DNA of 64,000 nt from the NCBI GenBank assembly GCA_030272585.1, contig BSYQ01000005.1:3875501-3939500 (forward strand), given 5' to 3'. Below, in pieces: positions 1-64,000 of this stretch (positions within the stretch are counted from its first letter, which is position 1; each line of letters starts with the position of its first letter). Origin of the DNA: Bryopsis sp. KO-2023 (Eukaryota; Chlorophyta; Ulvophyceae; Bryopsidales; Bryopsidaceae). Under the pieces are notes generated by a model. It was given only the letters and a program-made list of their open reading frames with translations. It was not told the origin of the DNA and did no database searches. Both the position numbers and the translations under genes were made by a program.

Positions 1-1950
1 GCAGTAGCTTGATCAATTGACGTCGAGGATCGGTGTGTGCTATCACATGAAGGGCTTAGCTCTGGAGGAGATGAAGTTCACAAGAGTTTAATGGACTCTG
101 GCGCAAGTATTTGACAATCCGCCAAGTGCTACGAGTAGTGACTGAACCAGAGCAGCAATCGGTGAAAGATGAACGAGCAGTGGAGAAAACTCTTGAACGA
201 CAAGAGGTGTGATATCTTCAACGACAACAAGTGCGTTTAACCAACGTGTTGGTTGGAGAAAGAGAGAGACTATCGAGTGCCACAACCAGATTGAGAAACA
301 CCACTCTGTTTAAGGTTGATGGTAAAAGGAACTGCATTGGATTACACTTGAGAGTTGAAGAAACACAAGTGGAGAAAGAAGAAGCAATAGCAACAGTGGA
401 CGTCGACTATAAAGGAACCGTGGTGAGCATCTCGGAAGATTTGCAGACGGAGGAGGAGAAGACGAGCAGAATACGCGATAAATCCTTGTACAGCGGTTGT
501 AAGTCGCCAAAGAGCGCAGTAAAGACTATTCCCATCAAGGTAATAAGTCGGAATGCCGTGCATGGTTTATAGCCGATCCATCAAAGGCAAGAGGAGTCGC
601 AGATATTACTTCTATTGGCGAAGAACACGAGAATGCCTAACGCATCCTTGTTTATCTTTGTGAGAAAATACTTGAAGAATGAGGAGATTATCCACACTAC
701 CTTCGGGACTTGCATGATGTATGGGTGCAAACACATGTGAGTGTGGGATACGTTCTAAGTCTTCAACGTGGAGCTTGCATATGGTGACTGCCTACAATGG
801 GTAGTGCAGAAAGGAGTTGCATCTTCAAACGTCAGTGAACTGAAAGGAGGAGAAGCGTTAGCTGGATAGGCAACCGGTAACGCAAGGATCAACAAGTGGA
901 AGAATTTATCGAGGAAATAAGAAGAGAAGCACGAGGAAGAATAAGCAAGAGATGAATGGCGGTCAGAGGCATAGGTTCCCTAAAGTGGAATACAAACTCA
1001 ATAGGTCTTTTTGGGGATGGCAATGGTGGAAGATCCTAGTGTGGGATCACGTGTTGGTACCATTGACCCAAAGCCAGCCTATGTAACTCGTCTTCATATG
1101 CTACTCTGACTTAGCTGATTTGATTGAGGATTCGATAATGTTGGAGGCGGAGCACTTGGTTGATCACAACAGTAACAAAGAATACAAGCGGATGTATTCT
1201 GACTTGCCTCCCGACGTGGTAGCCTACCCTCAGGTCAAGGTCAATAGACTATGAGAGGATGGTGCGTTTATATCAAACAAGAGAAAGAGAACCCAAAGCG
1301 GAAGAGGAAGAGCAAGAGTCAAGGACTACTAAGGAGAGCGAGAGAGCGAAACCTGAGACAGAGAGGTCTAAGGTAGAGAGAAGTGCGGCAAAGAGCGACT
1401 ACAGGACGGAGAAATGGCTAGAGGTGCTAAAAGGGAGAGCACCGAGTGAGTTCGCTGAAAAGCTGGAGCTCCACCTGTCAATGTGCGGCCCACATGAGTT
1501 GGTGTGCATGTGTATTGGCCACGCACAAGGGTGAAAGTGCGTTATGCTAAGGCCATGGGACAACTGGTAAGAGCATAGCCTTGGCAGTGGATGGAACGTT
1601 AAGCAAGGCTACGTTTCCCAAGCTATTTGTTCTAAGGAGCTCAGAGTTGTTGCCAAATGACGCTCACAGCTGAAGGTTGTAAAGGAAGTGCGCCAACCTT
1701 GAGTGTTCAAGACTTTGCCGCAGGAGAGCTGACCAAGACACGAGCAAGAGATGTCCAAGATGTCCAAGATGTCCAAGACAGTGGTGGTTCGTGGGTCAGA
1801 AGAAAAAGGTTGAGTTAAAAAGGTTAAGTTGAGTTGAGTAATGCGTTTGAGAATCTTTGCATGGTATGGGACATGCATTGTACCTAGAGGATTAAGTGTG
1901 TTAGCTTATGGGTTATGAAGTATTTGTTTGATCGTGGCAGAGAGAAAGAA
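1..1950 (+). mobile_element. Eroded internal region of LTR element F
   Basis: This stretch leads into an LTR at 1951 and ends in a purine-rich run (GGCAGAGAGAAAGAA) just before it, as expected for the 3' end of a retrotransposon's internal region. Only short open frames remain (for example 231-572 and 1259-1534, both rich in Glu, Lys and Arg) and I recognise no reverse transcriptase, integrase or protease motif. The element appears to have inserted into the gag of element A0, because the base run TTTAC following its LTR is ordinary A gag sequence. Its 5' part lies outside the window. I see no other gene here. Confidence 0.5.
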
Positions 1951-2210
1951 TGTTAGTGTCGCGGACGCCACTTATTATGGGGCGGGGCAAGTTGATAGTG
2001 ATTTTAGACGAGATGACTAGAAATGACTGGTCTGGGAGCGTTGAGGTGACTTGTATCATTAGTGTGACTCGTGATAGCCCTAGAGTACTATTTAAGGGAC
2101 ACGTAGTTAGACACTGGTTGGGTTGTTGTTTGGTTGGATTCGCTGTTGTAGGGGAACGCTCCCAGGGGGAGTATGTAGAAAATTTATTTCCACCACACAC
2201 CCCACTATCA
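1951..2210 (+). repeat. 3' LTR of element F (260 bp)
   Basis: Begins TGTTAGTG and ends CACTATCA, the same termini as the family A LTR although the body is different. A TATA-like TATTTAAG lies near 2090. Family A gag homology resumes exactly after it. The following TTTAC (2211-2215) should be the target duplication; its partner lies outside the window. Confidence 0.7.
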
Positions 2211-3241
2211 TTTACTGATTTCTTCGGCAGCGGCATCCCAAAGGCTGAGTCCTCAGGCTCAGGGGAAGTTGATTCTTCACGCTCTGGTGATACTGCACGA
2301 GCTTCACTTCCACTTTGGGCACTCTGACTTCCGCCACTCACATCCTCCATGCTTCGTTCCAGGCCAGATAATCTTAAGGCAACCACATCAGCTGCATCTT
2401 GCTGCTGATCCCAGGTCTTGGATGCCTTTTTCTCCAAGGCAATCAAATCTTTTTGAATTGCTACTCTTGAGCTCTGCAAACGCTTCACCTCAGCACCTTG
2501 TTTGTGCAAGGACTCCCGAAACAATTCTAGAGTCCGTTCGACTTTTTCGTTGGAATCCGCAACAGTTCCTAATAAGCCTTCAATTCTCCGCCCTTGAACA
2601 AGGGATAACTCGGAGAGTTGTGTTAACTGAAGTGCTGATGCTTCAGTTGCTTCTTTTAGGTCAGCAAAACGAGAGTCCGCTAGAATGTCTGCGGCATCCA
2701 TTCTCCTCGTTATTGCATCCACAGAAGCTTTGATCTCGGCTCTTTCTTTCCTATGGTCGATATCTTGGCGTAATAGCCTCTGCTCGTATCGACTATGTTG
2801 AGCCGCTACTGAATCCAGCTTCTGCTGTTGCGACACCACCGCATGCTGTGTGGCCTCAACCTGTTGCGCATGCTGGTGCTGTGTTTCCAGCGCCTGCCCG
2901 ATCACCTCTGATGCACCAGCCAGTTGGTTCGACACAGAGGCCTCAGTATGGGCGAGCCTCTGCCCCAGTGTCTGGTCAACTTGCTGCAGGTGACCCCTTA
3001 GCCCGTGGGCTAAATCGTCCACACGGTCATGGACCGCATCCACATCCTCTCTTAAGGCTTCCGCATCAGCTCCCATGTCTATGTCGACAGCTGCTTGCTG
3101 AACATTGTGGATGTTCTGGACGTTTATTTGTTGATACACAACATTGGGTGCGTCAGGCAATTCCTCATCGAACTCAGGTTCAATCCCTGGCTCTTCAACT
3201 TGAGGCTCGCGCACTACCAATGCGTGTTCACGGTCAGCCAT
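2211..3241 (-). pseudogene. gag of A0, N-terminal part, truncated by F
   Basis: Starts at ATG 3241 (minus strand) in a strong context, ACCATGG, about 130 bases after the primer-binding site. About 343 residues match the first part of the intact 879-residue Gag of A1 and A2, including the long heptad-rich, probably coiled-coil N-terminal region. Homology stops at 2211, where the F LTR begins; the frame then runs on into LTR sequence for about 100 codons. The nucleocapsid and zinc knuckle are missing, so it should not be functional. Family identity is certain from near-identity to A1 and A2. Confidence 0.9.
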
Positions 3242-3372
3242 GGTCTCTCAGCCACTATTTGGGAGTACTCAACAACCACGGTTGGAGTTTCTCTCTACCA
3301 AACAAACAAACAAAAACGTTTGTTGCGCCACGTTCACAAGTTTCGATCTCAAGAACTTAAAGTTCTTGCCTA

Positions 3373-3384
3373 GCTCCGAAACCA
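3373..3384 (-). promoter_or_regulatory. Primer-binding site of A0
   Basis: TGGTTTCGGAGC on the minus strand, two bases inside the LTR end. It is identical to the site in families B, C, D and E. Confidence 0.75.
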
Positions 3385-3386
3385 AT

Positions 3387-3806
3387 TGATAGTGAAGCTT
3401 GTGGGTGACGCAATAGTGGTCGGCTGTGTTGGTTGGATTCGTGATAACTTGCTGGCTAACGCAAGTATACTTGTGGGGTTTGTTGGTTTAGACAACTCTC
3501 TAGCTAGCGCGGTTGTGAACGCTACTAGAGCACTTGGGTTGGGAAGTGATTGCGTCAGGCAAACACTTAACACACACACACACAAACACACACACAAGCG
3601 GGAACACACCAATCCCACGAATCCCGAGTTCTTACAAAATAAAGTGAACGTCAAAACAACGAGTGGGCCTCTTAAGTACCCCTAAGTGTAGTACGCTGAT
3701 GCATGCCCCAAACTCTGGGTCTAATCTGTCTTACTCGCGAACCCACATGCGTCAGCCACCCTCGGCTCTATCCCAAACTACCTCGTATAGCGCTAAAAGA
3801 CTAACA
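3387..3806 (-). repeat. 5' LTR of A0 (420 bp)
   Basis: Family A LTR, termini TGTTAGTC...CACTATCA read on the minus strand. It has a (CA)n-type microsatellite and the 420-bp form lacking the six bases that distinguish the 426-bp subtype. Confidence 0.95.
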
Positions 3807-5984
3807 GTGACCATATCTGTGGCAGTTCCAGCACTGAATCCCACTCGGCGCTGTATTATGTCCTTTCCAACCATTTCTTCCCTGTTGAGCCCCAGCTCCT
3901 CCTCTCATCGGCCCATTGGTTCGTCCATTGCCTCGATTGCCTCCATATCCTCTTCCACCATAGCCTCGACCTCCTCCTCTTCCTTGATGACCTCCGTTTC
4001 CCAAAGGCACTTGATTACTTCCAGTTCCATTTCTGTGCATCTTGCCTTGGTACTGCTGCGTATCTGCCGGCTGGGCAATATCGGCTACCAAACTGGATAA
4101 GGTGGACACCATATTCTTGATCTCGTTGGAAGTAGTGGCATACTCTCGTGAGTTTTTCTCCAAGGCGCGTAAGCGATTGTCATTGACCTTCTGATGGTCT
4201 CGTACTTCCCGGCGAAGGTTGTCGATCTGCTCATTCACTCTTTGGTCCATCACTGTCACTTCTTCCAAAGGAGGTAGTTCTGCCAGCTCCTTCCCCTCTT
4301 CGCTTTCGTCAAACACATTCACAGCTCCGGCCTTCTTCTTGGGTCGTTGCATCTGTCTCTCCACCACTCTTGCTCGTTCCACTGCTTGTTCAAACGTATC
4401 CCCCGTGTGTGAAAGTAGCACCATTGCTGAATCATCGCGGATACCATGCTTGAAAATACTGAGCAGCATATCGTCTCCAACCACAGGTCCGCCAATCACC
4501 ATCATCTGCTGCCGCAGTGCTTCCAGATCCTGGGCAAACTCATTGGCCGTTTCGCTTGCTGTTTGGCGGCGCTCCACCAACTTCTTCATCAACGTGGAGG
4601 GTTCAGATCCAAATCGAGCCAACAGTGCTGCACGCATGTTCTGCCATGTCCGCGCAGGATTTGGGTTTCCTCCTCCAACAACTCCTGCTGGCAGTATTGG
4701 TGGATGACTCGTCTCCCAGTTGTCCACCCATGATCGAGCCTTGTCAGCGGTGTAAAGGATTAAACGCTCGATCCTCTGATCTTCGTGTGCCGGCACATCG
4801 TTAGGCATTTGCCATCCTGCTCCAATTGCCAGTACTTCGTATTGCTTGATCCATGTGGAAACATCTTCCTTCTCCTTGCCATGAAAGGTAGGGAAATGGA
4901 CATTCACCAATCTATTTGGCGGTGCTGCTGCTGCGCCAGGAACAGCCATATTCCACGGTGGTGGTGGTGGAGGTGGTGGTCCTGGATCTGTACTGTCCGA
5001 ACTGGTCGATGTAGTAGGCTTTTCACTGCTGCTACTACTTCCTCCTCCGTCGTCTGGATCTGGATGCGGTGGTGTAAAGTCTCTTCCCGAAGGTCCAGCT
5101 TCTTCTTGATCTCTCTCTTCAAAAGGTTCTTCTGGTTCCGAGGGGATGGAAACACTGCCTTCTCTGTCTCCTCCTTCTGTAGGCTCAGATGTGTCTCTTA
5201 CTTCTTCTCTCTCTTCGTCAGTCAATCCCAGAAATAATGAACCTCCGCCGCCACTTTCACCTGTTCCCGATCTGGCACTCTGATATTCAGACGAGGGTAA
5301 CTCCGACTCTGTTTCCTCAGTACTGCCTCCGTTCGTCTCCTTGGACCTCGCTTCCTCGGACAACGGCTCTTCCTCGGACTCTGTCTCTCGCAAGCTCACT
5401 CGTCTTCCTCCAAACCAGTGTACAGGATATGGCCTTGGCTCCTCGTCTGGCACACTGTCTCCTTCAGTTGTGCTTGATACACCTCCTTCTGACTCTTGTG
5501 GCTGCTGCACTGCTTGTAACTCCGCTTCTGTAGCACTGTCAGTCGGCACTCCCGACCCTTGTGCTGTAGGTTCTGACCCTTGCCCTTGATCTTGTTGAAC
5601 TACCTCGTCCTCAGTGAAAGCAACTTGGCCGTGCTGCCGTCTGGTGTATGCTCGAGCGTGGCTTGACCTTTGAGCGCTGGCAAAGAGTTCAGAATAGCTG
5701 CCACTGAAAGTCTTTGCAGCAGCGTCTGCAAGTACTCTTTCACTCACGCCAGTAGTGACAAAGGCGCAGAACTGGTTCCAATAAGCAAGACCTCTTTGGC
5801 GGTGTATCCACACAGCTAACCACGATGAGTCTAGCACTTCAGGTAAAGGTCCAACAAACGTTCGTTCTACCACTCTCTCTGGAGGTACAGTGTATCCTGT
5901 GCTCTCTGTTTCACGCCACACTGCCAAAGTCCTCCAATACTCTTGCACTACAGCGAACTGTTCGTCGTCAGTGTAGCCCTCCAG
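3807..5984 (-). pseudogene. gag of B2, interrupted after the zinc knuckle starts
   Basis: Near-identical to the B1 Gag. On the minus strand the frame is open from just after the primer-binding site. A Met-free N-terminal extension runs to the first ATG at 4949 (start of the Gag core, Met-Ala-Val-Pro). The conserved CTG in AGTCTGG context lies at 5984-5982 and is the start used here; 4949 is the conservative alternative. The core has the retrotransposon Gag motif with EDVSTWIKQYE and SWVDNWE, then a Gly/Arg-rich region. The A0 insertion cuts the frame inside the CCHC knuckle (CWNCHRYGH). Protease and pol are not in view. Differences from B1 are scattered single substitutions. Confidence 0.85.
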
Positions 5985-6035
5985 ACTGCCTTCTCCTCCA
6001 GGTCAGGAACTGAGAACGTAGAAGTCTCAGTGCTA
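4950..6035 (-). promoter_or_regulatory. ATG-free leader / Met-free Gag extension of B2
   Basis: Reading the minus strand, I found no ATG in any frame from the primer-binding site to the Gag-core ATG at 4949, about 1.09 kb. One frame is open throughout and matches B1. Confidence 0.85.
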
Positions 6036-6047
6036 GCTCCGAAACCA
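6036..6047 (-). promoter_or_regulatory. Primer-binding site of B2
   Basis: TGGTTTCGGAGC on the minus strand, next to the LTR end ATTTGT. Confidence 0.75.
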
Positions 6048-6048
6048 A

Positions 6049-6634
6049 ACAAATGGGTGCGCCTGGCAGGCGGTGGGCCCTCACAGTTCTGCAGCACTGT
6101 GTCTGTCTGCAGTCTGGCGGCTGTAGTGGTTATTGTAACTGTTGCAGTGGTGGAAACGGAGTCGAAACACAAGTGGAATACGTCCAAAACGAAGCTTTTA
6201 CAAAGCCAATCGGCTGTGCTTCCAGCAAGAACAATCTCAACCAGAATGGGAACCTAACCCTAACCCACAGCACTGCCCTTTATATCCTAGGTTCTTCCTA
6301 GGCATCAGTCACCTCAACCCCTATGGATCAACCTATTCCAACACTACCCTAGTCTTCTCTGATCCCTTTGGAACCTTGACTAAGCCCTTTGTCACTAGAT
6401 CAATCCATTCCCCCTCGTAACCGTTATAACTGACTTCCGCAGTACTGCTCAAGTGGCAGTTTCTCCTAAACCAGCAGTCCTGCCAGCGTCTGTTTCGGCT
6501 AAACTGTCCAAGTGTTTCCTACCCACTTTCTCTTACAGTTCTGCCTTTTCTATCCTTTTCCTAGAGCTGTTTCTGGCATGGGCTGTTTCCACAAGACCCT
6601 TCGCCTGCTCTTGACCCTCAAAATGAAGGTTACA
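6049..6634 (-). repeat. 5' LTR of B2 (586 bp)
   Basis: Same length as both B1 LTRs. On the minus strand it starts TGTAACCTTC and ends ATTTGT. The TATA box (TATAAA) lies near 6280-6286, with two telomere-like TTAGGG units just downstream of it. Confidence 0.95.
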
Positions 6635-6939
6635 GTTGGGGTGTAGTTAGACCGTCCATTTGTTAGGTTCAATAAAGGGTTAGTAAGGGTTATTATAGGC
6701 CAAAGAGGTAGCTAGGTTGTAGCTGAAGTCCATTGGGGCTGAAGCTACAGTTTTTGTATTTATAAAGCACCTCCGAACACATTCGATGTAAGACTCTTTT
6801 TTGCTTGAGTTTTTGTCTCCTCCTTTCCGACCTTTGTACACTACCACGTTCAACTACGAGCCCTTAGGCTCTTTTCCGTTCTCCCCACGATCAGTCCCTC
6901 CGCAGGGGTGACCTAATAGGGAGAGACGACGCTATTTGT
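6635..6939 (+). repeat. 5' LTR of E, truncated by B2 insertion
   Basis: Matches 10866-11170 of the 3' LTR. TATAAA lies at 6761-6766; downstream is a start-stop ATGTAA near 6786, close to the likely transcription start. It ends ATTTGT. Confidence 0.9.
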
Positions 6940-6951
6940 TGGTTTCGGAGC
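6940..6951 (+). promoter_or_regulatory. Primer-binding site of E
   Basis: TGGTTTCGGAGC directly after ATTTGT, identical to the sites of A, B, C and D. Confidence 0.75.
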
Positions 6952-7159
6952 TTAGGTCGAAAATCTGGCTGAGGGGTCGACCCCACCGTGGTTATCCAAG
7001 GAGCTACTCGAGTATCTCGAATCAAATCGAGATCTAAGGAAGAGATATAGAGAGCTCTTCAAGGAGGAAGGACTACAACCGCCGGAAGAACTGCATTTGG
7101 ACACAACTGAAAGCTCAAGCTCGGAGGATTCATCGGGTAGCAGTAGTTCCGCTGGAATC

Positions 7160-9142
7160 ATGGCAGCACCAATGCCATTACCGCCGCCACTGCCGGCAGC
7201 TCCCTTGGACAAAATCTCTCGCTTTGAGACGGTGACTTCCAGGAACTTCAGATATGTTTTCCAAAGAGCACACTTATATGCAGCATTTCCGCAGTTCTGT
7301 GCGTGTTTGGTGGATCATTATTCGCCCGACGGAGCCGGGGAGAATATCCTTCCGATTATCTACGAAGTGTCTCCACACACAGTTGCCAGTTTTGACGCAG
7401 CATATCCGCCGGGAACCCATGACAGGGGTAGAAGAGATCCTCCGGCGACCAACGCCACGATCGACAATTTGAAGATGAACTTGGTTGGATATCTGGTGCA
7501 CTCGAGGATCATAAACGAGTCTCCCGCGGAGAAAGAAGCAATATTGAGGAAGTGTGTCAAGAAGAAAGGCCAAACATGGCTAGTTTGGCTGGAGCACTTT
7601 CGCCAGGAAGCTTTGGCGGTAGAAGCCGATGTCGAAGATACAAGAGTCAAGGACATCTTCTTCAAACTCCTTCCGAAGGACTGCAGAAACGGGATCGCGG
7701 GAATGCCGACCATCAACTACAAGGATGTGATCCAAAACGCAAAGGAATGGTTGATCAACGTCTTTCGTTTGGTTGATACAAGCGCCCACACTGGAGGGGA
7801 TGCAATGGATATTGGAGCTGTAGGCGAAACTGCAGCATCAGCAGAAACGGAAGCACCGGTGAGACAAGGAGAGCTTCCACAGACGGATTGGCAACAAAAG
7901 CTGAAGGAGGTACCGTTCGGCTCTCTCAAGTTTTTCATCACTCAATTGAGCAAAAGAGATCGGAGATTCAAAGGTTTTCTGAGCTGGTTAGCAAAGAGTG
8001 GCGGCGGAGGAAGTGGAGGCAACAGCGGATTCCGAAACAGCGGAGGTGGATTCAGAAGAGGAGGAACGCCGTATCGCGGAATGCCTACGAGAACCGTTCA
8101 ATTCGATGAACCCCAATTCGAAGACAACAACGAGTTTGAAGGATTGGAAGAAGAAGACCTCTATCAGCCCGAGACAAACTATGTCGGGACTATTTCCGCT
8201 GTGCCTGTGACAAAAGTGCCTACAAGGAAATGGAGGAAGTCCGAGAGAACTCAGTACCGCCGTGGGAACCCAACCGGTGGGCCGAAGCAAACGGGGAATC
8301 CCAAGAGTTCTGGAACCGGAGGGATTCTGAAGACCAAAACGTACAAAGAGGTTTTGACCGTGGGAAAATCAGCAGGACTCCTGACAACCAAGATGTCTCT
8401 TGTGTCTACCGCCGCAGAAAGCGTGGAAGAATTTGCTATTATCGATACGGGGGCAGCCGTCAATGTTATTTCCACAGATCTGGCAAAGAGACTGGGAGTG
8501 TCGCCACAACAAGAAGGAGCACCCAGTAAGATTCGCACGGCTGATGGCAGGACTGTGGAAACTGAAGGCAGCATTTCTTCCATCAAGATAGGAACCGAGG
8601 GGAAGAAGGTTTCTGCGGATTTTTACGTGATGAAAGAGCCCGGCTACGAGCTGTTGGTCGGTATGCCTATCCTCAACTCCTTGAACGCCGTGATCGACGT
8701 TCGAAGGAAGAAGATCCACATAGGATCTGGAAAAACTCTCCAATGCATGGTCACAAGACTGCCTGAGGAAGTAGTGCTTCCAGAACGGGAGAAAACGGAT
8801 GGAGAGAGCGTGGAACTGACTTCTGCCAAAAGGCATCTCAAGATCATCAACGTGGCAAAGGATCGTTATTCGGTACCTCTGGGGAGAAACTTGGTGCTGA
8901 AGCCGCATTCCCTCTCCACGATATGGATACCGATCAAGACTTCCAAGGAGATCGAGCTCAGCCCAGTTGTTCCAAACGGTAGTATTGCCATACATGCGGG
9001 ACTGAATTACAAGGGTCAGTACCTCCGCGTCCAAATCAGCAACTGGAATGACCTGCCCGTCCAATTGCCGAGCAACTACAAAGTTGCGACTTTTGCACAC
9101 GAAGGACTCGTCAAGTTCAATGACCGGGAGGTATCAAACTAG
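7160..9142 (+). CDS. Gag-protease polyprotein of E
   Basis: ATG 7160 is the first ATG after the primer-binding site and has a strong context (ATCATGG, Met-Ala-Ala-Pro); it gives 660 residues. The frame is already open from 6956 and upstream codons look protein-like, so a non-AUG N-terminal extension is possible. The first ~230 residues are Gag-like. A Gly/Arg-rich stretch near residues 275-315 replaces the usual CCHC knuckle. An aspartic protease follows at about residue 426 (AIIDTGAAVNVIS) with a second motif LLVGMPIL. The C-terminal ~100 residues form a beta-rich linker of the type found between protease and RT. It ends in TAG, followed at once by a hairpin and a -1 frame that leads into RT. 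The frame is intact. Confidence 0.85.
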   Translation: MAAPMPLPPPLPAAPLDKISRFETVTSRNFRYVFQRAHLYAAFPQFCACLVDHYSPDGAGENILPIIYEVSPHTVASFDAAYPPGTHDRGRRDPPATNATIDNLKMNLVGYLVHSRIINESPAEKEAILRKCVKKKGQTWLVWLEHFRQEALAVEADVEDTRVKDIFFKLLPKDCRNGIAGMPTINYKDVIQNAKEWLINVFRLVDTSAHTGGDAMDIGAVGETAASAETEAPVRQGELPQTDWQQKLKEVPFGSLKFFITQLSKRDRRFKGFLSWLAKSGGGGSGGNSGFRNSGGGFRRGGTPYRGMPTRTVQFDEPQFEDNNEFEGLEEEDLYQPETNYVGTISAVPVTKVPTRKWRKSERTQYRRGNPTGGPKQTGNPKSSGTGGILKTKTYKEVLTVGKSAGLLTTKMSLVSTAAESVEEFAIIDTGAAVNVISTDLAKRLGVSPQQEGAPSKIRTADGRTVETEGSISSIKIGTEGKKVSADFYVMKEPGYELLVGMPILNSLNAVIDVRRKKIHIGSGKTLQCMVTRLPEEVVLPEREKTDGESVELTSAKRHLKIINVAKDRYSVPLGRNLVLKPHSLSTIWIPIKTSKEIELSPVVPNGSIAIHAGLNYKGQYLRVQISNWNDLPVQLPSNYKVATFAHEGLVKFNDREVSN

Positions 9143-9176
9143 AAAGGCCCGTCGAAAGGGGACTTCGGACGGGCCT
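9133..9176 (+). promoter_or_regulatory. Candidate recoding signal between gag-pro and RT of E
   Basis: ATCAAAC (9133-9139) is followed directly by the TAG stop, then a stem-loop with a perfect 9-bp stem AGGCCCGTC/GACGGGCCT (9145-9153 with 9168-9176), extendable by 3 bp past a one-base bulge. The RT frame is -1 to gag and is open back across the stop. The heptamer is imperfect at the P site, so the exact mechanism (frameshift or reinitiation at ATG 9205) is open. Geometry resembles the family A site: AAC, stop, 5-nt spacer, stem. Confidence 0.6.
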
Positions 9177-9204
9177 AACTAGATCCGAACAAGGCAAAGA
9201 AGCC

Positions 9205-10707
9205 ATGGCAAAAGCGCTAAAAGATGTGGTGAGGAAACACCCGGAGGTATTCGGCCCGATCATACCTCCGAAGCAAACGAAAATGGAGGAAATGGCTGTA
9301 TCGATGGAGGAGTGCGGCTATAGGAGAGAGCCGCCGAAATCGAACGTCCCTCAAAGGAGTATCCAAGACCAGAGATTGTCCGAAGAACAAGTGAAGGAGT
9401 GGCTAAAGGAACAAGTGGAGCTCGGGTTCATAGAACCGTTACAACGGAAGGACTACCCTCGCGGCGTATACTGGAATCCATCCCAGATAAGCTACTGCGA
9501 AAGGAGAAAAGGACCGAGGCCGATCATAGACTTCAGGAAGCTCAATACCTACGGCAGTGATGAGCACCAACCGGGCATTCAAGACGCAAGAAGACTCGTG
9601 CGATCCGTTCCGAGCAAGTGGAAGTACTTCATTGTCGTAGACATAGCCAAGGCATACAATAAAGTGCCGATAAAAAAGGAGGTCAAAGCGCTAACGGCGT
9701 TTAAAGTAGGAAGCAAGGAGTTCGTCAACAGTACCATTCCCCACGGTACTTCGTGGTCCGTTCGAGTATTCAACGACAAGATGTGCCGCGTCTTTGAAGG
9801 TTTGGAGGAGTTCCGCCGCTACATGGATGATCTGCTCATTGGCGGCGCTACTGTGGAGGAGTGCTTCCAGAACTTCGAAAAGATCGTTTCTCGTTGCAAG
9901 GAATACGGACTTCAGATCAACCAAAGGAAAATCGTCAGCGGGACTGAGGTGAAGTTTCTCGGGTTCCACATTCAACAAGGAAAGTTCCATCCGGATATAC
10001 CTTGGGAAAAAGTGAATGAAACTATTGCTAAACTGGTTGGAACGGCGGAACTGAGGGAGATTCAGCAGCTCCGCGGTTTGCTGAACGCTTTCAAGAACTC
10101 GACTCTGGAGTGGGACATGCAACATTTGCTATCCAAGATGGAAGCCAATCAAGTACCGCCACAGGAGGTAAAGGCGGAACTACAAAGTAAGGTATCACAA
10201 TGGCTGAGTCGTTGCTATTGCCGCGCATTTTCTGCCGGCGATACTCAGCGGAAGTTGTTTGTTGATTGGGCTTCTATTGATACATCAGAGTATTTTGGAT
10301 ACATTTTGACAGATGGTTCGGGAAGGATTTTATACCTCGGACACGGAAAAATAGGTGGACAACATTCAAGTTTTTTGGGGGAAGTGTTGGCAGCTATGAG
10401 CGCCATTAAGGAAATACCCACAGATTTGTGGAGAGGAACTGCCGTTCAAATTTTTTCCGATAATTGGGCGGCAGTGAAAAGTTTATGGGCTCACCTCACC
10501 CAAGAGGGGAAAGAGGCAGCACCGATTAAAGATTTGAGAACTTTGAGAGCAGTAACGGGAATCAAAGAAATTTTGCAGTTCAGCGGTTGTTCGAGTATCT
10601 CCGTACAACACATAGATGGGAAAGCCAATTTTGTGGCTGATCATTTGAGTAGATGGTATGAAATTCGGAGTACATCACAGTGGAAACGAAGTGGGTTACA
10701 GCTGTAA
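9205..10707 (+). CDS. Reverse transcriptase-RNase H of E
   Basis: First ATG is 9205 (500 residues); in a frameshift model it would begin near 9140. RT motifs: GPRPIIDFRKLN, catalytic Asp in FIVVDIAKAY, the loop IPHGTSW where Ty3 elements have PFGLSNAP, then the active site YMDDLL and FLGFHI. RNase H has the four acidic positions: LFVDWAS, GEVLAA, FSDNWAAV and ANFVADHLSRW. RT diverges strongly from A, B and D. No integrase, chromodomain or recombinase follows; the TAA stop lies in the LTR terminus TGTAACC. The intact frame with essential residues suggests recent activity, with integration supplied in trans (inference). Confidence 0.88.
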   Translation: MAKALKDVVRKHPEVFGPIIPPKQTKMEEMAVSMEECGYRREPPKSNVPQRSIQDQRLSEEQVKEWLKEQVELGFIEPLQRKDYPRGVYWNPSQISYCERRKGPRPIIDFRKLNTYGSDEHQPGIQDARRLVRSVPSKWKYFIVVDIAKAYNKVPIKKEVKALTAFKVGSKEFVNSTIPHGTSWSVRVFNDKMCRVFEGLEEFRRYMDDLLIGGATVEECFQNFEKIVSRCKEYGLQINQRKIVSGTEVKFLGFHIQQGKFHPDIPWEKVNETIAKLVGTAELREIQQLRGLLNAFKNSTLEWDMQHLLSKMEANQVPPQEVKAELQSKVSQWLSRCYCRAFSAGDTQRKLFVDWASIDTSEYFGYILTDGSGRILYLGHGKIGGQHSSFLGEVLAAMSAIKEIPTDLWRGTAVQIFSDNWAAVKSLWAHLTQEGKEAAPIKDLRTLRAVTGIKEILQFSGCSSISVQHIDGKANFVADHLSRWYEIRSTSQWKRSGLQL

Positions 10708-10709
10708 CC
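10694..10709 (+). promoter_or_regulatory. Palindrome at internal/3' LTR junction of E
   Basis: GGTTACAGCTGTAACC: the right half is the LTR start. The left half GGTTACA equals the seven bases that end the element at 11171-11177. Confidence 0.75.
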
Positions 10710-11177
10710 ACCAACCACGTCGCCTTAACATATTAGGTCACCTCCACAGAAGGAGTGCTGCCACAGAAGTGGGACTGTGGCAGCAATGCAGTAATGATTG
10801 TGGTAGAGGAGCAGTCCAGCCACAGCACGGGTTTTTATAACGATTTGTCAAGGTTTCTAAGGGCAGTTGGGGTGTAGTTAGACCGTCCATTTGTTAGGTT
10901 CAATAAAGGGTTAGTAAGGGTTATTATAGGCCAAAGAGGTAGCTAGGTTGTAGCTGAAGTCCATTGGGGCTGAAGCTACAGTTTTTGTATTTATAAAGCA
11001 CCTCCGAACACATTCGATGTAAGACTCTTTTTTGCTTGAGTTTTTGTCTCCTCCTTTCCGACCTTTGTACACTACCACGTTCAACTACGAGCCCTTAGGC
11101 TCTTTTCCGTTCTCCCCACGATCAGTCCCTCCGCAGGGGTGACCTAATAGGGAGAGACGACGCTATTTGTGGTTACA
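10703..11177 (+). repeat. 3' LTR of E (468 bp plus 7 terminal bases)
   Basis: Starts TGTAACC at the pol stop; TATAAA lies near 10992. The part shared with the 5' LTR ends ATTTGT at 11170. GGTTACA (11171-11177) is extra and is not present after the 5' LTR. Confidence 0.88.
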
Positions 11178-11299
11178 GACAAGGAAGAAAACGTGCAAGT
11201 GTGATAAACAAGTTATTAGCGGCTATGGAAGGATTCTCTAGAGGACGTCAAGCGGATTGTTCCAACGTGCATGATACCCCGGGGGTATCGCTCAGTAGG
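11178..11299 (+). other. 122-bp island between E and C
   Basis: Not part of any element recognised here. One frame is open through all 122 bp (rich in Arg, Ala and Ser), so it may be a scrap of coding DNA, either host or an older element. E ends at its left edge and C starts at its right edge. I recognise no domain. Confidence 0.4.
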
Positions 11300-11891
11300 T
11301 GTAACCCCAAACCACGTCGCCTCCACCGATTTCGTCACACTGGCCAGGGCCAGAGTGCTGTCGAGTAGAGGGGAGGTAGTTAGGGCAGTCTTACAAGGTT
11401 TGAGTGGGGTTTACAGTCACCCAGGGCAGTCCTGCCATAGCAGTCCCACCACAGCCTAGAGGTAGCAGTTCAGCTACAAGGTTGACTAGGTTGGACAGTC
11501 CTAGGGATTGGTACTGAGGGAGTGAGTGGACTTTGGGTGGTTAGAAAGATCAGTTAGGCTTGATGGGTTAGGTTGTCTTAATCAGTAGGTGGGATCCTAG
11601 GCGATCAATGGGACAAGGGTGAGTCAGGCTGCAGCCTATTTAAATGGCTGATCTTAGGGTATTGTACTTCTTGGTGTGGATCTTCTTGTGTTTTGTTCGA
11701 GTTTGGACCTTTGGACTGTTGTAAGAAAGCTTTTGAGAAGAGACCTGAGTGAAAAGTGCCTTGCAAGGCCGTGTGATCAAGTTAAAGAGGGGCTGTCCCC
11801 ACTTCTGCCGTTCCAGTTCTGCAAAAACGCCTCCACAACCGTTAAGTCCAGCTGCAGGGGTGACCCCAGCGGTCAAGGCGACGCAATTTGT
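11300..11891 (+). repeat. 5' LTR of C (592 bp)
   Basis: Starts TGTAACCCCAAACCACG and ends ATTTGT, related along its length to the 531-bp LTR of D. TATTTAAA lies near 11637. The U5 has GCAGGGGTGACCCC as in D. Confidence 0.9.
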
Positions 11892-11903
11892 TGGTTTCGG
11901 AGC
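11892..11903 (+). promoter_or_regulatory. Primer-binding site of C
   Basis: TGGTTTCGGAGC directly after ATTTGT. Confidence 0.75.
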
Positions 11904-13865
11904 CCAGGCGCGCACACTTTTTAGCTGTGCTGCAGCAGACGTGCACTACGGCTCTGGCAGTCGTTATAAGTGGGCAGTCTGGACGAGCAAGACCTGAGAG
12001 TGAGAAAAGAAGCGGAGTAAGCTCTTGCAAGAGTGAAGAGAAGGACCCACAGGGGTGGATACGTTTCAAAAGGGTACAAGGTCGAGCTTGGGTCGCTCAC
12101 AAGGGTGAAGAGAAGGCGAAAAAGCTTTGTGGGTTTCGGGATCTTGTGGGATCTTAACCTAAGGTTAGGTCAGAACTGCTGTTGGGTCGCTTTTGTCTTG
12201 TTTGGGCTGCAGCAAGGTCGAGAACAAATACAAGAAAGAGTGACGAACTGCATAAGGTGGAAAAAGAAGCAAGGGCAGTACTTATCCGAGGTTTGGAGGA
12301 GAACAGAGGGTAAAAGAGAAGGATCACGACCAGAAGGGAGACTTGCCACTCAGATCTGTGGCGGCGCTGAAGGAAAAAGAAGATCTTGACGGAAAAAGTG
12401 AACGAGGAAGAAGAACCAAACGAGGAAGAAGGCCTTGGCGGTGCAGAAGGAGTGAACGTTGAGGTTTCTGAGGCACAAGGAAGTGTTGGTGCTTTTTCTG
12501 AGGCTGGTCTTGTTGACGACGAAGGGGTGTTGAAGGAAGACTTTCTTGGCGGCTGGGACAACGAGGAAGTGAACGAGGTTGACGAGAAAGAGGTTGTGAT
12601 GGTCGAGAGTGTTCCTGAAGAACGTGAAGCAAGACAAGAAGACAGAGCTGCTGGAGACGAGGTTACGAGGGCAGAGGTAGACGACGAAGTGGTTGCTGTC
12701 GTTAAAGAAGAAGAAGAGCAAGCAAGTGTTGACCCCACTGGAAGGGAGGTACAAGAAGGAAACCTCGTTGGCGTTACTGACCAAGGAGAAGCCGAGGTTG
12801 TCCAAGAGGAGGAAGAAGTGCTTGCGGAAGAAGTAAAAGAAGAAGACGAAGCAAGACGAGTGACCAAAGAAGAGGAGGAAGCCTTTGTTGAGCCAGAAGT
12901 TGTGGTTAAGGAAGAAGTCAAACAAGAAGAGGAAGAAGAGAGCAGTGTTGCTGCAGGGAACGGAGGAAATGGAGGCGCTACCAACGAGCCCTCGAGTTCC
13001 AGTTCCGACGAAGACAAACCTGAAGGGGAAAGAGACAAGAGGGAGACATCCTCTAGTTTCGAGGAAGAGCCTGTGCCCCCAGTACATCCACCACTGAACC
13101 CATTTGCCTTTGCTGCCAGTCTCCCCCAGATTCCTCCAATTGTGCCACCTGGTCCAGTTGTTCCACCCGTTCCACCAAGACCTCCTGTTCCACCACCAGT
13201 TTGTCCACCGACTCCAGGCAGTGGCGGCGCCATGATACATCCAGCAGAAGGACTTCCTAATCGGTTGACTAACAGTCATTTACCTGCATTTACGGGTGCA
13301 GAGGCAGAAGATGTGGCCACCTGGTTACGTTCCTATGGGATCCTCGCTGAAGGCTCTGGCTGGAACGTACCCCCAGCAGTGCAGCCACACGAAGACGAGA
13401 GGATAGAGAGACTGGTCCGCTATACAACCAGGGAGGCTCGGTCATGGGTTGACAATTGGATATCCAGACATCCAGCCCTTGTGGAAGGAGTGCCAAACCC
13501 ATTGAGGACGTGGCAGAAGTTGCAAACGGACATGCTGGCCTGGTTTGGAGTTGCCCCAGCAACACCAGTAGCCCATACCTTGGAGCAAAGCCGGAAGGGT
13601 GATGAAACAGTGGACGAGTATACATCTGTGCCATCCCAAGGGCAACAGCAAGTGGAAGCGAACAGAGTACCAGGCAATCCAGCCGTGGCAGATGGGTCCT
13701 TACTTCGATCGAACAAGGATGGAGCTCAGGGGGAGTTGACACGTTGACACCCATACTTCATGCACCCACGGAGGATACTTTGGAAGGAGTCAGTGCCAGA
13801 GCCGGACAAGTTGATAAGAGACAAGTGGACCCCAGTTCCACCCAGAAGGAAGTGACGGTCCCAGC
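11904..13865 (+). pseudogene. gag of C, N-terminal extension and start of core, decayed
   Basis: The leader to about 12380 corresponds to the start of the D extension (it keeps GGCAGTCTGGACGA) but has stops in frame. From about 12386 an acidic Glu/Val-rich frame runs to 13747 with a single copy of the unit (LVGVTDQ...EAEVV) that is repeated 8 to 12 times in D and D2. A Pro-rich segment precedes the core ATG at 13232 (Met-Ile-His-Pro). The core has EDVATWLRSY and SWVDNWISRHP. A frameshift ends the frame at 13747; gag homology continues in another frame to 13865, where B1 is inserted. Only two ATGs occur between 11892 and 13000. Confidence 0.82.
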
Positions 13866-14451
13866 TGTAACCTTCATTTTGAGGGTCAAGAGCAGGCGAA
13901 GGGTCTTGTGGAAACAGCCCATGCCAGAAACAGCTCTAGGAAAAGGATAGAAAAGGCAGAACTGTAAGAGAAAGTGGGTAGGAAACACTGGGACAGTTTA
14001 GCCGAAACAGACGCTGGCAGGACTGCTGGTTTAGGAGAAACTGCCACTTGAGCAGTACTGCGGTAGTCAGTTATAACGGTTACGAAGGGGAATGGATTGA
14101 TCTAGTGACAAAGGGCTTAGTCAAGGTTCCAAAGGGATCAGAGAAGACTAGGGTAGTGTTGGAATAGGTTGATCCATAGGGGTTGAGGTGACTGATGCCT
14201 AGGAAGAACCTAGGATATAAAGGGCAGTGCTGTGGGTTAGGGTTAGGTTCCCATTCTGGTTAAGATTGTTCTTGCTGGAAGCACAGCCGATTGGCTTTGT
14301 AAAAGACTTCGTTTGGACGTGTTTTCCTTGTGTTTCGACTCCGTTTCCACCACTGCAACAGTTACAACAGCCACTACAGCCGCCAGACTGCAGACAGTCA
14401 CAGTGCTGTAGGACTGTGAGGGCCCATCGCCTGCGCGGCGCACCCATTTGT
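13866..14451 (+). repeat. 5' LTR of B1 (586 bp)
   Basis: Starts TGTAACCTTC and ends ATTTGT. TATAAA is at 14216-14221. It appears identical to the 3' LTR at 41871-42456, which implies recent insertion. No ATG occurs between the TATA box and the LTR end. Confidence 0.95.
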
Positions 14452-14452
14452 T

Positions 14453-14464
14453 TGGTTTCGGAGC
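14453..14464 (+). promoter_or_regulatory. Primer-binding site of B1
   Basis: TGGTTTCGGAGC, one base after ATTTGT. Confidence 0.75.
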
Positions 14465-15550
14465 TAGCACTGAGACTTCTACGTTCTCAGTTCCTGACCT
14501 GGTGGAGAAGGCAGTCTGGAGGGCTACACTGAAGACGAACAGTTCGCTGTAGTGCAAGAGTATTGGAGGACTTTGGCAGTGTGGCGTGAAACAGAGAGCA
14601 CAGGATACACTGTACCTCCAGAGAGAGTGGTAGAACGAACGTTTGTTGGACCTTTACCTGAAGTGCTAGACTCATCGTGGTTAGCTGTGTGGATACACCG
14701 CCAAAGAGGTCTTGCTTATTGGAACCAGTTCTGCGCCTTTGTCACTACTGGCGTGAGTGAAAGAGTACTTGCAGACGCCGCTGCAAAGACTTTCAGTGGC
14801 AGTTATTCTGAACTCTTTGCCAGCGCTCAAAGGTCAAGCCACGCTCGGGCATACACCAGACGGCAGCACGGCCAAGTTGCTTTCACTGAGGACGAGGTAG
14901 TTCAAAGAGATCAAGGGCAAGGGTCAGAACCTACAGCACAAGGGTCAGGAGTGCCGACTGACAGTGCTACAGAAGCGGAGTTACAAGCAGTGCAGCAGCC
15001 ACAAGAGTCAGAAGGAGGTGTATCAAGCACAACTGAAGGAGACAGTGTGCCAGACGAGGAGCCAAGGCCATATCCTGTACACTGGTTTGGAGGAAGACAA
15101 GTGAGCTTGCGAGAAACAGAGTCCGAGGAAGAACCGTTGTCCGAGGAAGCGAGATCCAAGGAAACGAACGGAGGCAGTACCGAAGAAACAGAGTCGGAGT
15201 TACCCTCGTCTGAATATCAGAGTGCCAGATCGGGAACTGGTGAGAGTGGCGGCGGAGGTTCATTATTTCTGGGAGTGACTGACGAAGAGAGAGAAGAAGT
15301 AAGAGACACATCTGAGCCTACAGAAGGAGGAGACAGAGAAGGCAGTGTTTCCATCCCCTCGGAACCAGAAGAACCTTTTGAAGAGAGAGATCAAGAAGAA
15401 GCTGGACCTTCGGGAAGAGACTTTACACCACCGCATCCAGACCCAGACGACGGAGGAGGAAGTAGTAGCAGCAGTGAAAAGTCTACTACATCGACCAGTT
15501 CGGACAGTACAGATCCAGGACCACCACCTCCACCACCACCACCGTGGAAT
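14465..15550 (+). promoter_or_regulatory. ATG-free leader / Met-free Gag extension of B1
   Basis: I read every base and found no ATG in any of the three sense frames between the primer-binding site and the ATG at 15551. One frame is open from just after a TGA near 14500. It holds a Trp-rich first domain, then acidic Ser/Glu-rich and poly-Pro stretches. Confidence 0.88.
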
Positions 15551-17809
15551 ATGGCTGTTCCTGGCGCAGCAGCAGCACCGCCAAATAGATTGGTGAATGT
15601 CCATTTCCCTACCTTTCACGGCAAGGAGAAGGAAGATGTTTCCACATGGATCAAGCAATACGAAGTACTGGCAATTGGAGCAGGTTGGCAAATGCCTAAT
15701 GATGTGCCGGCACACGAAGACCAGAGGATCGAGCGTTTAATCCTTTACACTGCTGACAAAGCTCGTTCATGGGTGGACAACTGGGAAACGAGTCATCCAC
15801 CAATACTGCCACCAGGAGTTGTTGGAGGAGGAAACCCAAATCCTGCGCGGACATGGCAGAACATGCGTGCAGCACTGTTGGCTCGATTTGGATCTGAACC
15901 CTCCACGTTGATGAAGAAGCTGGTGGAGCGCCGCCAAACAGCAAGCGAAACGGCCAATGAGTTTGCCCAGGATCTGGAAGCACTGCGGCAGCAGATGATG
16001 GTGATTGGAGGACCTGTGGTTGGAGACGATATGCTGCTCAGTATTTTCAAGCATGGTATCCGCGATGATTTGGCAATGGTGCTACTTTCACACACAGGGG
16101 ATACGTTTGAACAAGCAGTTGAACGAGCAAGAGTGGTGGAGAGACAGATGCAGAGACCCAAGAAGAAGGCCGGAGCTGTGAATGTGTTTGACGAAAGCGA
16201 AGGGGGGAAGGAGTCGGCAGAACTACCTCCTTTGGAAGAAGTGACAGTGATGGACCAAAGAGTGAATGAGCAGATCGACAACCTTCGCCGGGAAGTACGA
16301 GACCATCAGAAGGTCAATGACAATCGCTTACGAGCCTTGGAGAAAAACTCACGAGAGTATGCCACTACTTCCAACGAGATCAAGAATATGGTGTCCACCT
16401 TATCCAGTTTGGTAGCCGATATTGCCCAGCCGGCAGATACGCAGCAGTACCAAGGCAAGATGCACAGAAATGGGACTGGAAGTAATCAAGTGCCTTTGGG
16501 AAACGGAGGTCATCAAGGAAGAGGAGGAGGTCGAGGCTATGGTGGAAGAGGATATGGAGGCAATCGAGGCAATGGACGAGCAAACGGGCCGATGAGAGGT
16601 GGAGCTGGGGCTCAGCAGGGAAGAAATGGTTGGAAAGGACATAATACAGCGCCGAGTGGGATTCAGTGCTGGAACTGCCACAGATATGGTCACTACGCTG
16701 CCCATTGTCCCGACAACATCACCTATTTCGAAGACTACGATACCACCTATGTCATGGACTTCAACTATCTCGAGACGGACGAACTTTCCCCTGAGCAGAT
16801 ACACTACTCAGCGATGGAAGTAGATGAGAGTGTTGGGGCGAATGAAGAAGCAGAAGAAGTCGAGATGGGGGAACCAAGTGCCCCGGGAACCTCAGCTGGA
16901 GGAAGTCCAATGGATACTGAACCTGTTCTTACGGAACCAGTCGTGGAAGAGCCAGGAGAAGATGTGCCAGAGCCAGGGAAAGAAGAGGAAGTGCCTGAAG
17001 TGAAGGAACCAGAGAAGGAACCAGAAACAGTGCCAGAACCAGTTCCGCGATTTCAAGCCACGTTACCTATGCCGACATTTCCACGTGCCAGAGCTATGCC
17101 AGATCCAGTGCCACCAAAGAAGAAGAGAGCGAAGACTACTCGGAAAAAGACAAAAGAACTTCCACCTGGAGTTATGTTCTCAGCGGCTGAGGCCAAAGCT
17201 TTTCTGGAGAAACAGTTGGTGGAAGTACCCTTGGCGAAGCTGTGCAAGTGTCACCCGGAGATTGTGGAAGCTTGGTTGAACTCTCTCCAGAAACCGAAGG
17301 GAGTGAATGCAATGGAGGAAGCTGGAGGAAATGCTCCTAAGTTTGCCGTTACGACCGTTACTGCGAAGATTCTCGAGCACAAAGTCCCCAAGGCGATACT
17401 GGACTCCGGCGCCAGTGCTTGTGTTATCTCGGAAGAACTACTACGAAAGGTGGATTTGGTTCATCTGATGGAAGCGCCGAAAGGAAGATATCGAGACTGC
17501 AATGGAGGAATCCGCACTGCTGTGGGATATGTGCCAGGACTGCCGCTGTCTGTGGGTCGCTGTCGGCTAGTCGTTCCATGTCACGTCGTTTCGACCGGTC
17601 ACTATCCATTGATCATTGGGACCCCTTGGATGAGTGCTGCTCAAGCTGAGATACACTATGGCACAAGCCGCCTCGTTACCACCATAAGCGGACAAAAGCT
17701 AGGGTCAGTGCCGATCGAGTTCTCCTATCGCGCAGTGCAGCCAGCCAACGTTTCTGACGACGCCATGGACCCCAAGAATACTTCCACCCCTTCGATTGGC
17801 AGGGATGAG
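14516..17809 (+). CDS. Gag-protease polyprotein of B1, first part (cut by A1)
   Basis: The candidate non-AUG start is CTG 14516 in AGTCTGG; the first ATG in any frame is 15551 (AATATGG, Met-Ala-Val-Pro), residue ~346 of the extended form. The extension starts with a Trp-rich domain (FVGPLPEV, SWLAVWIHRQRG) related to that of D. The Gag core follows (NRLVNVHFPTFHG, EDVSTWIKQYE, SWVDNWE), then a coiled-coil-like stretch, a Gly/Arg-rich run and a CCHC knuckle (CWNCHRYGHYAAHCP, ~residue 718). An aspartic protease lies at ~residue 960 (AILDSGASACVIS) with IIGTPWM. A1 inserted at 17809; the frame resumes at 27906 after the ATGAG duplication and has no other break. Confidence 0.88.
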
Positions 17810-18235
17810 TGTTAGTCTTTTAGCGCTATACGAGGTAGTTTGGGATAGAGCCGAGGGTGGCTGACGCATGTGGGTTCGCGAGTAAGACAGATTAGACCCA
17901 GAGTTTGGGGCATGCGTCAGCGTACTACACTTAGGGGTACTTAAGAGGCCCACTCGTTGTTTTGACATTCTTATTCACTTTATTTTGTAAGAACTCGGGA
18001 TTCGTGGGATTGGTGTGTTCCCGCTTGTGTGTGTGTTTGTGTGTGTGTGTGTTAAGTGTTTGCCTGACGCAATCACTTCCCAACCCAAGTGCTCTAGTAG
18101 CGTTCACAACCGCGCTAGCTAGAGAGTTGTCTAAATCAACAAACCCCACAAGTATACTTGCGTTAGCCAGCAAGTTATCACGAATCCAATCAACACAGCC
18201 GACCACTATTGCGTCACCCACAAGCTTCACTATCA
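17810..18235 (+). repeat. 5' LTR of A1 (426 bp)
   Basis: TGTTAGTC...CACTATCA, with a GT-rich microsatellite near 18027-18052. Matches 27475-27900 by eye. Confidence 0.95.
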
Positions 18236-18237
18236 AT

Positions 18238-18249
18238 TGGTTTCGGAGC
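18238..18249 (+). promoter_or_regulatory. Primer-binding site of A1
   Basis: TGGTTTCGGAGC, two bases after the LTR. Confidence 0.75.
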
Positions 18250-18254
18250 AAGGC

Positions 18255-18271
18255 AAGAACTTTAAGTTCTT
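18255..18271 (+). other. Short perfect hairpin downstream of the PBS in A1
   Basis: AAGAACTT-T-AAGTTCTT, an 8-bp inverted repeat six bases after the PBS. It also occurs in A0 and A2. A role in RNA dimerisation or packaging is a guess from position. Confidence 0.5.
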
Positions 18272-18380
18272 GAGATCGAAACTTGTGAACGTGGCGCAAC
18301 AAACGTTTTTGTTTGTTTGTTTGGTAGAGAGAAACTCCAACCGTGGTTGTTGAGTACTCCCAAATAGTGGCTGAGAGACC

Positions 18381-21020
18381 ATGGCTGACCGTGAACACGC
18401 ATTGGCAGTGCGCGAGCCTCAAGTCGAAGAGCCAGGGATTGAACCTGAGTTCGATGAGGAATTGCCTGACGCACCCAATGTTGTGTATCAACAAATAAAC
18501 GTCCAGAACATCCACAATGTCCAGCAAGCAGCTGTCGACATAGACATGGGAGCTGATGCGGAAGCCTTAAGAGAGGATGTGGACGCGGTCCATGACCGTG
18601 TGGACGATTTAGCCCACGGGCTAAGGGGTCACCTGCAGCAAGTTGACCAGACACTGGGGCAGAGGCTAGCCCATGCTGAGGCCTCTGTGTCGAACCAACT
18701 GGCTGGCGCATCAGAGGTGATCGGGCAGGCGCTGGAAACACAGCACCAGCATGCGCAACAGGTTGAGGCCACACAGCATGCGGTGGTGTCGCAACAGCAG
18801 AAGCTGGATTCAGTAGCGGCTCAACATAGTCGATACGAGCAGAGGCTATTACGCCAAGATATCGACCATAGGAAAGAAAGAGCCGAGATCAAAGCTTCTG
18901 TGGATGCAATAACGAGGAGAATGGATGCCGCAGACATTCTAGCGGACTCTCGTTTTGCTGACCTAAAAGAAGCAACTGAAGCATCAGCACTTCAGTTAAA
19001 ACAACTCTCCGAGTTATCCCTTGTTCAAGGGCGGAGAATTGAAGGCTTATTAGGAACTGTTGCGGATTCCAACGAAAAAGTCGAACGGACTCTAGAATTG
19101 TTTCGGGAGTCCTTGCATAAGCAAGGTGCTGAGGTGAAGCGTTTGCAGAGCTCCAGAGTAGCAATTCAAAAAGATTTGATTGCCTTGGAGAAAAAGGCAT
19201 CCAAAACCTGGGATCAGCAGCAAGATGCAGCTGATGTGGTTGCCTTAAGATTATCTGGCCTGGAACGAAGCATGGAGGATGTGAGTGGCGGAAGCCAGAG
19301 TGCCCAAAGTGGAAGTGATGCTCGAGCAGTATCACCAGAGCGAGAAGAATCAACTTCCCCTGAGCCTGAGGACTCAGCCTTTGGGATGCCGCTGCCGAAG
19401 AAATCAGTAAAGCAGTTGGCTGCATCATGGCCGCCACTAGATCAGAGCTTCGCGGTAGGAATGGTTGGGGCAGGAACCTCAACAATACCGGCTCCTCCAG
19501 CAGTACAGGTCGAGGAGGGTGAAATTGTTGCTGCAGAAGCACCACCATGCACTGCAGTGGATAGCGCACCAGACGCTGATTTCACATTCCCTCAGTTGAT
19601 ACCTCCAAGTACAAGAGCTCAGCCTGGAGTACGCATCTCAGAACCCGACTCTGCCGATGGATCACGTAGACCCACACGAACTAACCCAAGAGTTCTCTCC
19701 TCAGCAGAAGTGTTATATCAAATTGACCTTGAGCGTGCTAAGGCACAGGTCAGAGAAGAGAAAGGAAAAGAACCCATGCAGATCCCCACACGTACTGGAA
19801 GATTGGGACTTGGGTTAAGTGCTTTGGGAGCAAGGGTAGAAAATAATCCCTTTGCTGCACTTGGTTCATATGAGTCTACTGGTGGACCCAGTCGAGTTCC
19901 GCGTATGCGTGGAAACTTTGGAGACCCTGGTGATGACGACCCAGATGATGATGGCGGTGATGATTACCGCGACAGACGAAACCGCCCACCTTCCCGCATT
20001 CCAGGTGCGCCTGATGGCGGAGGAGGTGGTGGCGGCGGTGGAGATGGTGGAGGCGGTGGACCTCCCGGTGGACCTCCTGGTGGAGGTGGAGGTGGAGGTG
20101 GCGCTGGACCAGCAGGCCCAGGACCTCCTAGGCAAGGACAGTGGTTGCCTAGCACCGTCAAGTTGCAAATGCCTCGCGCATTTAACGGAAGTGGAGAACC
20201 AAAAGCCCGTAAATGGCAAGTGCTCATGACGCGGTACTTGAGAACCTGCGGAGTGCATGAAGCACAGTGGCAATCGATTATGGCCACTAACCTTTATGGG
20301 GCTGCCTCGGATTGGTTAACGATGCAAGAGTTGAAAATTCACCGAGGTGAAAGACCACCCTTCCGTGACTGGATGGACTTCATGGATGGCTTAGCTACAG
20401 CTTTCGAATTCTCTAGTGATCGAGATGAAGCGTGGCGTGACCTCCATAAACTCAAGCAGACTGGAACCGTGAAACAGTTCGTTAAAGAGTTTCAGCGGTT
20501 AGTCTTGAGGATTCCAGACCTCGAAGAGGATCACCAGTATTTGCTCTTCGTGGATGGACTTAAAAGTGAAGTTCAGAAGTTAGTCGCAGCAACGGTACCT
20601 CGAGATGTCGAGGCTGCCATCATATCTGCCGAACGATTGGAAGCCCTTGGAGTTGGAACACAAGGCCAAGGAGGGCAAACCAATCAGAAAAAGAAAGGAG
20701 TCTGGCATGGTGGAAGAAAGAAAAAAGGCCAGAATCAGGGTCAGCAGCAGCAGAACCCTACACCACCAGCCCAAGCACCACCACAAGCTGCCGCAGGAGT
20801 ACAACAGCAGCAGCAACAGCAACAAGGACGTGGTGGTGGTGGACGTGGACGCGGTGGTGGTAACCGTGGAAGAGGACAAGCCAATCAGGGAAGACAGAAC
20901 CCCCAGGGGGGAGGGGGATATAATTGTTATCTTTGTGGAAAGAAGGGTCACCCTGTGAGGCAATGTCCTAGATTGGAGGAGGTGAAAAACCTCCCCGATG
21001 TAAAAAAAATGTTAAACTGA
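18381..21020 (+). CDS. Gag of A1
   Basis: 879 residues from ATG 18381 (ACCATGG). Residues ~1-320 are rich in Gln, Glu, Ala and Leu with heptad character, probably coiled coil. An acidic/Ser-rich linker and a Gly-rich tract (~535-585) follow. The Gag core is at ~590-780 ([26 protein letters not shown]). A basic, Gln- and RGG-rich nucleocapsid carries a CCHC knuckle ([15 protein letters not shown], ~residue 849). It stops at TGA 21018, immediately after slippery GTTAAAC. Gag would assemble the particle and bind genomic RNA. A2 encodes a nearly identical protein of the same length. Confidence 0.93.
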   Translation: MADREHALAVREPQVEEPGIEPEFDEELPDAPNVVYQQINVQNIHNVQQAAVDIDMGADAEALREDVDAVHDRVDDLAHGLRGHLQQVDQTLGQRLAHAEASVSNQLAGASEVIGQALETQHQHAQQVEATQHAVVSQQQKLDSVAAQHSRYEQRLLRQDIDHRKERAEIKASVDAITRRMDAADILADSRFADLKEATEASALQLKQLSELSLVQGRRIEGLLGTVADSNEKVERTLELFRESLHKQGAEVKRLQSSRVAIQKDLIALEKKASKTWDQQQDAADVVALRLSGLERSMEDVSGGSQSAQSGSDARAVSPEREESTSPEPEDSAFGMPLPKKSVKQLAASWPPLDQSFAVGMVGAGTSTIPAPPAVQVEEGEIVAAEAPPCTAVDSAPDADFTFPQLIPPSTRAQPGVRISEPDSADGSRRPTRTNPRVLSSAEVLYQIDLERAKAQVREEKGKEPMQIPTRTGRLGLGLSALGARVENNPFAALGSYESTGGPSRVPRMRGNFGDPGDDDPDDDGGDDYRDRRNRPPSRIPGAPDGGGGGGGGGDGGGGGPPGGPPGGGGGGGGAGPAGPGPPRQGQWLPSTVKLQMPRAFNGSGEPKARKWQVLMTRYLRTCGVHEAQWQSIMATNLYGAASDWLTMQELKIHRGERPPFRDWMDFMDGLATAFEFSSDRDEAWRDLHKLKQTGTVKQFVKEFQRLVLRIPDLEEDHQYLLFVDGLKSEVQKLVAATVPRDVEAAIISAERLEALGVGTQGQGGQTNQKKKGVWHGGRKKKGQNQGQQQQNPTPPAQAPPQAAAGVQQQQQQQQGRGGGGRGRGGGNRGRGQANQGRQNPQGGGGYNCYLCGKKGHPVRQCPRLEEVKNLPDVKKMLN

Positions 21021-21055
21021 CCGCCAGGCAGGAAACTGCTTCGTCTGAGCCTGGC
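21011..21055 (+). promoter_or_regulatory. -1 frameshift signal of A1
   Basis: GTTAAAC (21011-21017) in the gag frame as G-UUA-AAC, directly before the TGA stop. A 5-nt spacer then leads to a stem GCCAGGC/GCCTGGC (21023-21029 with 21049-21055). Pol is open in the -1 frame from here. GUUAAAC is a known -1 slippery heptamer. A run of eight A lies just upstream (21002-21009) and is an alternative slip site. The whole arrangement is repeated in A2. Confidence 0.8.
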
Positions 21056-24000
21056 CGACGCAAACGTCGTAAGCGAAACAGAGTTCGTAGGCGGCGTAGG
21101 AAGCATAGATCAAAAGTAGGTGCCTCGAAAAAGGTTAGTACTCACAGCGGAAAACCTGAGGAGCGGACTAGTACACCGCGTGAAGAGAGAACAGAGACAC
21201 TCTCCACATCTACCCAATCGGCACATGACAACTGCGATTGGAAAAATGAACAGAAGGAAAGCACACCGGATGAGATGGACGCGCCTCATGCGTCATCTGC
21301 ATCTCTTCCCTCTGTTAGTGAATCTGTGGGCTCATTGGAGTCGCAGAGTAGTCTACAGGAGTCCCTGCCTGCAGACGTAGACGATAGTGGGTCAGAAACA
21401 ACCCAGCGGTCTACCACAGAGCGAGTTAATGTGTCAGAAGTTCGATCAACTTCGTCAACCAAGGGTGACACATGCCCTCTGTTAAAAATTCAAGAAGTGC
21501 CTGTGAGAGGGTACGAAGTAAAAGCACGGATCAAGACCACGGACCTTTATGCATTCATTGATTGTGGAAGTACCGCAAACTATATCAATGATAAGGTAGC
21601 GCGTGATCTCGGGTTGTCGATTACACCAAGCTCAAAGAGAGCAATGTTGGCAAACGGAGATATTAAAGAACTGGCTGGCAGCTGTAACAACCTCCGAGTA
21701 AAGATAGGAGGGCTGAAGTGCAAAATGAAAGCGGATCTGTTCCCAGACCTTGGTTATGACCTAATATTGGGCATGCCTTGGTTGCAGAAAGAAAACCCCC
21801 GCATAGACTTTCAGCAAAATGAGATTTCAGTTTGCAAAAACAGCCAAGTGTTTCATCTCCCGTTGCGTCATCCAACCCAAGAGAGTATTGAACCTGAACG
21901 AAAAGTACAGTCGATACTGCAAGAAGTGCCAGTGACTGAGTGTTCAGCTAAACGAATGATGCGTCATCTCAAAACAGAGACAGCATTCATGGTTGTAGTA
22001 CAAGAGTCTGAAGAGAAAGCTTTAGGCCAGCATGAATTGCCTGACGCAATAGAGCGAACACAGCCATTCAACACTGAGGATGAGATTGGCAAACTTATTC
22101 GTTCAGACACCCCTGCCGAAATTAAAAAGGTGGTAGAAACACACCGTGGTGTGTTCCCTCGTGATTTACCCCCAGGGATCCCTCCGAAGAGAAAAGGTCA
22201 TGAGTTTAAGATAGACCTGGAGGATCCAACACCTATCCATCGTCCAATATACAAGCTTTCACCAGCAGAGCTGGATGAAGTGAAAGCACAAGTGGACTAC
22301 CTTCTGGAACAGAAGAAAATCAAACCATCCGAGTCCCCTTGGGGCGCGCCAATCCTGTTTGTACCAAAAAAGGATGGAGGCTTAAGGATGTGTGTGGATT
22401 ACAGGTGGATTAATAAGGTGACGGTGAAAAACCGATATCCTTTACCCCTGCCAGAAGAATTGATGGATAGAGTGTTCAAAGCCAAAGTGTTCTCAAAGTT
22501 AGATCTGCGATCAGGCTATTGGCAATTTCCAGTAAGGCCATCTGATACAGAGAAAACAGCGTTCCGCACGAGATACGGTCACTTTGAGTTTTTGGTAGCG
22601 CCTTTTGGGCTAACCAATTGCCCAGCGCAATTCCAAACTCTAGTGCAAGACCTACTCGCAGAGTTTTTAGATGATTTTGTTGTTGTCTTTATCGATGACA
22701 TACTCATCTTCTCTGAAAACATGGAACAGCATGCCGAACACTTAGAGAAAGTCCTGTCGCGACTAGCAGAATATCAGCTTTTTGCTAAGGCAAGTAAAAG
22801 TGAGCTGGCTGTCGCAACAGTAGACTATCTTGGCTACCGCATTAGCGGAAGTGGGTTAAAACCACAGGAACAAAAAGTGAAGGCAGTGAAGGAGTGGAAG
22901 GAACTACAGAGTGTTAGCGATGTACGTAGTTTCCTTGGAATGGTTTCATACTACAGGAAATTCATTCCCTAGTTTGCACATGTTGCTGGACCACTCCATG
23001 ACTTAGTGAAAAAAGACCATCCCTGGAGATGGGGACAGGTTGAGCGTGGCGCATTCAATGAATTGAAAAAGCGTTTAAGTCAAGCTCCCGTCCTTATTTT
23101 TCCAGATGCGTCACTGCCTTACACTGTGATCACTGATGCGTCGAATGAGGCCATCGGTGCCGTGTTAACACAGGATCACGGAGAGGGGCTACAGCCAATA
23201 GCTTACCTCTCACGTAGATTCAAGCCTGCCGAGCTTAACTATGCACCATACGACAAAGAGTTGTGTGCAATATGTTATGCGATGGTGCAGTGGAGACATT
23301 ATCTAGAAGGTTGTGCGGGTGGAGTAACAGTGTTCACTGACCACCAACCTCTGACGCATATTCTGTCGCAGAGGAACCTTTCTAGAACCCAAGCAAGATG
23401 GCTTGAGGCGGGGTACCTGACTTCGATCAACCCCAAGATCTCCTATATCAAAGGCAAGGCTAATGTGTTAGCAGATGCTCTCTCCCGCAGTGTTCCTAAG
23501 CCCGTGGAAACTGCGATGAACATTTCCACTTGGCAAGTGCATCAAGCAAGCCAAGACGAGTGGAAACAAGCCCTCCAAGCTGATAACTCCTTGGTGAAGA
23601 TATTACGGAAGCTTGAGAGTGGCGAGGAAGTTGAGGGATATTTCCTTAGAGAGGGAATACTCTGGACGGTCCCAAAGAGAGGATTAGTCGAGAAAGTGGT
23701 GGTTCCTAAAGGCCAGCGCAATAAGATTATGAAGGAGTGCCATGAGACACCTTCAGCAGGCCATACAGGACCAGCGCGAACAGGAGAAATCCTAGCGCGG
23801 CGATATTGGTGGAAGGGGTGGATGAATGAGTTGAAGGCATTTGTGCGCGAATGCCCTGTGTGCCAACAAATAAAGGCTGACACACAGAAGCCTATGGGCT
23901 TACTTCAACCCCTGCCAATACCTGAGCGGAAGTGGGAGCAGATTACCACTGACTTGGTGACAGATCTACCAGCATCCAATGGGTTTAGTGCTGTAGCTGT

Positions 24001-25015
24001 CTTTGTCGATAGACTTACCAAGTTTGTGCATTTCGCCCCATGTACTAAAGAGATTACCGCTGCAGGATACGCCCAACTTTTTATCGAACATGTTTACCGC
24101 AACCATGGCCTACCTAAAGTGATTGTGTCTGATCGAGACCCTCGCTTTACCAGCAAGTTCTGGCAGACGCTTTTTAAAGCTCTGGGTACAGAGATTCGTA
24201 TGAGTACAGCTTACCACCCTCAGACGGATGGACAGAGTGAGGTTACCATACGTACTCTGGAAAATTTTCTAAGGCCATATGCTGAGAGGTATCCCCATAA
24301 GTGGGTTGAGTATTTACCTACAGCAGAGTTTGCAGCAAACAATGCAGTGAATGCGAGTACAGGGTTCGCACCTGCATACTTGATGTATGGGTACCATCCA
24401 GAAACACCAAACATTGGTGGGACGGTAACGCAATTTCAAGTGGAAGCAGTTAAGACTATGGTAGCACGGATGGCACAGGACTTAGATACCGCAAAAGCAT
24501 ATTACTCTAGAGCACAACACAGAATGTGTGTGAGTGCAAACAAGAAGAGGAAAGATATTGCTTTTGAGAAAGGGGATAAAGTCCTGATAAAAAGCCGTTT
24601 TATTCCGTTGGCTGCTTTGAACAAAGTGAGTCCCAAACTGCGCCGTCGATTTGTGGGTCCCTTTGAAATTGTGGAGAAAATATCAAAGGTGGCTTACAGA
24701 GTTCAACTTCCGGAAACATGGCTCATTCACCCAGTGTTTCATGTTTCTAAGTTCAAGCGTTATCACGCCTCGAGTGATAACAGCAGGCAGATACAACCTC
24801 CAGAAGGAGAGTTGATTGGTAGCGAAGTAGAGTATGAGGTCGAAAATATCCTAAGGGCTAGAGGTAAACGCAATCGTGAATACCTAGTGCTGTGGAAAGG
24901 ATACGATCTACTTGACGCTACTTGGGAACCTGAAGCTAATCTGGTTAACGCACCAGATATACTTCGCGCATTTAAAGAGAAAGAAAGAAAAGAGTTGCAG
25001 AAAGGAAGAGAATAG
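21017..25015 (+). pseudogene. Pol of A1: protease, RT, RNase H, integrase, chromodomain; one nonsense codon
   Basis: The frame is -1 to gag. After a basic, Ser/Thr-rich linker comes the aspartic protease (AFIDCGSTANYIND, ~21550; LILGMPWL), then RT ([26 protein letters not shown]), RNase H (VITDASNEAIGAVL, NVLADALSR), and integrase with an HHCC finger (~23740-23880) and a DDE core (TTDLVTDLP, VSDRDPRF, Glu in GQSEVTIRT). The chromodomain lies at ~24830-24990 (YLVLWKGYD, TWEPEANL); in known chromoviruses this domain guides integration to marked chromatin. The codon at 22970-22972 is TAG; A2 has CAG there, so this is a single nonsense mutation near the end of RT. Otherwise the frame is intact. 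Confidence 0.92.
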
Positions 25016-25464
25016 GGAAGCAGAGTGTTTGATGGCTAAGGTGGAACTCCTTATAGCAAGGGGGCGCGAAAAAGGATACCTTAGAAAAACTCTGTCGACT
25101 TCCAAACCAACTCTTTATCTTTAATGCGTTAGGTGCCTAAGTTATTTGGCTGGCGCAGTAAGTGTAGCTTCAGTAGTACTTTAGAAACCGGGCAAACGAT
25201 GTCACATTCGAGATAGTGTGGTTGTTCCGAGAAAACCCCTATCAAGTGACGTGTTGAGGTGGTCTTGACGAGACTCCAACCGAGCGAAACGTTGGTGTCT
25301 CACCCCAATAACCCAACGAGAAAAGTGTACGAGTCACCCAGCCTTATAAGCGCAGCCCTCGAACCATTTTGCCCTAGTGTTTGTGAAAACGGAGCGAGCT
25401 CCTGAGTGAAAAACAGTCTAAAGACGCACAAACCGTTGTTATTTCTTTCTTTCCGACGAACATA
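25016..25464 (+). promoter_or_regulatory. Noncoding spacer with candidate internal promoter of A1
   Basis: No gene. TTATAAG at 25344-25350 lies about 115 bp before the ATG of the third ORF and is preserved in A2. No ATG is visible between it and 25465, so it could drive a separate mRNA. A polypyrimidine TTTCTTTCTTTCCG run lies just before the ATG. Confidence 0.5.
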
Positions 25465-27279
25465 ATGGCTGCTGATACCCCCGCCGCAATTATTGCGAGG
25501 TTGGAAGCGGAGGTAGCTCAAAAAGAAGAGGAGCTGCAGCACTTTACGTCAACCGCAGAGGAAGTGCTGCAGAACAATGAGGCCTTAACCCGGCAGCTCT
25601 CAGAGTTGAGTGACCGGACGAAAGCAGCTGAGGCTGCGAAGGAGGCAGCGGAGAAGGCCAAGGATAAGGCGGAGGCGGAAAGGAAAGAAGCGGAGGACAA
25701 GACTAAGGTCTTGGAAGAAAAATTGGAAGCCATGAAGCTGAAGAAGCAGCGGTTCCAATCTCACATGATGGCTAACCATCGTGAGAATGACCTCCGCAAG
25801 CAAGCTCTCGGGGGAATGGTGGATCGATTTACCGCGGTAGAGGAAACGCTGCAGCGAGCTGTAGCAACCGCGTGGAGTGCAGCAGCCAACAACCTTAAGA
25901 AGGAATTGGCAGAACAAGAGCTGCAGATCGATTTGCTGGGAGAGTCCCTCAGAGACGGCTCTGAAAAACTTCAAGTGCAGAGCGAAACAACGGACAAGAT
26001 GCTGCGTTTGAACCCGGCGGTACCAGCACCACGGGTACGCGAAGAACTGGATCGCCAAGTCCAAGTTCTGTTGTCAAACGCAACACTTGATCTGGAACCG
26101 TCCAAGGACGATGATGCGGGAGGCTCAAGCAAGGGCAAGGGGAAAGGGAAAAACAAACGCCCAAGCTCGCCGTGTAGGGATGAAGATCCACACGGAAAGA
26201 GAAGGCGAGAGGACGGTGACGATGAAGGTGGTGAGCCACCGAGGGATCGTATGCCTGGAGATGCAGCAAGAGCCAACTTGTTACTCAAGTTAAAGGCTGC
26301 CGCATTAAAGACTCCAGCACCCTCACAACCAGCGCCAACAGTTCAGACTCCCGGAGATGAGGCTACCGCAATAGCACCGGGGGAGGACTTATTCGACATG
26401 AGAGAGGAGGAACTTCTGGACTTGGATTTTCACGAAGAAATTGACTTCGGCAGTCCACCTCCTAGGCTCGAAGGTCCTAGTTCTGAACTGGAGGACGGGG
26501 AAATAAGGAATGATGAAGGGCCAAGCCAGGTGACAGAGGTTCAGCGTGCGGTCCATCCACCGTTGGAGTTAGCTCCAACAGAAGCAGCACTTCGGGCTTT
26601 CCGAGAAAAGGTTAAGCTCAGGAGACTAAGGGCGGCTGCTCAGGACAAAGTGGATGCTGCACCCAGCGAAGTGAACCTGTCACGGGAGGATATCGAGGAG
26701 GCTTGCAACCCCATCACTGCGTCAGAGAAATGGCCGAAGGTCCAATATACGAACCCCAGGGACCGAGCCTTGCAAAATTACCGCGGCAACCGGCACTTCC
26801 ACGAGTTGCCCATGTGCATTTGGTGCGGGAGAAGCCCAATGCAGGCAAGTGCTCAGCGGCTGACGCAGAAGAAGTATTCCGTCCTTCCTTGTGGGTATCA
26901 CCTTGTGTGTGATGCTCATTGGTTGGCATACTCGATGCTGGGGCGCATCGTCACGGCGGTCCAAAAAGTCGCGGAAGTGGACAACAAGTCCATCGCCACC
27001 GTCTCCCCATTCTCTCTACCTGCCCATATGTTGAAGCTGACACGCTCGACGTTCGAAGAAATCCCTCCGTTCCCGGCTGAGCACGAGAAGTTGCCACACT
27101 GCAACATGTGTGTGAAGCGGCAGCTCAAGGTGTCCGGCATCACAAGAGATCTGCCATTCCTAAAGTCCAAGAGGGTGGCTGCCGCATTTGATCCCTGTGT
27201 CCGGTATCGTGCAGTGCAGCAAGCGCATGCGCAGGAGCAGCGTGCTAATCAGCAAGCGCAAGCGCCGGAACAGCGTTAA
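25465..27279 (+). CDS. Third ORF of A1, coiled-coil and Cys/His-rich protein
   Basis: 604 residues from ATG 25465, located between pol and the 3' LTR where envelope or accessory genes lie in other elements. It has no signal peptide or membrane segment. Residues ~5-200 are strongly coiled coil (Glu/Ala/Lys heptads). ~210-265 are basic with a KRRR-type nuclear signal (HGKRRRED). An acidic middle follows. The C-terminal ~150 residues hold a Cys/His cluster: CIWCGRSP (~451), LPCGYHLVCDAHW (~474) and HCNMC (~546), spaced like a zinc-binding domain. The tail is Gln/Ala-rich. A2 keeps it intact with few substitutions. Function unknown; a nuclear or chromatin-linked accessory role is only inferred. 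Confidence 0.82.
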   Translation: MAADTPAAIIARLEAEVAQKEEELQHFTSTAEEVLQNNEALTRQLSELSDRTKAAEAAKEAAEKAKDKAEAERKEAEDKTKVLEEKLEAMKLKKQRFQSHMMANHRENDLRKQALGGMVDRFTAVEETLQRAVATAWSAAANNLKKELAEQELQIDLLGESLRDGSEKLQVQSETTDKMLRLNPAVPAPRVREELDRQVQVLLSNATLDLEPSKDDDAGGSSKGKGKGKNKRPSSPCRDEDPHGKRRREDGDDEGGEPPRDRMPGDAARANLLLKLKAAALKTPAPSQPAPTVQTPGDEATAIAPGEDLFDMREEELLDLDFHEEIDFGSPPPRLEGPSSELEDGEIRNDEGPSQVTEVQRAVHPPLELAPTEAALRAFREKVKLRRLRAAAQDKVDAAPSEVNLSREDIEEACNPITASEKWPKVQYTNPRDRALQNYRGNRHFHELPMCIWCGRSPMQASAQRLTQKKYSVLPCGYHLVCDAHWLAYSMLGRIVTAVQKVAEVDNKSIATVSPFSLPAHMLKLTRSTFEEIPPFPAEHEKLPHCNMCVKRQLKVSGITRDLPFLKSKRVAAAFDPCVRYRAVQQAHAQEQRANQQAQAPEQR

Positions 27280-27474
27280 GGAGGAGGGAAAAGGAGTTAT
27301 CGTCGACCAAGTGTGTGCGTGCAGCAGCTGTCAGAGACGTCAGAGCAAGAGACAGGTCCAAGACAGTTGGGTGTGGATATGGGAGTGGGTGAGTTTTGTG
27401 TTTGTGTTTTTGTGTTTTTGTTTTTCTTTGTGTTTTGGTGTGCGTGGGCGCCCACTTTTTGCGGGGGGGGCGTA
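27280..27474 (+). other. 3' noncoding region and polypurine tract of A1
   Basis: GT-rich DNA ending in GCGGGGGGGGCGTA directly before the 3' LTR; the G run is the probable plus-strand primer. The same sequence precedes the A2 3' LTR. Confidence 0.6.
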
Positions 27475-27900
27475 TGTTAGTCTTTTAGCGCTATACGAGG
27501 TAGTTTGGGATAGAGCCGAGGGTGGCTGACGCATGTGGGTTCGCGAGTAAGACAGATTAGACCCAGAGTTTGGGGCATGCGTCAGCGTACTACACTTAGG
27601 GGTACTTAAGAGGCCCACTCGTTGTTTTGACATTCTTATTCACTTTATTTTGTAAGAACTCGGGATTCGTGGGATTGGTGTGTTCCCGCTTGTGTGTGTG
27701 TTTGTGTGTGTGTGTGTTAAGTGTTTGCCTGACGCAATCACTTCCCAACCCAAGTGCTCTAGTAGCGTTCACAACCGCGCTAGCTAGAGAGTTGTCTAAA
27801 TCAACAAACCCCACAAGTATACTTGCGTTAGCCAGCAAGTTATCACGAATCCAATCAACACAGCCGACCACTATTGCGTCACCCACAAGCTTCACTATCA
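27475..27900 (+). repeat. 3' LTR of A1 (426 bp)
   Basis: TGTTAGTC...CACTATCA, same as the 5' LTR by eye; followed by ATGAG duplication and B1 gag. Confidence 0.95.
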
Positions 27901-27905
27901 ATGAG

Positions 27906-28589
27906 GAAGCACTGAATGTGTGGGAAACACTGTCCCACACAAGGAGCTTTGCAAGCGAGCCGGCAAGATTTCCGCCACAAGAAAGATCAGCAGTACAGCC
28001 GCCAGGGCTCAGAGAGGAAGTGGAAGTAAAAGAAGAAGTGGAAGTGAAAGAAGAAGAAGGAGGAGGTATCAGAGGACCCTCGGAATTGGTGCGGAACTTG
28101 AATGTGGGACACAAGGTGTGGGACAGTCGAACAATGCAATGGTGGGCGCCGGAAGTGCTGGACTACCTCCGAAGGCGAAGGATGGAAGCAGCGGACAGAC
28201 ACGAAGAAAGAGACGAGAACCCGCTGGATTGGATGGCGCAGCAGCGTTACCAAGAAGAGTTACGGGCTATCGACCGCAGTGCCAAGGAAATGGAGTTTAG
28301 CCTTAACGGAGGCCGGGGAGACGATACACCACAGATCAGGGAGGAGAGAGCTAGGACCACTGCAATGCGGCAGTACTTCGCGGACCAACTGTTGCTGGCC
28401 GAGCACCATGCCAACTTCGCGGCGAAGGCGAAGGAGCTGGCTGAGAAACGCTGGGAGCGGGCTTACAGCACAAGGGTGGACGAGGCTCAAAAGCTTTATC
28501 TGCAGGAAATGGCAGAACTGCGCGAGAAGGAACCCGAAGGAGCGAGGCTGACTTTGGGACCATTACCACAAACAGGACGTTTTCACTAG
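27906..28589 (+). CDS. Gag-protease polyprotein of B1, C-terminal part
   Basis: Direct continuation of the frame broken at 17809. It encodes ~227 residues after the protease: a Glu/Lys-rich linker and a long charged helical region (RAIDRSAKEMEF, NFAAKAKELAEKRWERA) analogous to the C-terminal region of D Gag. It ends at TAG 28587. Just before the stop, CGT TTT CAC allows a -1 slip on UUU (28580-28583); the -1 frame is open from there straight into the RT frame. There is no obvious perfect heptamer. Confidence 0.82.
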   Translation, partial: EALNVWETLSHTRSFASEPARFPPQERSAVQPPGLREEVEVKEEVEVKEEEGGGIRGPSELVRNLNVGHKVWDSRTMQWWAPEVLDYLRRRRMEAADRHEERDENPLDWMAQQRYQEELRAIDRSAKEMEFSLNGGRGDDTPQIREERARTTAMRQYFADQLLLAEHHANFAAKAKELAEKRWERAYSTRVDEAQKLYLQEMAELREKEPEGARLTLGPLPQTGRFH

Positions 28590-30682
28590 GGCCAACCAAG
28601 CGACGGCTGCTCTGTCGATACCTCGGAGACATGCAGCATTGGCTTGGCCAAGTGAAGGAAATAAAGCGACGGAAACAGTTGCAACGAAAGCTGAAGAAGA
28701 AAAGGAGAGGAAATCGTGGTGGACGAAAGCACAAACCAAAGCAGTGGCAGAGGTGGAGCAAAGGAAGAGAAGGCAGCCCTGTGGGAGTTAGCTACTCGTG
28801 GCCGTTCCGTAAACACTCTTCATGGGATGAGCAGTGTCTCCGATACTGTGACCTATTGACGGTGGAAATACAAGAAACACTGGAAAAGAAGAGGGAAGAA
28901 GGTCGTCGTTCAGAAGAAAAGAGCAGCAGCAGTGCAAAAGAAACAGTGGGTGAAAAAGAAAAGGGAAAAAGAATTGAAAAAGAAAATGAAAAAGGGGCTG
29001 AAAAAGGAAAAGAAAGCAGAAAAATAAAAGGGAAAAGAACTGGGGTTTTAAGAGATGAAAAAGAAGAAGAACAGGTTTTTGGGAAAGATCAAGAAAAGAA
29101 TGTATGGGCTGGGGTAATGCCATTAGGCAAATCAGAAAAATCTGTAGGAAACACTGCTGTAGAAACCACGATTCCGATCTACTCTGTTTCCAAGCGTGAC
29201 AAGGTATCACTGCGAGAAAAGATAGAAAGTTTGAAAATTTCAGAAGATTTGGAACCATATCAGAGGAAAGAAATAGTTGAATTACTCGAAGCATTTCCCG
29301 ATGCCTGTGCCTGGACATCTGGGGAAGTGGGCCAAACGAACGTCCTCTACCACGAAATACCCACCAGTGATCACCCACCAATTCGGCAGAATCCTTACCG
29401 ATTCAGTCCCGCCGAAAATGCTGTGGTCAAGAAGGAGGTGGAGAAAATGCTGCTAGATGGAATCGTTCGCCCGTCCACTTCCGCCTGGGCGTCTCCTATC
29501 GTACTTGTGCCGAAGCCTGATGGAACGGTCCGTTTCTGTGTGGACTACCGCAAGGTGAACAAGGTGACGACCAGGGACATGTTTCCGCTACCACGGATCG
29601 AGGATGCACTGAACCAATTCGCAGAGTCGAAGTACTTCACGGCTCTGGACCTTCGCTCGGGATACTGGCAAGTTCGGATGAGCACTACTGCTGCGGAGAA
29701 GACGGCGTTTACTACCCAGGAAGGACTCTACGAGTTCGTGGTGATGCCATTCGGCCTCAGCAATGCTCCGGCTACATTCCAGAGGATGATGAACAAGGTG
29801 TTGGGACCACTGCTATGGAAGGGAGTAATAGTATACTTGGACGACATTGTGATACACGCGACCACTTGGGAAGAACACCAGCGTCTCCTGAAGGAAGTAC
29901 TGAGCCGCCTCCGCGAAGCTAACCTTCGCATCAGTCCGCGAAAGTCCGACTTCGGCTTCCGGGAACTGCTGTACCTGGGACACATCGTGGGGAAGAACCA
30001 GATACGGATGAACCCAAGGAAGACTTCCAGTGTTTCTTTGCAAGTGCCGCCAATCAACGTGACAACCCTGAGGTCTTTCCTAGGCCTAACGTCTTACTAT
30101 CGGCGTTTCGTGCGCGATTATGCGAGAATTGCAGCACCGCTGAATGAATTGCTCAAAAAGGATACGGTATTCAAATGGGGAGAAGCTCAAGAGAAAGCTT
30201 TCCAAACGCTCAAGGAGAGGATTGTGGCAGAACCAGTGCTGATGCCACCACAGCCGGACAAGCCTTACATTTTGCAGACTGACTGGAGCAACCAAGCTAT
30301 TGGAGCAGTACTGAGCCAGAAGGATGATGATGGAGTGGAGAGAGTCGTCGTTTATGCAAGCAAATCACTCAGCGCTGCGGAGAAGAATTACTCGGCTGTC
30401 GATGGTGAATGTTTGGCAGTGGTGTGGGCATGTACTTACTTTCGCCCTTACATCTATGGAAGGGAGTTCACTCTGCAAACGGATCAACGGGCGCTGCAAT
30501 GGTTGATGACTGGCACCCGCTTGTCTGGACGACTACTTCGTTGGGCACTGCGACTTCAGGAGTTTGATTTCACCATTCAGTACCGCCCAGGAAAAGCTAA
30601 CGGCAATGCTGACGCCCTATCACGATTACCAGTGCCGCAGGAGCACAATGTTTCCATCGGTGCCACCGTTCTCCAACCATGA
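28586..30682 (+). CDS. Reverse transcriptase-RNase H of B1
   Basis: Frame -1 to gag; the first ATG is 28631 if initiation is independent. The first ~170 residues are basic and Lys/Glu-rich. RT then has [45 protein letters not shown] (~29830) and YLGHIVG. RNase H has LQTDWSNQAIGAVL, the Glu in VDGECLAVVW, LQTDQRALQW and NADALSRLP. It ends at TGA 30680. The same frame stays open past this single stop into integrase (30683-31218), so readthrough or a separate start would be needed to make integrase. It is a typical Ty3/gypsy RT and shows no internal break. Confidence 0.92.
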   Translation, partial: LGPTKRRLLCRYLGDMQHWLGQVKEIKRRKQLQRKLKKKRRGNRGGRKHKPKQWQRWSKGREGSPVGVSYSWPFRKHSSWDEQCLRYCDLLTVEIQETLEKKREEGRRSEEKSSSSAKETVGEKEKGKRIEKENEKGAEKGKESRKIKGKRTGVLRDEKEEEQVFGKDQEKNVWAGVMPLGKSEKSVGNTAVETTIPIYSVSKRDKVSLREKIESLKISEDLEPYQRKEIVELLEAFPDACAWTSGEVGQTNVLYHEIPTSDHPPIRQNPYRFSPAENAVVKKEVEKMLLDGIVRPSTSAWASPIVLVPKPDGTVRFCVDYRKVNKVTTRDMFPLPRIEDALNQFAESKYFTALDLRSGYWQVRMSTTAAEKTAFTTQEGLYEFVVMPFGLSNAPATFQRMMNKVLGPLLWKGVIVYLDDIVIHATTWEEHQRLLKEVLSRLREANLRISPRKSDFGFRELLYLGHIVGKNQIRMNPRKTSSVSLQVPPINVTTLRSFLGLTSYYRRFVRDYARIAAPLNELLKKDTVFKWGEAQEKAFQTLKERIVAEPVLMPPQPDKPYILQTDWSNQAIGAVLSQKDDDGVERVVVYASKSLSAAEKNYSAVDGECLAVVWACTYFRPYIYGREFTLQTDQRALQWLMTGTRLSGRLLRWALRLQEFDFTIQYRPGKANGNADALSRLPVPQEHNVSIGATVLQP

Positions 30683-30856
30683 ATTGAGATCTCTGATCTA
30701 GATTCCTTTTTTTTTCCAGGAAATAGTTGGCCAACTCCCTGTAAAAGGGACACGACCCGGATGCTAGGAGACATCAGCTTGAAGAGGAGGGACTGCAGAC
30801 CCAAATTTTCGTGCTTTTCTAAGAAAGAAAGGGTGGTGGACTGGAAAAAGTGGAAA

Positions 30857-31218
30857 ATGGATCCATGGAAGGATACGGAGTTGATGGAAATGCTGCAGGA
30901 CAGGAAGAAATGGGAGAAAGAAGCGAGCAAATCGAGTCGAAAGAGAGTGTTGAGAAAGGCAAAGAGATACCGCTGGAGTGCGGATGAGAAACAGTTGGAG
31001 TTCAAGGACAAACAAGGATGTTGGAAAATTGTGCCTGAACCAGAGAAACGCGCGGATGTGGTCAGAAAGGTGCACCTTCGCCACAGTCATGCAAGCGGTT
31101 TGAGGCTCCAGACTTTGGTAGCAGAGAAGTACTGGTGGCCAGCAATGAGAGAAGAGTCGAGAAAAGGCAGGCGAGGATGTGCTGCCTGTATGAAGAGTGA
31201 GAAAATGCCGAAGGTGAA
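30857..31218 (+). pseudogene. Integrase of B1, N-terminal part (cut by A2)
   Basis: ATG 30857 begins Met-Asp-Pro-Trp, the same start as the D integrase (MDPW), so this is the chosen start although the frame is open from 30683. The segment encodes the HHCC zinc finger (VHLRHSHASG, then GCAACMKSE). A2 is inserted at 31218 with GTGAA duplicated; the frame resumes at 41305. Confidence 0.85.
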
Positions 31219-31638
31219 TGTTAGTCTTTTAGCGCTATACGAGGTAGTTTGGGATAGAGCCGAGGGTGGCTGACGCATGTGGGTTCACGAGTAAGACAGA
31301 TTAGACCCAGAGTTTGGGGCATGCGTCAGCGTACTACACTTAGGGGTACTTAAGAGGCCCACTCGTTGTTTTGACATTCACTTTATTTTGTAAGAACTCG
31401 GGATTCGTGGGATTGGTGTGTTCCCGCTTGTGTGTGTGTTTGTGTGTGTGAGTGTTAAGTGTTTGCCTGACGCAATCACTTCCCAACCTAAGTGCTCTAG
31501 TAGCGTTCACAACCGCGCTAGCTAGAGAGTTGTCTAAACCAACAAACCCCACAAGTATACTTGCGTTAGCCAGCAAGTTATCACGAATCCAACCAACACA
31601 GCCGACCACTATTGCGTCACCCACAAGCTTCACTATCA
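31219..31638 (+). repeat. 5' LTR of A2 (420 bp)
   Basis: Family A LTR, 420-bp subtype as in A0; same as 40880-41299 by eye. Confidence 0.95.
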
Positions 31639-31640
31639 AT

Positions 31641-31652
31641 TGGTTTCGGAGC
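31641..31652 (+). promoter_or_regulatory. Primer-binding site of A2
   Basis: TGGTTTCGGAGC; the AAGAACTT/AAGTTCTT hairpin follows it as in A1. Confidence 0.75.
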
Positions 31653-31783
31653 GAGGCAAGAACTTTAAGTTCTTGAGATCGAAACTTGTGAACGTGGCGC
31701 AACAAACGTTTTTGTTTGTTTGTTTGGTGGAGAGAAACTCCAACCGTGGTTGTTGAGTACTCCCAAATAGTGGCTGAGAGACC

Positions 31784-34423
31784 ATGGCTGACCGTGAACA
31801 CGCATTGGCAGTGCGCGAGCCTCAAGTTGAAGAGCCAGGGATTGAACCTGAGTTCGATGAGGAATTGCCTGACGCACCCAATGTGGTGTACCAACAAATA
31901 AACGTCCAGAACATCCACAATGTCCAGCAAGCAGCTGTCGACATAGACATGGGAGCTGATGCGGAAGCCTTAAAAGAGGATGTGGATGCGGTCCATGACC
32001 GTGTGGACGATTTAGCCCACGGGCTAAGGGGTCACCTGCAGCAAGTTGACCAGACACTGGGGCAGAGGCTAGCCCATGCTGAGGCCTCTGTGTCGAACCA
32101 ACTGGCTGGCGCATCAGAGGTGATCGGGCAGGCGCTGGAAACACAGCACCAGCATGCGCAACAGGTTGAGGCCACACAGCATGCGGTGGTGTCGCAACAG
32201 CAGAAGCTGGATTCAGTAGCGGCTCAACATAGTCGATACGAGCAGAGGCTATTACGCCAAGATATCGACCATAGAAAAGAAAGAGCCGAGATCAAAGCTT
32301 CTGTGGATGCAATAACGAGGAGAATGGATGCCGCAGACATTCTAGCGGACTCTCGTTTTGCTGACCTAAAAGAAGCAACTGAAGCATCAGCACTTCAGTT
32401 AAAACAACTCTCCGAGTTATCCCTTGTTCAAGGGCGGAGAATTGAAGGCTTATTAGGAACTGTTGCGGATTCCAACGAAAAAGTCGAACGGACGCTAGAA
32501 TTGTTTCGGGAGTCCTTGCACAAACAAGGTGCTGAGGTGAAGCGTTTGCAGAGCTCAAGAGTAGCAATTCAAAAAGATTTGATTGCCTTGGAGAAAAAGG
32601 CATCCAAAACCTGGGATCAGCAGCAAGATGCAGCTGATGTGGTTGCCTTAAGATTATCTGGCCTGGAACGAAGCATGGAGGATGTGAGTGGCGGAAGTCA
32701 GAGTGCCCAAAGTGGAAGTGATGCTCGTGCAGTATCACCAGAGCGAGAAGAATCAACTTCTCCTGAGCCTGAGGACTCAGCCTTTGGGATGCCGCTGCCG
32801 AAGAAATCAGTAAAGCAGTTGGCTGCATCATGGCCGCCACTAGACCAGAGCTTCGCGGTAGGAATGGTTGGGGCAGGAACCTCAACAATACCGGCTCCTC
32901 CAGCAGTACAGGTCGAGGAGGGTGAAATTGTTGCTGCAGAAGCACCACCATGCACTGCAGTGGACAGCGCACCAGACGCTGATTTCACATTCCCTCAATT
33001 GATACCTCCAAGTACAAGAGCTCAGCCTGGAGTACGCATCTCAGAACCCGACTCTGCCGATGGATCACGTAGACCCACACGAACTAACCCAAGAGTTCTC
33101 TCCTCAGCAGAAGTGTTATATCAAATTGACCTTGAGCGTGCTAAGGCACAGGTCAGAGAAGAGAAAGGAAAAGAACCCATGCAGATCCCCACACGTACTG
33201 GAAGATTGGGACTTGGGTTAAGTGCTTTGGGAGCAAGGGTAGAAAATAATCCCTTTGCTGCACTTGGTTCATATGAGTCTACTGGTGGACCCAGTCGAGT
33301 TCCTCGCATGCGAGGTAACTTTGGAGACCCTGGTGATGACGACCCAGATGATGATGGCGGTGATGATTACCGCGACAGACGAAACCGCCCACCTTCCCGC
33401 ATTCCAGGTGCGCCTGATGGCGGAGGAGGTGGTGGCGGCGGTGGAGATGGTGGAGGCGGTGGACCTCCCGGTGGACCTCCTGGTGGAGGTGGAGGTGGAG
33501 GTGGCGCTGGACCAGCAGGCCCAGGACCTCCTAGGCAAGGACAGTGGTTGCCTAGCACCGTCAAGTTGCAAATGCCTCGCGCATTTAACGGAAGTGGAGA
33601 ACCAAAAGCCCGTAAATGGCAAGTGCTCATGACGCGGTACTTGAGAACCTGCGGAGTGCATGAAGCACAGTGGCAATCAATTATGGCCACTAACCTTTAT
33701 GGGGCTGCCTCGGATTGGTTAACGATGCAAGAGTTGAAAATTCACCGAGGTGAAAGACCACCCTTCCGTGACTGGATGGACTTCATGGATGGCTTAGCTA
33801 CAGCTTTCGAATTCTCTAGTGATCGAGATGAAGCGTGGCGTGACCTCCACAAACTCAAGCAGACTGGAACCGTGAAACAGTTCGTTAAAGAGTTTCAGCG
33901 GTTAGTCTTGAGGATTCCAGACCTCGAAGAGGATCACCAGTATTTGCTCTTCGTGGATGGACTTAAAAGTGAAGTTCAGAAGTTAGTCGCAGCAACGGTA
34001 CCTCGAGATGTCGAGGCCGCCATCATATCCGCCGAACGATTGGAAGCCCTTGGGGTTGGAACACAAGGCCAAGGAGGGCAAACCAATCAGAAAAAGAAAG
34101 GAGTCTGGCGTGGTGGAAGAAAGAAGAAAGGCCAGAATCAGGGTCAGCAGCAGCAGAACCCTACACCACCAGCCCAAGCACCACCACAAGCTGCCGCAGG
34201 AGTGCAACAGCAGCAGCAACAGCAACAAGGACGTGGTGGTGGTGGACGTGGACGCGGTGGTGGTAACCGTGGAAGAGGACAAGCCAATCAGGGAAGACAG
34301 AACCCCCAGGGGGGAGGGGGATATAATTGTTATCTTTGTGGAAAGAAGGGTCATCCTGTGAGGCAATGTCCTAGATTGGAGGAGGTGAAAAACCTCCCCG
34401 ATGTAAAAAAAATGTTAAACTGA
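31784..34423 (+). CDS. Gag of A2
   Basis: 879 residues from ATG 31784 in ACCATGG. Same domain order as A1: coiled-coil N-terminus, Gly-rich tract, Gag core, RGG-rich basic region, CCHC knuckle [15 protein letters not shown]. Only a few residues differ from A1 (for example an Arg-to-Lys change in the coiled coil and His-to-Arg in the basic region). It stops directly after GTTAAAC. The frame is intact. Confidence 0.93.
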
Positions 34424-34458
34424 CCGCCAGGCAGGAAACTGCTTCGTCTGAGCCTGGC
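34414..34458 (+). promoter_or_regulatory. -1 frameshift signal of A2
   Basis: GTTAAAC (34414-34420), TGA, then stem GCCAGGC/GCCTGGC (34426-34432 with 34452-34458). Spacing is identical to A1. Confidence 0.8.
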
Positions 34459-37400
34459 CGACGTAAACGTCGTAAGCGAAACAGAGTTCGTAGGCGGCGT
34501 AGGAAGCTAAGATCAAAAGTAGGTGCCTCGAAAAAGGTTTGTACTCACAGCGGAAAACCTGGGGCGCGGACTAGTACACCGCGTGAAGAGAGAACAGAGA
34601 CACTCTCCACATCTACCCAATCGGCACATGACAACTGCGATTGGAAAAATGAACAGAAGGAAAGCACACCGGATGAGATGGACGCGCCTCATGCGTCATC
34701 TGCATCTCTTCCCTCTGTTAGTGAATCTGTGGGCTCATTGGAGTCGCAGAGTAGTCTACAGGAGTCCCTGCCTGCAGACGTAGACGATAGTGGGTCAGAA
34801 ACAACCCAGCGGTCTACCACAGAGCGAGTTAATGTGTCAGAAGTTCGATCAACTTCGTCAACCAAGGGTGACACATGCCCTCTGTTAAAAATTCAAGAAG
34901 TGCCAGTGACTGAGTGTTCAGCTAAGAGAATGATGCGTCATCTCAACACAGAGACAGCATTCATGGTTGTAGTGCAAGAGTCTGAAGAGAAAGCTTTAGG
35001 CCAACATGAATTGCCTGACGCAATAGAGCGAACACAGCCATTCAACACAGAGGATGAGATTGGCAAACTTATTCGTTCAGACACCCCTGCCGAAATTAAA
35101 AAGGTGGTAGAAACACACCGTGGTGTGTTCCCTCGTGATTTACCCCCAGGGATCCCTCCGAAGAGAAAAGGTCATGAGTTTAAGATAGACCTGGAGGATC
35201 CAACACCTATCCATCGTCCAATATACAAGCTTTCACCAGCAGAGCTGGATGAAGTGAAAGCACAAGTGGACTACCTTCTGGAACAGAAGAAAATCAAACC
35301 ATCCGAGTCCCCTTGGGGCGCGCCAATCCTGTTTGTACCGAAAAAGGATGGAGGCTTAAGGATGTGTGTGGATTACAGGTGGATCAATAAGGTGACGGTG
35401 AAAAACCGGTATCCTTTACCCCTGCCAGAAGAATTGATGGATAGAGTGTTCAAAGCCAAAGTGTTCTCGAAGTTAGATCTGCGATCAGGCTATTGGCAAT
35501 TTCCAGTAAGGCCATCTGATACAGATAAGACAGCGTTCCGCACGAGATACGGTCACTTTGAGTTTTTGGTAGCGCCTTTTGGGCTAACCAATTGCCCAGC
35601 GCAATTCCAAACTCTAGTGCAAGACCTACTCGCAGAGTTTTTAGATGATTTTGTTGTTGTCTTTATTGATGACATACTCATCTTCTCTGAAAACATGGAA
35701 CAGCATGCCGAACACTTAGAGAAAGTCCTGTCGCGACTAGCAGAATATCAGCTTTTTGCTAAGGCAAGTAAAAGTGAGCTGGCTGATAGTGAAGCTTGTG
35801 GGTGACGCAATAGTGGTCGGCTGTGTTGATTGGATTCGTGATAACTTGCTGGCTAACGCAAGTATACTTGTGGGGTTTGTTGATTTAGACAACTCTCTAG
35901 CTAGCGCGGTTGTGAACGCTACTAGAGCACTTGGGTTGGGAAGTGATTGCGTCAGGCAAACACTTAACACACACACACACAAACACACACACAAGCGGGA
36001 ACACACCAATCCCACGAATCCCGAGTTCTTACAAAATAAAGTGAATAAGAATGTCAAAACAACGAGTGGGCCTCTTAAGTACCCCTAAGTGTAGTACGCT
36101 GACGCATGCCCCAAACTCTGGGTCTAATCTGTCTTACTCGCGAACCCACATGCGTCAGCCACCCTCGGCTCTATCCCAAACTACCTCGTATAGCGCTAAA
36201 AGACTAACACTGGCTGTCGCAACAGTAGACTATCTTGGCTACCGCATTAGCGGAAGTGGGTTAAAACCACAGGAACAAAAAGTGAAGGCAGTGAAGGAGT
36301 GGAAGGAACTACAGAGTGTTAGCGATGTACGTAGTTTCCTTGGAATGGTTTCATACTACAGGAAATTCATTCCCCAGTTTGCACATGTTGCTGGACCACT
36401 CCATGACTTAGTGAAAAAAGACCATCCCTGGAGGTGGGGACAGGTGGAGCGTGGCGCATTCAATGAACTGAAAAAGCGTCTAAGTCAAGCTCCCGTCCTT
36501 ATTTTTCCAGATGCGTCACTGCCTTACACTGTGATCACTGATGCGTCGAATGAGGCCATCGGTGCCGTGTTAACACAGGATCACGGAGAGGGGCTACAGC
36601 CAATAGCTTACCTCTCACGTAGATTCAAGCCTGCCGAGCTTAACTATGCACCATACGACAAAGAGTTGTGTGCAATATGTTATGCGATGGTGCAGTGGAG
36701 ACATTATCTAGAAGGTTGTGCGGGTGGAGTAACAGTGTTCACTGACCACCAACCTCTGACGCATATTCTGTCGCAGAGGAACCTTTCTAGAACCCAAGCA
36801 AGATGGCTTGAGGCGGGGTACCTGACTTCGATCAACCCCAAGATCTCCTATATCAAAGGCAAGGCTAATGTGTTAGCAGATGCTCTCTCCCGCAGTGTTC
36901 CTAAGCCCGTGGAAACTGCGATGAACATTTCCACTTGGCAAGTGCATCAAGCAAGCCAAGACGAGTGGAAACAAGCCCTCCAAGCTGATAACTCCTTGGT
37001 GAAGATATTGCGGAAGCTTGAGAGTGGCGAGGAAGTTGAGGGATATTTCCTCAGAGAGGGAATACTCTGGACGGTCCCGAAGAGAGGATTAGTCGAGAAA
37101 GTGGTGGTTCCTAAAGGCCAGCGCAATAAGATTATGAAGGAGTGCCATGAGACACCTTCAGCAGGCCATACAGGACCAGCGCGAACAGGAGAAATCCTAG
37201 CGCGGCGATATTGGTGGAAGGGGTGGATGAATGAGTTGAAGGCATTTGTGCGCGAATGCCCTGTGTGCCAACAAATAAAGGCTGACACACAGAAGCCTAT
37301 GGGCTTACTTCAACCCCTGCCAATACCTGAGCGGAAGTGGGAGCAGATTACCACTGACTTGGTGACAGATCTACCAGCATCCAATGGGTTTAGTGCTGTA

Positions 37401-38420
37401 GCTGTCTTTGTCGATAGACTTACCAAGTTTGTGCATTTCGCCCCATGTACTAAAGAGATTACCGCTGCAGGATACGCCCAACTTTTTATCGAACATGTTT
37501 ACCGCAACCATGGCCTACCTAAAGTGATTGTGTCTGATAGAGACCCTCGCTTTACCAGCAAGTTCTGGCAGACGCTTTTTAAAGCTCTGGGTACAGAGAT
37601 TCGTATGAGTACAGCTTACCACCCTCAGACGGATGGGCAGAGTGAGGTTACCATACGTACTCTGGAAATTTTTCTAAGGCCATATGCTGAGAGGTATCCC
37701 CATAAGTGGGTTGAGTATTTACCTACAGCAGAGTTTGCAGCAAACAATGCAGTGAATGCGAGTACAGGGTTCGCACCTGCATACTTGATGTATGGGTACC
37801 ATCCAGAAACACCAAACATTGGTGGGACGGCAACGCAATTTCAAGTGGAAGCAGTTAAGACTATGGTAGCACGGATGGCACAGGACTTAGATACCGCAAA
37901 AGCATATTACTCTAGAGCACAACACAGAATGTGTGTGAGTGCAAACAAGAAGAGAAAAGATATTGCTTTTGAGAAAGGGGATAAAGTTCTGATAAAAAGC
38001 CGTTTTATTCCGTTGGCTGCTTTGAACAAAGTGAGTCCCAAACTGCGCCGTCGATTTGTGGGTCCCTTTGAAATTGTGGAGGAAATATCAAAGGTGGCTT
38101 ACAGAGTTCAACTTCCGGAAACATGGCTCATTCACCCAGTGTTTCATGTTTCTAAGTTCAAGCGTTATCACGCCTCGAGTGATAACAGCAGGCAGATACA
38201 ACCTCCAGAAGGAGAGTTGATTGGTAGCGAAGTAGAGTATGAGGTCGAAAATATCCTAAGGGCTAGAGGTAAACGCAATCGCGAATACCTAGTGCTGTGG
38301 AAAGGATACGATCTACTTGACGCTACTTGGGAACCTGAAGCTAATCTGGTTAACGCACCAGATATACTTCGCGCATTTAAAGAGAAAGAAAGAAAAGAGT
38401 TGCAGAAAGGAAGAGAATAG
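34420..38420 (+). pseudogene. Pol of A2, protease deleted and split by a solo LTR
   Basis: Frame -1 to gag. Compared with A1, 429 bp (143 codons) are missing at about 34902, removing the whole aspartic protease. The ends fall on a 10-bp direct repeat CAAGAAGTGC still present twice in A1 (21491 and 21920), so the deletion is in frame. RT is intact to 35783, where solo LTR A3 and a CTGGC duplication interrupt it near the RT/RNase H border. From 36215 the frame continues through RNase H, integrase (HHCC, DDE) and chromodomain to 38420. The codon that is TAG in A1 is CAG here. It cannot make protease and, with A3, cannot make full Pol. Confidence 0.92.
35784..36209 (-). repeat. Solo LTR A3 (426 bp) in A2 pol
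   Basis: Complete family A LTR, 426-bp subtype like A1, on the minus strand. It is flanked by CTGGC (35779-35783 and 36210-36214). There is no internal sequence, so it is the product of LTR-LTR recombination or conversion after a full insertion. This shows family A has been inserting into its own copies. Confidence 0.96.
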
Positions 38421-38869
38421 GGAAGCAGAGTGTTTGATGGCTAAGGTGGAACTCCTTATAGCAAGGGGGCGCGAAAAAGGATACCTTAGAAAAACTCTGT
38501 CGACTTCCAAACCAACTCTTTATCTTTAATGCGTTAGGTGCCTAAGTTATTTGGCTGGCGCAGTAAGTGTAGCTTCAGTAGTACTTTAGAAACCGGGCAA
38601 GAGATGTCACATTCGAGATAGTGTGGTTGTTCCGAGAAAACCCCTATCAAGTGACGTGTTGAGGTGGTCTTGACGAGACTCCAACCGAGCGAAACGTTGG
38701 TGTCTCACCCCAATAACCCAACGAGGAAAGTGTACGAGTCACCCAGCCTTATAAGCGCAGCCCTCGAACCATTTTGCCCTAGTGTTTGTGTGAACGGAGC
38801 GAGCTCCTGAGTGAAAAAGAGTCTAAAGACGCACAAACCGTTGTTATTTCTTTCTTTCCGACAAACATA
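38421..38869 (+). promoter_or_regulatory. Noncoding spacer with candidate internal promoter of A2
   Basis: Counterpart of 25016-25464, with TTATAAG at 38759-38765 about 105 bp before the ATG. Otherwise no gene seen. Confidence 0.5.
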
Positions 38870-40684
38870 ATGGCTGCCGACACACCCGCCGCAATTATTG
38901 CGAGGTTGGAAGCGGAGGTAGCTCAAAAAGAAGAGGAGCTGCAGCACTTTACGTCGACCGCAGAGGAAGTGCTGCAGAACAATGAGGCCTTAACCCGGCA
39001 GCTCTCAGAGTTGAGTGACCGGACGAAAGCAGCTGAGGCTGCGAAGGAGGCAGCGGAGAAAGCCAAGGAAAAGGCGGAGGCGGAAAAGAAAGAAGCGGAG
39101 GACAAGACTAAGGTCTTGGAAGAAAAATTGGAAGCCATGAAGCTGAAGAAGCAGCGGTTCCAATCTCACATGATGGCTAACCATCGTGAGAATGACCTCC
39201 GCAAGCAAGCTCTCGGGGGGATGGTGGATCGATTTACCGCGGTAGAGGAAACGCTGCAGCGAGCTGTAGCAACCGCGTGGAGTGCAGCAGCCAACAACCT
39301 TAAGAAGGAATTGGCAGAACAAGAGCTGCAGATCGATTTGCTGGGAGAGTCCCTCAGAGACGGCTCTGAAAAACTTCAAGTGCAGAGCGAAACAACGGAC
39401 AAGATGCTGCGTTTGAACCCGCCGGTACCAGCACCACGGGTACGCGAAGAACTGGATCGCCAAGTCCAAGTTCTGTTGTCAAACGCAACACTTGATCTGG
39501 AACCGTCCAAGGACGATGATGCGGGAGGCTCAAGCAAGGGCAAGGGGAAAGGGAAAAACAAACGTCCAAGCTCGCCGTGTAGGGATGAAGATCCACACGG
39601 AAAGAGAAGGCGAGAGGACGGTGACGATGAAGGTGGTGAGCCACCGAGGGATCGTATGCCTGGAGATGCAGCAAGAGCCAACTTGTTACTCAAGTTAAAG
39701 GCTGCCGCATTAAAGACTCCAGCACCCTCACAACCAGCGCCAACAGTTCAGACTCCCGGAGATGAGGCTACCGCAATAGCACCGGGGGAGGACTTATTCG
39801 ACATGAGAGAGGAGGAGCTTTTGGACTTGGATTTTAACGAAGAAATTGACTTCGGCAGTCCACCTCCTAGGCTCGAAGGTCCTAGTTCTGAACTGGAGGA
39901 CGGAGAAATAAGGAATGATGAAGGGCCAAGCCAGGTGACAGAGGTTCAGCGTGCGGTCCATCCACCGTTGGAGTTAGCTCCAACAGAAGCAGCACTTCGG
40001 GCTTTCCGAGAAAAGGTTAAGCTCAGAAGACTAAGGGCGGCTGCTCAGGACAAAGTGGATGCTGCACCTAGCGAAGTGAACCTGTCACGGGAGGATATCG
40101 AGGAGGCTTGCAACCCCATCACTGCGTCAGAGAAATGGCCGAAGGTCCAATATACTAACCCCAGGGACCGAGCCTTGCAAAATTACCGCGGCAACCGGCA
40201 CTTTCACGAGTTGCCCATGTGCATTTGGTGCGGGAGAAGCCCAATGCAAGCAAGTGCTCAGCGGCTGACGCAGAAGAAGTATTCCGTCCTTCCTTGTGGG
40301 TATCACCTCGTGTGTGATGCTCATTGGTTGGCATACTCGATGCTGGGGCGCATCGTCACGGCGGTCCAAAAAGTCGCGGAAGTGGACAACAAGTCCATCG
40401 CCACCGTCTCCCCATTCTCTCTACCTGCCCATATGTTGAAGCTGACACGCTCGACGTTCGAAGAAATCCCTCCGTTCCCGGCTGAGCACGAGAAGTTGCC
40501 ACACTGCAACATGTGTGTGAAGCGGCAGCTCAAGGTGTCCGGCATCACAAGGGATCTGCCATTCCTAAAGTCCAAGAGGGTGGCTGCCGCATTTGATCCC
40601 TGTGTCCGGTATCGTGCAGTGCAGCAAGCGCATGCGCAAGAGCAGCGTGCTATCCAGCAAGCGCAAGCGCAGGAACAGCGTTAA
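38870..40684 (+). CDS. Third ORF of A2, coiled-coil and Cys/His-rich protein
   Basis: 604 residues from ATG 38870, collinear with the A1 third ORF and differing by few residues. It has the N-terminal coiled coil, basic KRRR-type segment, acidic middle and the C-terminal CIWCGRSP / LPCGYHLVCDAHW / HCNMC cluster. An open frame continues upstream to 38786 but the ATG matches that of A1. It has stayed open while pol in the same element was damaged, which fits a recent insertion rather than proving selection. Function unknown. Confidence 0.82.
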   Translation: MAADTPAAIIARLEAEVAQKEEELQHFTSTAEEVLQNNEALTRQLSELSDRTKAAEAAKEAAEKAKEKAEAEKKEAEDKTKVLEEKLEAMKLKKQRFQSHMMANHRENDLRKQALGGMVDRFTAVEETLQRAVATAWSAAANNLKKELAEQELQIDLLGESLRDGSEKLQVQSETTDKMLRLNPPVPAPRVREELDRQVQVLLSNATLDLEPSKDDDAGGSSKGKGKGKNKRPSSPCRDEDPHGKRRREDGDDEGGEPPRDRMPGDAARANLLLKLKAAALKTPAPSQPAPTVQTPGDEATAIAPGEDLFDMREEELLDLDFNEEIDFGSPPPRLEGPSSELEDGEIRNDEGPSQVTEVQRAVHPPLELAPTEAALRAFREKVKLRRLRAAAQDKVDAAPSEVNLSREDIEEACNPITASEKWPKVQYTNPRDRALQNYRGNRHFHELPMCIWCGRSPMQASAQRLTQKKYSVLPCGYHLVCDAHWLAYSMLGRIVTAVQKVAEVDNKSIATVSPFSLPAHMLKLTRSTFEEIPPFPAEHEKLPHCNMCVKRQLKVSGITRDLPFLKSKRVAAAFDPCVRYRAVQQAHAQEQRAIQQAQAQEQR

Positions 40685-40879
40685 GGAGGAGGGAACAGGA
40701 GTTATCGTCGACCAAGTGTGTGCGTGCAGCAGCTGTCAGAGACGTCAGAGCAAGAGACAGGTCCAAGACAGTTGGGTGTGGGTATGGGAGTGGGTGAGTT
40801 TTGTGTTTGTGTTTTTGTGTTTTTGTTTTTCTTTGTGTTTTGGTGTGCGTGGGCGCCCACTTTTTGCGGGGGGGGCGTA

Positions 40880-41299
40880 TGTTAGTCTTTTAGCGCTATA
40901 CGAGGTAGTTTGGGATAGAGCCGAGGGTGGCTGACGCATGTGGGTTCACGAGTAAGACAGATTAGACCCAGAGTTTGGGGCATGCGTCAGCGTACTACAC
41001 TTAGGGGTACTTAAGAGGCCCACTCGTTGTTTTGACATTCACTTTATTTTGTAAGAACTCGGGATTCGTGGGATTGGTGTGTTCCCGCTTGTGTGTGTGT
41101 TTGTGTGTGTGAGTGTTAAGTGTTTGCCTGACGCAATCACTTCCCAACCTAAGTGCTCTAGTAGCGTTCACAACCGCGCTAGCTAGAGAGTTGTCTAAAC
41201 CAACAAACCCCACAAGTATACTTGCGTTAGCCAGCAAGTTATCACGAATCCAACCAACACAGCCGACCACTATTGCGTCACCCACAAGCTTCACTATCA
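40880..41299 (+). repeat. 3' LTR of A2 (420 bp)
   Basis: Preceded by the same G-run tract as A1, followed by GTGAA and B1 integrase. Confidence 0.95.
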
Positions 41300-41304
41300 G
41301 TGAA

Positions 41305-41509
41305 AGTTCCACTGCGCCAGCATATCCCACTGCGGCCGTGGCAACGACTAGGGATTGATCTAGTAACACTAGAGGAGAGCACGGAGGGCTTTCATTATCT
41401 AGTAGTGGCGGTGGACTACTTCACGAAATGGGTGATGGCAGGATCCCTGCGGACAAAAGCGAGTGCTGAGGTGAGCCAGTGGTTCCTGGCCGAAGTAGTG
41501 CAAAAGTAA
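41305..41509 (+). pseudogene. Integrase of B1, truncated catalytic core
   Basis: Continues the frame cut at 31218: VPLRQHIPLRPW, then the first catalytic Asp in LGIDLVTL and VDYFTKWVM. It stops at TAA 41507, before the second Asp and the Glu seen in D (IITDNGSEF, NGLVERMNRE). No integrase homology follows, so the rest of the core and the C-terminal region have been deleted. B1 therefore cannot encode a working integrase. Confidence 0.87.
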
Positions 41510-41870
41510 GAAAAGAAACAGTGGGGGAAGGGTTTTTCCTTGGAAGGACTTTGTTTTGTTTTTGTGTGTGGGAGTGTTGAGAAGGAAACAGTGAAGTGTT
41601 TCCTGGGTTTTTCTGGGGGGTTTGATATAACTGGAACGGAAACAGTTTTGGTGTTTCCTTTGTGTTCGCTGTGAATTCTTTGATGTATAGAGTGTTTCTT
41701 TGTTTGGTAGTCTGTTTGGTGATGAATAAAGAAACAGTGATCAGTTTCTTTGCGTATGGAAATAGTGAAAGAAAAAAAAAAAAAAAAAAAAAAAGACTAA
41801 CCCCTTACGCGATAGCAGTGTGGTCGCCCTTGTGGGACACAAGGCTTTCCGGGGAGGGGAAGGTCACAGC
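41510..41870 (+). other. 3' noncoding region of B1 with poly(A) and G-rich tract
   Basis: GT-rich sequence, a run of 23 A (41772-41794), then GGGGAGGGGAAGG, the probable polypurine tract, and GGTCACAGC just before the 3' LTR. No coding potential seen. Confidence 0.65.
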
Positions 41871-41877
41871 TGTAACC
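41862..41877 (+). promoter_or_regulatory. Near-palindrome at internal/3' LTR junction of B1
   Basis: GGTCACAGC|TGTAACC. The left half differs by one base from a perfect inverse of the LTR start. Exactly this variant, GGTCACA, ends the element at 42458-42464. Confidence 0.8.
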
Positions 41878-42464
41878 TTCATTTTGAGGGTCAAGAGCAG
41901 GCGAAGGGTCTTGTGGAAACAGCCCATGCCAGAAACAGCTCTAGGAAAAGGATAGAAAAGGCAGAACTGTAAGAGAAAGTGGGTAGGAAACACTGGGACA
42001 GTTTAGCCGAAACAGACGCTGGCAGGACTGCTGGTTTAGGAGAAACTGCCACTTGAGCAGTACTGCGGTAGTCAGTTATAACGGTTACGAAGGGGAATGG
42101 ATTGATCTAGTGACAAAGGGCTTAGTCAAGGTTCCAAAGGGATCAGAGAAGACTAGGGTAGTGTTGGAATAGGTTGATCCATAGGGGTTGAGGTGACTGA
42201 TGCCTAGGAAGAACCTAGGATATAAAGGGCAGTGCTGTGGGTTAGGGTTAGGTTCCCATTCTGGTTAAGATTGTTCTTGCTGGAAGCACAGCCGATTGGC
42301 TTTGTAAAAGACTTCGTTTGGACGTGTTTTCCTTGTGTTTCGACTCCGTTTCCACCACTGCAACAGTTACAACAGCCACTACAGCCGCCAGACTGCAGAC
42401 AGTCACAGTGCTGTAGGACTGTGAGGGCCCATCGCCTGCGCGGCGCACCCATTTGTTGGTCACA
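41871..42464 (+). repeat. 3' LTR of B1 (586 bp plus 8 terminal bases)
   Basis: 41871-42456 matches the 5' LTR. TGGTCACA (42457-42464) follows, then the CCCAGC duplication and C gag. Confidence 0.93.
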
Positions 42465-42470
42465 CCCAGC

Positions 42471-43475
42471 AACCGAACTGATGGGAGAACTGCAGGAGCA
42501 TGCAGCATCGGAGCCTGTTTTGGCAGAAGTGGGCGTTATGGATCGGAGAGTAAATGGGCAAATTGACAGCCTAAGGAAGGAAATGCGTGATCACAAAATT
42601 GTAACGGATTCAAGACTTCGAGGAGTGGAGCAGCAAGTGAGAATATCTGGGCGGCAGTATAGCGAACTCAGGAGGATGATCTCCGCCTTGACAGAAAGGG
42701 TAGCAGATATGCGACAATCGGAAGAACCCGAGCTGGCAGGGGTGAGCCATGGCATTACTGAAGACGCTGGAGCGAATGGAATACTTACCAATGGAGAAAG
42801 AGGCCGGGGAAGGAACAGAGGAAATGAATGGAGGAGAAGGAGTGGAAGGATAGACATGAGCGAAGTCACGTGTTGGCATTGCTTAGACCTTGGACATTAC
42901 AGAAGAAATTGTCCCAACCGAATGCAGAGTTTCCAAGCAGAACTGGAAGATCAGTTGATTATGGATTTCGAGCAGACCGACCCAGTGACAGCAGCCATGA
43001 AGGAACCAGAGGAAGTCATGGCATCAATCTTGTACTCTGCTATGGATGTCGACAATGGAGCAATGGACAGTGCCCAAGGAAGCAATGGAGGGACTCCTGT
43101 GGATACGAGCCCAATACCCTCAGAACCGCAAGCAACTACTGCAGAAGATGTTGTAATGGAGGAACTGAAAGAGCAGCCAAACCTTGAATCAAAGAAAGAG
43201 CCAGAAGAGATTCCAAAGCGATTGCCGAAGCCAGAAGATGTGCCACAAGGATCCAAGCCAGTTGTGATGCCGCCATTGATGCATAGACCGATGCAAGTAC
43301 CATCGCCCAGAAATACCATGGCAAAGAAGAAGAAGATGGTCAAGAAATCAACAGTGAAGCCACAGGAGAAGCGCATGTTTACTACAGCGGAAGCCAAGAA
43401 GCTTGTGGAAGGACTGACTGCAGAAGTATCGGTAGCAAACCTTTGTCAGCACCACCCGGAGTTGATCGACGCATG
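42471..43475 (+). pseudogene. gag of C, middle part with zinc knuckle
   Basis: Continues C gag after the B1 insertion. It encodes a coiled-coil-like stretch (PVLAEVGVMDRRVNGQIDSL), a Gly/Arg-rich run and a CCHC knuckle (CWHCLDLGHYRRNCP), then a Pro/Glu-rich linker, as in D. The D element is inserted at 43475 within codons for the sequence LIDA-W seen whole in D2. Flanking CGCATG is duplicated at 56150. Confidence 0.87.
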
Positions 43476-44013
43476 TGTAACCACAAATAGGGTAACCTTG
43501 ACCGCTGGGGTCACCCCTGCAGCCGTACTTAACGGTTGTGATGGCGTTTCTGCAGAACGGGAACGGCGGAAGTGGGGACAGCCCCTCTTGAACTTGATCA
43601 CACGGCCTTTGCAAGGCACCTTACTCAGGACTCTTCACACAAGCTTTCTTACAACAAACAATAAAGGGTCCAAACCCGAATAAACACAAAAGCCTCACCC
43701 AGAATGTCCAATAACCTAAGATCAGCCATTAAATAGGCTGCCGCCTGACTCACCCTAGTCCCACTGATCACCTAGGATCCCACCTACTGATGGGGACTAC
43801 CTAACCTATCAAGCCTAGCTGATCTTCCTAACCTCCCTCAATCCCTTCCCTTAGTCTCTACCCCTAGGACCGTCCAACCTAGTCATTTCCGCAGCTGGAC
43901 TGCTACTTCCAGACTGTGGCTGGACTGTCCTAACTACCCCCCCTCTACCCGATAGCACTCTGGCCTTGGCCAGTGTGACGAAATCGGTGGAGGCGACGTG
44001 GTTTGGGGTTACA
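43476..44013 (-). repeat. 3' LTR of D (531 bp plus 7 terminal bases)
   Basis: 43483-44013 matches the 5' LTR at 55619-56149. The outer seven bases (43476-43482; GGTTACA on the minus strand) are absent at the inner edge of the 5' LTR. Confidence 0.93.
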
Positions 44014-44022
44014 GCTGTAACC
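44007..44022 (-). promoter_or_regulatory. Palindrome at internal/3' LTR junction of D
   Basis: GGTTACAGCTGTAACC, with the purine-rich GGGAGGAGGGGAGTGG leading into it on the minus strand (probable polypurine tract). Confidence 0.78.
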
Positions 44023-45075
44023 ACTCCCCTCCTCCCTGAACTTTTGTCCCCAAAAGTTTTAACATCCCCTCCCCTCTTTTCTGAACTGTTTCTGTGTCTA
44101 GACTTCCATTTTCAAGATAACTAGGGTCAGAACTGTTGGAGAAGTGGTGAATAGAAAGACCTAACTGCCTATTCAACCACTAAGTCCACAGATGCAGTGT
44201 CCCCAGTACTACAGAACAAGTGCTAAGTGCCAGTATGTTGGGATCCAAAATAAAAGTTTTTTTTTTTTTTTTTTTTTTTTTCCTTCTGATTATCACTTTC
44301 TACACAACAGGAAAAATGTCTGTTAACCTTGATAACACAAGCACAACACAATCCACAGCTGTTCCGTCAGCTTGTTCACTTCATCCCTAGAAATACTGAG
44401 CAACCTGCCTTCTCAACCAGCAGGCTTGTTCTCTTTTTTTTTTTTTTTCTTTTCCCGGTCCAATAACCAGAGGTTTCTGTTTTTTTATTTCCCCCCCCCC
44501 CCCCCCTTTTTCATGCCTTCCCCCAAAAAGATACCTAACCCATCAGACACCCACTCCTGCCACAGTGTTTTACTGCCTGCCCACTTCAGCAGCAGACAGT
44601 CTGATCTCTAACCCTCATAGCAACTTGAAATCATGTATCAAAAAGATTTAAGAAAGAACCCTGAACTCTGAACTCTTACTTTCTCTTCCTCACTTCCTTT
44701 TCTTTTCCATTCTTACTGGTCCAATCCAGTTCAGCTACTACTTTTCTTTGAGAAGGCTGTCTCCATAGCCATTCTCATGAAAACCAATAAAACAAAAACA
44801 AAAACAATAAAAGCAAAAACAAAAAGTCATCAAAAAGAGGGCCCTGAACTCTGAACTCTTACTCTCTCTTTCTCACTTCCTTTTCTTTTCCATTCTTACT
44901 GATCCAACCCAGTTCAGCTACTACTTTTCTTTGAGAAGGCTGTCTCCATAGCCATTCTCATGAAAACCAATAAAACAAAAACAAATAAAAACAATGAAAA
45001 ACAAACAGTCACCCCTCCCCCATTTTCCTTCCTTTTTCTTTTTTTTTTTTTTTTTCTTTTCACCTTCCCCCCTTT
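44023..45075 (-). other. 3' noncoding region of D: homopolymers and a 183-bp tandem duplication
   Basis: No gene seen. On the plus strand it has T25 (44257-44281), another long T run near 44436, a C run of about 17 near 44490, and T-rich runs near 45040; the minus strand (element sense) therefore carries A and G runs. A unit starting CTGAACTCTG at 44661 recurs at 44844, a direct repeat offset of 183 bp with a few substitutions. Confidence 0.7.
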
Positions 45076-48000
45076 TTAGGCTGTCGGCGGCGGCGGTGGT
45101 GGTGGTGGTGGCGGTCCTCCCTGACCTCCGCGACAGTGCTCCGGCGGCTCTCCTCCTGCTGCTGGATCGTCTGGACCTTCGTCTTCTCGGGGCCGCTTGG
45201 CTGCGCTGCCTCTCTCCAGGGGGATCTCGTCAGGGAACGGCCGACGGAGCTCGGGGTATCGCCCCCACATCTCCGCCGTCAGCGTGCGCCAGTATGCCGT
45301 CGTTGGGAAGTTTCTGGCTTCCGCTTCGCATCGCCAGCAGCGATTTTGGAAGACCTCGTCGGCGGTGATGCCAGGGCGATACTCCGGGATCCATGAAAGG
45401 TCCGCCGCCGGGATGTCCCCCAGCGTGAGTTCGCGTCCGCGGCAGAAGAGGTCGGGGCGCCGCAAGGCCACGAGGATGGCCAACACATCCTTGGCACACG
45501 CTTTCCAGGATTTTCCAAAGCGGTCTCGCGAGCAGTGTCGGTGGTGCCCGGGTGTGTTAGCAAACTTACAGGCGGTTGGGATGTACGCGTTGGAGCCGGG
45601 CGGTTTTGAACAACGGCTGCAACGCGTACCCATCCCTGGGGTGCCGCCGCCGCTGCTCTGGCCGTGCTGTCCCTTTCCATCACCCGGTGCTGTTCCGTCT
45701 GGGGGCCCTTCGTCCTCGCCAGTCTCCGTATCCGTTCCTGAAAAATCCAAGACGACCTTCTTGAGCTTCCCTTTTCCTGAGGCGAGTCTAGTGGTTGGGC
45801 CCTTCCTTGGCGCTCCTCCCTTCGATGCTGGAGTCCCGCTTTGGCTTAATCCCGGGGTAGTTCCTGTGGGAGTTCCTGCTCCGAACGCGAATGGGGCTTG
45901 GACATTCTGGAACATCTGGAAGGGGCGTGGTGGCCGAGGTCCCGCCATGGGTGGAGCTGGTGGTCTGATTGGCCCTGGTGGCAGCAAGACGAGTTGGGAG
46001 GCTGGAGGCACTTCCTCCGTCGTTGGGAGTTCAGCTGGTGGATCCTGGGGTCCTGCTTGCTCCGCTTGGTGGGCAAACGGAACTGGATCAGGTTCCTCCA
46101 CACGAGGCTGTGACACCCTCTCCTCCCATCCTCTCCGGTAATGCATCCCAGGCAGCGGCTGGTGTCCCGCCAACGATCGATCTCTTTCCTCCCTCTGCAC
46201 CTCCGCCCATTCCTGAGCCGACAGTGGCTGTGGATGTGGTGGGCTTCCTGGGATCACATCAGCTGGAGCTGGGGGTTCATCCTCTGGTGTTGTTGGCTGC
46301 TCCTCCCCCACTTTCTCCCCAGTCCCTGCTTCACTCCCAACCAATCCTGAGCCTTCCCCCACTGTGGTTTCCTCATGCTGCCCCCCTCCTGTGGCTGCTG
46401 TTGCTGCTGTGGCTGCTGTTGCTGCTGTTGATCCCTCCAGACCTCCTTGTCCAGGCTGATGGAGTGGCTGTTCTCCTGTTAATGTTGCTGTAGCTTCCTC
46501 CAAGTCTTCTGGACCCAACTGAGGAGGTGGCTTTCCTCCTTCCCCAATGTCCCCAGCCTTGAGGCTTTTCACCGTTTTCTTTCGTGGGTGGCTGCTTCGG
46601 GGGTGTAGCGATCCTTTTTCCTTCCCCGTCAGTTCCGCGATCCGATCCTTCTGGCGATCCAAGAGGTCCGCCATCTTCTTCATCCGCCTCCGTTGTTGCT
46701 CCCATTGATTCCACGGCACCATGTCGCAGGTAGCCTGCGACCCCTGATCCCGCTGCTCTTCTTCGTCGGTTTGGGTGGCAACATTCTGGGTTTCCGGCTG
46801 GGTCATATGGCTCGCAAGGATCGCCGCAAAGTACGCGGCCACTGCATCAATTTGCAGCTCCACCGGCAGATTTCGGAAGGTGGCCGGGAGTTCTACTGGT
46901 GGAGGTTGTGATGGCCCGGCTGCTGGAAAGGCGATCTCCACCATGGGCTCGCTGACCAACTCCTCCACTGTCTCCTCCTCCTGCAATCCATATTCCGCCT
47001 CCAAATCTGCTGTATCGAGGCTGCCGGATTCAGCCATGGGTGTGTCGTCATTTCCTTGCCCTGGTTGATTTCCGCCACCCCTTTGCGATGATCCACTGCC
47101 CCCTCGCTCTGGCTGATCGCCGCCACCCTCACGTGCGCCACCGATTGGCCCTACTCCGCCTCCGCCACTACTCAACACGCCGCATATGATGGCCAGGAAA
47201 CATACGAATCGGAACATGGTCGCTGGGCTCTCGAAAAGTGCAAATTCGTCTAACAATTCGCCGCCGCTGTCGGGTTTTTCTGCACTTCCGCCACGAGACT
47301 CCTCCACGTCCGTCCTCTCAATGAGGCGACACTGTACCCTGTCCACAGTCCATGCATCCCTTGGGGTCTGACCCACCTTTACCAAATCCCCACGTAATTC
47401 CTGGACCATCCATGGCCCCTGATTAAATTCCATCTCCTTGGGGTGGTAGGGGAACCGAGTTGAGCACAACATCACCATGTCCCCTACTTGCAGTTCTGCT
47501 GGAGCTTTACCCCGCCTGATCGTCTCCCAGAGGTGCCCCAGCTGCTGTTTGACCCTTGCTTTCTGCAAGGCTCTGGCAAGACTCCCCTCCTGAGCTTTCC
47601 TCTCCTCATTCATAAACCTTAGGGTGACCTGGCGCTGCAGCTCCACTGCATCTGCCCGGCGTAACTCCCCTCGCAATTCTGCTAAGCGTTCATTTCGTTT
47701 GGTTTTGGTGGAAAACTCCCGGAAAAACAATGCCTTGGCGGGGCTGAGTCCGGTGGAGGTGTGTTCCCTGGTGTTGATAGCATAAATCACCTCCTGCAGT
47801 TTCTCCGGCCATTGGGGCGTGATCCCGCCGCCACACTCCCTCCGCAATAGTTGTTGTATCTCCCGGTTCATTCTTTCGACCAGCCCATTGGTCTCCGGGT
47901 GGTATGGGCGTCCTTTCCTCAGCTGGACTCCCCACTGCTGTAGAAGTTCTGCCACCTCTCCTTCGAATTCACTCCCGTTGTCTGTGATGATGGAGGCGGG

Positions 48001-48567
48001 CGGTCCATATGGATGGAACACCGAGGCTTTCAGCCACGCCGCCACCGCAGAACTCCTCTTACTCGTTAATGCCCCGGCGATCGTCCACTTGGTGAAGTAG
48101 TCTACCATGACTATCACATATTTTTCTCCCGTTCCGGTGGTGGGCAGGGTGATCAAGTCCATACCCAGTCTCTCCCAGGCTCTTAACGGTATATGCTGCC
48201 TTAATGGGTGTCGTTCCTTAGGCGCTTTCTGACTTCTTCTGCAGCTGTGGCACGTCTGCCACACTTGTTCTACCTCTTTCCTTATATATGGCCACCAGTA
48301 TCTCTGCTGCACTTTCTGGCACAATCCTCTGCCGCCGATGTGCGCATTTTCTCTGTGGACTTTTCGGACCACAGTTGGCCTTTGCTCCTCTTTTGGCACC
48401 TCTAGCCATTCTCCTTGTTTACTCAAGCACTTGAGTGGGTGTAGATCTCCTCCCACCCATCGATATCTCTGACCCCTTTTTCGCACCCTCGCTTTTGCTT
48501 GTTTCTCAGCGGGTAATGCCGTTGTTTTCAAGAATTCCATCAGTTCCGCATCCGCCCATGGATCCAT
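45076..48567 (-). CDS. Integrase of D fused to a long accessory or envelope-like protein
   Basis: From ATG 48567 (Met-Asp-Pro-Trp, as in B1), 1163 residues. Integrase comes first: HHCC finger (VHRENAHIGG, TCHSCRRSQ), DDE core (LGMDLITL, IITDNGSEF, NGLVERMNRE) and a C-terminal domain ending near residue 420. In the same frame residue ~451 is a Met followed by a hydrophobic run (FRFVCFLAIICGVLSS) that looks like a signal peptide, so ATG 47217 may start a separate ~713-residue secreted product. The rest is Gly/Pro/Glu-rich with a C-terminal Cys/His cluster (CSRCSKPPGSN, HHRHCSRDRF, NRCWRCEAEA) and a poly-Pro tail. No membrane anchor is obvious near the C-terminus. Stops separate this frame from RT upstream. 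Confidence 0.88.
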   Translation of the reverse strand: MDPWADAELMEFLKTTALPAEKQAKARVRKRGQRYRWVGGDLHPLKCLSKQGEWLEVPKEEQRPTVVRKVHRENAHIGGRGLCQKVQQRYWWPYIRKEVEQVWQTCHSCRRSQKAPKERHPLRQHIPLRAWERLGMDLITLPTTGTGEKYVIVMVDYFTKWTIAGALTSKRSSAVAAWLKASVFHPYGPPASIITDNGSEFEGEVAELLQQWGVQLRKGRPYHPETNGLVERMNREIQQLLRRECGGGITPQWPEKLQEVIYAINTREHTSTGLSPAKALFFREFSTKTKRNERLAELRGELRRADAVELQRQVTLRFMNEERKAQEGSLARALQKARVKQQLGHLWETIRRGKAPAELQVGDMVMLCSTRFPYHPKEMEFNQGPWMVQELRGDLVKVGQTPRDAWTVDRVQCRLIERTDVEESRGGSAEKPDSGGELLDEFALFESPATMFRFVCFLAIICGVLSSGGGGVGPIGGAREGGGDQPERGGSGSSQRGGGNQPGQGNDDTPMAESGSLDTADLEAEYGLQEEETVEELVSEPMVEIAFPAAGPSQPPPVELPATFRNLPVELQIDAVAAYFAAILASHMTQPETQNVATQTDEEEQRDQGSQATCDMVPWNQWEQQRRRMKKMADLLDRQKDRIAELTGKEKGSLHPRSSHPRKKTVKSLKAGDIGEGGKPPPQLGPEDLEEATATLTGEQPLHQPGQGGLEGSTAATAATAATAATGGGQHEETTVGEGSGLVGSEAGTGEKVGEEQPTTPEDEPPAPADVIPGSPPHPQPLSAQEWAEVQREERDRSLAGHQPLPGMHYRRGWEERVSQPRVEEPDPVPFAHQAEQAGPQDPPAELPTTEEVPPASQLVLLPPGPIRPPAPPMAGPRPPRPFQMFQNVQAPFAFGAGTPTGTTPGLSQSGTPASKGGAPRKGPTTRLASGKGKLKKVVLDFSGTDTETGEDEGPPDGTAPGDGKGQHGQSSGGGTPGMGTRCSRCSKPPGSNAYIPTACKFANTPGHHRHCSRDRFGKSWKACAKDVLAILVALRRPDLFCRGRELTLGDIPAADLSWIPEYRPGITADEVFQNRCWRCEAEARNFPTTAYWRTLTAEMWGRYPELRRPFPDEIPLERGSAAKRPREDEGPDDPAAGGEPPEHCRGGQGGPPPPPPPPPPTA

Positions 48568-48753
48568 TCTCCTTTGACCTCCTCCTTTGATCACGGCAGC
48601 AACTGTGGCAAATCACGAAGTCCGAACGGTCACGGTGTTCCACGCTACTTTTTCGGGGTTCGTGTGGCCTTGCCTTCAGTCTAGAAGTACCCCCATTGGA
48701 CCAACAATGGTTCCTCTTTTTCCAGCCATGATCTTGAGATCCCCGGAAGATCC

Positions 48754-50770
48754 TTATGGACGAAGTGCTGTGGATCCACTGACTATCGGATGATCCAGTG
48801 GAACTGGAAGCCTGGTCAGTGCATCCGCATTCGCATTGCTTTTTCCAGCGCGGAACTCAATCCTGAAATCAAACTCCTGTAGGCGGAGTGCCCACCTCAT
48901 CAGTTTTCCCGTCAGTTTAGTGCCTGTCATCAACCACTGTAATGCCCGCTGGTCTGTCTGCAGCACAAATTCTGTGCCATAGATGTATGGCCTGAATAGG
49001 GTGCAAGCCCATACCACTGCCAGGCACTCCCCCTCCACTACCGAATAGTTCTTCTCCGCTGGGTTGAGTCTTTTGCTGGCATAGGCTACCACATGCTCTC
49101 TCCCTTGCTCATCCTTCTGGCAGAGTACTGCCCCCACAGCCTGGCTGCTCCAGTCTGTCTGCAGAGTGTATGGTAGGTGTGGCTGTGGTGGAGCCAGGAC
49201 TGGTTGATCGGTTATGCTTTTCTTCAGCCTCTCAAATGCTTGTTGTTGTCGTTCCCTCCATTCAAATGGCACATCCTTCTTCAACAACTCCGTCAGAGGT
49301 GCAGCGATCCTTGCATAGTCGCGCACAAATCTCCTGTAGTAAGAAGTAAGGCCAAGGAAGGACCTCAGAGTAGACACATCCACCGGTGGCTCCTGCAGCT
49401 CCACTGTGGCTACCTTCTTCGGATTCATCTTGATTTCCCCTTTTCCCACGATGTGGCCCAAGTAGAGTAGCTCCTCAAACCCGAAGTCCGATTTCCTCGG
49501 GCTGATCCTCAGGTTGGCCTCCTTCAGCCGCTGCAGCACCTCTGCCAAGATCTCCTGATGCTTTTCCCAAGTCTCCGCATAGATGATGATATCATCCAAA
49601 TACACGATCACCCCCTTCCACAGCATAGGTCCCAGTACCTCGTTCATCATCCTTTGGAATGTCGCTGGGGCGTTACTGAGCCCGAAGGGCATCACCACGA
49701 ACTCATACAGCCCCTCCTGTGTGATGAAGGCCGTTTTCTCCGCGGAGGCAGTGCTCATCCTGACCTGCCAATACCCTGATCTCAAATCCAAAGCGGTGAA
49801 GAACTTGGCCTCCGAGAACTGGTTGATCGCATCCTCTATCCTCGGGAGAGGAAAGCTATCTCGGGTGGTCACCTTGTTGAGCTTGCGGTAATCAACACAG
49901 AACCGCACCGACCCATCTGGCTTTGGAACCAAGACGATCGGTGAGGCCCACGGGGACTTTGACTTCCGCACCACTCCATCCAGGAGCATCCTCGCCACCT
50001 CCGATTTGACTACCTGGTTCTCCGCAAAACTGAACCGGTAGGGATTCTGCCTGATGGGGGGATGATCTCCGGTGGGGATCTCGTGGTATAAAATGTTGGT
50101 TTGCCCGACTTGATCCGAGGACCAAGCACAGGCATCGGGGTACTGCTGCAGAAGCTCCAGCAGCTCTTTTCTTTGGTGGGGGGTAAGATGGGGACTAATT
50201 TTCAGTTCTTCCAGTTTTTCTCTAAGTGACACCTTTTTCTCTTCCCTTTCCTTTTCTGTGGCAAACGTTTTATTTTCTACATCAGAAGTCCCAAGGGGAA
50301 CCACCCCTGCCCAAATCTGATTTTCCTGCAGCTGAACTGCTGCCTGTCCCATTTCCCTCAACCCAAACCTTTCTTTTCTTTCTCCTTTTTCTTTTCTTTC
50401 CTCTTCTTTTTCTGTTTCTTTGGCTTTCCTTTCCCCTGAATTTTCTTTTCCCTTTTTTCCTTTTTCTTCTCCCATTCCCTCCCTCATAAGGATTTCTGCC
50501 TCCACTGTTCTGCTATGGTTTAAGCATTGCATGGCCCATGAGTCTGGCCACAGACTCCTGGCCCTTTCTACTTCTTCCGTTTGGCGTTGCATTCTCGCTT
50601 CCTGCTCCTTGATCCTCCTGCCTGCTCGACGCCACTGTTCTCGTTTACCCGCACGCTTGCCACGCCGCCCTCTTCCCCTTTTCCCTTTATTCCCCTTTGT
50701 GGGACCGAACCACCTCCGCCACCCCTTCAGGTGTCGCCGAAGGAGGACGTCGGTGGCCGGCCCACTTAAA
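48754..50770 (-). CDS. Reverse transcriptase-RNase H of D
   Basis: The frame is -1 to gag and open back to the gag stop; the first ATG is 50592. The basic, Lys/Glu-rich first part (~200 residues) includes QRQTEEVERARSLWPDSW. RT motifs: [51 protein letters not shown]. RNase H: LQTDWSSQAVGAVL, EGECLAVVW, LQTDQRALQW, NADALTRLP. It ends at TAA 48754. Integrase lies downstream in the same frame but after three stops, so it needs its own initiation or spliced RNA. The frame is intact and close to B1. Confidence 0.92.
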
Positions 50771-50772
50771 AA
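50766..50772 (-). promoter_or_regulatory. Candidate -1 slip site at gag stop of D
   Basis: UUUUUAA, read GAU-UUU-UAA, with the stop in the A site. GTGG...CCAC can pair as a short stem right after it. The same site occurs in D2 (63799-63805) and, with UGA, in C (57221-57227). Confidence 0.6.
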
Positions 50773-53700
50773 TCCGAGGAGTCGTAGCTCACCACCCTTG
50801 GTGGCTCACTCCTCCCCTCCCCGCCAGCTGCGGCTGCTGTGGAGGTCCCCCCTCCAGTCTCGCCACCCTCCACTGGCCTCCACCTCTGGGCCTCCCTGCG
50901 GAAGTGCCCCAACATCTCCTCCGACTCCTCCCTCTGTGCGCTCGTCACAGCGTCGCACCTTCGGAAATACTCCCTTGTGATAGCATCCCTTTTTCTCGGT
51001 TCTCCCTCGCATCTCAACCTTTCGTCGTGGATCTTTTTGAACTCCCTCTTTGTCCCTCCGTGGTGCCTCCCCCTGGTGTCCAGTATTTCCGCCTCCTGGA
51101 GATACAGATGTGTGGCCGCCGCCTCACTCATCCCCTTTTCCCGCCGAATGGTGCAGCACTCCTGCAGCACCGCCTTCTGGCGCTTGGTGATCCACAGAGG
51201 AGGGGGTTGAGGAACGTAGAGGTAGGGCTGGATGAACCCATCTGGTCGGCGTTCCCCTGGTGGCGTTTGGCTCGTCATTGAATCCTGCTGTGGCTGCTTT
51301 CCAGTGGGGGCTGCTGGCGGTTCTGGGGCGGCGCTCGTTTCTTCGATCGATCGGAGGGTTTGGTAAACTGCGACGACTGCAGCACTCTCAGGCGTCGTTG
51401 TGTGAAGGAACTCGATGGGTACGTGACCTACTCGCCGTCCTGCCACACACGGAGTGAGCCGCTTGAAACCAAAGTGGATCTCTGTACCGGTATCCACCAA
51501 CCACGGGGTCCCAATGATCAGGGATAGATGTTCGTTCTCCACTACATGGCACGGTACGATCTGTTTGCATTGTCCAAGGCCGATGGGCAGGGCAGGGATG
51601 TACCCCAGAGCTTGCCTAGTCTCGCCATTGCAATCCCTGTACCTCCCCTTCGGTGCCTCCATCAGGTGGGTCAACCCTGTCCGTGCTAGGAGTTGGGCCG
51701 ATATCACACAAGCACTCGCCCCCGTATCAATGATGGCCCCTGGTACCTTGGTCTCCATGATCTTGGCTGTGGCGGTAGTGACTGCATATGGGCTGGGCTT
51801 GCCCACTCCCTCCACAGTAGTGATTGCAGGTACTTTAGCCATGGGCACCCTCAGTGCCTTCAACCATGCATCGATCAACTCCGGGTGGTGCTGGCACAGA
51901 CTCGCCACTGGAACCTCCGTCATCAGACCCTCCACAAACTTTTTGGCTTCTGCCGCTGTAAACATTCTCTTCTCTTTTGGCTCCCCCACCGTCTTTTTCC
52001 CCATTTTCTTTTTCTTGGTCATGGTATTCCGTGGGGACGGTGGCCGCATGGGTGGTGGGAACATCGGTGGTAACATAACTGGTCTCGATCCTTGTGGCTC
52101 ATCTTGTGGCTTCGGCACACCTTCTGGTTCAGGCACAGACTTTGTCTTCTCCTCCTGCTGTGGGGGTTCTGGTTCCTCCTTTGGTTCCTCCATCACAACT
52201 TCCTCCCCAGCATCTGCTCGAGGTTCCGAAGATATTGGGCTCGTGTCCATGGGGGTTCCTCCACTGCCTCCCTGGTCCCCGTCCAAGCCTCCGTGGTCAA
52301 TATCCATTTCAGAGTACCAGATTGGCGCCAGAACCTCCTCGGGTCCTTCCGTGGTGGTTGCCCCAGGGTCCGTTTGCTCAAAGTCCATCACCAGGTGGTC
52401 CCCCATTTCCGCCTGGAAGAAGTTTAAATGTTCAGGACACTGGCTGGCATAATGGCCAAGGCGCGAGCAGTGCCAACATCTGACTTTGTTCACATCATAA
52501 CGCCCTCCTCCCCAGCCTCTTCCTCCATTGCCATTGTTCCGGGTCCCCCGTCCTCTGCCTCCTCCATTTCCCCAGCCATTGCCTCTGTAGGCCCCTTGCC
52601 CTCTGCCTCCATTGATTGGCACTTGGTTTGCTCCGGTACCCCCAGTGTTTCCATAGTTCCCTCCTCCTGGCTCTGGCACATTAGGCTGTCTCACATCCGC
52701 CACCATTCCGGATAGAGTGGAGATCATACTTTTGAGTTCGCCAAACTGCTGCCCGGAGGTTCTCACATGCTGCTCCACTCCTCTGAGCCGCGAGTCCGTA
52801 GTGGTTTGGTGTTCGCGCACCTCCTTCCTCAAATTCTCGATTTGTTCGTTCACCCGCTGATCCATAATATTTACTTCCGCCAGGACTGGCTCCATCACTG
52901 CTTGGTCCTGCAGTTCCTCCAGTGTGTTGATCGTTGTCTTCCGCTTTGGCCCCGGCCGCACTTGTCTTTCTTCGATCTGTCTGGCTCTTGCCACGGCTTC
53001 ATCCAGGGTATCTCCTGTAAAACCCAACAGGATGGGGGCAAGATCCTCCCGCACTCCATTCTTAAACAATTGCAGTAGAAGTTCGTCGGCCACGGCTGGA
53101 CTGCCTGGGGCTCGACTCGCATTGAGTTGTTGCTGCATCTGGGAGAGTGCCGAAGCGTATTCCCCCACAGTTTCGTCATTCTTTTGTTTTCGTTCCAAGA
53201 TACGGGCCACCAACGTCGCTGGCGCCACTCCAAACCTTGCCAACATGCCCATTTGTAACTCCTGCCATGTCCTTTCTGGGTTCGGTGCCCCTCCCACATG
53301 TGTAGGGTGCCTGGCCGTCCAATTGTCCACCCATGACCGCGCTTTCCCCGTCGTATACAGGACGAGTCTCTCAATTCTCTGATCCTCATGGTCCGGCACC
53401 GCTGGTGGTACACTCCACCCTGAGCCTGTGGCGAGAATCTCGTATGACCGTATCCAGGTGGCCACATCTTCCTTCTCTGCCCCAGTGAAGGCTGTTAACT
53501 GACTGTTGATCAGCCTGTTTGGAGGTCCTCTGGGGTGGGCCATGGCACCGACTCCGCCTGGTGGGTGTGGTGGAGGAGGTGGTGGAGGAGGTGGTGGAGG
53601 GACTGGTGGTGGACCAGGTGGTACAGGTGGAACGGGTGGAGGAACAGGTGGGACTGGTGGTTGAAGATAGGGAAGTCCAACCTCAAAGGCAAATGGGTTC

Positions 53701-55533
53701 AGCGGGGGCTGGTCCGGTAACGGTTCTTCTTCAGCACTGGAGGATGATCCACTCTCGCCTTCTTCTTCGTCAAAGGCAAAAAATGGGTTCAGCGGGGGCT
53801 GATCTGGGGGTAACGATCCTTCCCCAGAACTGGAGGTCGACTCTCTTTCGCCTTCTCCTTCGTGGGACTCTTCCTCGTCTGAAGTGGTACTCGATGGCTC
53901 AGAAGGGTCCTCTGGAAACCCTGGCTCGATACGATAGGCTCTTCCTTCCGCCCAACTAGCGGCGCTGTGGTACTCAGTTCCTCCGCCTGATCCCACTCCG
54001 TTGGTCTCTCCGCTACTCCCTGGAACGGCCGCACTTCCTCCTTCCTCGTCTGGCTCAACACTGATTTCCTCTTCAACAACCTCAGCCTCCTCGTGGTCAG
54101 TGGTTCCAACAAGATCTCCTTCAGAGGCTCCTTCTTCAACAGGTTCGACTCCGACTTCTTCCACAACAACCTCGGCTTCCTCTTGGTCAGTGGTTCCAAC
54201 AAGATCTCCGTCAGAGGTTCCTTCTTCAACAGGTTCGACTCCGACTTCTTCTACAACAACCTCGGCTTCCTCTTGGTCAGTGGTTCCAACAAGATCTCCT
54301 TCAGAGGCTCCTTCTTCAACAGGTTCGACTCCGACTTCTTCCACAACAACCTCGGCTTCCTCTTGGTCAGTGGTTCCAACAAGATCTCCTTCAGAGGCTC
54401 CTTCTTCAACAGGTTCGACTCCGACTTCTTCCACAACAACCTCGGCTTCCTCTTGGTCAGTGGTTCCAACAAGATCTCCTTCAGAGGCTTCTTCTTCAAC
54501 AGGTTCGACTCCGACTTCTTCTACAACAACCTCGGCTTCCTCTTGGTCAGTGGTTCCAACAAGATCTCCTTCAGAGGCTCCTTCTTCAACAGGTTCGACT
54601 CCGACTTCTTCCACAACAACCTCGGCTTCCTCCTGGTCAGTGGCTCCAACAAGATCTCCTTCAGAGGCTCCTTCTTCAACAGGTTCGACTCCGACTTCCT
54701 CCACAACAACCTCGGCTTCCTCTTGGTCAGTGGTTCCAACAAGATCTCCTTCAGGGGCTCCTTCTTCACTAGGTTCGACTCCGACTTCTTCTACAACAAC
54801 CTCGGCTTCCCAATCACGGGGAGAGTCTTCGTGGCTCTCTCTTTCCTCGTCCTCAGACTCAACCCTGACCCACTCTCTCGCGCTGCCTTGCTCAGTCTCG
54901 TCGTGCACTGTCTCCGCGCTGCCACCAAGGCTCTCTTCACTGATCTCGCTGTCCGGTTTTTCCTCAGGTTCTCCAACTCCTCCAACTTCTCCTGCGCCGC
55001 CACTCAGATCTGGGGAATTTCTGCTTGCCGGGCGTGATCCCTCGGCGTCTCCCTCCGTTCTTTGGTGGTACTCGTCTTCAAGACCCTTGAGGAACTTCGT
55101 TTTCCACTGCTGCTCGGCTTTTTGCAGTTCCTCCGATACTCGTTCTTCCACTCGCTCTGTACCCAGCCGTGCTGCCTCGTGCTCTCCCCAGAACAGCCGT
55201 GAGACCTCGTGATCACGCGCTCTGTCTCGGGCTAGCTTGAAAAGACCAGATAAGTCGTTACTGAACAGCTCACGAGTTTGTGAGTCCCCCTCTTCCTTGG
55301 TTAACAGGCCTGTGAGTACACTCTGATATATCCACCAAAAACTCTTCGCGCGGAAACGATGGCACCACACAGCAACCCACTCGTCCTCAAATATGGCAGG
55401 TATGGGTCCGATAAACTCAGGGTGTATTGTCAGGGGTGGTCTATAAGCTACTTCCTCTGCAACCTGTTCCCGTTCCTGCCAATGGTATAGGCGCAGGCGA
55501 AAGCCAGCCGCCTTTAACTCCTGATCGTCCAGA
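50766..55533 (-). CDS. Gag-protease polyprotein of D
   Basis: CTG 55533 in AGTCTGG is the candidate start of the extended form; the first ATG in any frame is 53543 (GCCATGG, Met-Ala-His-Pro). The ~660-residue extension has no Met: a Trp-rich domain (FIGPIPAIFEDEWVAVW), an acidic region with eight 30-residue repeats, then Ser/Glu and poly-Pro stretches. The core follows (NRLINSQLTAFTGAEKEDV, SWVDNWTARHP), then a coiled-coil-like part, Gly/Arg-rich run, CCHC (CWHCSRLGHYASQCP), aspartic protease (AIIDTGASACVIS, IIGTPWL) and a charged helical C-terminus. It ends at UAA within a U-run. The frame is intact over more than 4.7 kb. Confidence 0.88.
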
Positions 55534-55606
55534 CTGCCTTCCTGCACGTTTTCCCAGAATGTGTAGCACGCCTGCTGCAGCACAGCTCAAAAGTGTGCGC
55601 ACCCTG
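53544..55606 (-). promoter_or_regulatory. ATG-free leader / Met-free Gag extension of D
   Basis: No ATG on the minus strand in any frame over ~2.06 kb (no CAT on the plus strand), ending at a near-optimal GCCATGG. Confidence 0.88.
54091..54810 (-). repeat. 90-bp tandem repeat in D gag, 8 copies
   Basis: Each unit encodes 30 residues (EVGVEPVEEGASEGDLVG plus TTDQEEAEVVVE). Units differ by a few bases. The period is a multiple of three, so the frame survives copy changes. C has one copy and D2 twelve. Confidence 0.95.
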
Positions 55607-55618
55607 GCTCCGAAACCA
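55607..55618 (-). promoter_or_regulatory. Primer-binding site of D
   Basis: TGGTTTCGGAGC on the minus strand directly after ATTTGT. Confidence 0.75.
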
Positions 55619-56149
55619 ACAAATAGGGTAACCTTGACCGCTGGGGTCACCCCTGCAGCCGTACTTAACGGTTGTGATGGCGTTTCTGCAGAACGGGAAC
55701 GGCGGAAGTGGGGACAGCCCCTCTTGAACTTGATCACACGGCCTTTGCAAGGCACCTTACTCAGGACTCTTCACACAAGCTTTCTTACAACAAACAATAA
55801 AGGGTCCAAACCCGAATAAACACAAAAGCCTCACCCAGAATGTCCAATAACCTAAGATCAGCCATTAAATAGGCTGCCGCCTGACTCACCCTAGTCCCAC
55901 TGATCACCTAGGATCCCACCTACTGATGGGGACTACCTAACCTATCAAGCCTAGCTGATCTTCCTAACCTCCCTCAATCCCTTCCCTTAGTCTCTACCCC
56001 TAGGACCGTCCAACCTAGTCATTTCCGCAGCTGGACTGCTACTTCCAGACTGTGGCTGGACTGTCCTAACTACCCCCCCTCTACCCGATAGCACTCTGGC
56101 CTTGGCCAGTGTGACGAAATCGGTGGAGGCGACGTGGTTTGGGGTTACA
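55619..56149 (-). repeat. 5' LTR of D (531 bp)
   Basis: Minus strand: TGTAACCCC...ATTTGT, TATTTAA at 55871-55865. No ATG downstream of the TATA box on the sense strand. Confidence 0.94.
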
Positions 56150-56155
56150 CGCATG

Positions 56156-57227
56156 GTTGAAGGCATTACGGGTGCCTATGGCGAAAGTCCCAGCAGTTAC
56201 CACCATGGCAGAAGTGGACAAGACAAGCTCATATGCAGTTACTACAGCCACAGCCAAAGTGATGGAAACCAAAGTGCCAGGAGCGATCATTGACACCGGA
56301 GCGAGTGCCTGTGTGATATCCAAAAAACTCCTAACACAAACGGGATTAACACATCTAATGGAGGCACCAAGAGGGCGTTACCGGGACTGCAATGGACAGA
56401 CTCGGCAGGCAGTAGGGTACATCCCCGCTCTACCTATTGCCCTTGGACAATGCAAACAAATGGTACCGTGCCATATAGTGGAGAACAAGCATTTGTCCCT
56501 AATCATTGGGACTCCATGGTTGGCTAAAACCGGCACCGAGATTGACTACGGGCTCAAAAGGCTCACTCCATACGTGGCGGGACAGCGCATGGGTGGCGTG
56601 CCGATCGAGTTCATCCACTCTGTAACGCCTGCAACTGCTGCAGTCGTTTCTATCTACCAGACCCTCCGCCACATCGAAGAACCCAGTCCTGCACCAGCCC
56701 AACCACCCTCTTCTACCGGGGAACTTTTGCAGCCGAACTCAAGGACGACTCATGATGGTCTGAACCAGCCCAACGCCGCCAGTCGACATCCACCGACCCT
56801 CCGGCTTACATACTACCAAGCAAGGGTGCTGCAAGAGTGCTACACCAGGCGTCGGGAGAACGGGATGAGTGAGGCAGCAGCCTCACACCTCCACCAGCAA
56901 GAGATGGAGTTACTTGATGCAAGAAGAGGGCACCATTTGAAAATACAAAAAGAGAACGAAGGGAGTTTGGAGGAAACACTGCAAAGAGAAGGAAAACAGG
57001 GGAGAAGAAATGGTGTAACAGAGGAATACATGCGGAGGCGGGAGGCACTGAAGCAAGAGGAAAAGGAGGAGCTCAAAAAGCTATTGGAACACTTCCGGGA
57101 AACTGCACAATCATGAAGGCCAACAGGAGGGGCTGCAACAGGAGTGCCTCCAGCAGCGGCCGCAACCGGAGAGAAAGGAGGGAGTGAGCCACCTCGGGTG
57201 GTGAGCTACACAACGTCGGATTTTTGA
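56156..57227 (+). pseudogene. gag-protease of C, C-terminal part
   Basis: Resumes C gag after D. It encodes the aspartic protease (AIIDTGASACVISKKLL, IIGTPWLAKTG) and the charged helical C-terminus homologous to D. A TGA at 57114-57116 breaks the frame about 37 codons before the natural end. The natural end, GAT TTT TGA at 57219-57227, is homologous to the D slip site. Confidence 0.87.
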
Positions 57228-57711
57228 GTGGGCCGGCCACCGACGTCCTCCTTCGTCGACACCTGGAGGGGTGGCGGGAGTGGGTCGGTCCAGAAAAACG
57301 AAATAAAAGGAAAAGGAAAAGGAGGAGACGTGGCAAACGTGGGGGACGGAAAGAGCAATGGCGTCGATCAGGGAGGCGGATCAAGGACCAAGAATGGAGA
57401 ATGCAACGCCAAACACAAGAGGTAGAAAGGGCCAGAAGTCTGTGGCCAGACTCATGGGCCATGCAGTGTTTGAACCATAGCAAAACAGTGGAGGCCGAAA
57501 TTCTGATGAGGGAGGAAATGGGGGAAGAAAAAGAAAAAAAAGGAAAGGAAAATTCAGGGGAAGGGAAAGCCAAAGAAACAGAAAAAGGAGGAGAAAAGAA
57601 AGAAAGAGAAAAAGGAAAAGAAAGAATGGGGTTCAGAGAGACTAGACAGGCAGCAGTTCAGCTGCAGGAAAACCAAATTTGGGCAGGGGTGGTTCCCCTA
57701 GGGACTTCAGA
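57222..57711 (+). pseudogene. pol of C, N-terminal fragment
   Basis: -1 frame after the gag end, homologous to the start of D pol: basic Arg/Lys-rich part, then QTQEVERARSLWPDSWAMQ and QENQIWAGVVPLGTSD. It is cut at 57711 by A4 before the RT domain. The remaining pol must lie outside the window. Confidence 0.87.
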
Positions 57712-58082
57712 TGATAGTGAAGCTTGTGGGTGACGCAATAGTGGTTGGCTGTGTTGGGTGGATTCGTGATAACTTGCTGGCTAACGCAAGTATACTTGTG
57801 GGGTTTGTTGCTTTAGACAACTCTCTAGCTAGCGCGGTTGTGAACGCTACTAGAGCACTTGGGTTGGGAAGTGATTGCGTCAGGCAAACACTTAACACAC
57901 ACACACACAAACACACACACAAGCGGGAACACACCAATCCCACGAATCCCAAGTTCTTACAAAGTAACTATAAGTGTCAAAACAACGAGTGGGCCTCTTA
58001 AGTACCCCTAAGTGTAGTACGCTGACGCATGCCCCAAACTCTGGGTCTAATCTGTCTTACTCGTGAACCCACATGCGTCAGC
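57712..58082 (-). repeat. A4: family A LTR fragment, cut by D2
   Basis: Minus-strand family A LTR sequence from the TGATAGTG edge to GCGTCAGC, lacking the last ~55 bp because D2 inserted there. TCAGA (57707-57711) should be its target duplication. Whether A4 is solo or full-length cannot be seen. Confidence 0.88.
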
Positions 58083-58613
58083 TGTAACCCCAAACCACGT
58101 CGCCTCCACCGTTTTCGTCACACTGGCCAAGGCCAGAGTGCTATCGGGTAGAGGAGGGGTAGTTAGGACAGTCCAGCCACAGTCTGGAAGTAGCAGTCCA
58201 GCTGCGGAAATGACGAGGTTGGACGGTCCTAGGGATAGAGGCTTAGGGAAGGGATTGAGGGAGGTTAGGAAGATCAGCTAGGTTTGATAGGTTAGGTAGT
58301 CCCCATCAGTAGGTGGGATCCTAGGTGATCAGTGGGACTAGGGTGAGTCAGGCGGCAGCCTATTTAATGGCTGATCTTAGGTTATTGGACATTCTGGGTG
58401 GGGCTTTTGTGTTTATTCGGGTTTGGACCCTTTATTGATTGTTGTAAGAAAGCTTGTGTGAAGAGTCCTGAGTAAGGTGCCTTGCTAAGGCCGTGTGATC
58501 AAGTACAAGAGGGGCTGTCCCCACTTCCGCCGTTCCCGTTCTGCAGAAACGCCATCACAACCGTTAAGTACGGCTGCAGGGGTGACCCCAGCGGTCAAGG
58601 GCACCCTATTTGT
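58083..58613 (+). repeat. 5' LTR of D2 (531 bp)
   Basis: TGTAACCCC...ATTTGT, TATTTAA at 58361-58367. No ATG from about 58370 to the LTR end. Confidence 0.94.
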
Positions 58614-58625
58614 TGGTTTCGGAGC
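58614..58625 (+). promoter_or_regulatory. Primer-binding site of D2
   Basis: TGGTTTCGGAGC directly after ATTTGT. Confidence 0.75.
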
Positions 58626-61027
58626 CAGGTTGCGCACACTTTTGAGCTGTGCTGCAGCAGGCGTGCTACACATTCTGGGAAAACGTGCAGGAAGGCAGTC
58701 TGGACGATCAGGAGTTAAAGGCGGCTGGCTTTCGCCTGCGCCTATACCATTGGCAGGAACGGGAACAGGTTGCAGAGGAAGTAGCTTATAGACCACCCCT
58801 GACAATACACCCTGAGTTTATCGGACCCATACCTGCCATATTTGAGGACGAGTGGGTTGCTGTGTGGTGCCATCGTTTCCGCGCGAAGAGTTTTTGGTGG
58901 ATATATCAGAGTGTACTCACAGGCCTGTTAACCAAGGAAGAGGGGGACTCACAAACTCGTGAGCTGTTCAGTAACGACTTATCTGGTCTTTTCAAGCTAG
59001 CCCGAGACAGAGCGCGTGATCACGAGGTCTCACGGCTGTTCTGGGGAGAGCACGAGGCAGCACGGCTGGGTACAGAGCGAGTGGAAGAACGAGTATCGGA
59101 GGAACTGCAAAAAGCCGAGCAGCAGTGGAAAACGAAGTTCCTCAAGGGTCTTGAAGACGAGTACCACCAAAGAACGGAGGGAGACGCCGAGGGATCACGC
59201 CCGGCAAGCAGAAATTCCCCAGATCTGAGTGGCGGCGCAGGAGAAGTTGGAGGAGTTGGAGAACCTGAGGAAAAACCGGACAGCGAGATCAGTGAAGAGA
59301 GCCTTGGTGGCAGCGCGGAGACAGTGCACGACGAGACTGAGCAAAGCAGCGCGAGAGAGCAGCCCAGGGTTGAGTCGGAGGACGAGGGAAGAGAGAGCCA
59401 CGAAGACTTTCCCCGTGATTGGGAAGCCGAGGTTGTTGTAGAAGAAGTCGAAGTCGAACCTGTTGAAGAAGGAGCCTCCGAAGGAGATCTTGTTGGAGCC
59501 ACTGACCAAGAGGAAGCCGAGGTTGTTGTGGAAGAAGTCGAAGTCGAACCTGTCGAAGAAGGAGCCTCTGAGGGAGATCTTGTTGGAGCCACTGACCAAG
59601 AGGAAGCCGAGGTTGTTGTGGAAGAAGTCGAAGTCGAACCTGTTGAAGAAGGAGCCTCCGAAGGAGATCTTGTTGGAGCCACTGACCAAGAGGAAGCCGA
59701 GGTTGTTGTGGAAGAAGTCGAAGTCGAACCTGTTGAAGAAGGAGCCTCCGAAGGAGATCTTGTTGGAGCCACTGACCAAGAGGAAGCCGAGGTTGTTGTG
59801 GAAGAAGTCGAAGTCGAACCTGTTGAAGAAGGAGCCTCCGAAGGAGATCTTGTTGGAGCCACTGACCAAGAGGAAGCCGGGGTTGTTGTGGAAGAAGTCG
59901 AAGTCGAACCTGTTGAAGAAGGAGCCTCCGAAGGAGATCTTGTTGGAGCCACTGACCAAGAGGAAGCCGAGGTTGTTGTGGAAGAAGTCGAAGTCGAACC
60001 TGTTGAAGAAGGAGCCTCCGAAGGAGGTCTTGTTGGAGCCACTGACCAAGAGGAAGCCGAGGTTGTTGTGGAAGAAGTCGAAGTCGAACCTGTTGAAGAA
60101 GGAGCCTCCGAAGGAGATCTTGTTGGAGCCACTGACCAAGAGGAAGCCGAGGTTGTTGTGGAAGAAGTCGGAGTCGAACCTGTTGGAGAAGGAGCCTCTG
60201 AAGGAGGTCTTGTTGGAGCCACTGACCAAGAGGAAGCCGAGGTTGTTGTGGAAGAAGTCGAAGTCGAACCTGTTGAAGAAGGAGCCTCCGAAGGAGATCT
60301 TGTTGGAGCCACTGACCAAGAGGAAGCCGAGGTTGTTGTGGAAGAAGTCGGAGTCGAACCTGTTGGAGAAGGAGCCTCTGAAGGAGATCTTGTTGGAGCC
60401 ACTGACCAAGAGGAAGCCGAGGTTGTTGTGGAAGAAGTCGGAGTCGAACCTGTTGAAGAAGGAGCCTCTGAAGGAGATCTTGTTGGAACCACTGACCACG
60501 AGGAAGCCGGTGTTGAACCAGTTGAGGAAGGAGGAAGTGCGGCCGTTCCAGGGAGTAGCGGAGAGACCAACGGAGCGGGATCAGGCGGAGGAACTGAGTA
60601 CCACAGCGCCGCTAGTTGGGCGGAAGGAAGAGCCTATCGTATCGAGCCAGGGTTTCCAGAGGACCCTTCTGAGCCATCGAGTACCACTTCCGACGAGGAA
60701 GAGTCCCACGAAGGAGAAGGCGAAAGAGAGTCGACCTCCAGTTCTGGGGAAGGATCGTTACCCCCAGATCAGCCCCCGCTGAACCCATTTTTTGCCTTTG
60801 ACGAAGAAGAAGGCGAGAGTGGATCATCCTCCAGTGCTGAAGAAGAACCGTTACCGGACCAGCCCCCGCTGAACCCATTTGCCTTTGAGGTTGGACTTCC
60901 CTATCTCCAACCACCAGTCCCACCTGTTCCTCCACCCGTTCCACCGGTACCACCTGGTCCACCACCAGTCCCTCCACCACCTCCTCCACCACCTCCTCCA
61001 CCACACCCACCAGGCGGAGTCGGTGCC
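58626..61027 (+). promoter_or_regulatory. ATG-free leader / Met-free Gag extension of D2
   Basis: No ATG in any sense frame over 2,402 bases, read line by line, ending at GCCATGG (ATG 61028-61030). The opposite strand is not depleted: CAT occurs about nine times on the sense strand. One frame is open throughout. Confidence 0.9.
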
Positions 61028-63805
61028 ATGGCCCACCCCAGAGGACCTCCAAACAGGCTGATCAACAGTCAGTTAACCGCCTTCACTGGGGCAGAGAAGG
61101 AAGATGTGGCCACCTGGATACGGTCATACGAGATTCTCGCCACAGGCTCAGGGTGGAGTGTACCACCAGCGGTGCCGGACCATGAGGATCAGAGAATTGA
61201 GAGACTCGTCCTGTATACGACGGGGAAAGCGCGATCATGGGTGGACAATTGGACGGCCAGACACCCTACACATGTGGGAGGGCTGCCGAACCCAGAAAGG
61301 ACATGGCAGGAGTTACAAATGGGCATGTTGGCAAGGTTTGGAGTGGCGCCAGCGACGTTGGTGGCCCGTATCTTGGAACGGAAACAAAAGAATGACGAAA
61401 CTGTGGGAGAATACGCTTCGGCACTCTCCCAGATGCAGCAACAACTCAATGCGAGTCGAGCCCCAGGCAGTCCCGCCGTGGCCGACGAACTTCTACTGCA
61501 ATTGTTTAAGAACGGAGTGCGGGAGGATCTTGCCCCCATCCTGCTGGGTTTTACAGGAGATACCCTGGATGAAGCAGTGGCAAGAGCCAGACAGATCGAA
61601 GAGAGACAAGTGCGGCCGGGGCCAAAGCGAAAGACAACGATCAACACACTGGAGGAACTGCAGGACCAAGCAGTGATGGAGCCAGTCCTGGCGGAAGTAA
61701 ATATTATGGATCAGCGGGTGAACGAACAAATCGAGAATTTGAGGAAGGAGGTGCGCGAACACCAAACCACCACGGACTCGCGACTCAGAGGAGTGGAGCA
61801 GCATGTGAGAACCTCTGGGCAGCAGTTTGGCGAACTCAAAAGTATGATCTCCACTCTATCAGGAATGGTGGCGGATGTGAGACAGCCTAATGTGCCAGAG
61901 CCAGGAGGAGGGAACTATGGAAACACTGGGGGTACCGGAGCAAACCAAGTGCCAATCAATGGAGGCAGAGGGCAAGGGGCCTACAGAGGCAATGGCTGGG
62001 GAAATGGAGGAGGCAGAGGACGGGGAACTCGGAACAATGGCAATGGAGGAAGAGGCTGGGGAGGAGGGCGTTATGATGTGAACAAAGTCAGATGTTGGCA
62101 CTGCTCGCGCCTTGGCCATTATGCCAGCCAGTGTCCTGAACATTTAAACTTCTTCCAGGCGGAAATGGGGGACCACCTGGTGATGGACTTTGAGCAAACG
62201 GACCCTGGGGCAACCACCACAGAAGGACCCGAGGAGGTTCTGGCACCAATCTGGTACTCTGAAATGGATATTGACCACGGGGGCTTGGACAGGGACCAGG
62301 GAGGCAGTGGAGGAACCCCCATGGACACGAGCCCAATACCTTCGGAACCTCGAGCAGATGCTGGGGAGGAAGTTGTGATGGAGGAACCAAAGGAGGAACC
62401 AGAACCCCCACAGCAGGAGGAGAAGACAAAGTCTGTGCCTGAACCAGAAGGTGTGCCGAAGCCACAAGATGAGCCACAAGGATCGAGACCAGTTATGTTA
62501 CCACCGATGTTCCCACCACCCATGCGGCCACCGTCCCCACGGAATACCATGACCAAGAAAAAGAAAATGGGGAAAAAGACGGCGGGAGAGCCAAAGGAGA
62601 AGAAAATGTTTACCGCGACAGAAGCCAAAAAGTTTGTGGAGGGCCTGATGACGGAGGTTCCAGTGGCGAGTCTGTGCCAGCACCACCCAGAGTTGATCGA
62701 TGCATGGTTGAAGGCACTGAGGGTGCCCATGGCTAAAGTACCTGCAATCACTACTGTGGAGGGAGTGGGCAAGCCCAGCCCATATGCAGTCACTACCGCC
62801 ACAGCTAAGATCATGGAGACCAAGGTACCAGGGGCCATCATTGATACGGGGGCGAGTGCTTGTGTGATATCGGCCCAACTCCTAGCACGGACAGGGTTGA
62901 CCCACCTGATGGAGGCACCGAAGGGGAGGTACAGGGATTGCAATGGCGAGACTAGGCAAGCTCTGGGGTACATCCCTGCCCTGCCCATCGCCCTTGGACA
63001 ATGCAAACAGATCGTACCGTGCCATGTAGTGGAGAACGAACATCTATCCCTGATCATTGGGACCCCGTGGTTGGTGGATACCGGTACAGAGATCCACTTT
63101 GGTTTCAAGCGGCTCACTCCGTGTGTGGCAGGACGGCGAGTAGGTCACGTACCCATCGAGTTCCTTCACACAACGACGCCTGAGAGTGCTGCAGTCGTCG
63201 CAGTTTACCAAACCCTCCGATCGATCGAAGAAACGAGCGCCGCCCCAGAACCGCCAGCAGCCCCCACTGGAAAGCAGCCACAGCAGGATTCAATGACGAG
63301 CCAAACGCCACCAGGGGAACGCCGACCAGATGGGTTTATCCAGCCCTACCTCTACGTTCCTCAACCCCCTCCTCTGTGGGTCACCAAGCGCCAGAAGGCA
63401 GTGCTGCAGGAGTGCTGCGCTATTCGGCGGGGAAAGGGGATGAGTGAGGCGGCGGCCACACATCTGTATCACCAAGAGGCAGAAATACTGGACACCAGGG
63501 GGAGGCACCACGGAGGGACAAAGAGGGAGTTCAAAAAGATCCACGACGAAAGGTTGAGATGCGAGGGAGAACCGAGAAAAAGGGATGCTATCACAAGGGA
63601 GTATTTCCGAAGGTGCGACGCTGTGACGAGCGCACAGAGGGAGGAGTCGGAGGAGATGTTGGGGCACTTCCGCAGGGAGGCCCAGAGGTGGAGGCCAGTG
63701 GAGGGTGGCGAGACTGGAGGGGGGACCTCCACAGCAGCCGCAGCTGGCGGGGAGGGGAGGAGTGAGCCACCAAGGGTGGTGAGCTACGACTCCTCGGATT
63801 TTTAA
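58700..63805 (+). CDS. Gag-protease polyprotein of D2
   Basis: CTG 58700 in AGTCTGG is the candidate start of the extended form; ATG 61028 is the first ATG and starts the Gag core (Met-Ala-His-Pro, residue ~777). Domains: Trp-rich N-terminal domain (FIGPIPAIFEDEWVAVW), acidic region with twelve 30-residue repeats, Ser/Glu-rich and poly-Pro stretch, Gag core (FTGAEKEDVATWIRSY), coiled-coil-like part, Gly/Arg-rich run, CCHC (CWHCSRLGHYASQCP, ~1132), aspartic protease (AIIDTGASACVIS, ~1380; IIGTPWL) and charged helical C-terminus. It ends GAT TTT TAA. The frame is fully intact. Which start is used cannot be decided from sequence. Confidence 0.88.
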   Translation: MDDQELKAAGFRLRLYHWQEREQVAEEVAYRPPLTIHPEFIGPIPAIFEDEWVAVWCHRFRAKSFWWIYQSVLTGLLTKEEGDSQTRELFSNDLSGLFKLARDRARDHEVSRLFWGEHEAARLGTERVEERVSEELQKAEQQWKTKFLKGLEDEYHQRTEGDAEGSRPASRNSPDLSGGAGEVGGVGEPEEKPDSEISEESLGGSAETVHDETEQSSAREQPRVESEDEGRESHEDFPRDWEAEVVVEEVEVEPVEEGASEGDLVGATDQEEAEVVVEEVEVEPVEEGASEGDLVGATDQEEAEVVVEEVEVEPVEEGASEGDLVGATDQEEAEVVVEEVEVEPVEEGASEGDLVGATDQEEAEVVVEEVEVEPVEEGASEGDLVGATDQEEAGVVVEEVEVEPVEEGASEGDLVGATDQEEAEVVVEEVEVEPVEEGASEGGLVGATDQEEAEVVVEEVEVEPVEEGASEGDLVGATDQEEAEVVVEEVGVEPVGEGASEGGLVGATDQEEAEVVVEEVEVEPVEEGASEGDLVGATDQEEAEVVVEEVGVEPVGEGASEGDLVGATDQEEAEVVVEEVGVEPVEEGASEGDLVGTTDHEEAGVEPVEEGGSAAVPGSSGETNGAGSGGGTEYHSAASWAEGRAYRIEPGFPEDPSEPSSTTSDEEESHEGEGERESTSSSGEGSLPPDQPPLNPFFAFDEEEGESGSSSSAEEEPLPDQPPLNPFAFEVGLPYLQPPVPPVPPPVPPVPPGPPPVPPPPPPPPPPPHPPGGVGAMAHPRGPPNRLINSQLTAFTGAEKEDVATWIRSYEILATGSGWSVPPAVPDHEDQRIERLVLYTTGKARSWVDNWTARHPTHVGGLPNPERTWQELQMGMLARFGVAPATLVARILERKQKNDETVGEYASALSQMQQQLNASRAPGSPAVADELLLQLFKNGVREDLAPILLGFTGDTLDEAVARARQIEERQVRPGPKRKTTINTLEELQDQAVMEPVLAEVNIMDQRVNEQIENLRKEVREHQTTTDSRLRGVEQHVRTSGQQFGELKSMISTLSGMVADVRQPNVPEPGGGNYGNTGGTGANQVPINGGRGQGAYRGNGWGNGGGRGRGTRNNGNGGRGWGGGRYDVNKVRCWHCSRLGHYASQCPEHLNFFQAEMGDHLVMDFEQTDPGATTTEGPEEVLAPIWYSEMDIDHGGLDRDQGGSGGTPMDTSPIPSEPRADAGEEVVMEEPKEEPEPPQQEEKTKSVPEPEGVPKPQDEPQGSRPVMLPPMFPPPMRPPSPRNTMTKKKKMGKKTAGEPKEKKMFTATEAKKFVEGLMTEVPVASLCQHHPELIDAWLKALRVPMAKVPAITTVEGVGKPSPYAVTTATAKIMETKVPGAIIDTGASACVISAQLLARTGLTHLMEAPKGRYRDCNGETRQALGYIPALPIALGQCKQIVPCHVVENEHLSLIIGTPWLVDTGTEIHFGFKRLTPCVAGRRVGHVPIEFLHTTTPESAAVVAVYQTLRSIEETSAAPEPPAAPTGKQPQQDSMTSQTPPGERRPDGFIQPYLYVPQPPPLWVTKRQKAVLQECCAIRRGKGMSEAAATHLYHQEAEILDTRGRHHGGTKREFKKIHDERLRCEGEPRKRDAITREYFRRCDAVTSAQREESEEMLGHFRREAQRWRPVEGGETGGGTSTAAAAGGEGRSEPPRVVSYDSSDF
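59431..60510 (+). repeat. 90-bp tandem repeat in D2 gag, 12 copies
   Basis: Twelve 30-residue acidic units (EVEVEPVEEGASEGDLVG plus ATDQEEAEVVVE). No unit contains an ATG in any sense frame. The last unit is degenerate (TTDHEEAG). Confidence 0.96.
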
Positions 63806-64000
63806 GTGGGCCGGCCACCGACGTCCTTCTTCGGCGACACCTGAAGGGGTGGCGGAGGTGGTTCGGTCCCACAAAGGGGAATAAAGGGAAAAGGGGAAGA
63901 GGGCGGCGTGGCAAGCGTGCGGGTAAACGAGAACAATGGCGTCGAGCAGGCAGGAGGATCAAGGAGCAGGAAGCGAGAATGCAACGCCAAACGGAAGAAG
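63799..64000 (+). CDS. pol of D2, first codons (cut by window end)
   Basis: From the U-run at 63799 the -1 frame is open to the window end and encodes the same Arg/Lys-rich start as D pol, reaching ATG 63979 (MQRQTEE). RT lies beyond the window. Confidence 0.7.

Follow-up and report, generated by a model that had tools for sequence, protein, structure and literature searches.

Why does a retrotransposon carry some 2.6 kb of sense strand without a single ATG, ending at one in strong context (GCCATGG)? The question is posed by element D2 in a 64,000-nt stretch of contig BSYQ01000005.1 from the green alga Bryopsis sp. KO-2023, which we call the window. A first-pass annotation had read the ATG-free stretch as a leader that ribosomes scan over a very long distance, with selection against upstream starts. 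ATG is indeed absent from the + strand between 58367 and 61028, and this is the longest ATG gap of the whole window.

Judged by its sequence, D2 is a Ty3-like LTR retrotransposon, an assignment made for an element that extends past the window edge, with LTR and primer-binding site (PBS) placed by position and reverse transcriptase only counted genome-wide. From its first AUG, a single frame (61028..63805, + strand, as for all D2 features) encodes Gag with a CCHC knuckle and then an aspartic protease. The Retrotrans_gag and gag-asp_proteas matches exceed their Pfam cut-offs, and zf-CCHC scores 19.6 bits, slightly below its cut-off of 20.8. A motif scan places the TATA-like box of the 5' LTR (TATTTA) at 58361..58366, so that the mRNA start, set at TATA+30, is predicted near 58391. 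The putative PBS, TGGTTTCGGAGCC, lies at 58614..58626, within a 17-nt motif that has 101 occurrences genome-wide. The same genome encodes the light-harvesting family, and a search for the phycobilisome linker family found none.

The size of the deficit depends on the control. About 40 ATGs had been expected, in agreement with the 42.5 of base-composition shuffles over 58390-61027; under dinucleotide shuffling the expectation falls to 19.1. Part of the stretch is a tandem array of 12.1 copies of a 90-bp unit (59422..60509, 1088 nt) that encodes acidic 30-aa repeats; with the array collapsed, dinucleotide shuffles expect 13.2 ATGs where none is observed. None of 2000 dinucleotide shuffles was free of ATG, whether the array was full or collapsed. 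The opposite-strand count of nine CATs in 58626-61027 is correct, and every one of them falls in the flanks; the 1804 nt of 58871-60675 lack CAT as well, so the array is uninformative on strand. With the array collapsed, CAT stands at expectation (11 versus 10.8) and ATG does not, and therefore the strand specificity stands. Element D, a second copy of the same family (F1), is likewise ATG-free over 2322 nt of the - strand (55865 to 53543).

Within the D2 stretch, 58646-61027 is an open frame of 794 codons, without stop or Met, in phase with Gag. Counted from a candidate CUG start (58700..61027), it is a 776-codon extension comprising a domain of ~110 aa, the acidic repeats and a Pro-rich to poly-Pro linker just before the Gag AUG (approximately 60909..61012, from the translation). 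The F1 extension is homologous to those of two other families, F2 (E = 1e-10) and F6 (E = 1.3e-4), with only ~25-35% identity between families in the extension domain. Both of these families are deeply diverged from F1, and their extensions are likewise Met-free, with 345 codons in F2 (window position 14516) and 424 codons in F6 (locus L078). Comparison of the F1 extension with copy L046 gives a dN/dS of 0.23, a substitution pattern that shows older purifying selection. Recent F1 copies (29 sequences) carry no sign of purifying selection in the extension (9 synonymous and 30 other changes versus 11.7 and 27.3 expected), and changes that create an ATG are not clearly underrepresented (1 versus 2.0 in the extension, 0 versus 2.7 before it), in a test that rests on few changes (78). 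These 29 distinct sequences hold one extra ATG in 60.2 kb of extension. Taken together, the 2.6-kb stretch is best explained as a hidden coding extension of Gag rather than an untranslated leader.

Neither the F1 nor the F2 extension matches Pfam, the ~110-aa domain gives nothing significant there, and the best hit among solved structures reaches only E = 0.44. Protein searches returned no relative outside this genome at E <= 0.001, a weak negative because some of them scored only the 8000 candidates with most words in common. F1 copies are clustered, but we dropped this as a clue to function since F4 sites, where the start of the extension is broken, also look bunched by eye.

Does coding by itself account for the missing ATGs? 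The first-pass annotation had argued that it does not, and shuffles that hold the protein fixed bear this out. Across the F1, F2 and F6 extensions, out-of-frame ATGs number 0 versus 20.8 expected (minimum of 10 among 3000 draws), and 0 versus 14.2 (minimum 7) when each extension's own codons are used. In-frame Met is absent from all 1215 codons, where 35.5 are expected. The near-cognate codons CTG, GTG, TTG and ACG are at or above expectation in these extensions, and Gag cores, unlike extensions, show no ATG depletion. The purge of ATG and Met thus exceeds protein and codon constraint. Chance and composition are ruled out by dinucleotide shuffles for F1, F2, F6 and F4, and for the first three also by protein-fixed shuffles; F3 and F5 are not significant singly (dinucleotide P = 0.059 and 0.48; protein-fixed P = 0.52 for F3). 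The earlier reading therefore holds in one part: selection against upstream AUGs is supported by the out-of-frame deficit, by near-cognates that are not avoided and by an ATG desert whose beginning coincides with the predicted transcript start or slightly precedes it. It fails in another part, as the stretch is not a mere leader.

The same layout recurs in the window. It is found twice in F2, with ATG gaps from 14195 to 15551 (+) and 6305 to 4949 (-). The first gap holds a predicted 345-codon extension (14516..15550, CTG at 14516, Gag ATG at 15551) and the second that of another copy, L041 (4950..5984, CTG at 5984, Gag ATG at 4949). A short form is seen in F3, where a gap from 6786 to 7160 contains 65 codons (6965..7159, +; CTG at 6965, ATG at 7160). 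The extension of element D (L027) would occupy 53544..55532 on the - strand, from a CTG at 55532 to the Gag ATG at 53543. An F4 copy is ATG-free over 11645..12598 (+), up to a first AUG at 12599 (MVESV). In F4 the CTG frame is broken by a stop at codon 13 in 12 of 13 loci, the exception being L058. As a relaxed-selection control F4 is not clear, with out-of-frame ATGs of 3 versus 4.8 and 1 versus 4.4 expected in the two of 13 loci that could be scored. Outside the six families, L080 and L085 speak against the pattern, with ATG between the PBS-like site and the Gag ATG (one in L085), and L083 is ATG-free over this span; for four further Gag families, leader counts cover L083 and L085, L082 being too short upstream and L084 ambiguous.

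All six families have an in-frame CTG in (A/G)NNCTGG context downstream of the PBS. An in-frame stop leaves just 9 nt open before this CTG in L046, in F3 and in F4 copies L050, L065 and L073; in F2 the open interval is 18 nt. With stops this close in several lineages, the start is placed at or adjoining the CTG, and extension-Gag of D2 probably begins at CUG 58700 (58700..58702, AGT|CTG|G), whose context and frame are conserved between families. F1 offers competitors: three in-frame near-cognate codons that come earlier and, 25 nt upstream, an out-of-frame CTG in good context. RNA stems predicted after the CTG are inconsistent across four families (z = 0.25, -2.65, -0.11 and -0.61). Where it can be read, the Gag ATG is in phase with the CTG (11 of 11 copies). 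Between TATA+30 and the first start codon, none of the 7 sequences examined, which represent six families, has an ATG, and in each family that start codon carries a purine at -3 and a G at +4.

We hypothesize that one mRNA gives two Gag proteins, a minor CUG-started form with the N-terminal extension and, by leaky scanning to the strong AUG, ordinary Gag; we consider this likely. The mRNA would begin ~30 nt past the TATA box, and a minority of scanning ribosomes would initiate at the strong-context CUG to make extension-Gag. Those that miss it would scan ~2.6 kb of coding extension to the first AUG at 61028 and make ordinary Gag. Because leaking ribosomes cross the entire extension and would be diverted by an AUG in whichever frame, Met and out-of-frame ATG would be purged and near-cognates spared. 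One caveat comes from rice tungro bacilliform virus (RTBV), where a short uORF added in ORF II is reported to leave ORF III undiminished (PMC5902531), so an upstream AUG need not do harm, a point that counts against the purge reading.

Alternative splicing would make long scanning unnecessary if unspliced RNA gave extension-Gag and a spliced, short-leader RNA gave ordinary Gag. F1 does hold splice-site-like sequences (GTAAG at 58472; a pyrimidine-rich run that closes with a CAG at 61011, shortly ahead of the Gag ATG), and introns are likely in this host because the light-harvesting genes examined match in pieces. However, an intron would need no purge of out-of-frame ATGs, F6 shows no comparable 5' site anywhere from TATA+30 up to the CTG, and all 13 F1 loci among 30 chosen by PBS run from PBS into the extension, none resembling a copy of spliced RNA. 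We regard splicing as unlikely. In one F1 locus, L057, the extension is then interrupted by an inserted LTR-like sequence. Less probable still is that extension-Gag is the sole product, from a non-AUG start, with AUG 61028 an internal Met codon and the purge due to another cause. The uninterrupted frame from CTG to protease would fit, but this reading leaves unexplained the loss of out-of-frame ATGs downstream of the start and the fact that the first AUG of each of the six families stands in strong context; in F4, with its CTG frame broken in 12 of 13 loci, the first start is now an AUG. A very long non-coding leader selected against upstream AUGs, as first proposed, would account for a three-frame, strand-specific purge, yet it leaves aside the 776 codons that run without a stop in phase with Gag, as well as the older purifying selection and the interfamily homology; we think it very improbable, and coding plus leaky scanning explains the stretch better. 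An artefact of a GA-rich, AT-poor acidic array that is intrinsically ATG-poor (53 AT dinucleotides in 2661 nt; no CAT in the array either) accounts for part of the raw length but is refuted as a full explanation, hardly deserving credence when array-collapsed controls still expect 13.2 (dinucleotide) and 8.1 (protein-fixed) ATGs in F1 and F2 and F6, with no such array in the translations read, show an equal purge.

If leaky scanning is indeed the mechanism, selection acts on every AUG over 1.3-2.6 kb of mostly coding mRNA, and the distance that ribosomes can scan becomes testable with reporters. More tentatively, and with somewhat less than even confidence, we propose an LTR retrotransposon lineage that makes two Gag forms by scanning as far as ~2.6 kb, a path that varies with the array, and in which the AUG purge predates the family split; nature would then have been testing over a long time what distance eukaryotic ribosomes can scan. 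Since copies differ in their repeat arrays and hence in path length, the size of the array could set how much extended Gag is made relative to ordinary Gag. ATG-free coding extensions escape gene finders that rely on an ATG, which may leave entire Gag domains out of retrotransposon annotations.

The closest parallel is gammaretroviral glyco-Gag. In murine leukemia virus a strong-context CUG (accCUGg) in the 5' leader is described as the start of a Gag form extended in frame at its N-terminus, whose output is a few percent of that of Gag (6.7% by ribosome density in MuLV), and AUG is reported to be generally missing from the extension in other gammaretroviruses, with one in the extension region of MuLV (PMC5778647, PMC3542737). 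The predicted layout here shares the CUG, its strong context and the in-frame N-terminal extension, and is found in F1, F2, F3, F5, F6 and the one intact F4 locus, L058. The glyco-Gag extension is short and carries an ER signal. In the LTR retrotransposons of this photosynthetic eukaryote, the three main families have extensions of 345-776 codons, made up of a domain that gives no significant Pfam match, acidic repeats and poly-Pro. In RTBV and badnaviruses, a weak non-AUG start and ~900 nt of AUG-free coding sequence are reported to let ribosomes reach a downstream AUG (PMC5902531). F1, F2 and F6 likewise have coding sequence free of AUG in all frames between the candidate weak start and the downstream AUG, but in a single frame in phase with Gag, whereas RTBV has separate ORFs and a leader shunt, and with a predicted path of up to ~2.6 kb that exceeds the ~900 nt of RTBV. 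PEG10, a Ty3-derived mammalian gene, makes its Gag-like protein from a CUG and from an in-frame downstream AUG, the two candidate Gag starts here; it differs in being a domesticated cellular gene with an extension of 34 aa, and the sections of its description used here mention no long AUG-free stretch (PMC2800197). The scanning reading also suggests that CUG-started double Gag expression extends beyond gammaretroviruses. The proposed scheme would work like MLV glyco-Gag joined to RTBV leaky scanning, over a longer path and in an LTR retrotransposon whose host is a photosynthetic eukaryote.

The first-pass annotation had claimed an ATG desert in D2, the plus-strand copy of the Ty3-like LTR retrotransposon family F1, and the plus strand indeed carries ATGs at 58367 and 61028 with none between, the longest ATG gap of the window. 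The figure of about 40 ATGs expected by chance holds for a base shuffle of 58390-61027 (42.5), but not for dinucleotide shuffles (19.1, or 13.2 with the tandem array collapsed). This naive expectation is too high because 58370-61030 has only 53 AT dinucleotides and contains 12.1 copies of a 90-bp repeat (59422-60509). Still, none of 2000 dinucleotide shuffles reached zero ATG, so the desert survives its shuffled control. The proposed strand specificity is also borne out: with the array collapsed, CAT is at expectation (11 observed, 10.8 expected), while ATG stands at 0 versus 13.2. This comparison needs array-collapsed shuffles, since CAT is also absent from 58871-60675. Element D, the F1 copy on the opposite strand, has the layout of D2 with fewer repeats (array at 54074-54810). 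Array copy number differs among F1 copies.

The desert is an open reading frame. In D2, 58646-61027 forms 794 codons without a stop or a Met, in phase with Gag and protease to the frame end at 63805. Retrotrans_gag and gag-asp_proteas score above the Pfam cut-off in this frame and a zinc knuckle slightly below it, and no Pfam match was found inside the extension, the Met-free frame from an in-frame CTG (58700) to the Gag ATG (61028). The extension consists of an N-terminal domain of ~110 aa, an acidic region with 30-aa repeats, and poly-Pro abutting the Gag AUG. C-rich sequence encodes poly-Pro immediately 5' of the Gag AUG in F1 (about 60909-61012) and in two further Gag retrotransposon families, F2 (about 15517-15547) and F6 (about 1624-1686 of locus L078). 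Upstream of D2 lies another Gag-protease-type open frame (56115-57116, plus strand); its 300 nt at 56151 share 78% identity with D2 at 62702.

We asked how many ATGs such proteins should contain, with codon usage sampled from three Gag-protease cores and the F1 array collapsed. With the protein fixed, out-of-frame ATGs number 0 in F1, F2 and F6, against 8.1, 5.6 and 7.0 expected; pooled, this is 0 versus 20.8, and the lowest of 3000 draws was 10. Shuffling each extension's own codons gives a pooled expectation of 14.2 and a minimum of 7. In-frame Met is likewise missing from all 1215 codons of the three extensions, versus 35.5 expected at the core rate (76/2604). The cores themselves are undepleted (32, 33 and 31 out-of-frame ATGs versus 27.6, 27.8 and 26.3), and out-of-frame CTG, GTG, TTG and ACG in the extensions equal or exceed expectation. 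Within one family ATG is not the sole low triplet: z is equally low for CGT, AAT and TAG across the full F1 extension. Because the cores are undepleted, the near-cognates are kept and ATG is at zero in F1, F2 and F6 alike, it is ATG itself that is purged, in every frame of coding sequence and recurrently between families. The protein also appears constrained: the F1 domain compared with L046, a copy with 89% protein identity over the search query, gives dS 0.206 and dN 0.047 (ratio 0.23). Across 29 recent F1 sequences this purifying signal is not seen, which would be expected were most copies to drift once inserted.

We compared 30 distinct F1 sequences from the genome. Leaving out L057, whose extension is cut by an LTR-like insertion, 29 sequences hold 60.2 kb of extension, counted to the Gag ATG or the sequence end, with one real extra ATG (L056); a second one scored automatically, in L015, is simply the Gag ATG where that sequence ends. 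The 300 nt 5' of the CTG lack ATG in all 30. Only L024 and L038 have a stop within the extension. The CTG-to-Gag ATG distance varies from 1788 to 2172 nt (2328 nt in D2) and is divisible by three in all 11 copies that could be read. F1 copies are clustered: among 40 of 43 listed places genome-wide, 27 have another F1 within 60 kb, versus 2.1 at random (maximum 11 in 2000 placements), and 2 of 19 places of a comparison RT group are clustered. Of seven F2 copies, six have an F1 copy no more than 100 kb away. The genome also holds 107 light-harvesting family matches, many partial; the host is a photosynthetic eukaryote.

Met-free extensions differ in length between families: 345 codons in F2 (14516-15550, plus; 4950-5984, minus), 65 in F3 (6965-7159), 17 in F5 (L054, L071 and L072, outside the window) and 424 in F6 (L078 and L079, outside the window; read in L078, ATG gap 1472 nt). 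Homology links the extension of F1 to that of F2 (26% identity over 95 columns, E 1e-10) and to that of F6 (34.5%, E 1.3e-4, 24.6 bits versus 17.7 for the best of 40 shuffles); F2 and F6 match more weakly (E 0.002, 21.2 bits versus 15.4). All three share a GP[IL]P motif 31-45 residues past the CTG. The PBS motif, named for its position, occurs at 101 genome sites; 30 of the 100 listed ones were extracted (13 F1, 13 F4, 3 F5 and 1 F3). In F4 (window 12371-13747; loci L048-L050, L052, L058, L059, L064-L066, L073, L074, L076 and L077), 12 of 13 loci have a CTG frame that is just 13 codons long. A later AUG (MVESV), 608-620 nt further on and in strong context, is the first ATG in 13/13; judged from these frames, the CUG-started domain seems to have been lost. 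In three copies (18381 and 31784, plus; 3241, minus) of a separate Gag family without an extension (MADREHAL...), the 463-469 nt leading up to the Gag ATG are also free of ATG.

The final ATG before the ATG-free stretch lies, relative to the TATA box, at +6 in F1, -21 in F2, +29 in F3 and F5, +22 in F6 and -18 in both F4 copies tested. All seven sequences tested (six families) lack ATG from TATA+30, the predicted mRNA start, up to the first start codon; taken individually, this is significant for F1, F2, F6 and two F4 copies (P <= 0.002) and not for F3 or F5 singly. The 500 nt upstream of TATA contain 3 ATGs in F1, 5 in F2, 3 in F3, 9 and 7 in F4 copies L065 and L058, and 2 in F5, with 4 in the ~206 nt covered in F6. 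Past the start codon, 500 nt contain 10 (F1), 14 (F2), 7 (F3), 13 (F5) and only 1 in each F4 copy, with 4 in 191 nt of F6. Exceptions are L080 and L085, where ATGs do occur after a PBS-like site and before the Gag ATG.

The CTG is the probable start of the frame. A GGCAGTCTGGA motif lies downstream of the PBS in F1, F2 and F4 (GGCAATCTGGA in one F1 copy, L037), and the CTG follows 64-88 nt from the start of TTGGTTTCGGAG; its context is AATCTGG in F3, GTTCTGG in F5 and ACGCTGG in F6. An in-frame stop lies close upstream of the CTG in several lineages, with just 9 nt open between them in L046, F3 and F4 copies L050, L065 and L073 and 18 nt in F2. The frame must therefore begin at or very close to the CTG in those sequences; in F2, F3 and L046 it is the sole near-cognate codon possible. 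The upstream frame is open for 54-297 nt in F4 copies L058 and L059, F5 and F6. In F1, three in-frame near-cognates with C at +4 precede the CTG, and an out-of-frame CTG in good context lies 25 nt 5' of it. We found no consistent RNA stem 3' of the CTG.

A strong-context CUG acts as a leaky start. Initiation there would yield a minor extended Gag, ribosomes continuing to the first AUG would make ordinary Gag, and any AUG between the two would be purged. Splicing could instead create a short leader, and F1 has splice-site-like sequences at 58472 and a CAG at 61011; however, F6 has no comparable 5' splice site, and all 13 PBS-chosen F1 loci continue from the PBS into the extension. We infer an unspliced mRNA and use of the CUG.

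Leaky initiation at a non-AUG codon has precedents. PMC5778647 gives the Gag extension of MLV as 6.7% of Gag ribosome density, with other gammaretroviruses mostly lacking AUG in this region and MuLV having one. PMC5902531 describes RTBV, in which ~10% of ribosomes initiate at the ORF I AUU and the remainder scan ~900 nt through ORFs I and II, free of internal AUGs; a short uORF added to ORF II left ORF III undiminished. By analogy, the same logic would explain every feature here. A literature search lying mostly outside subscription journals brought up MLV glyco-Gag, RTBV and PEG10, but no paper on LTR retrotransposons whose Gag carries a long extension free of AUG. Here the same principle would work over a longer path, through an extension that matches no Pfam family.
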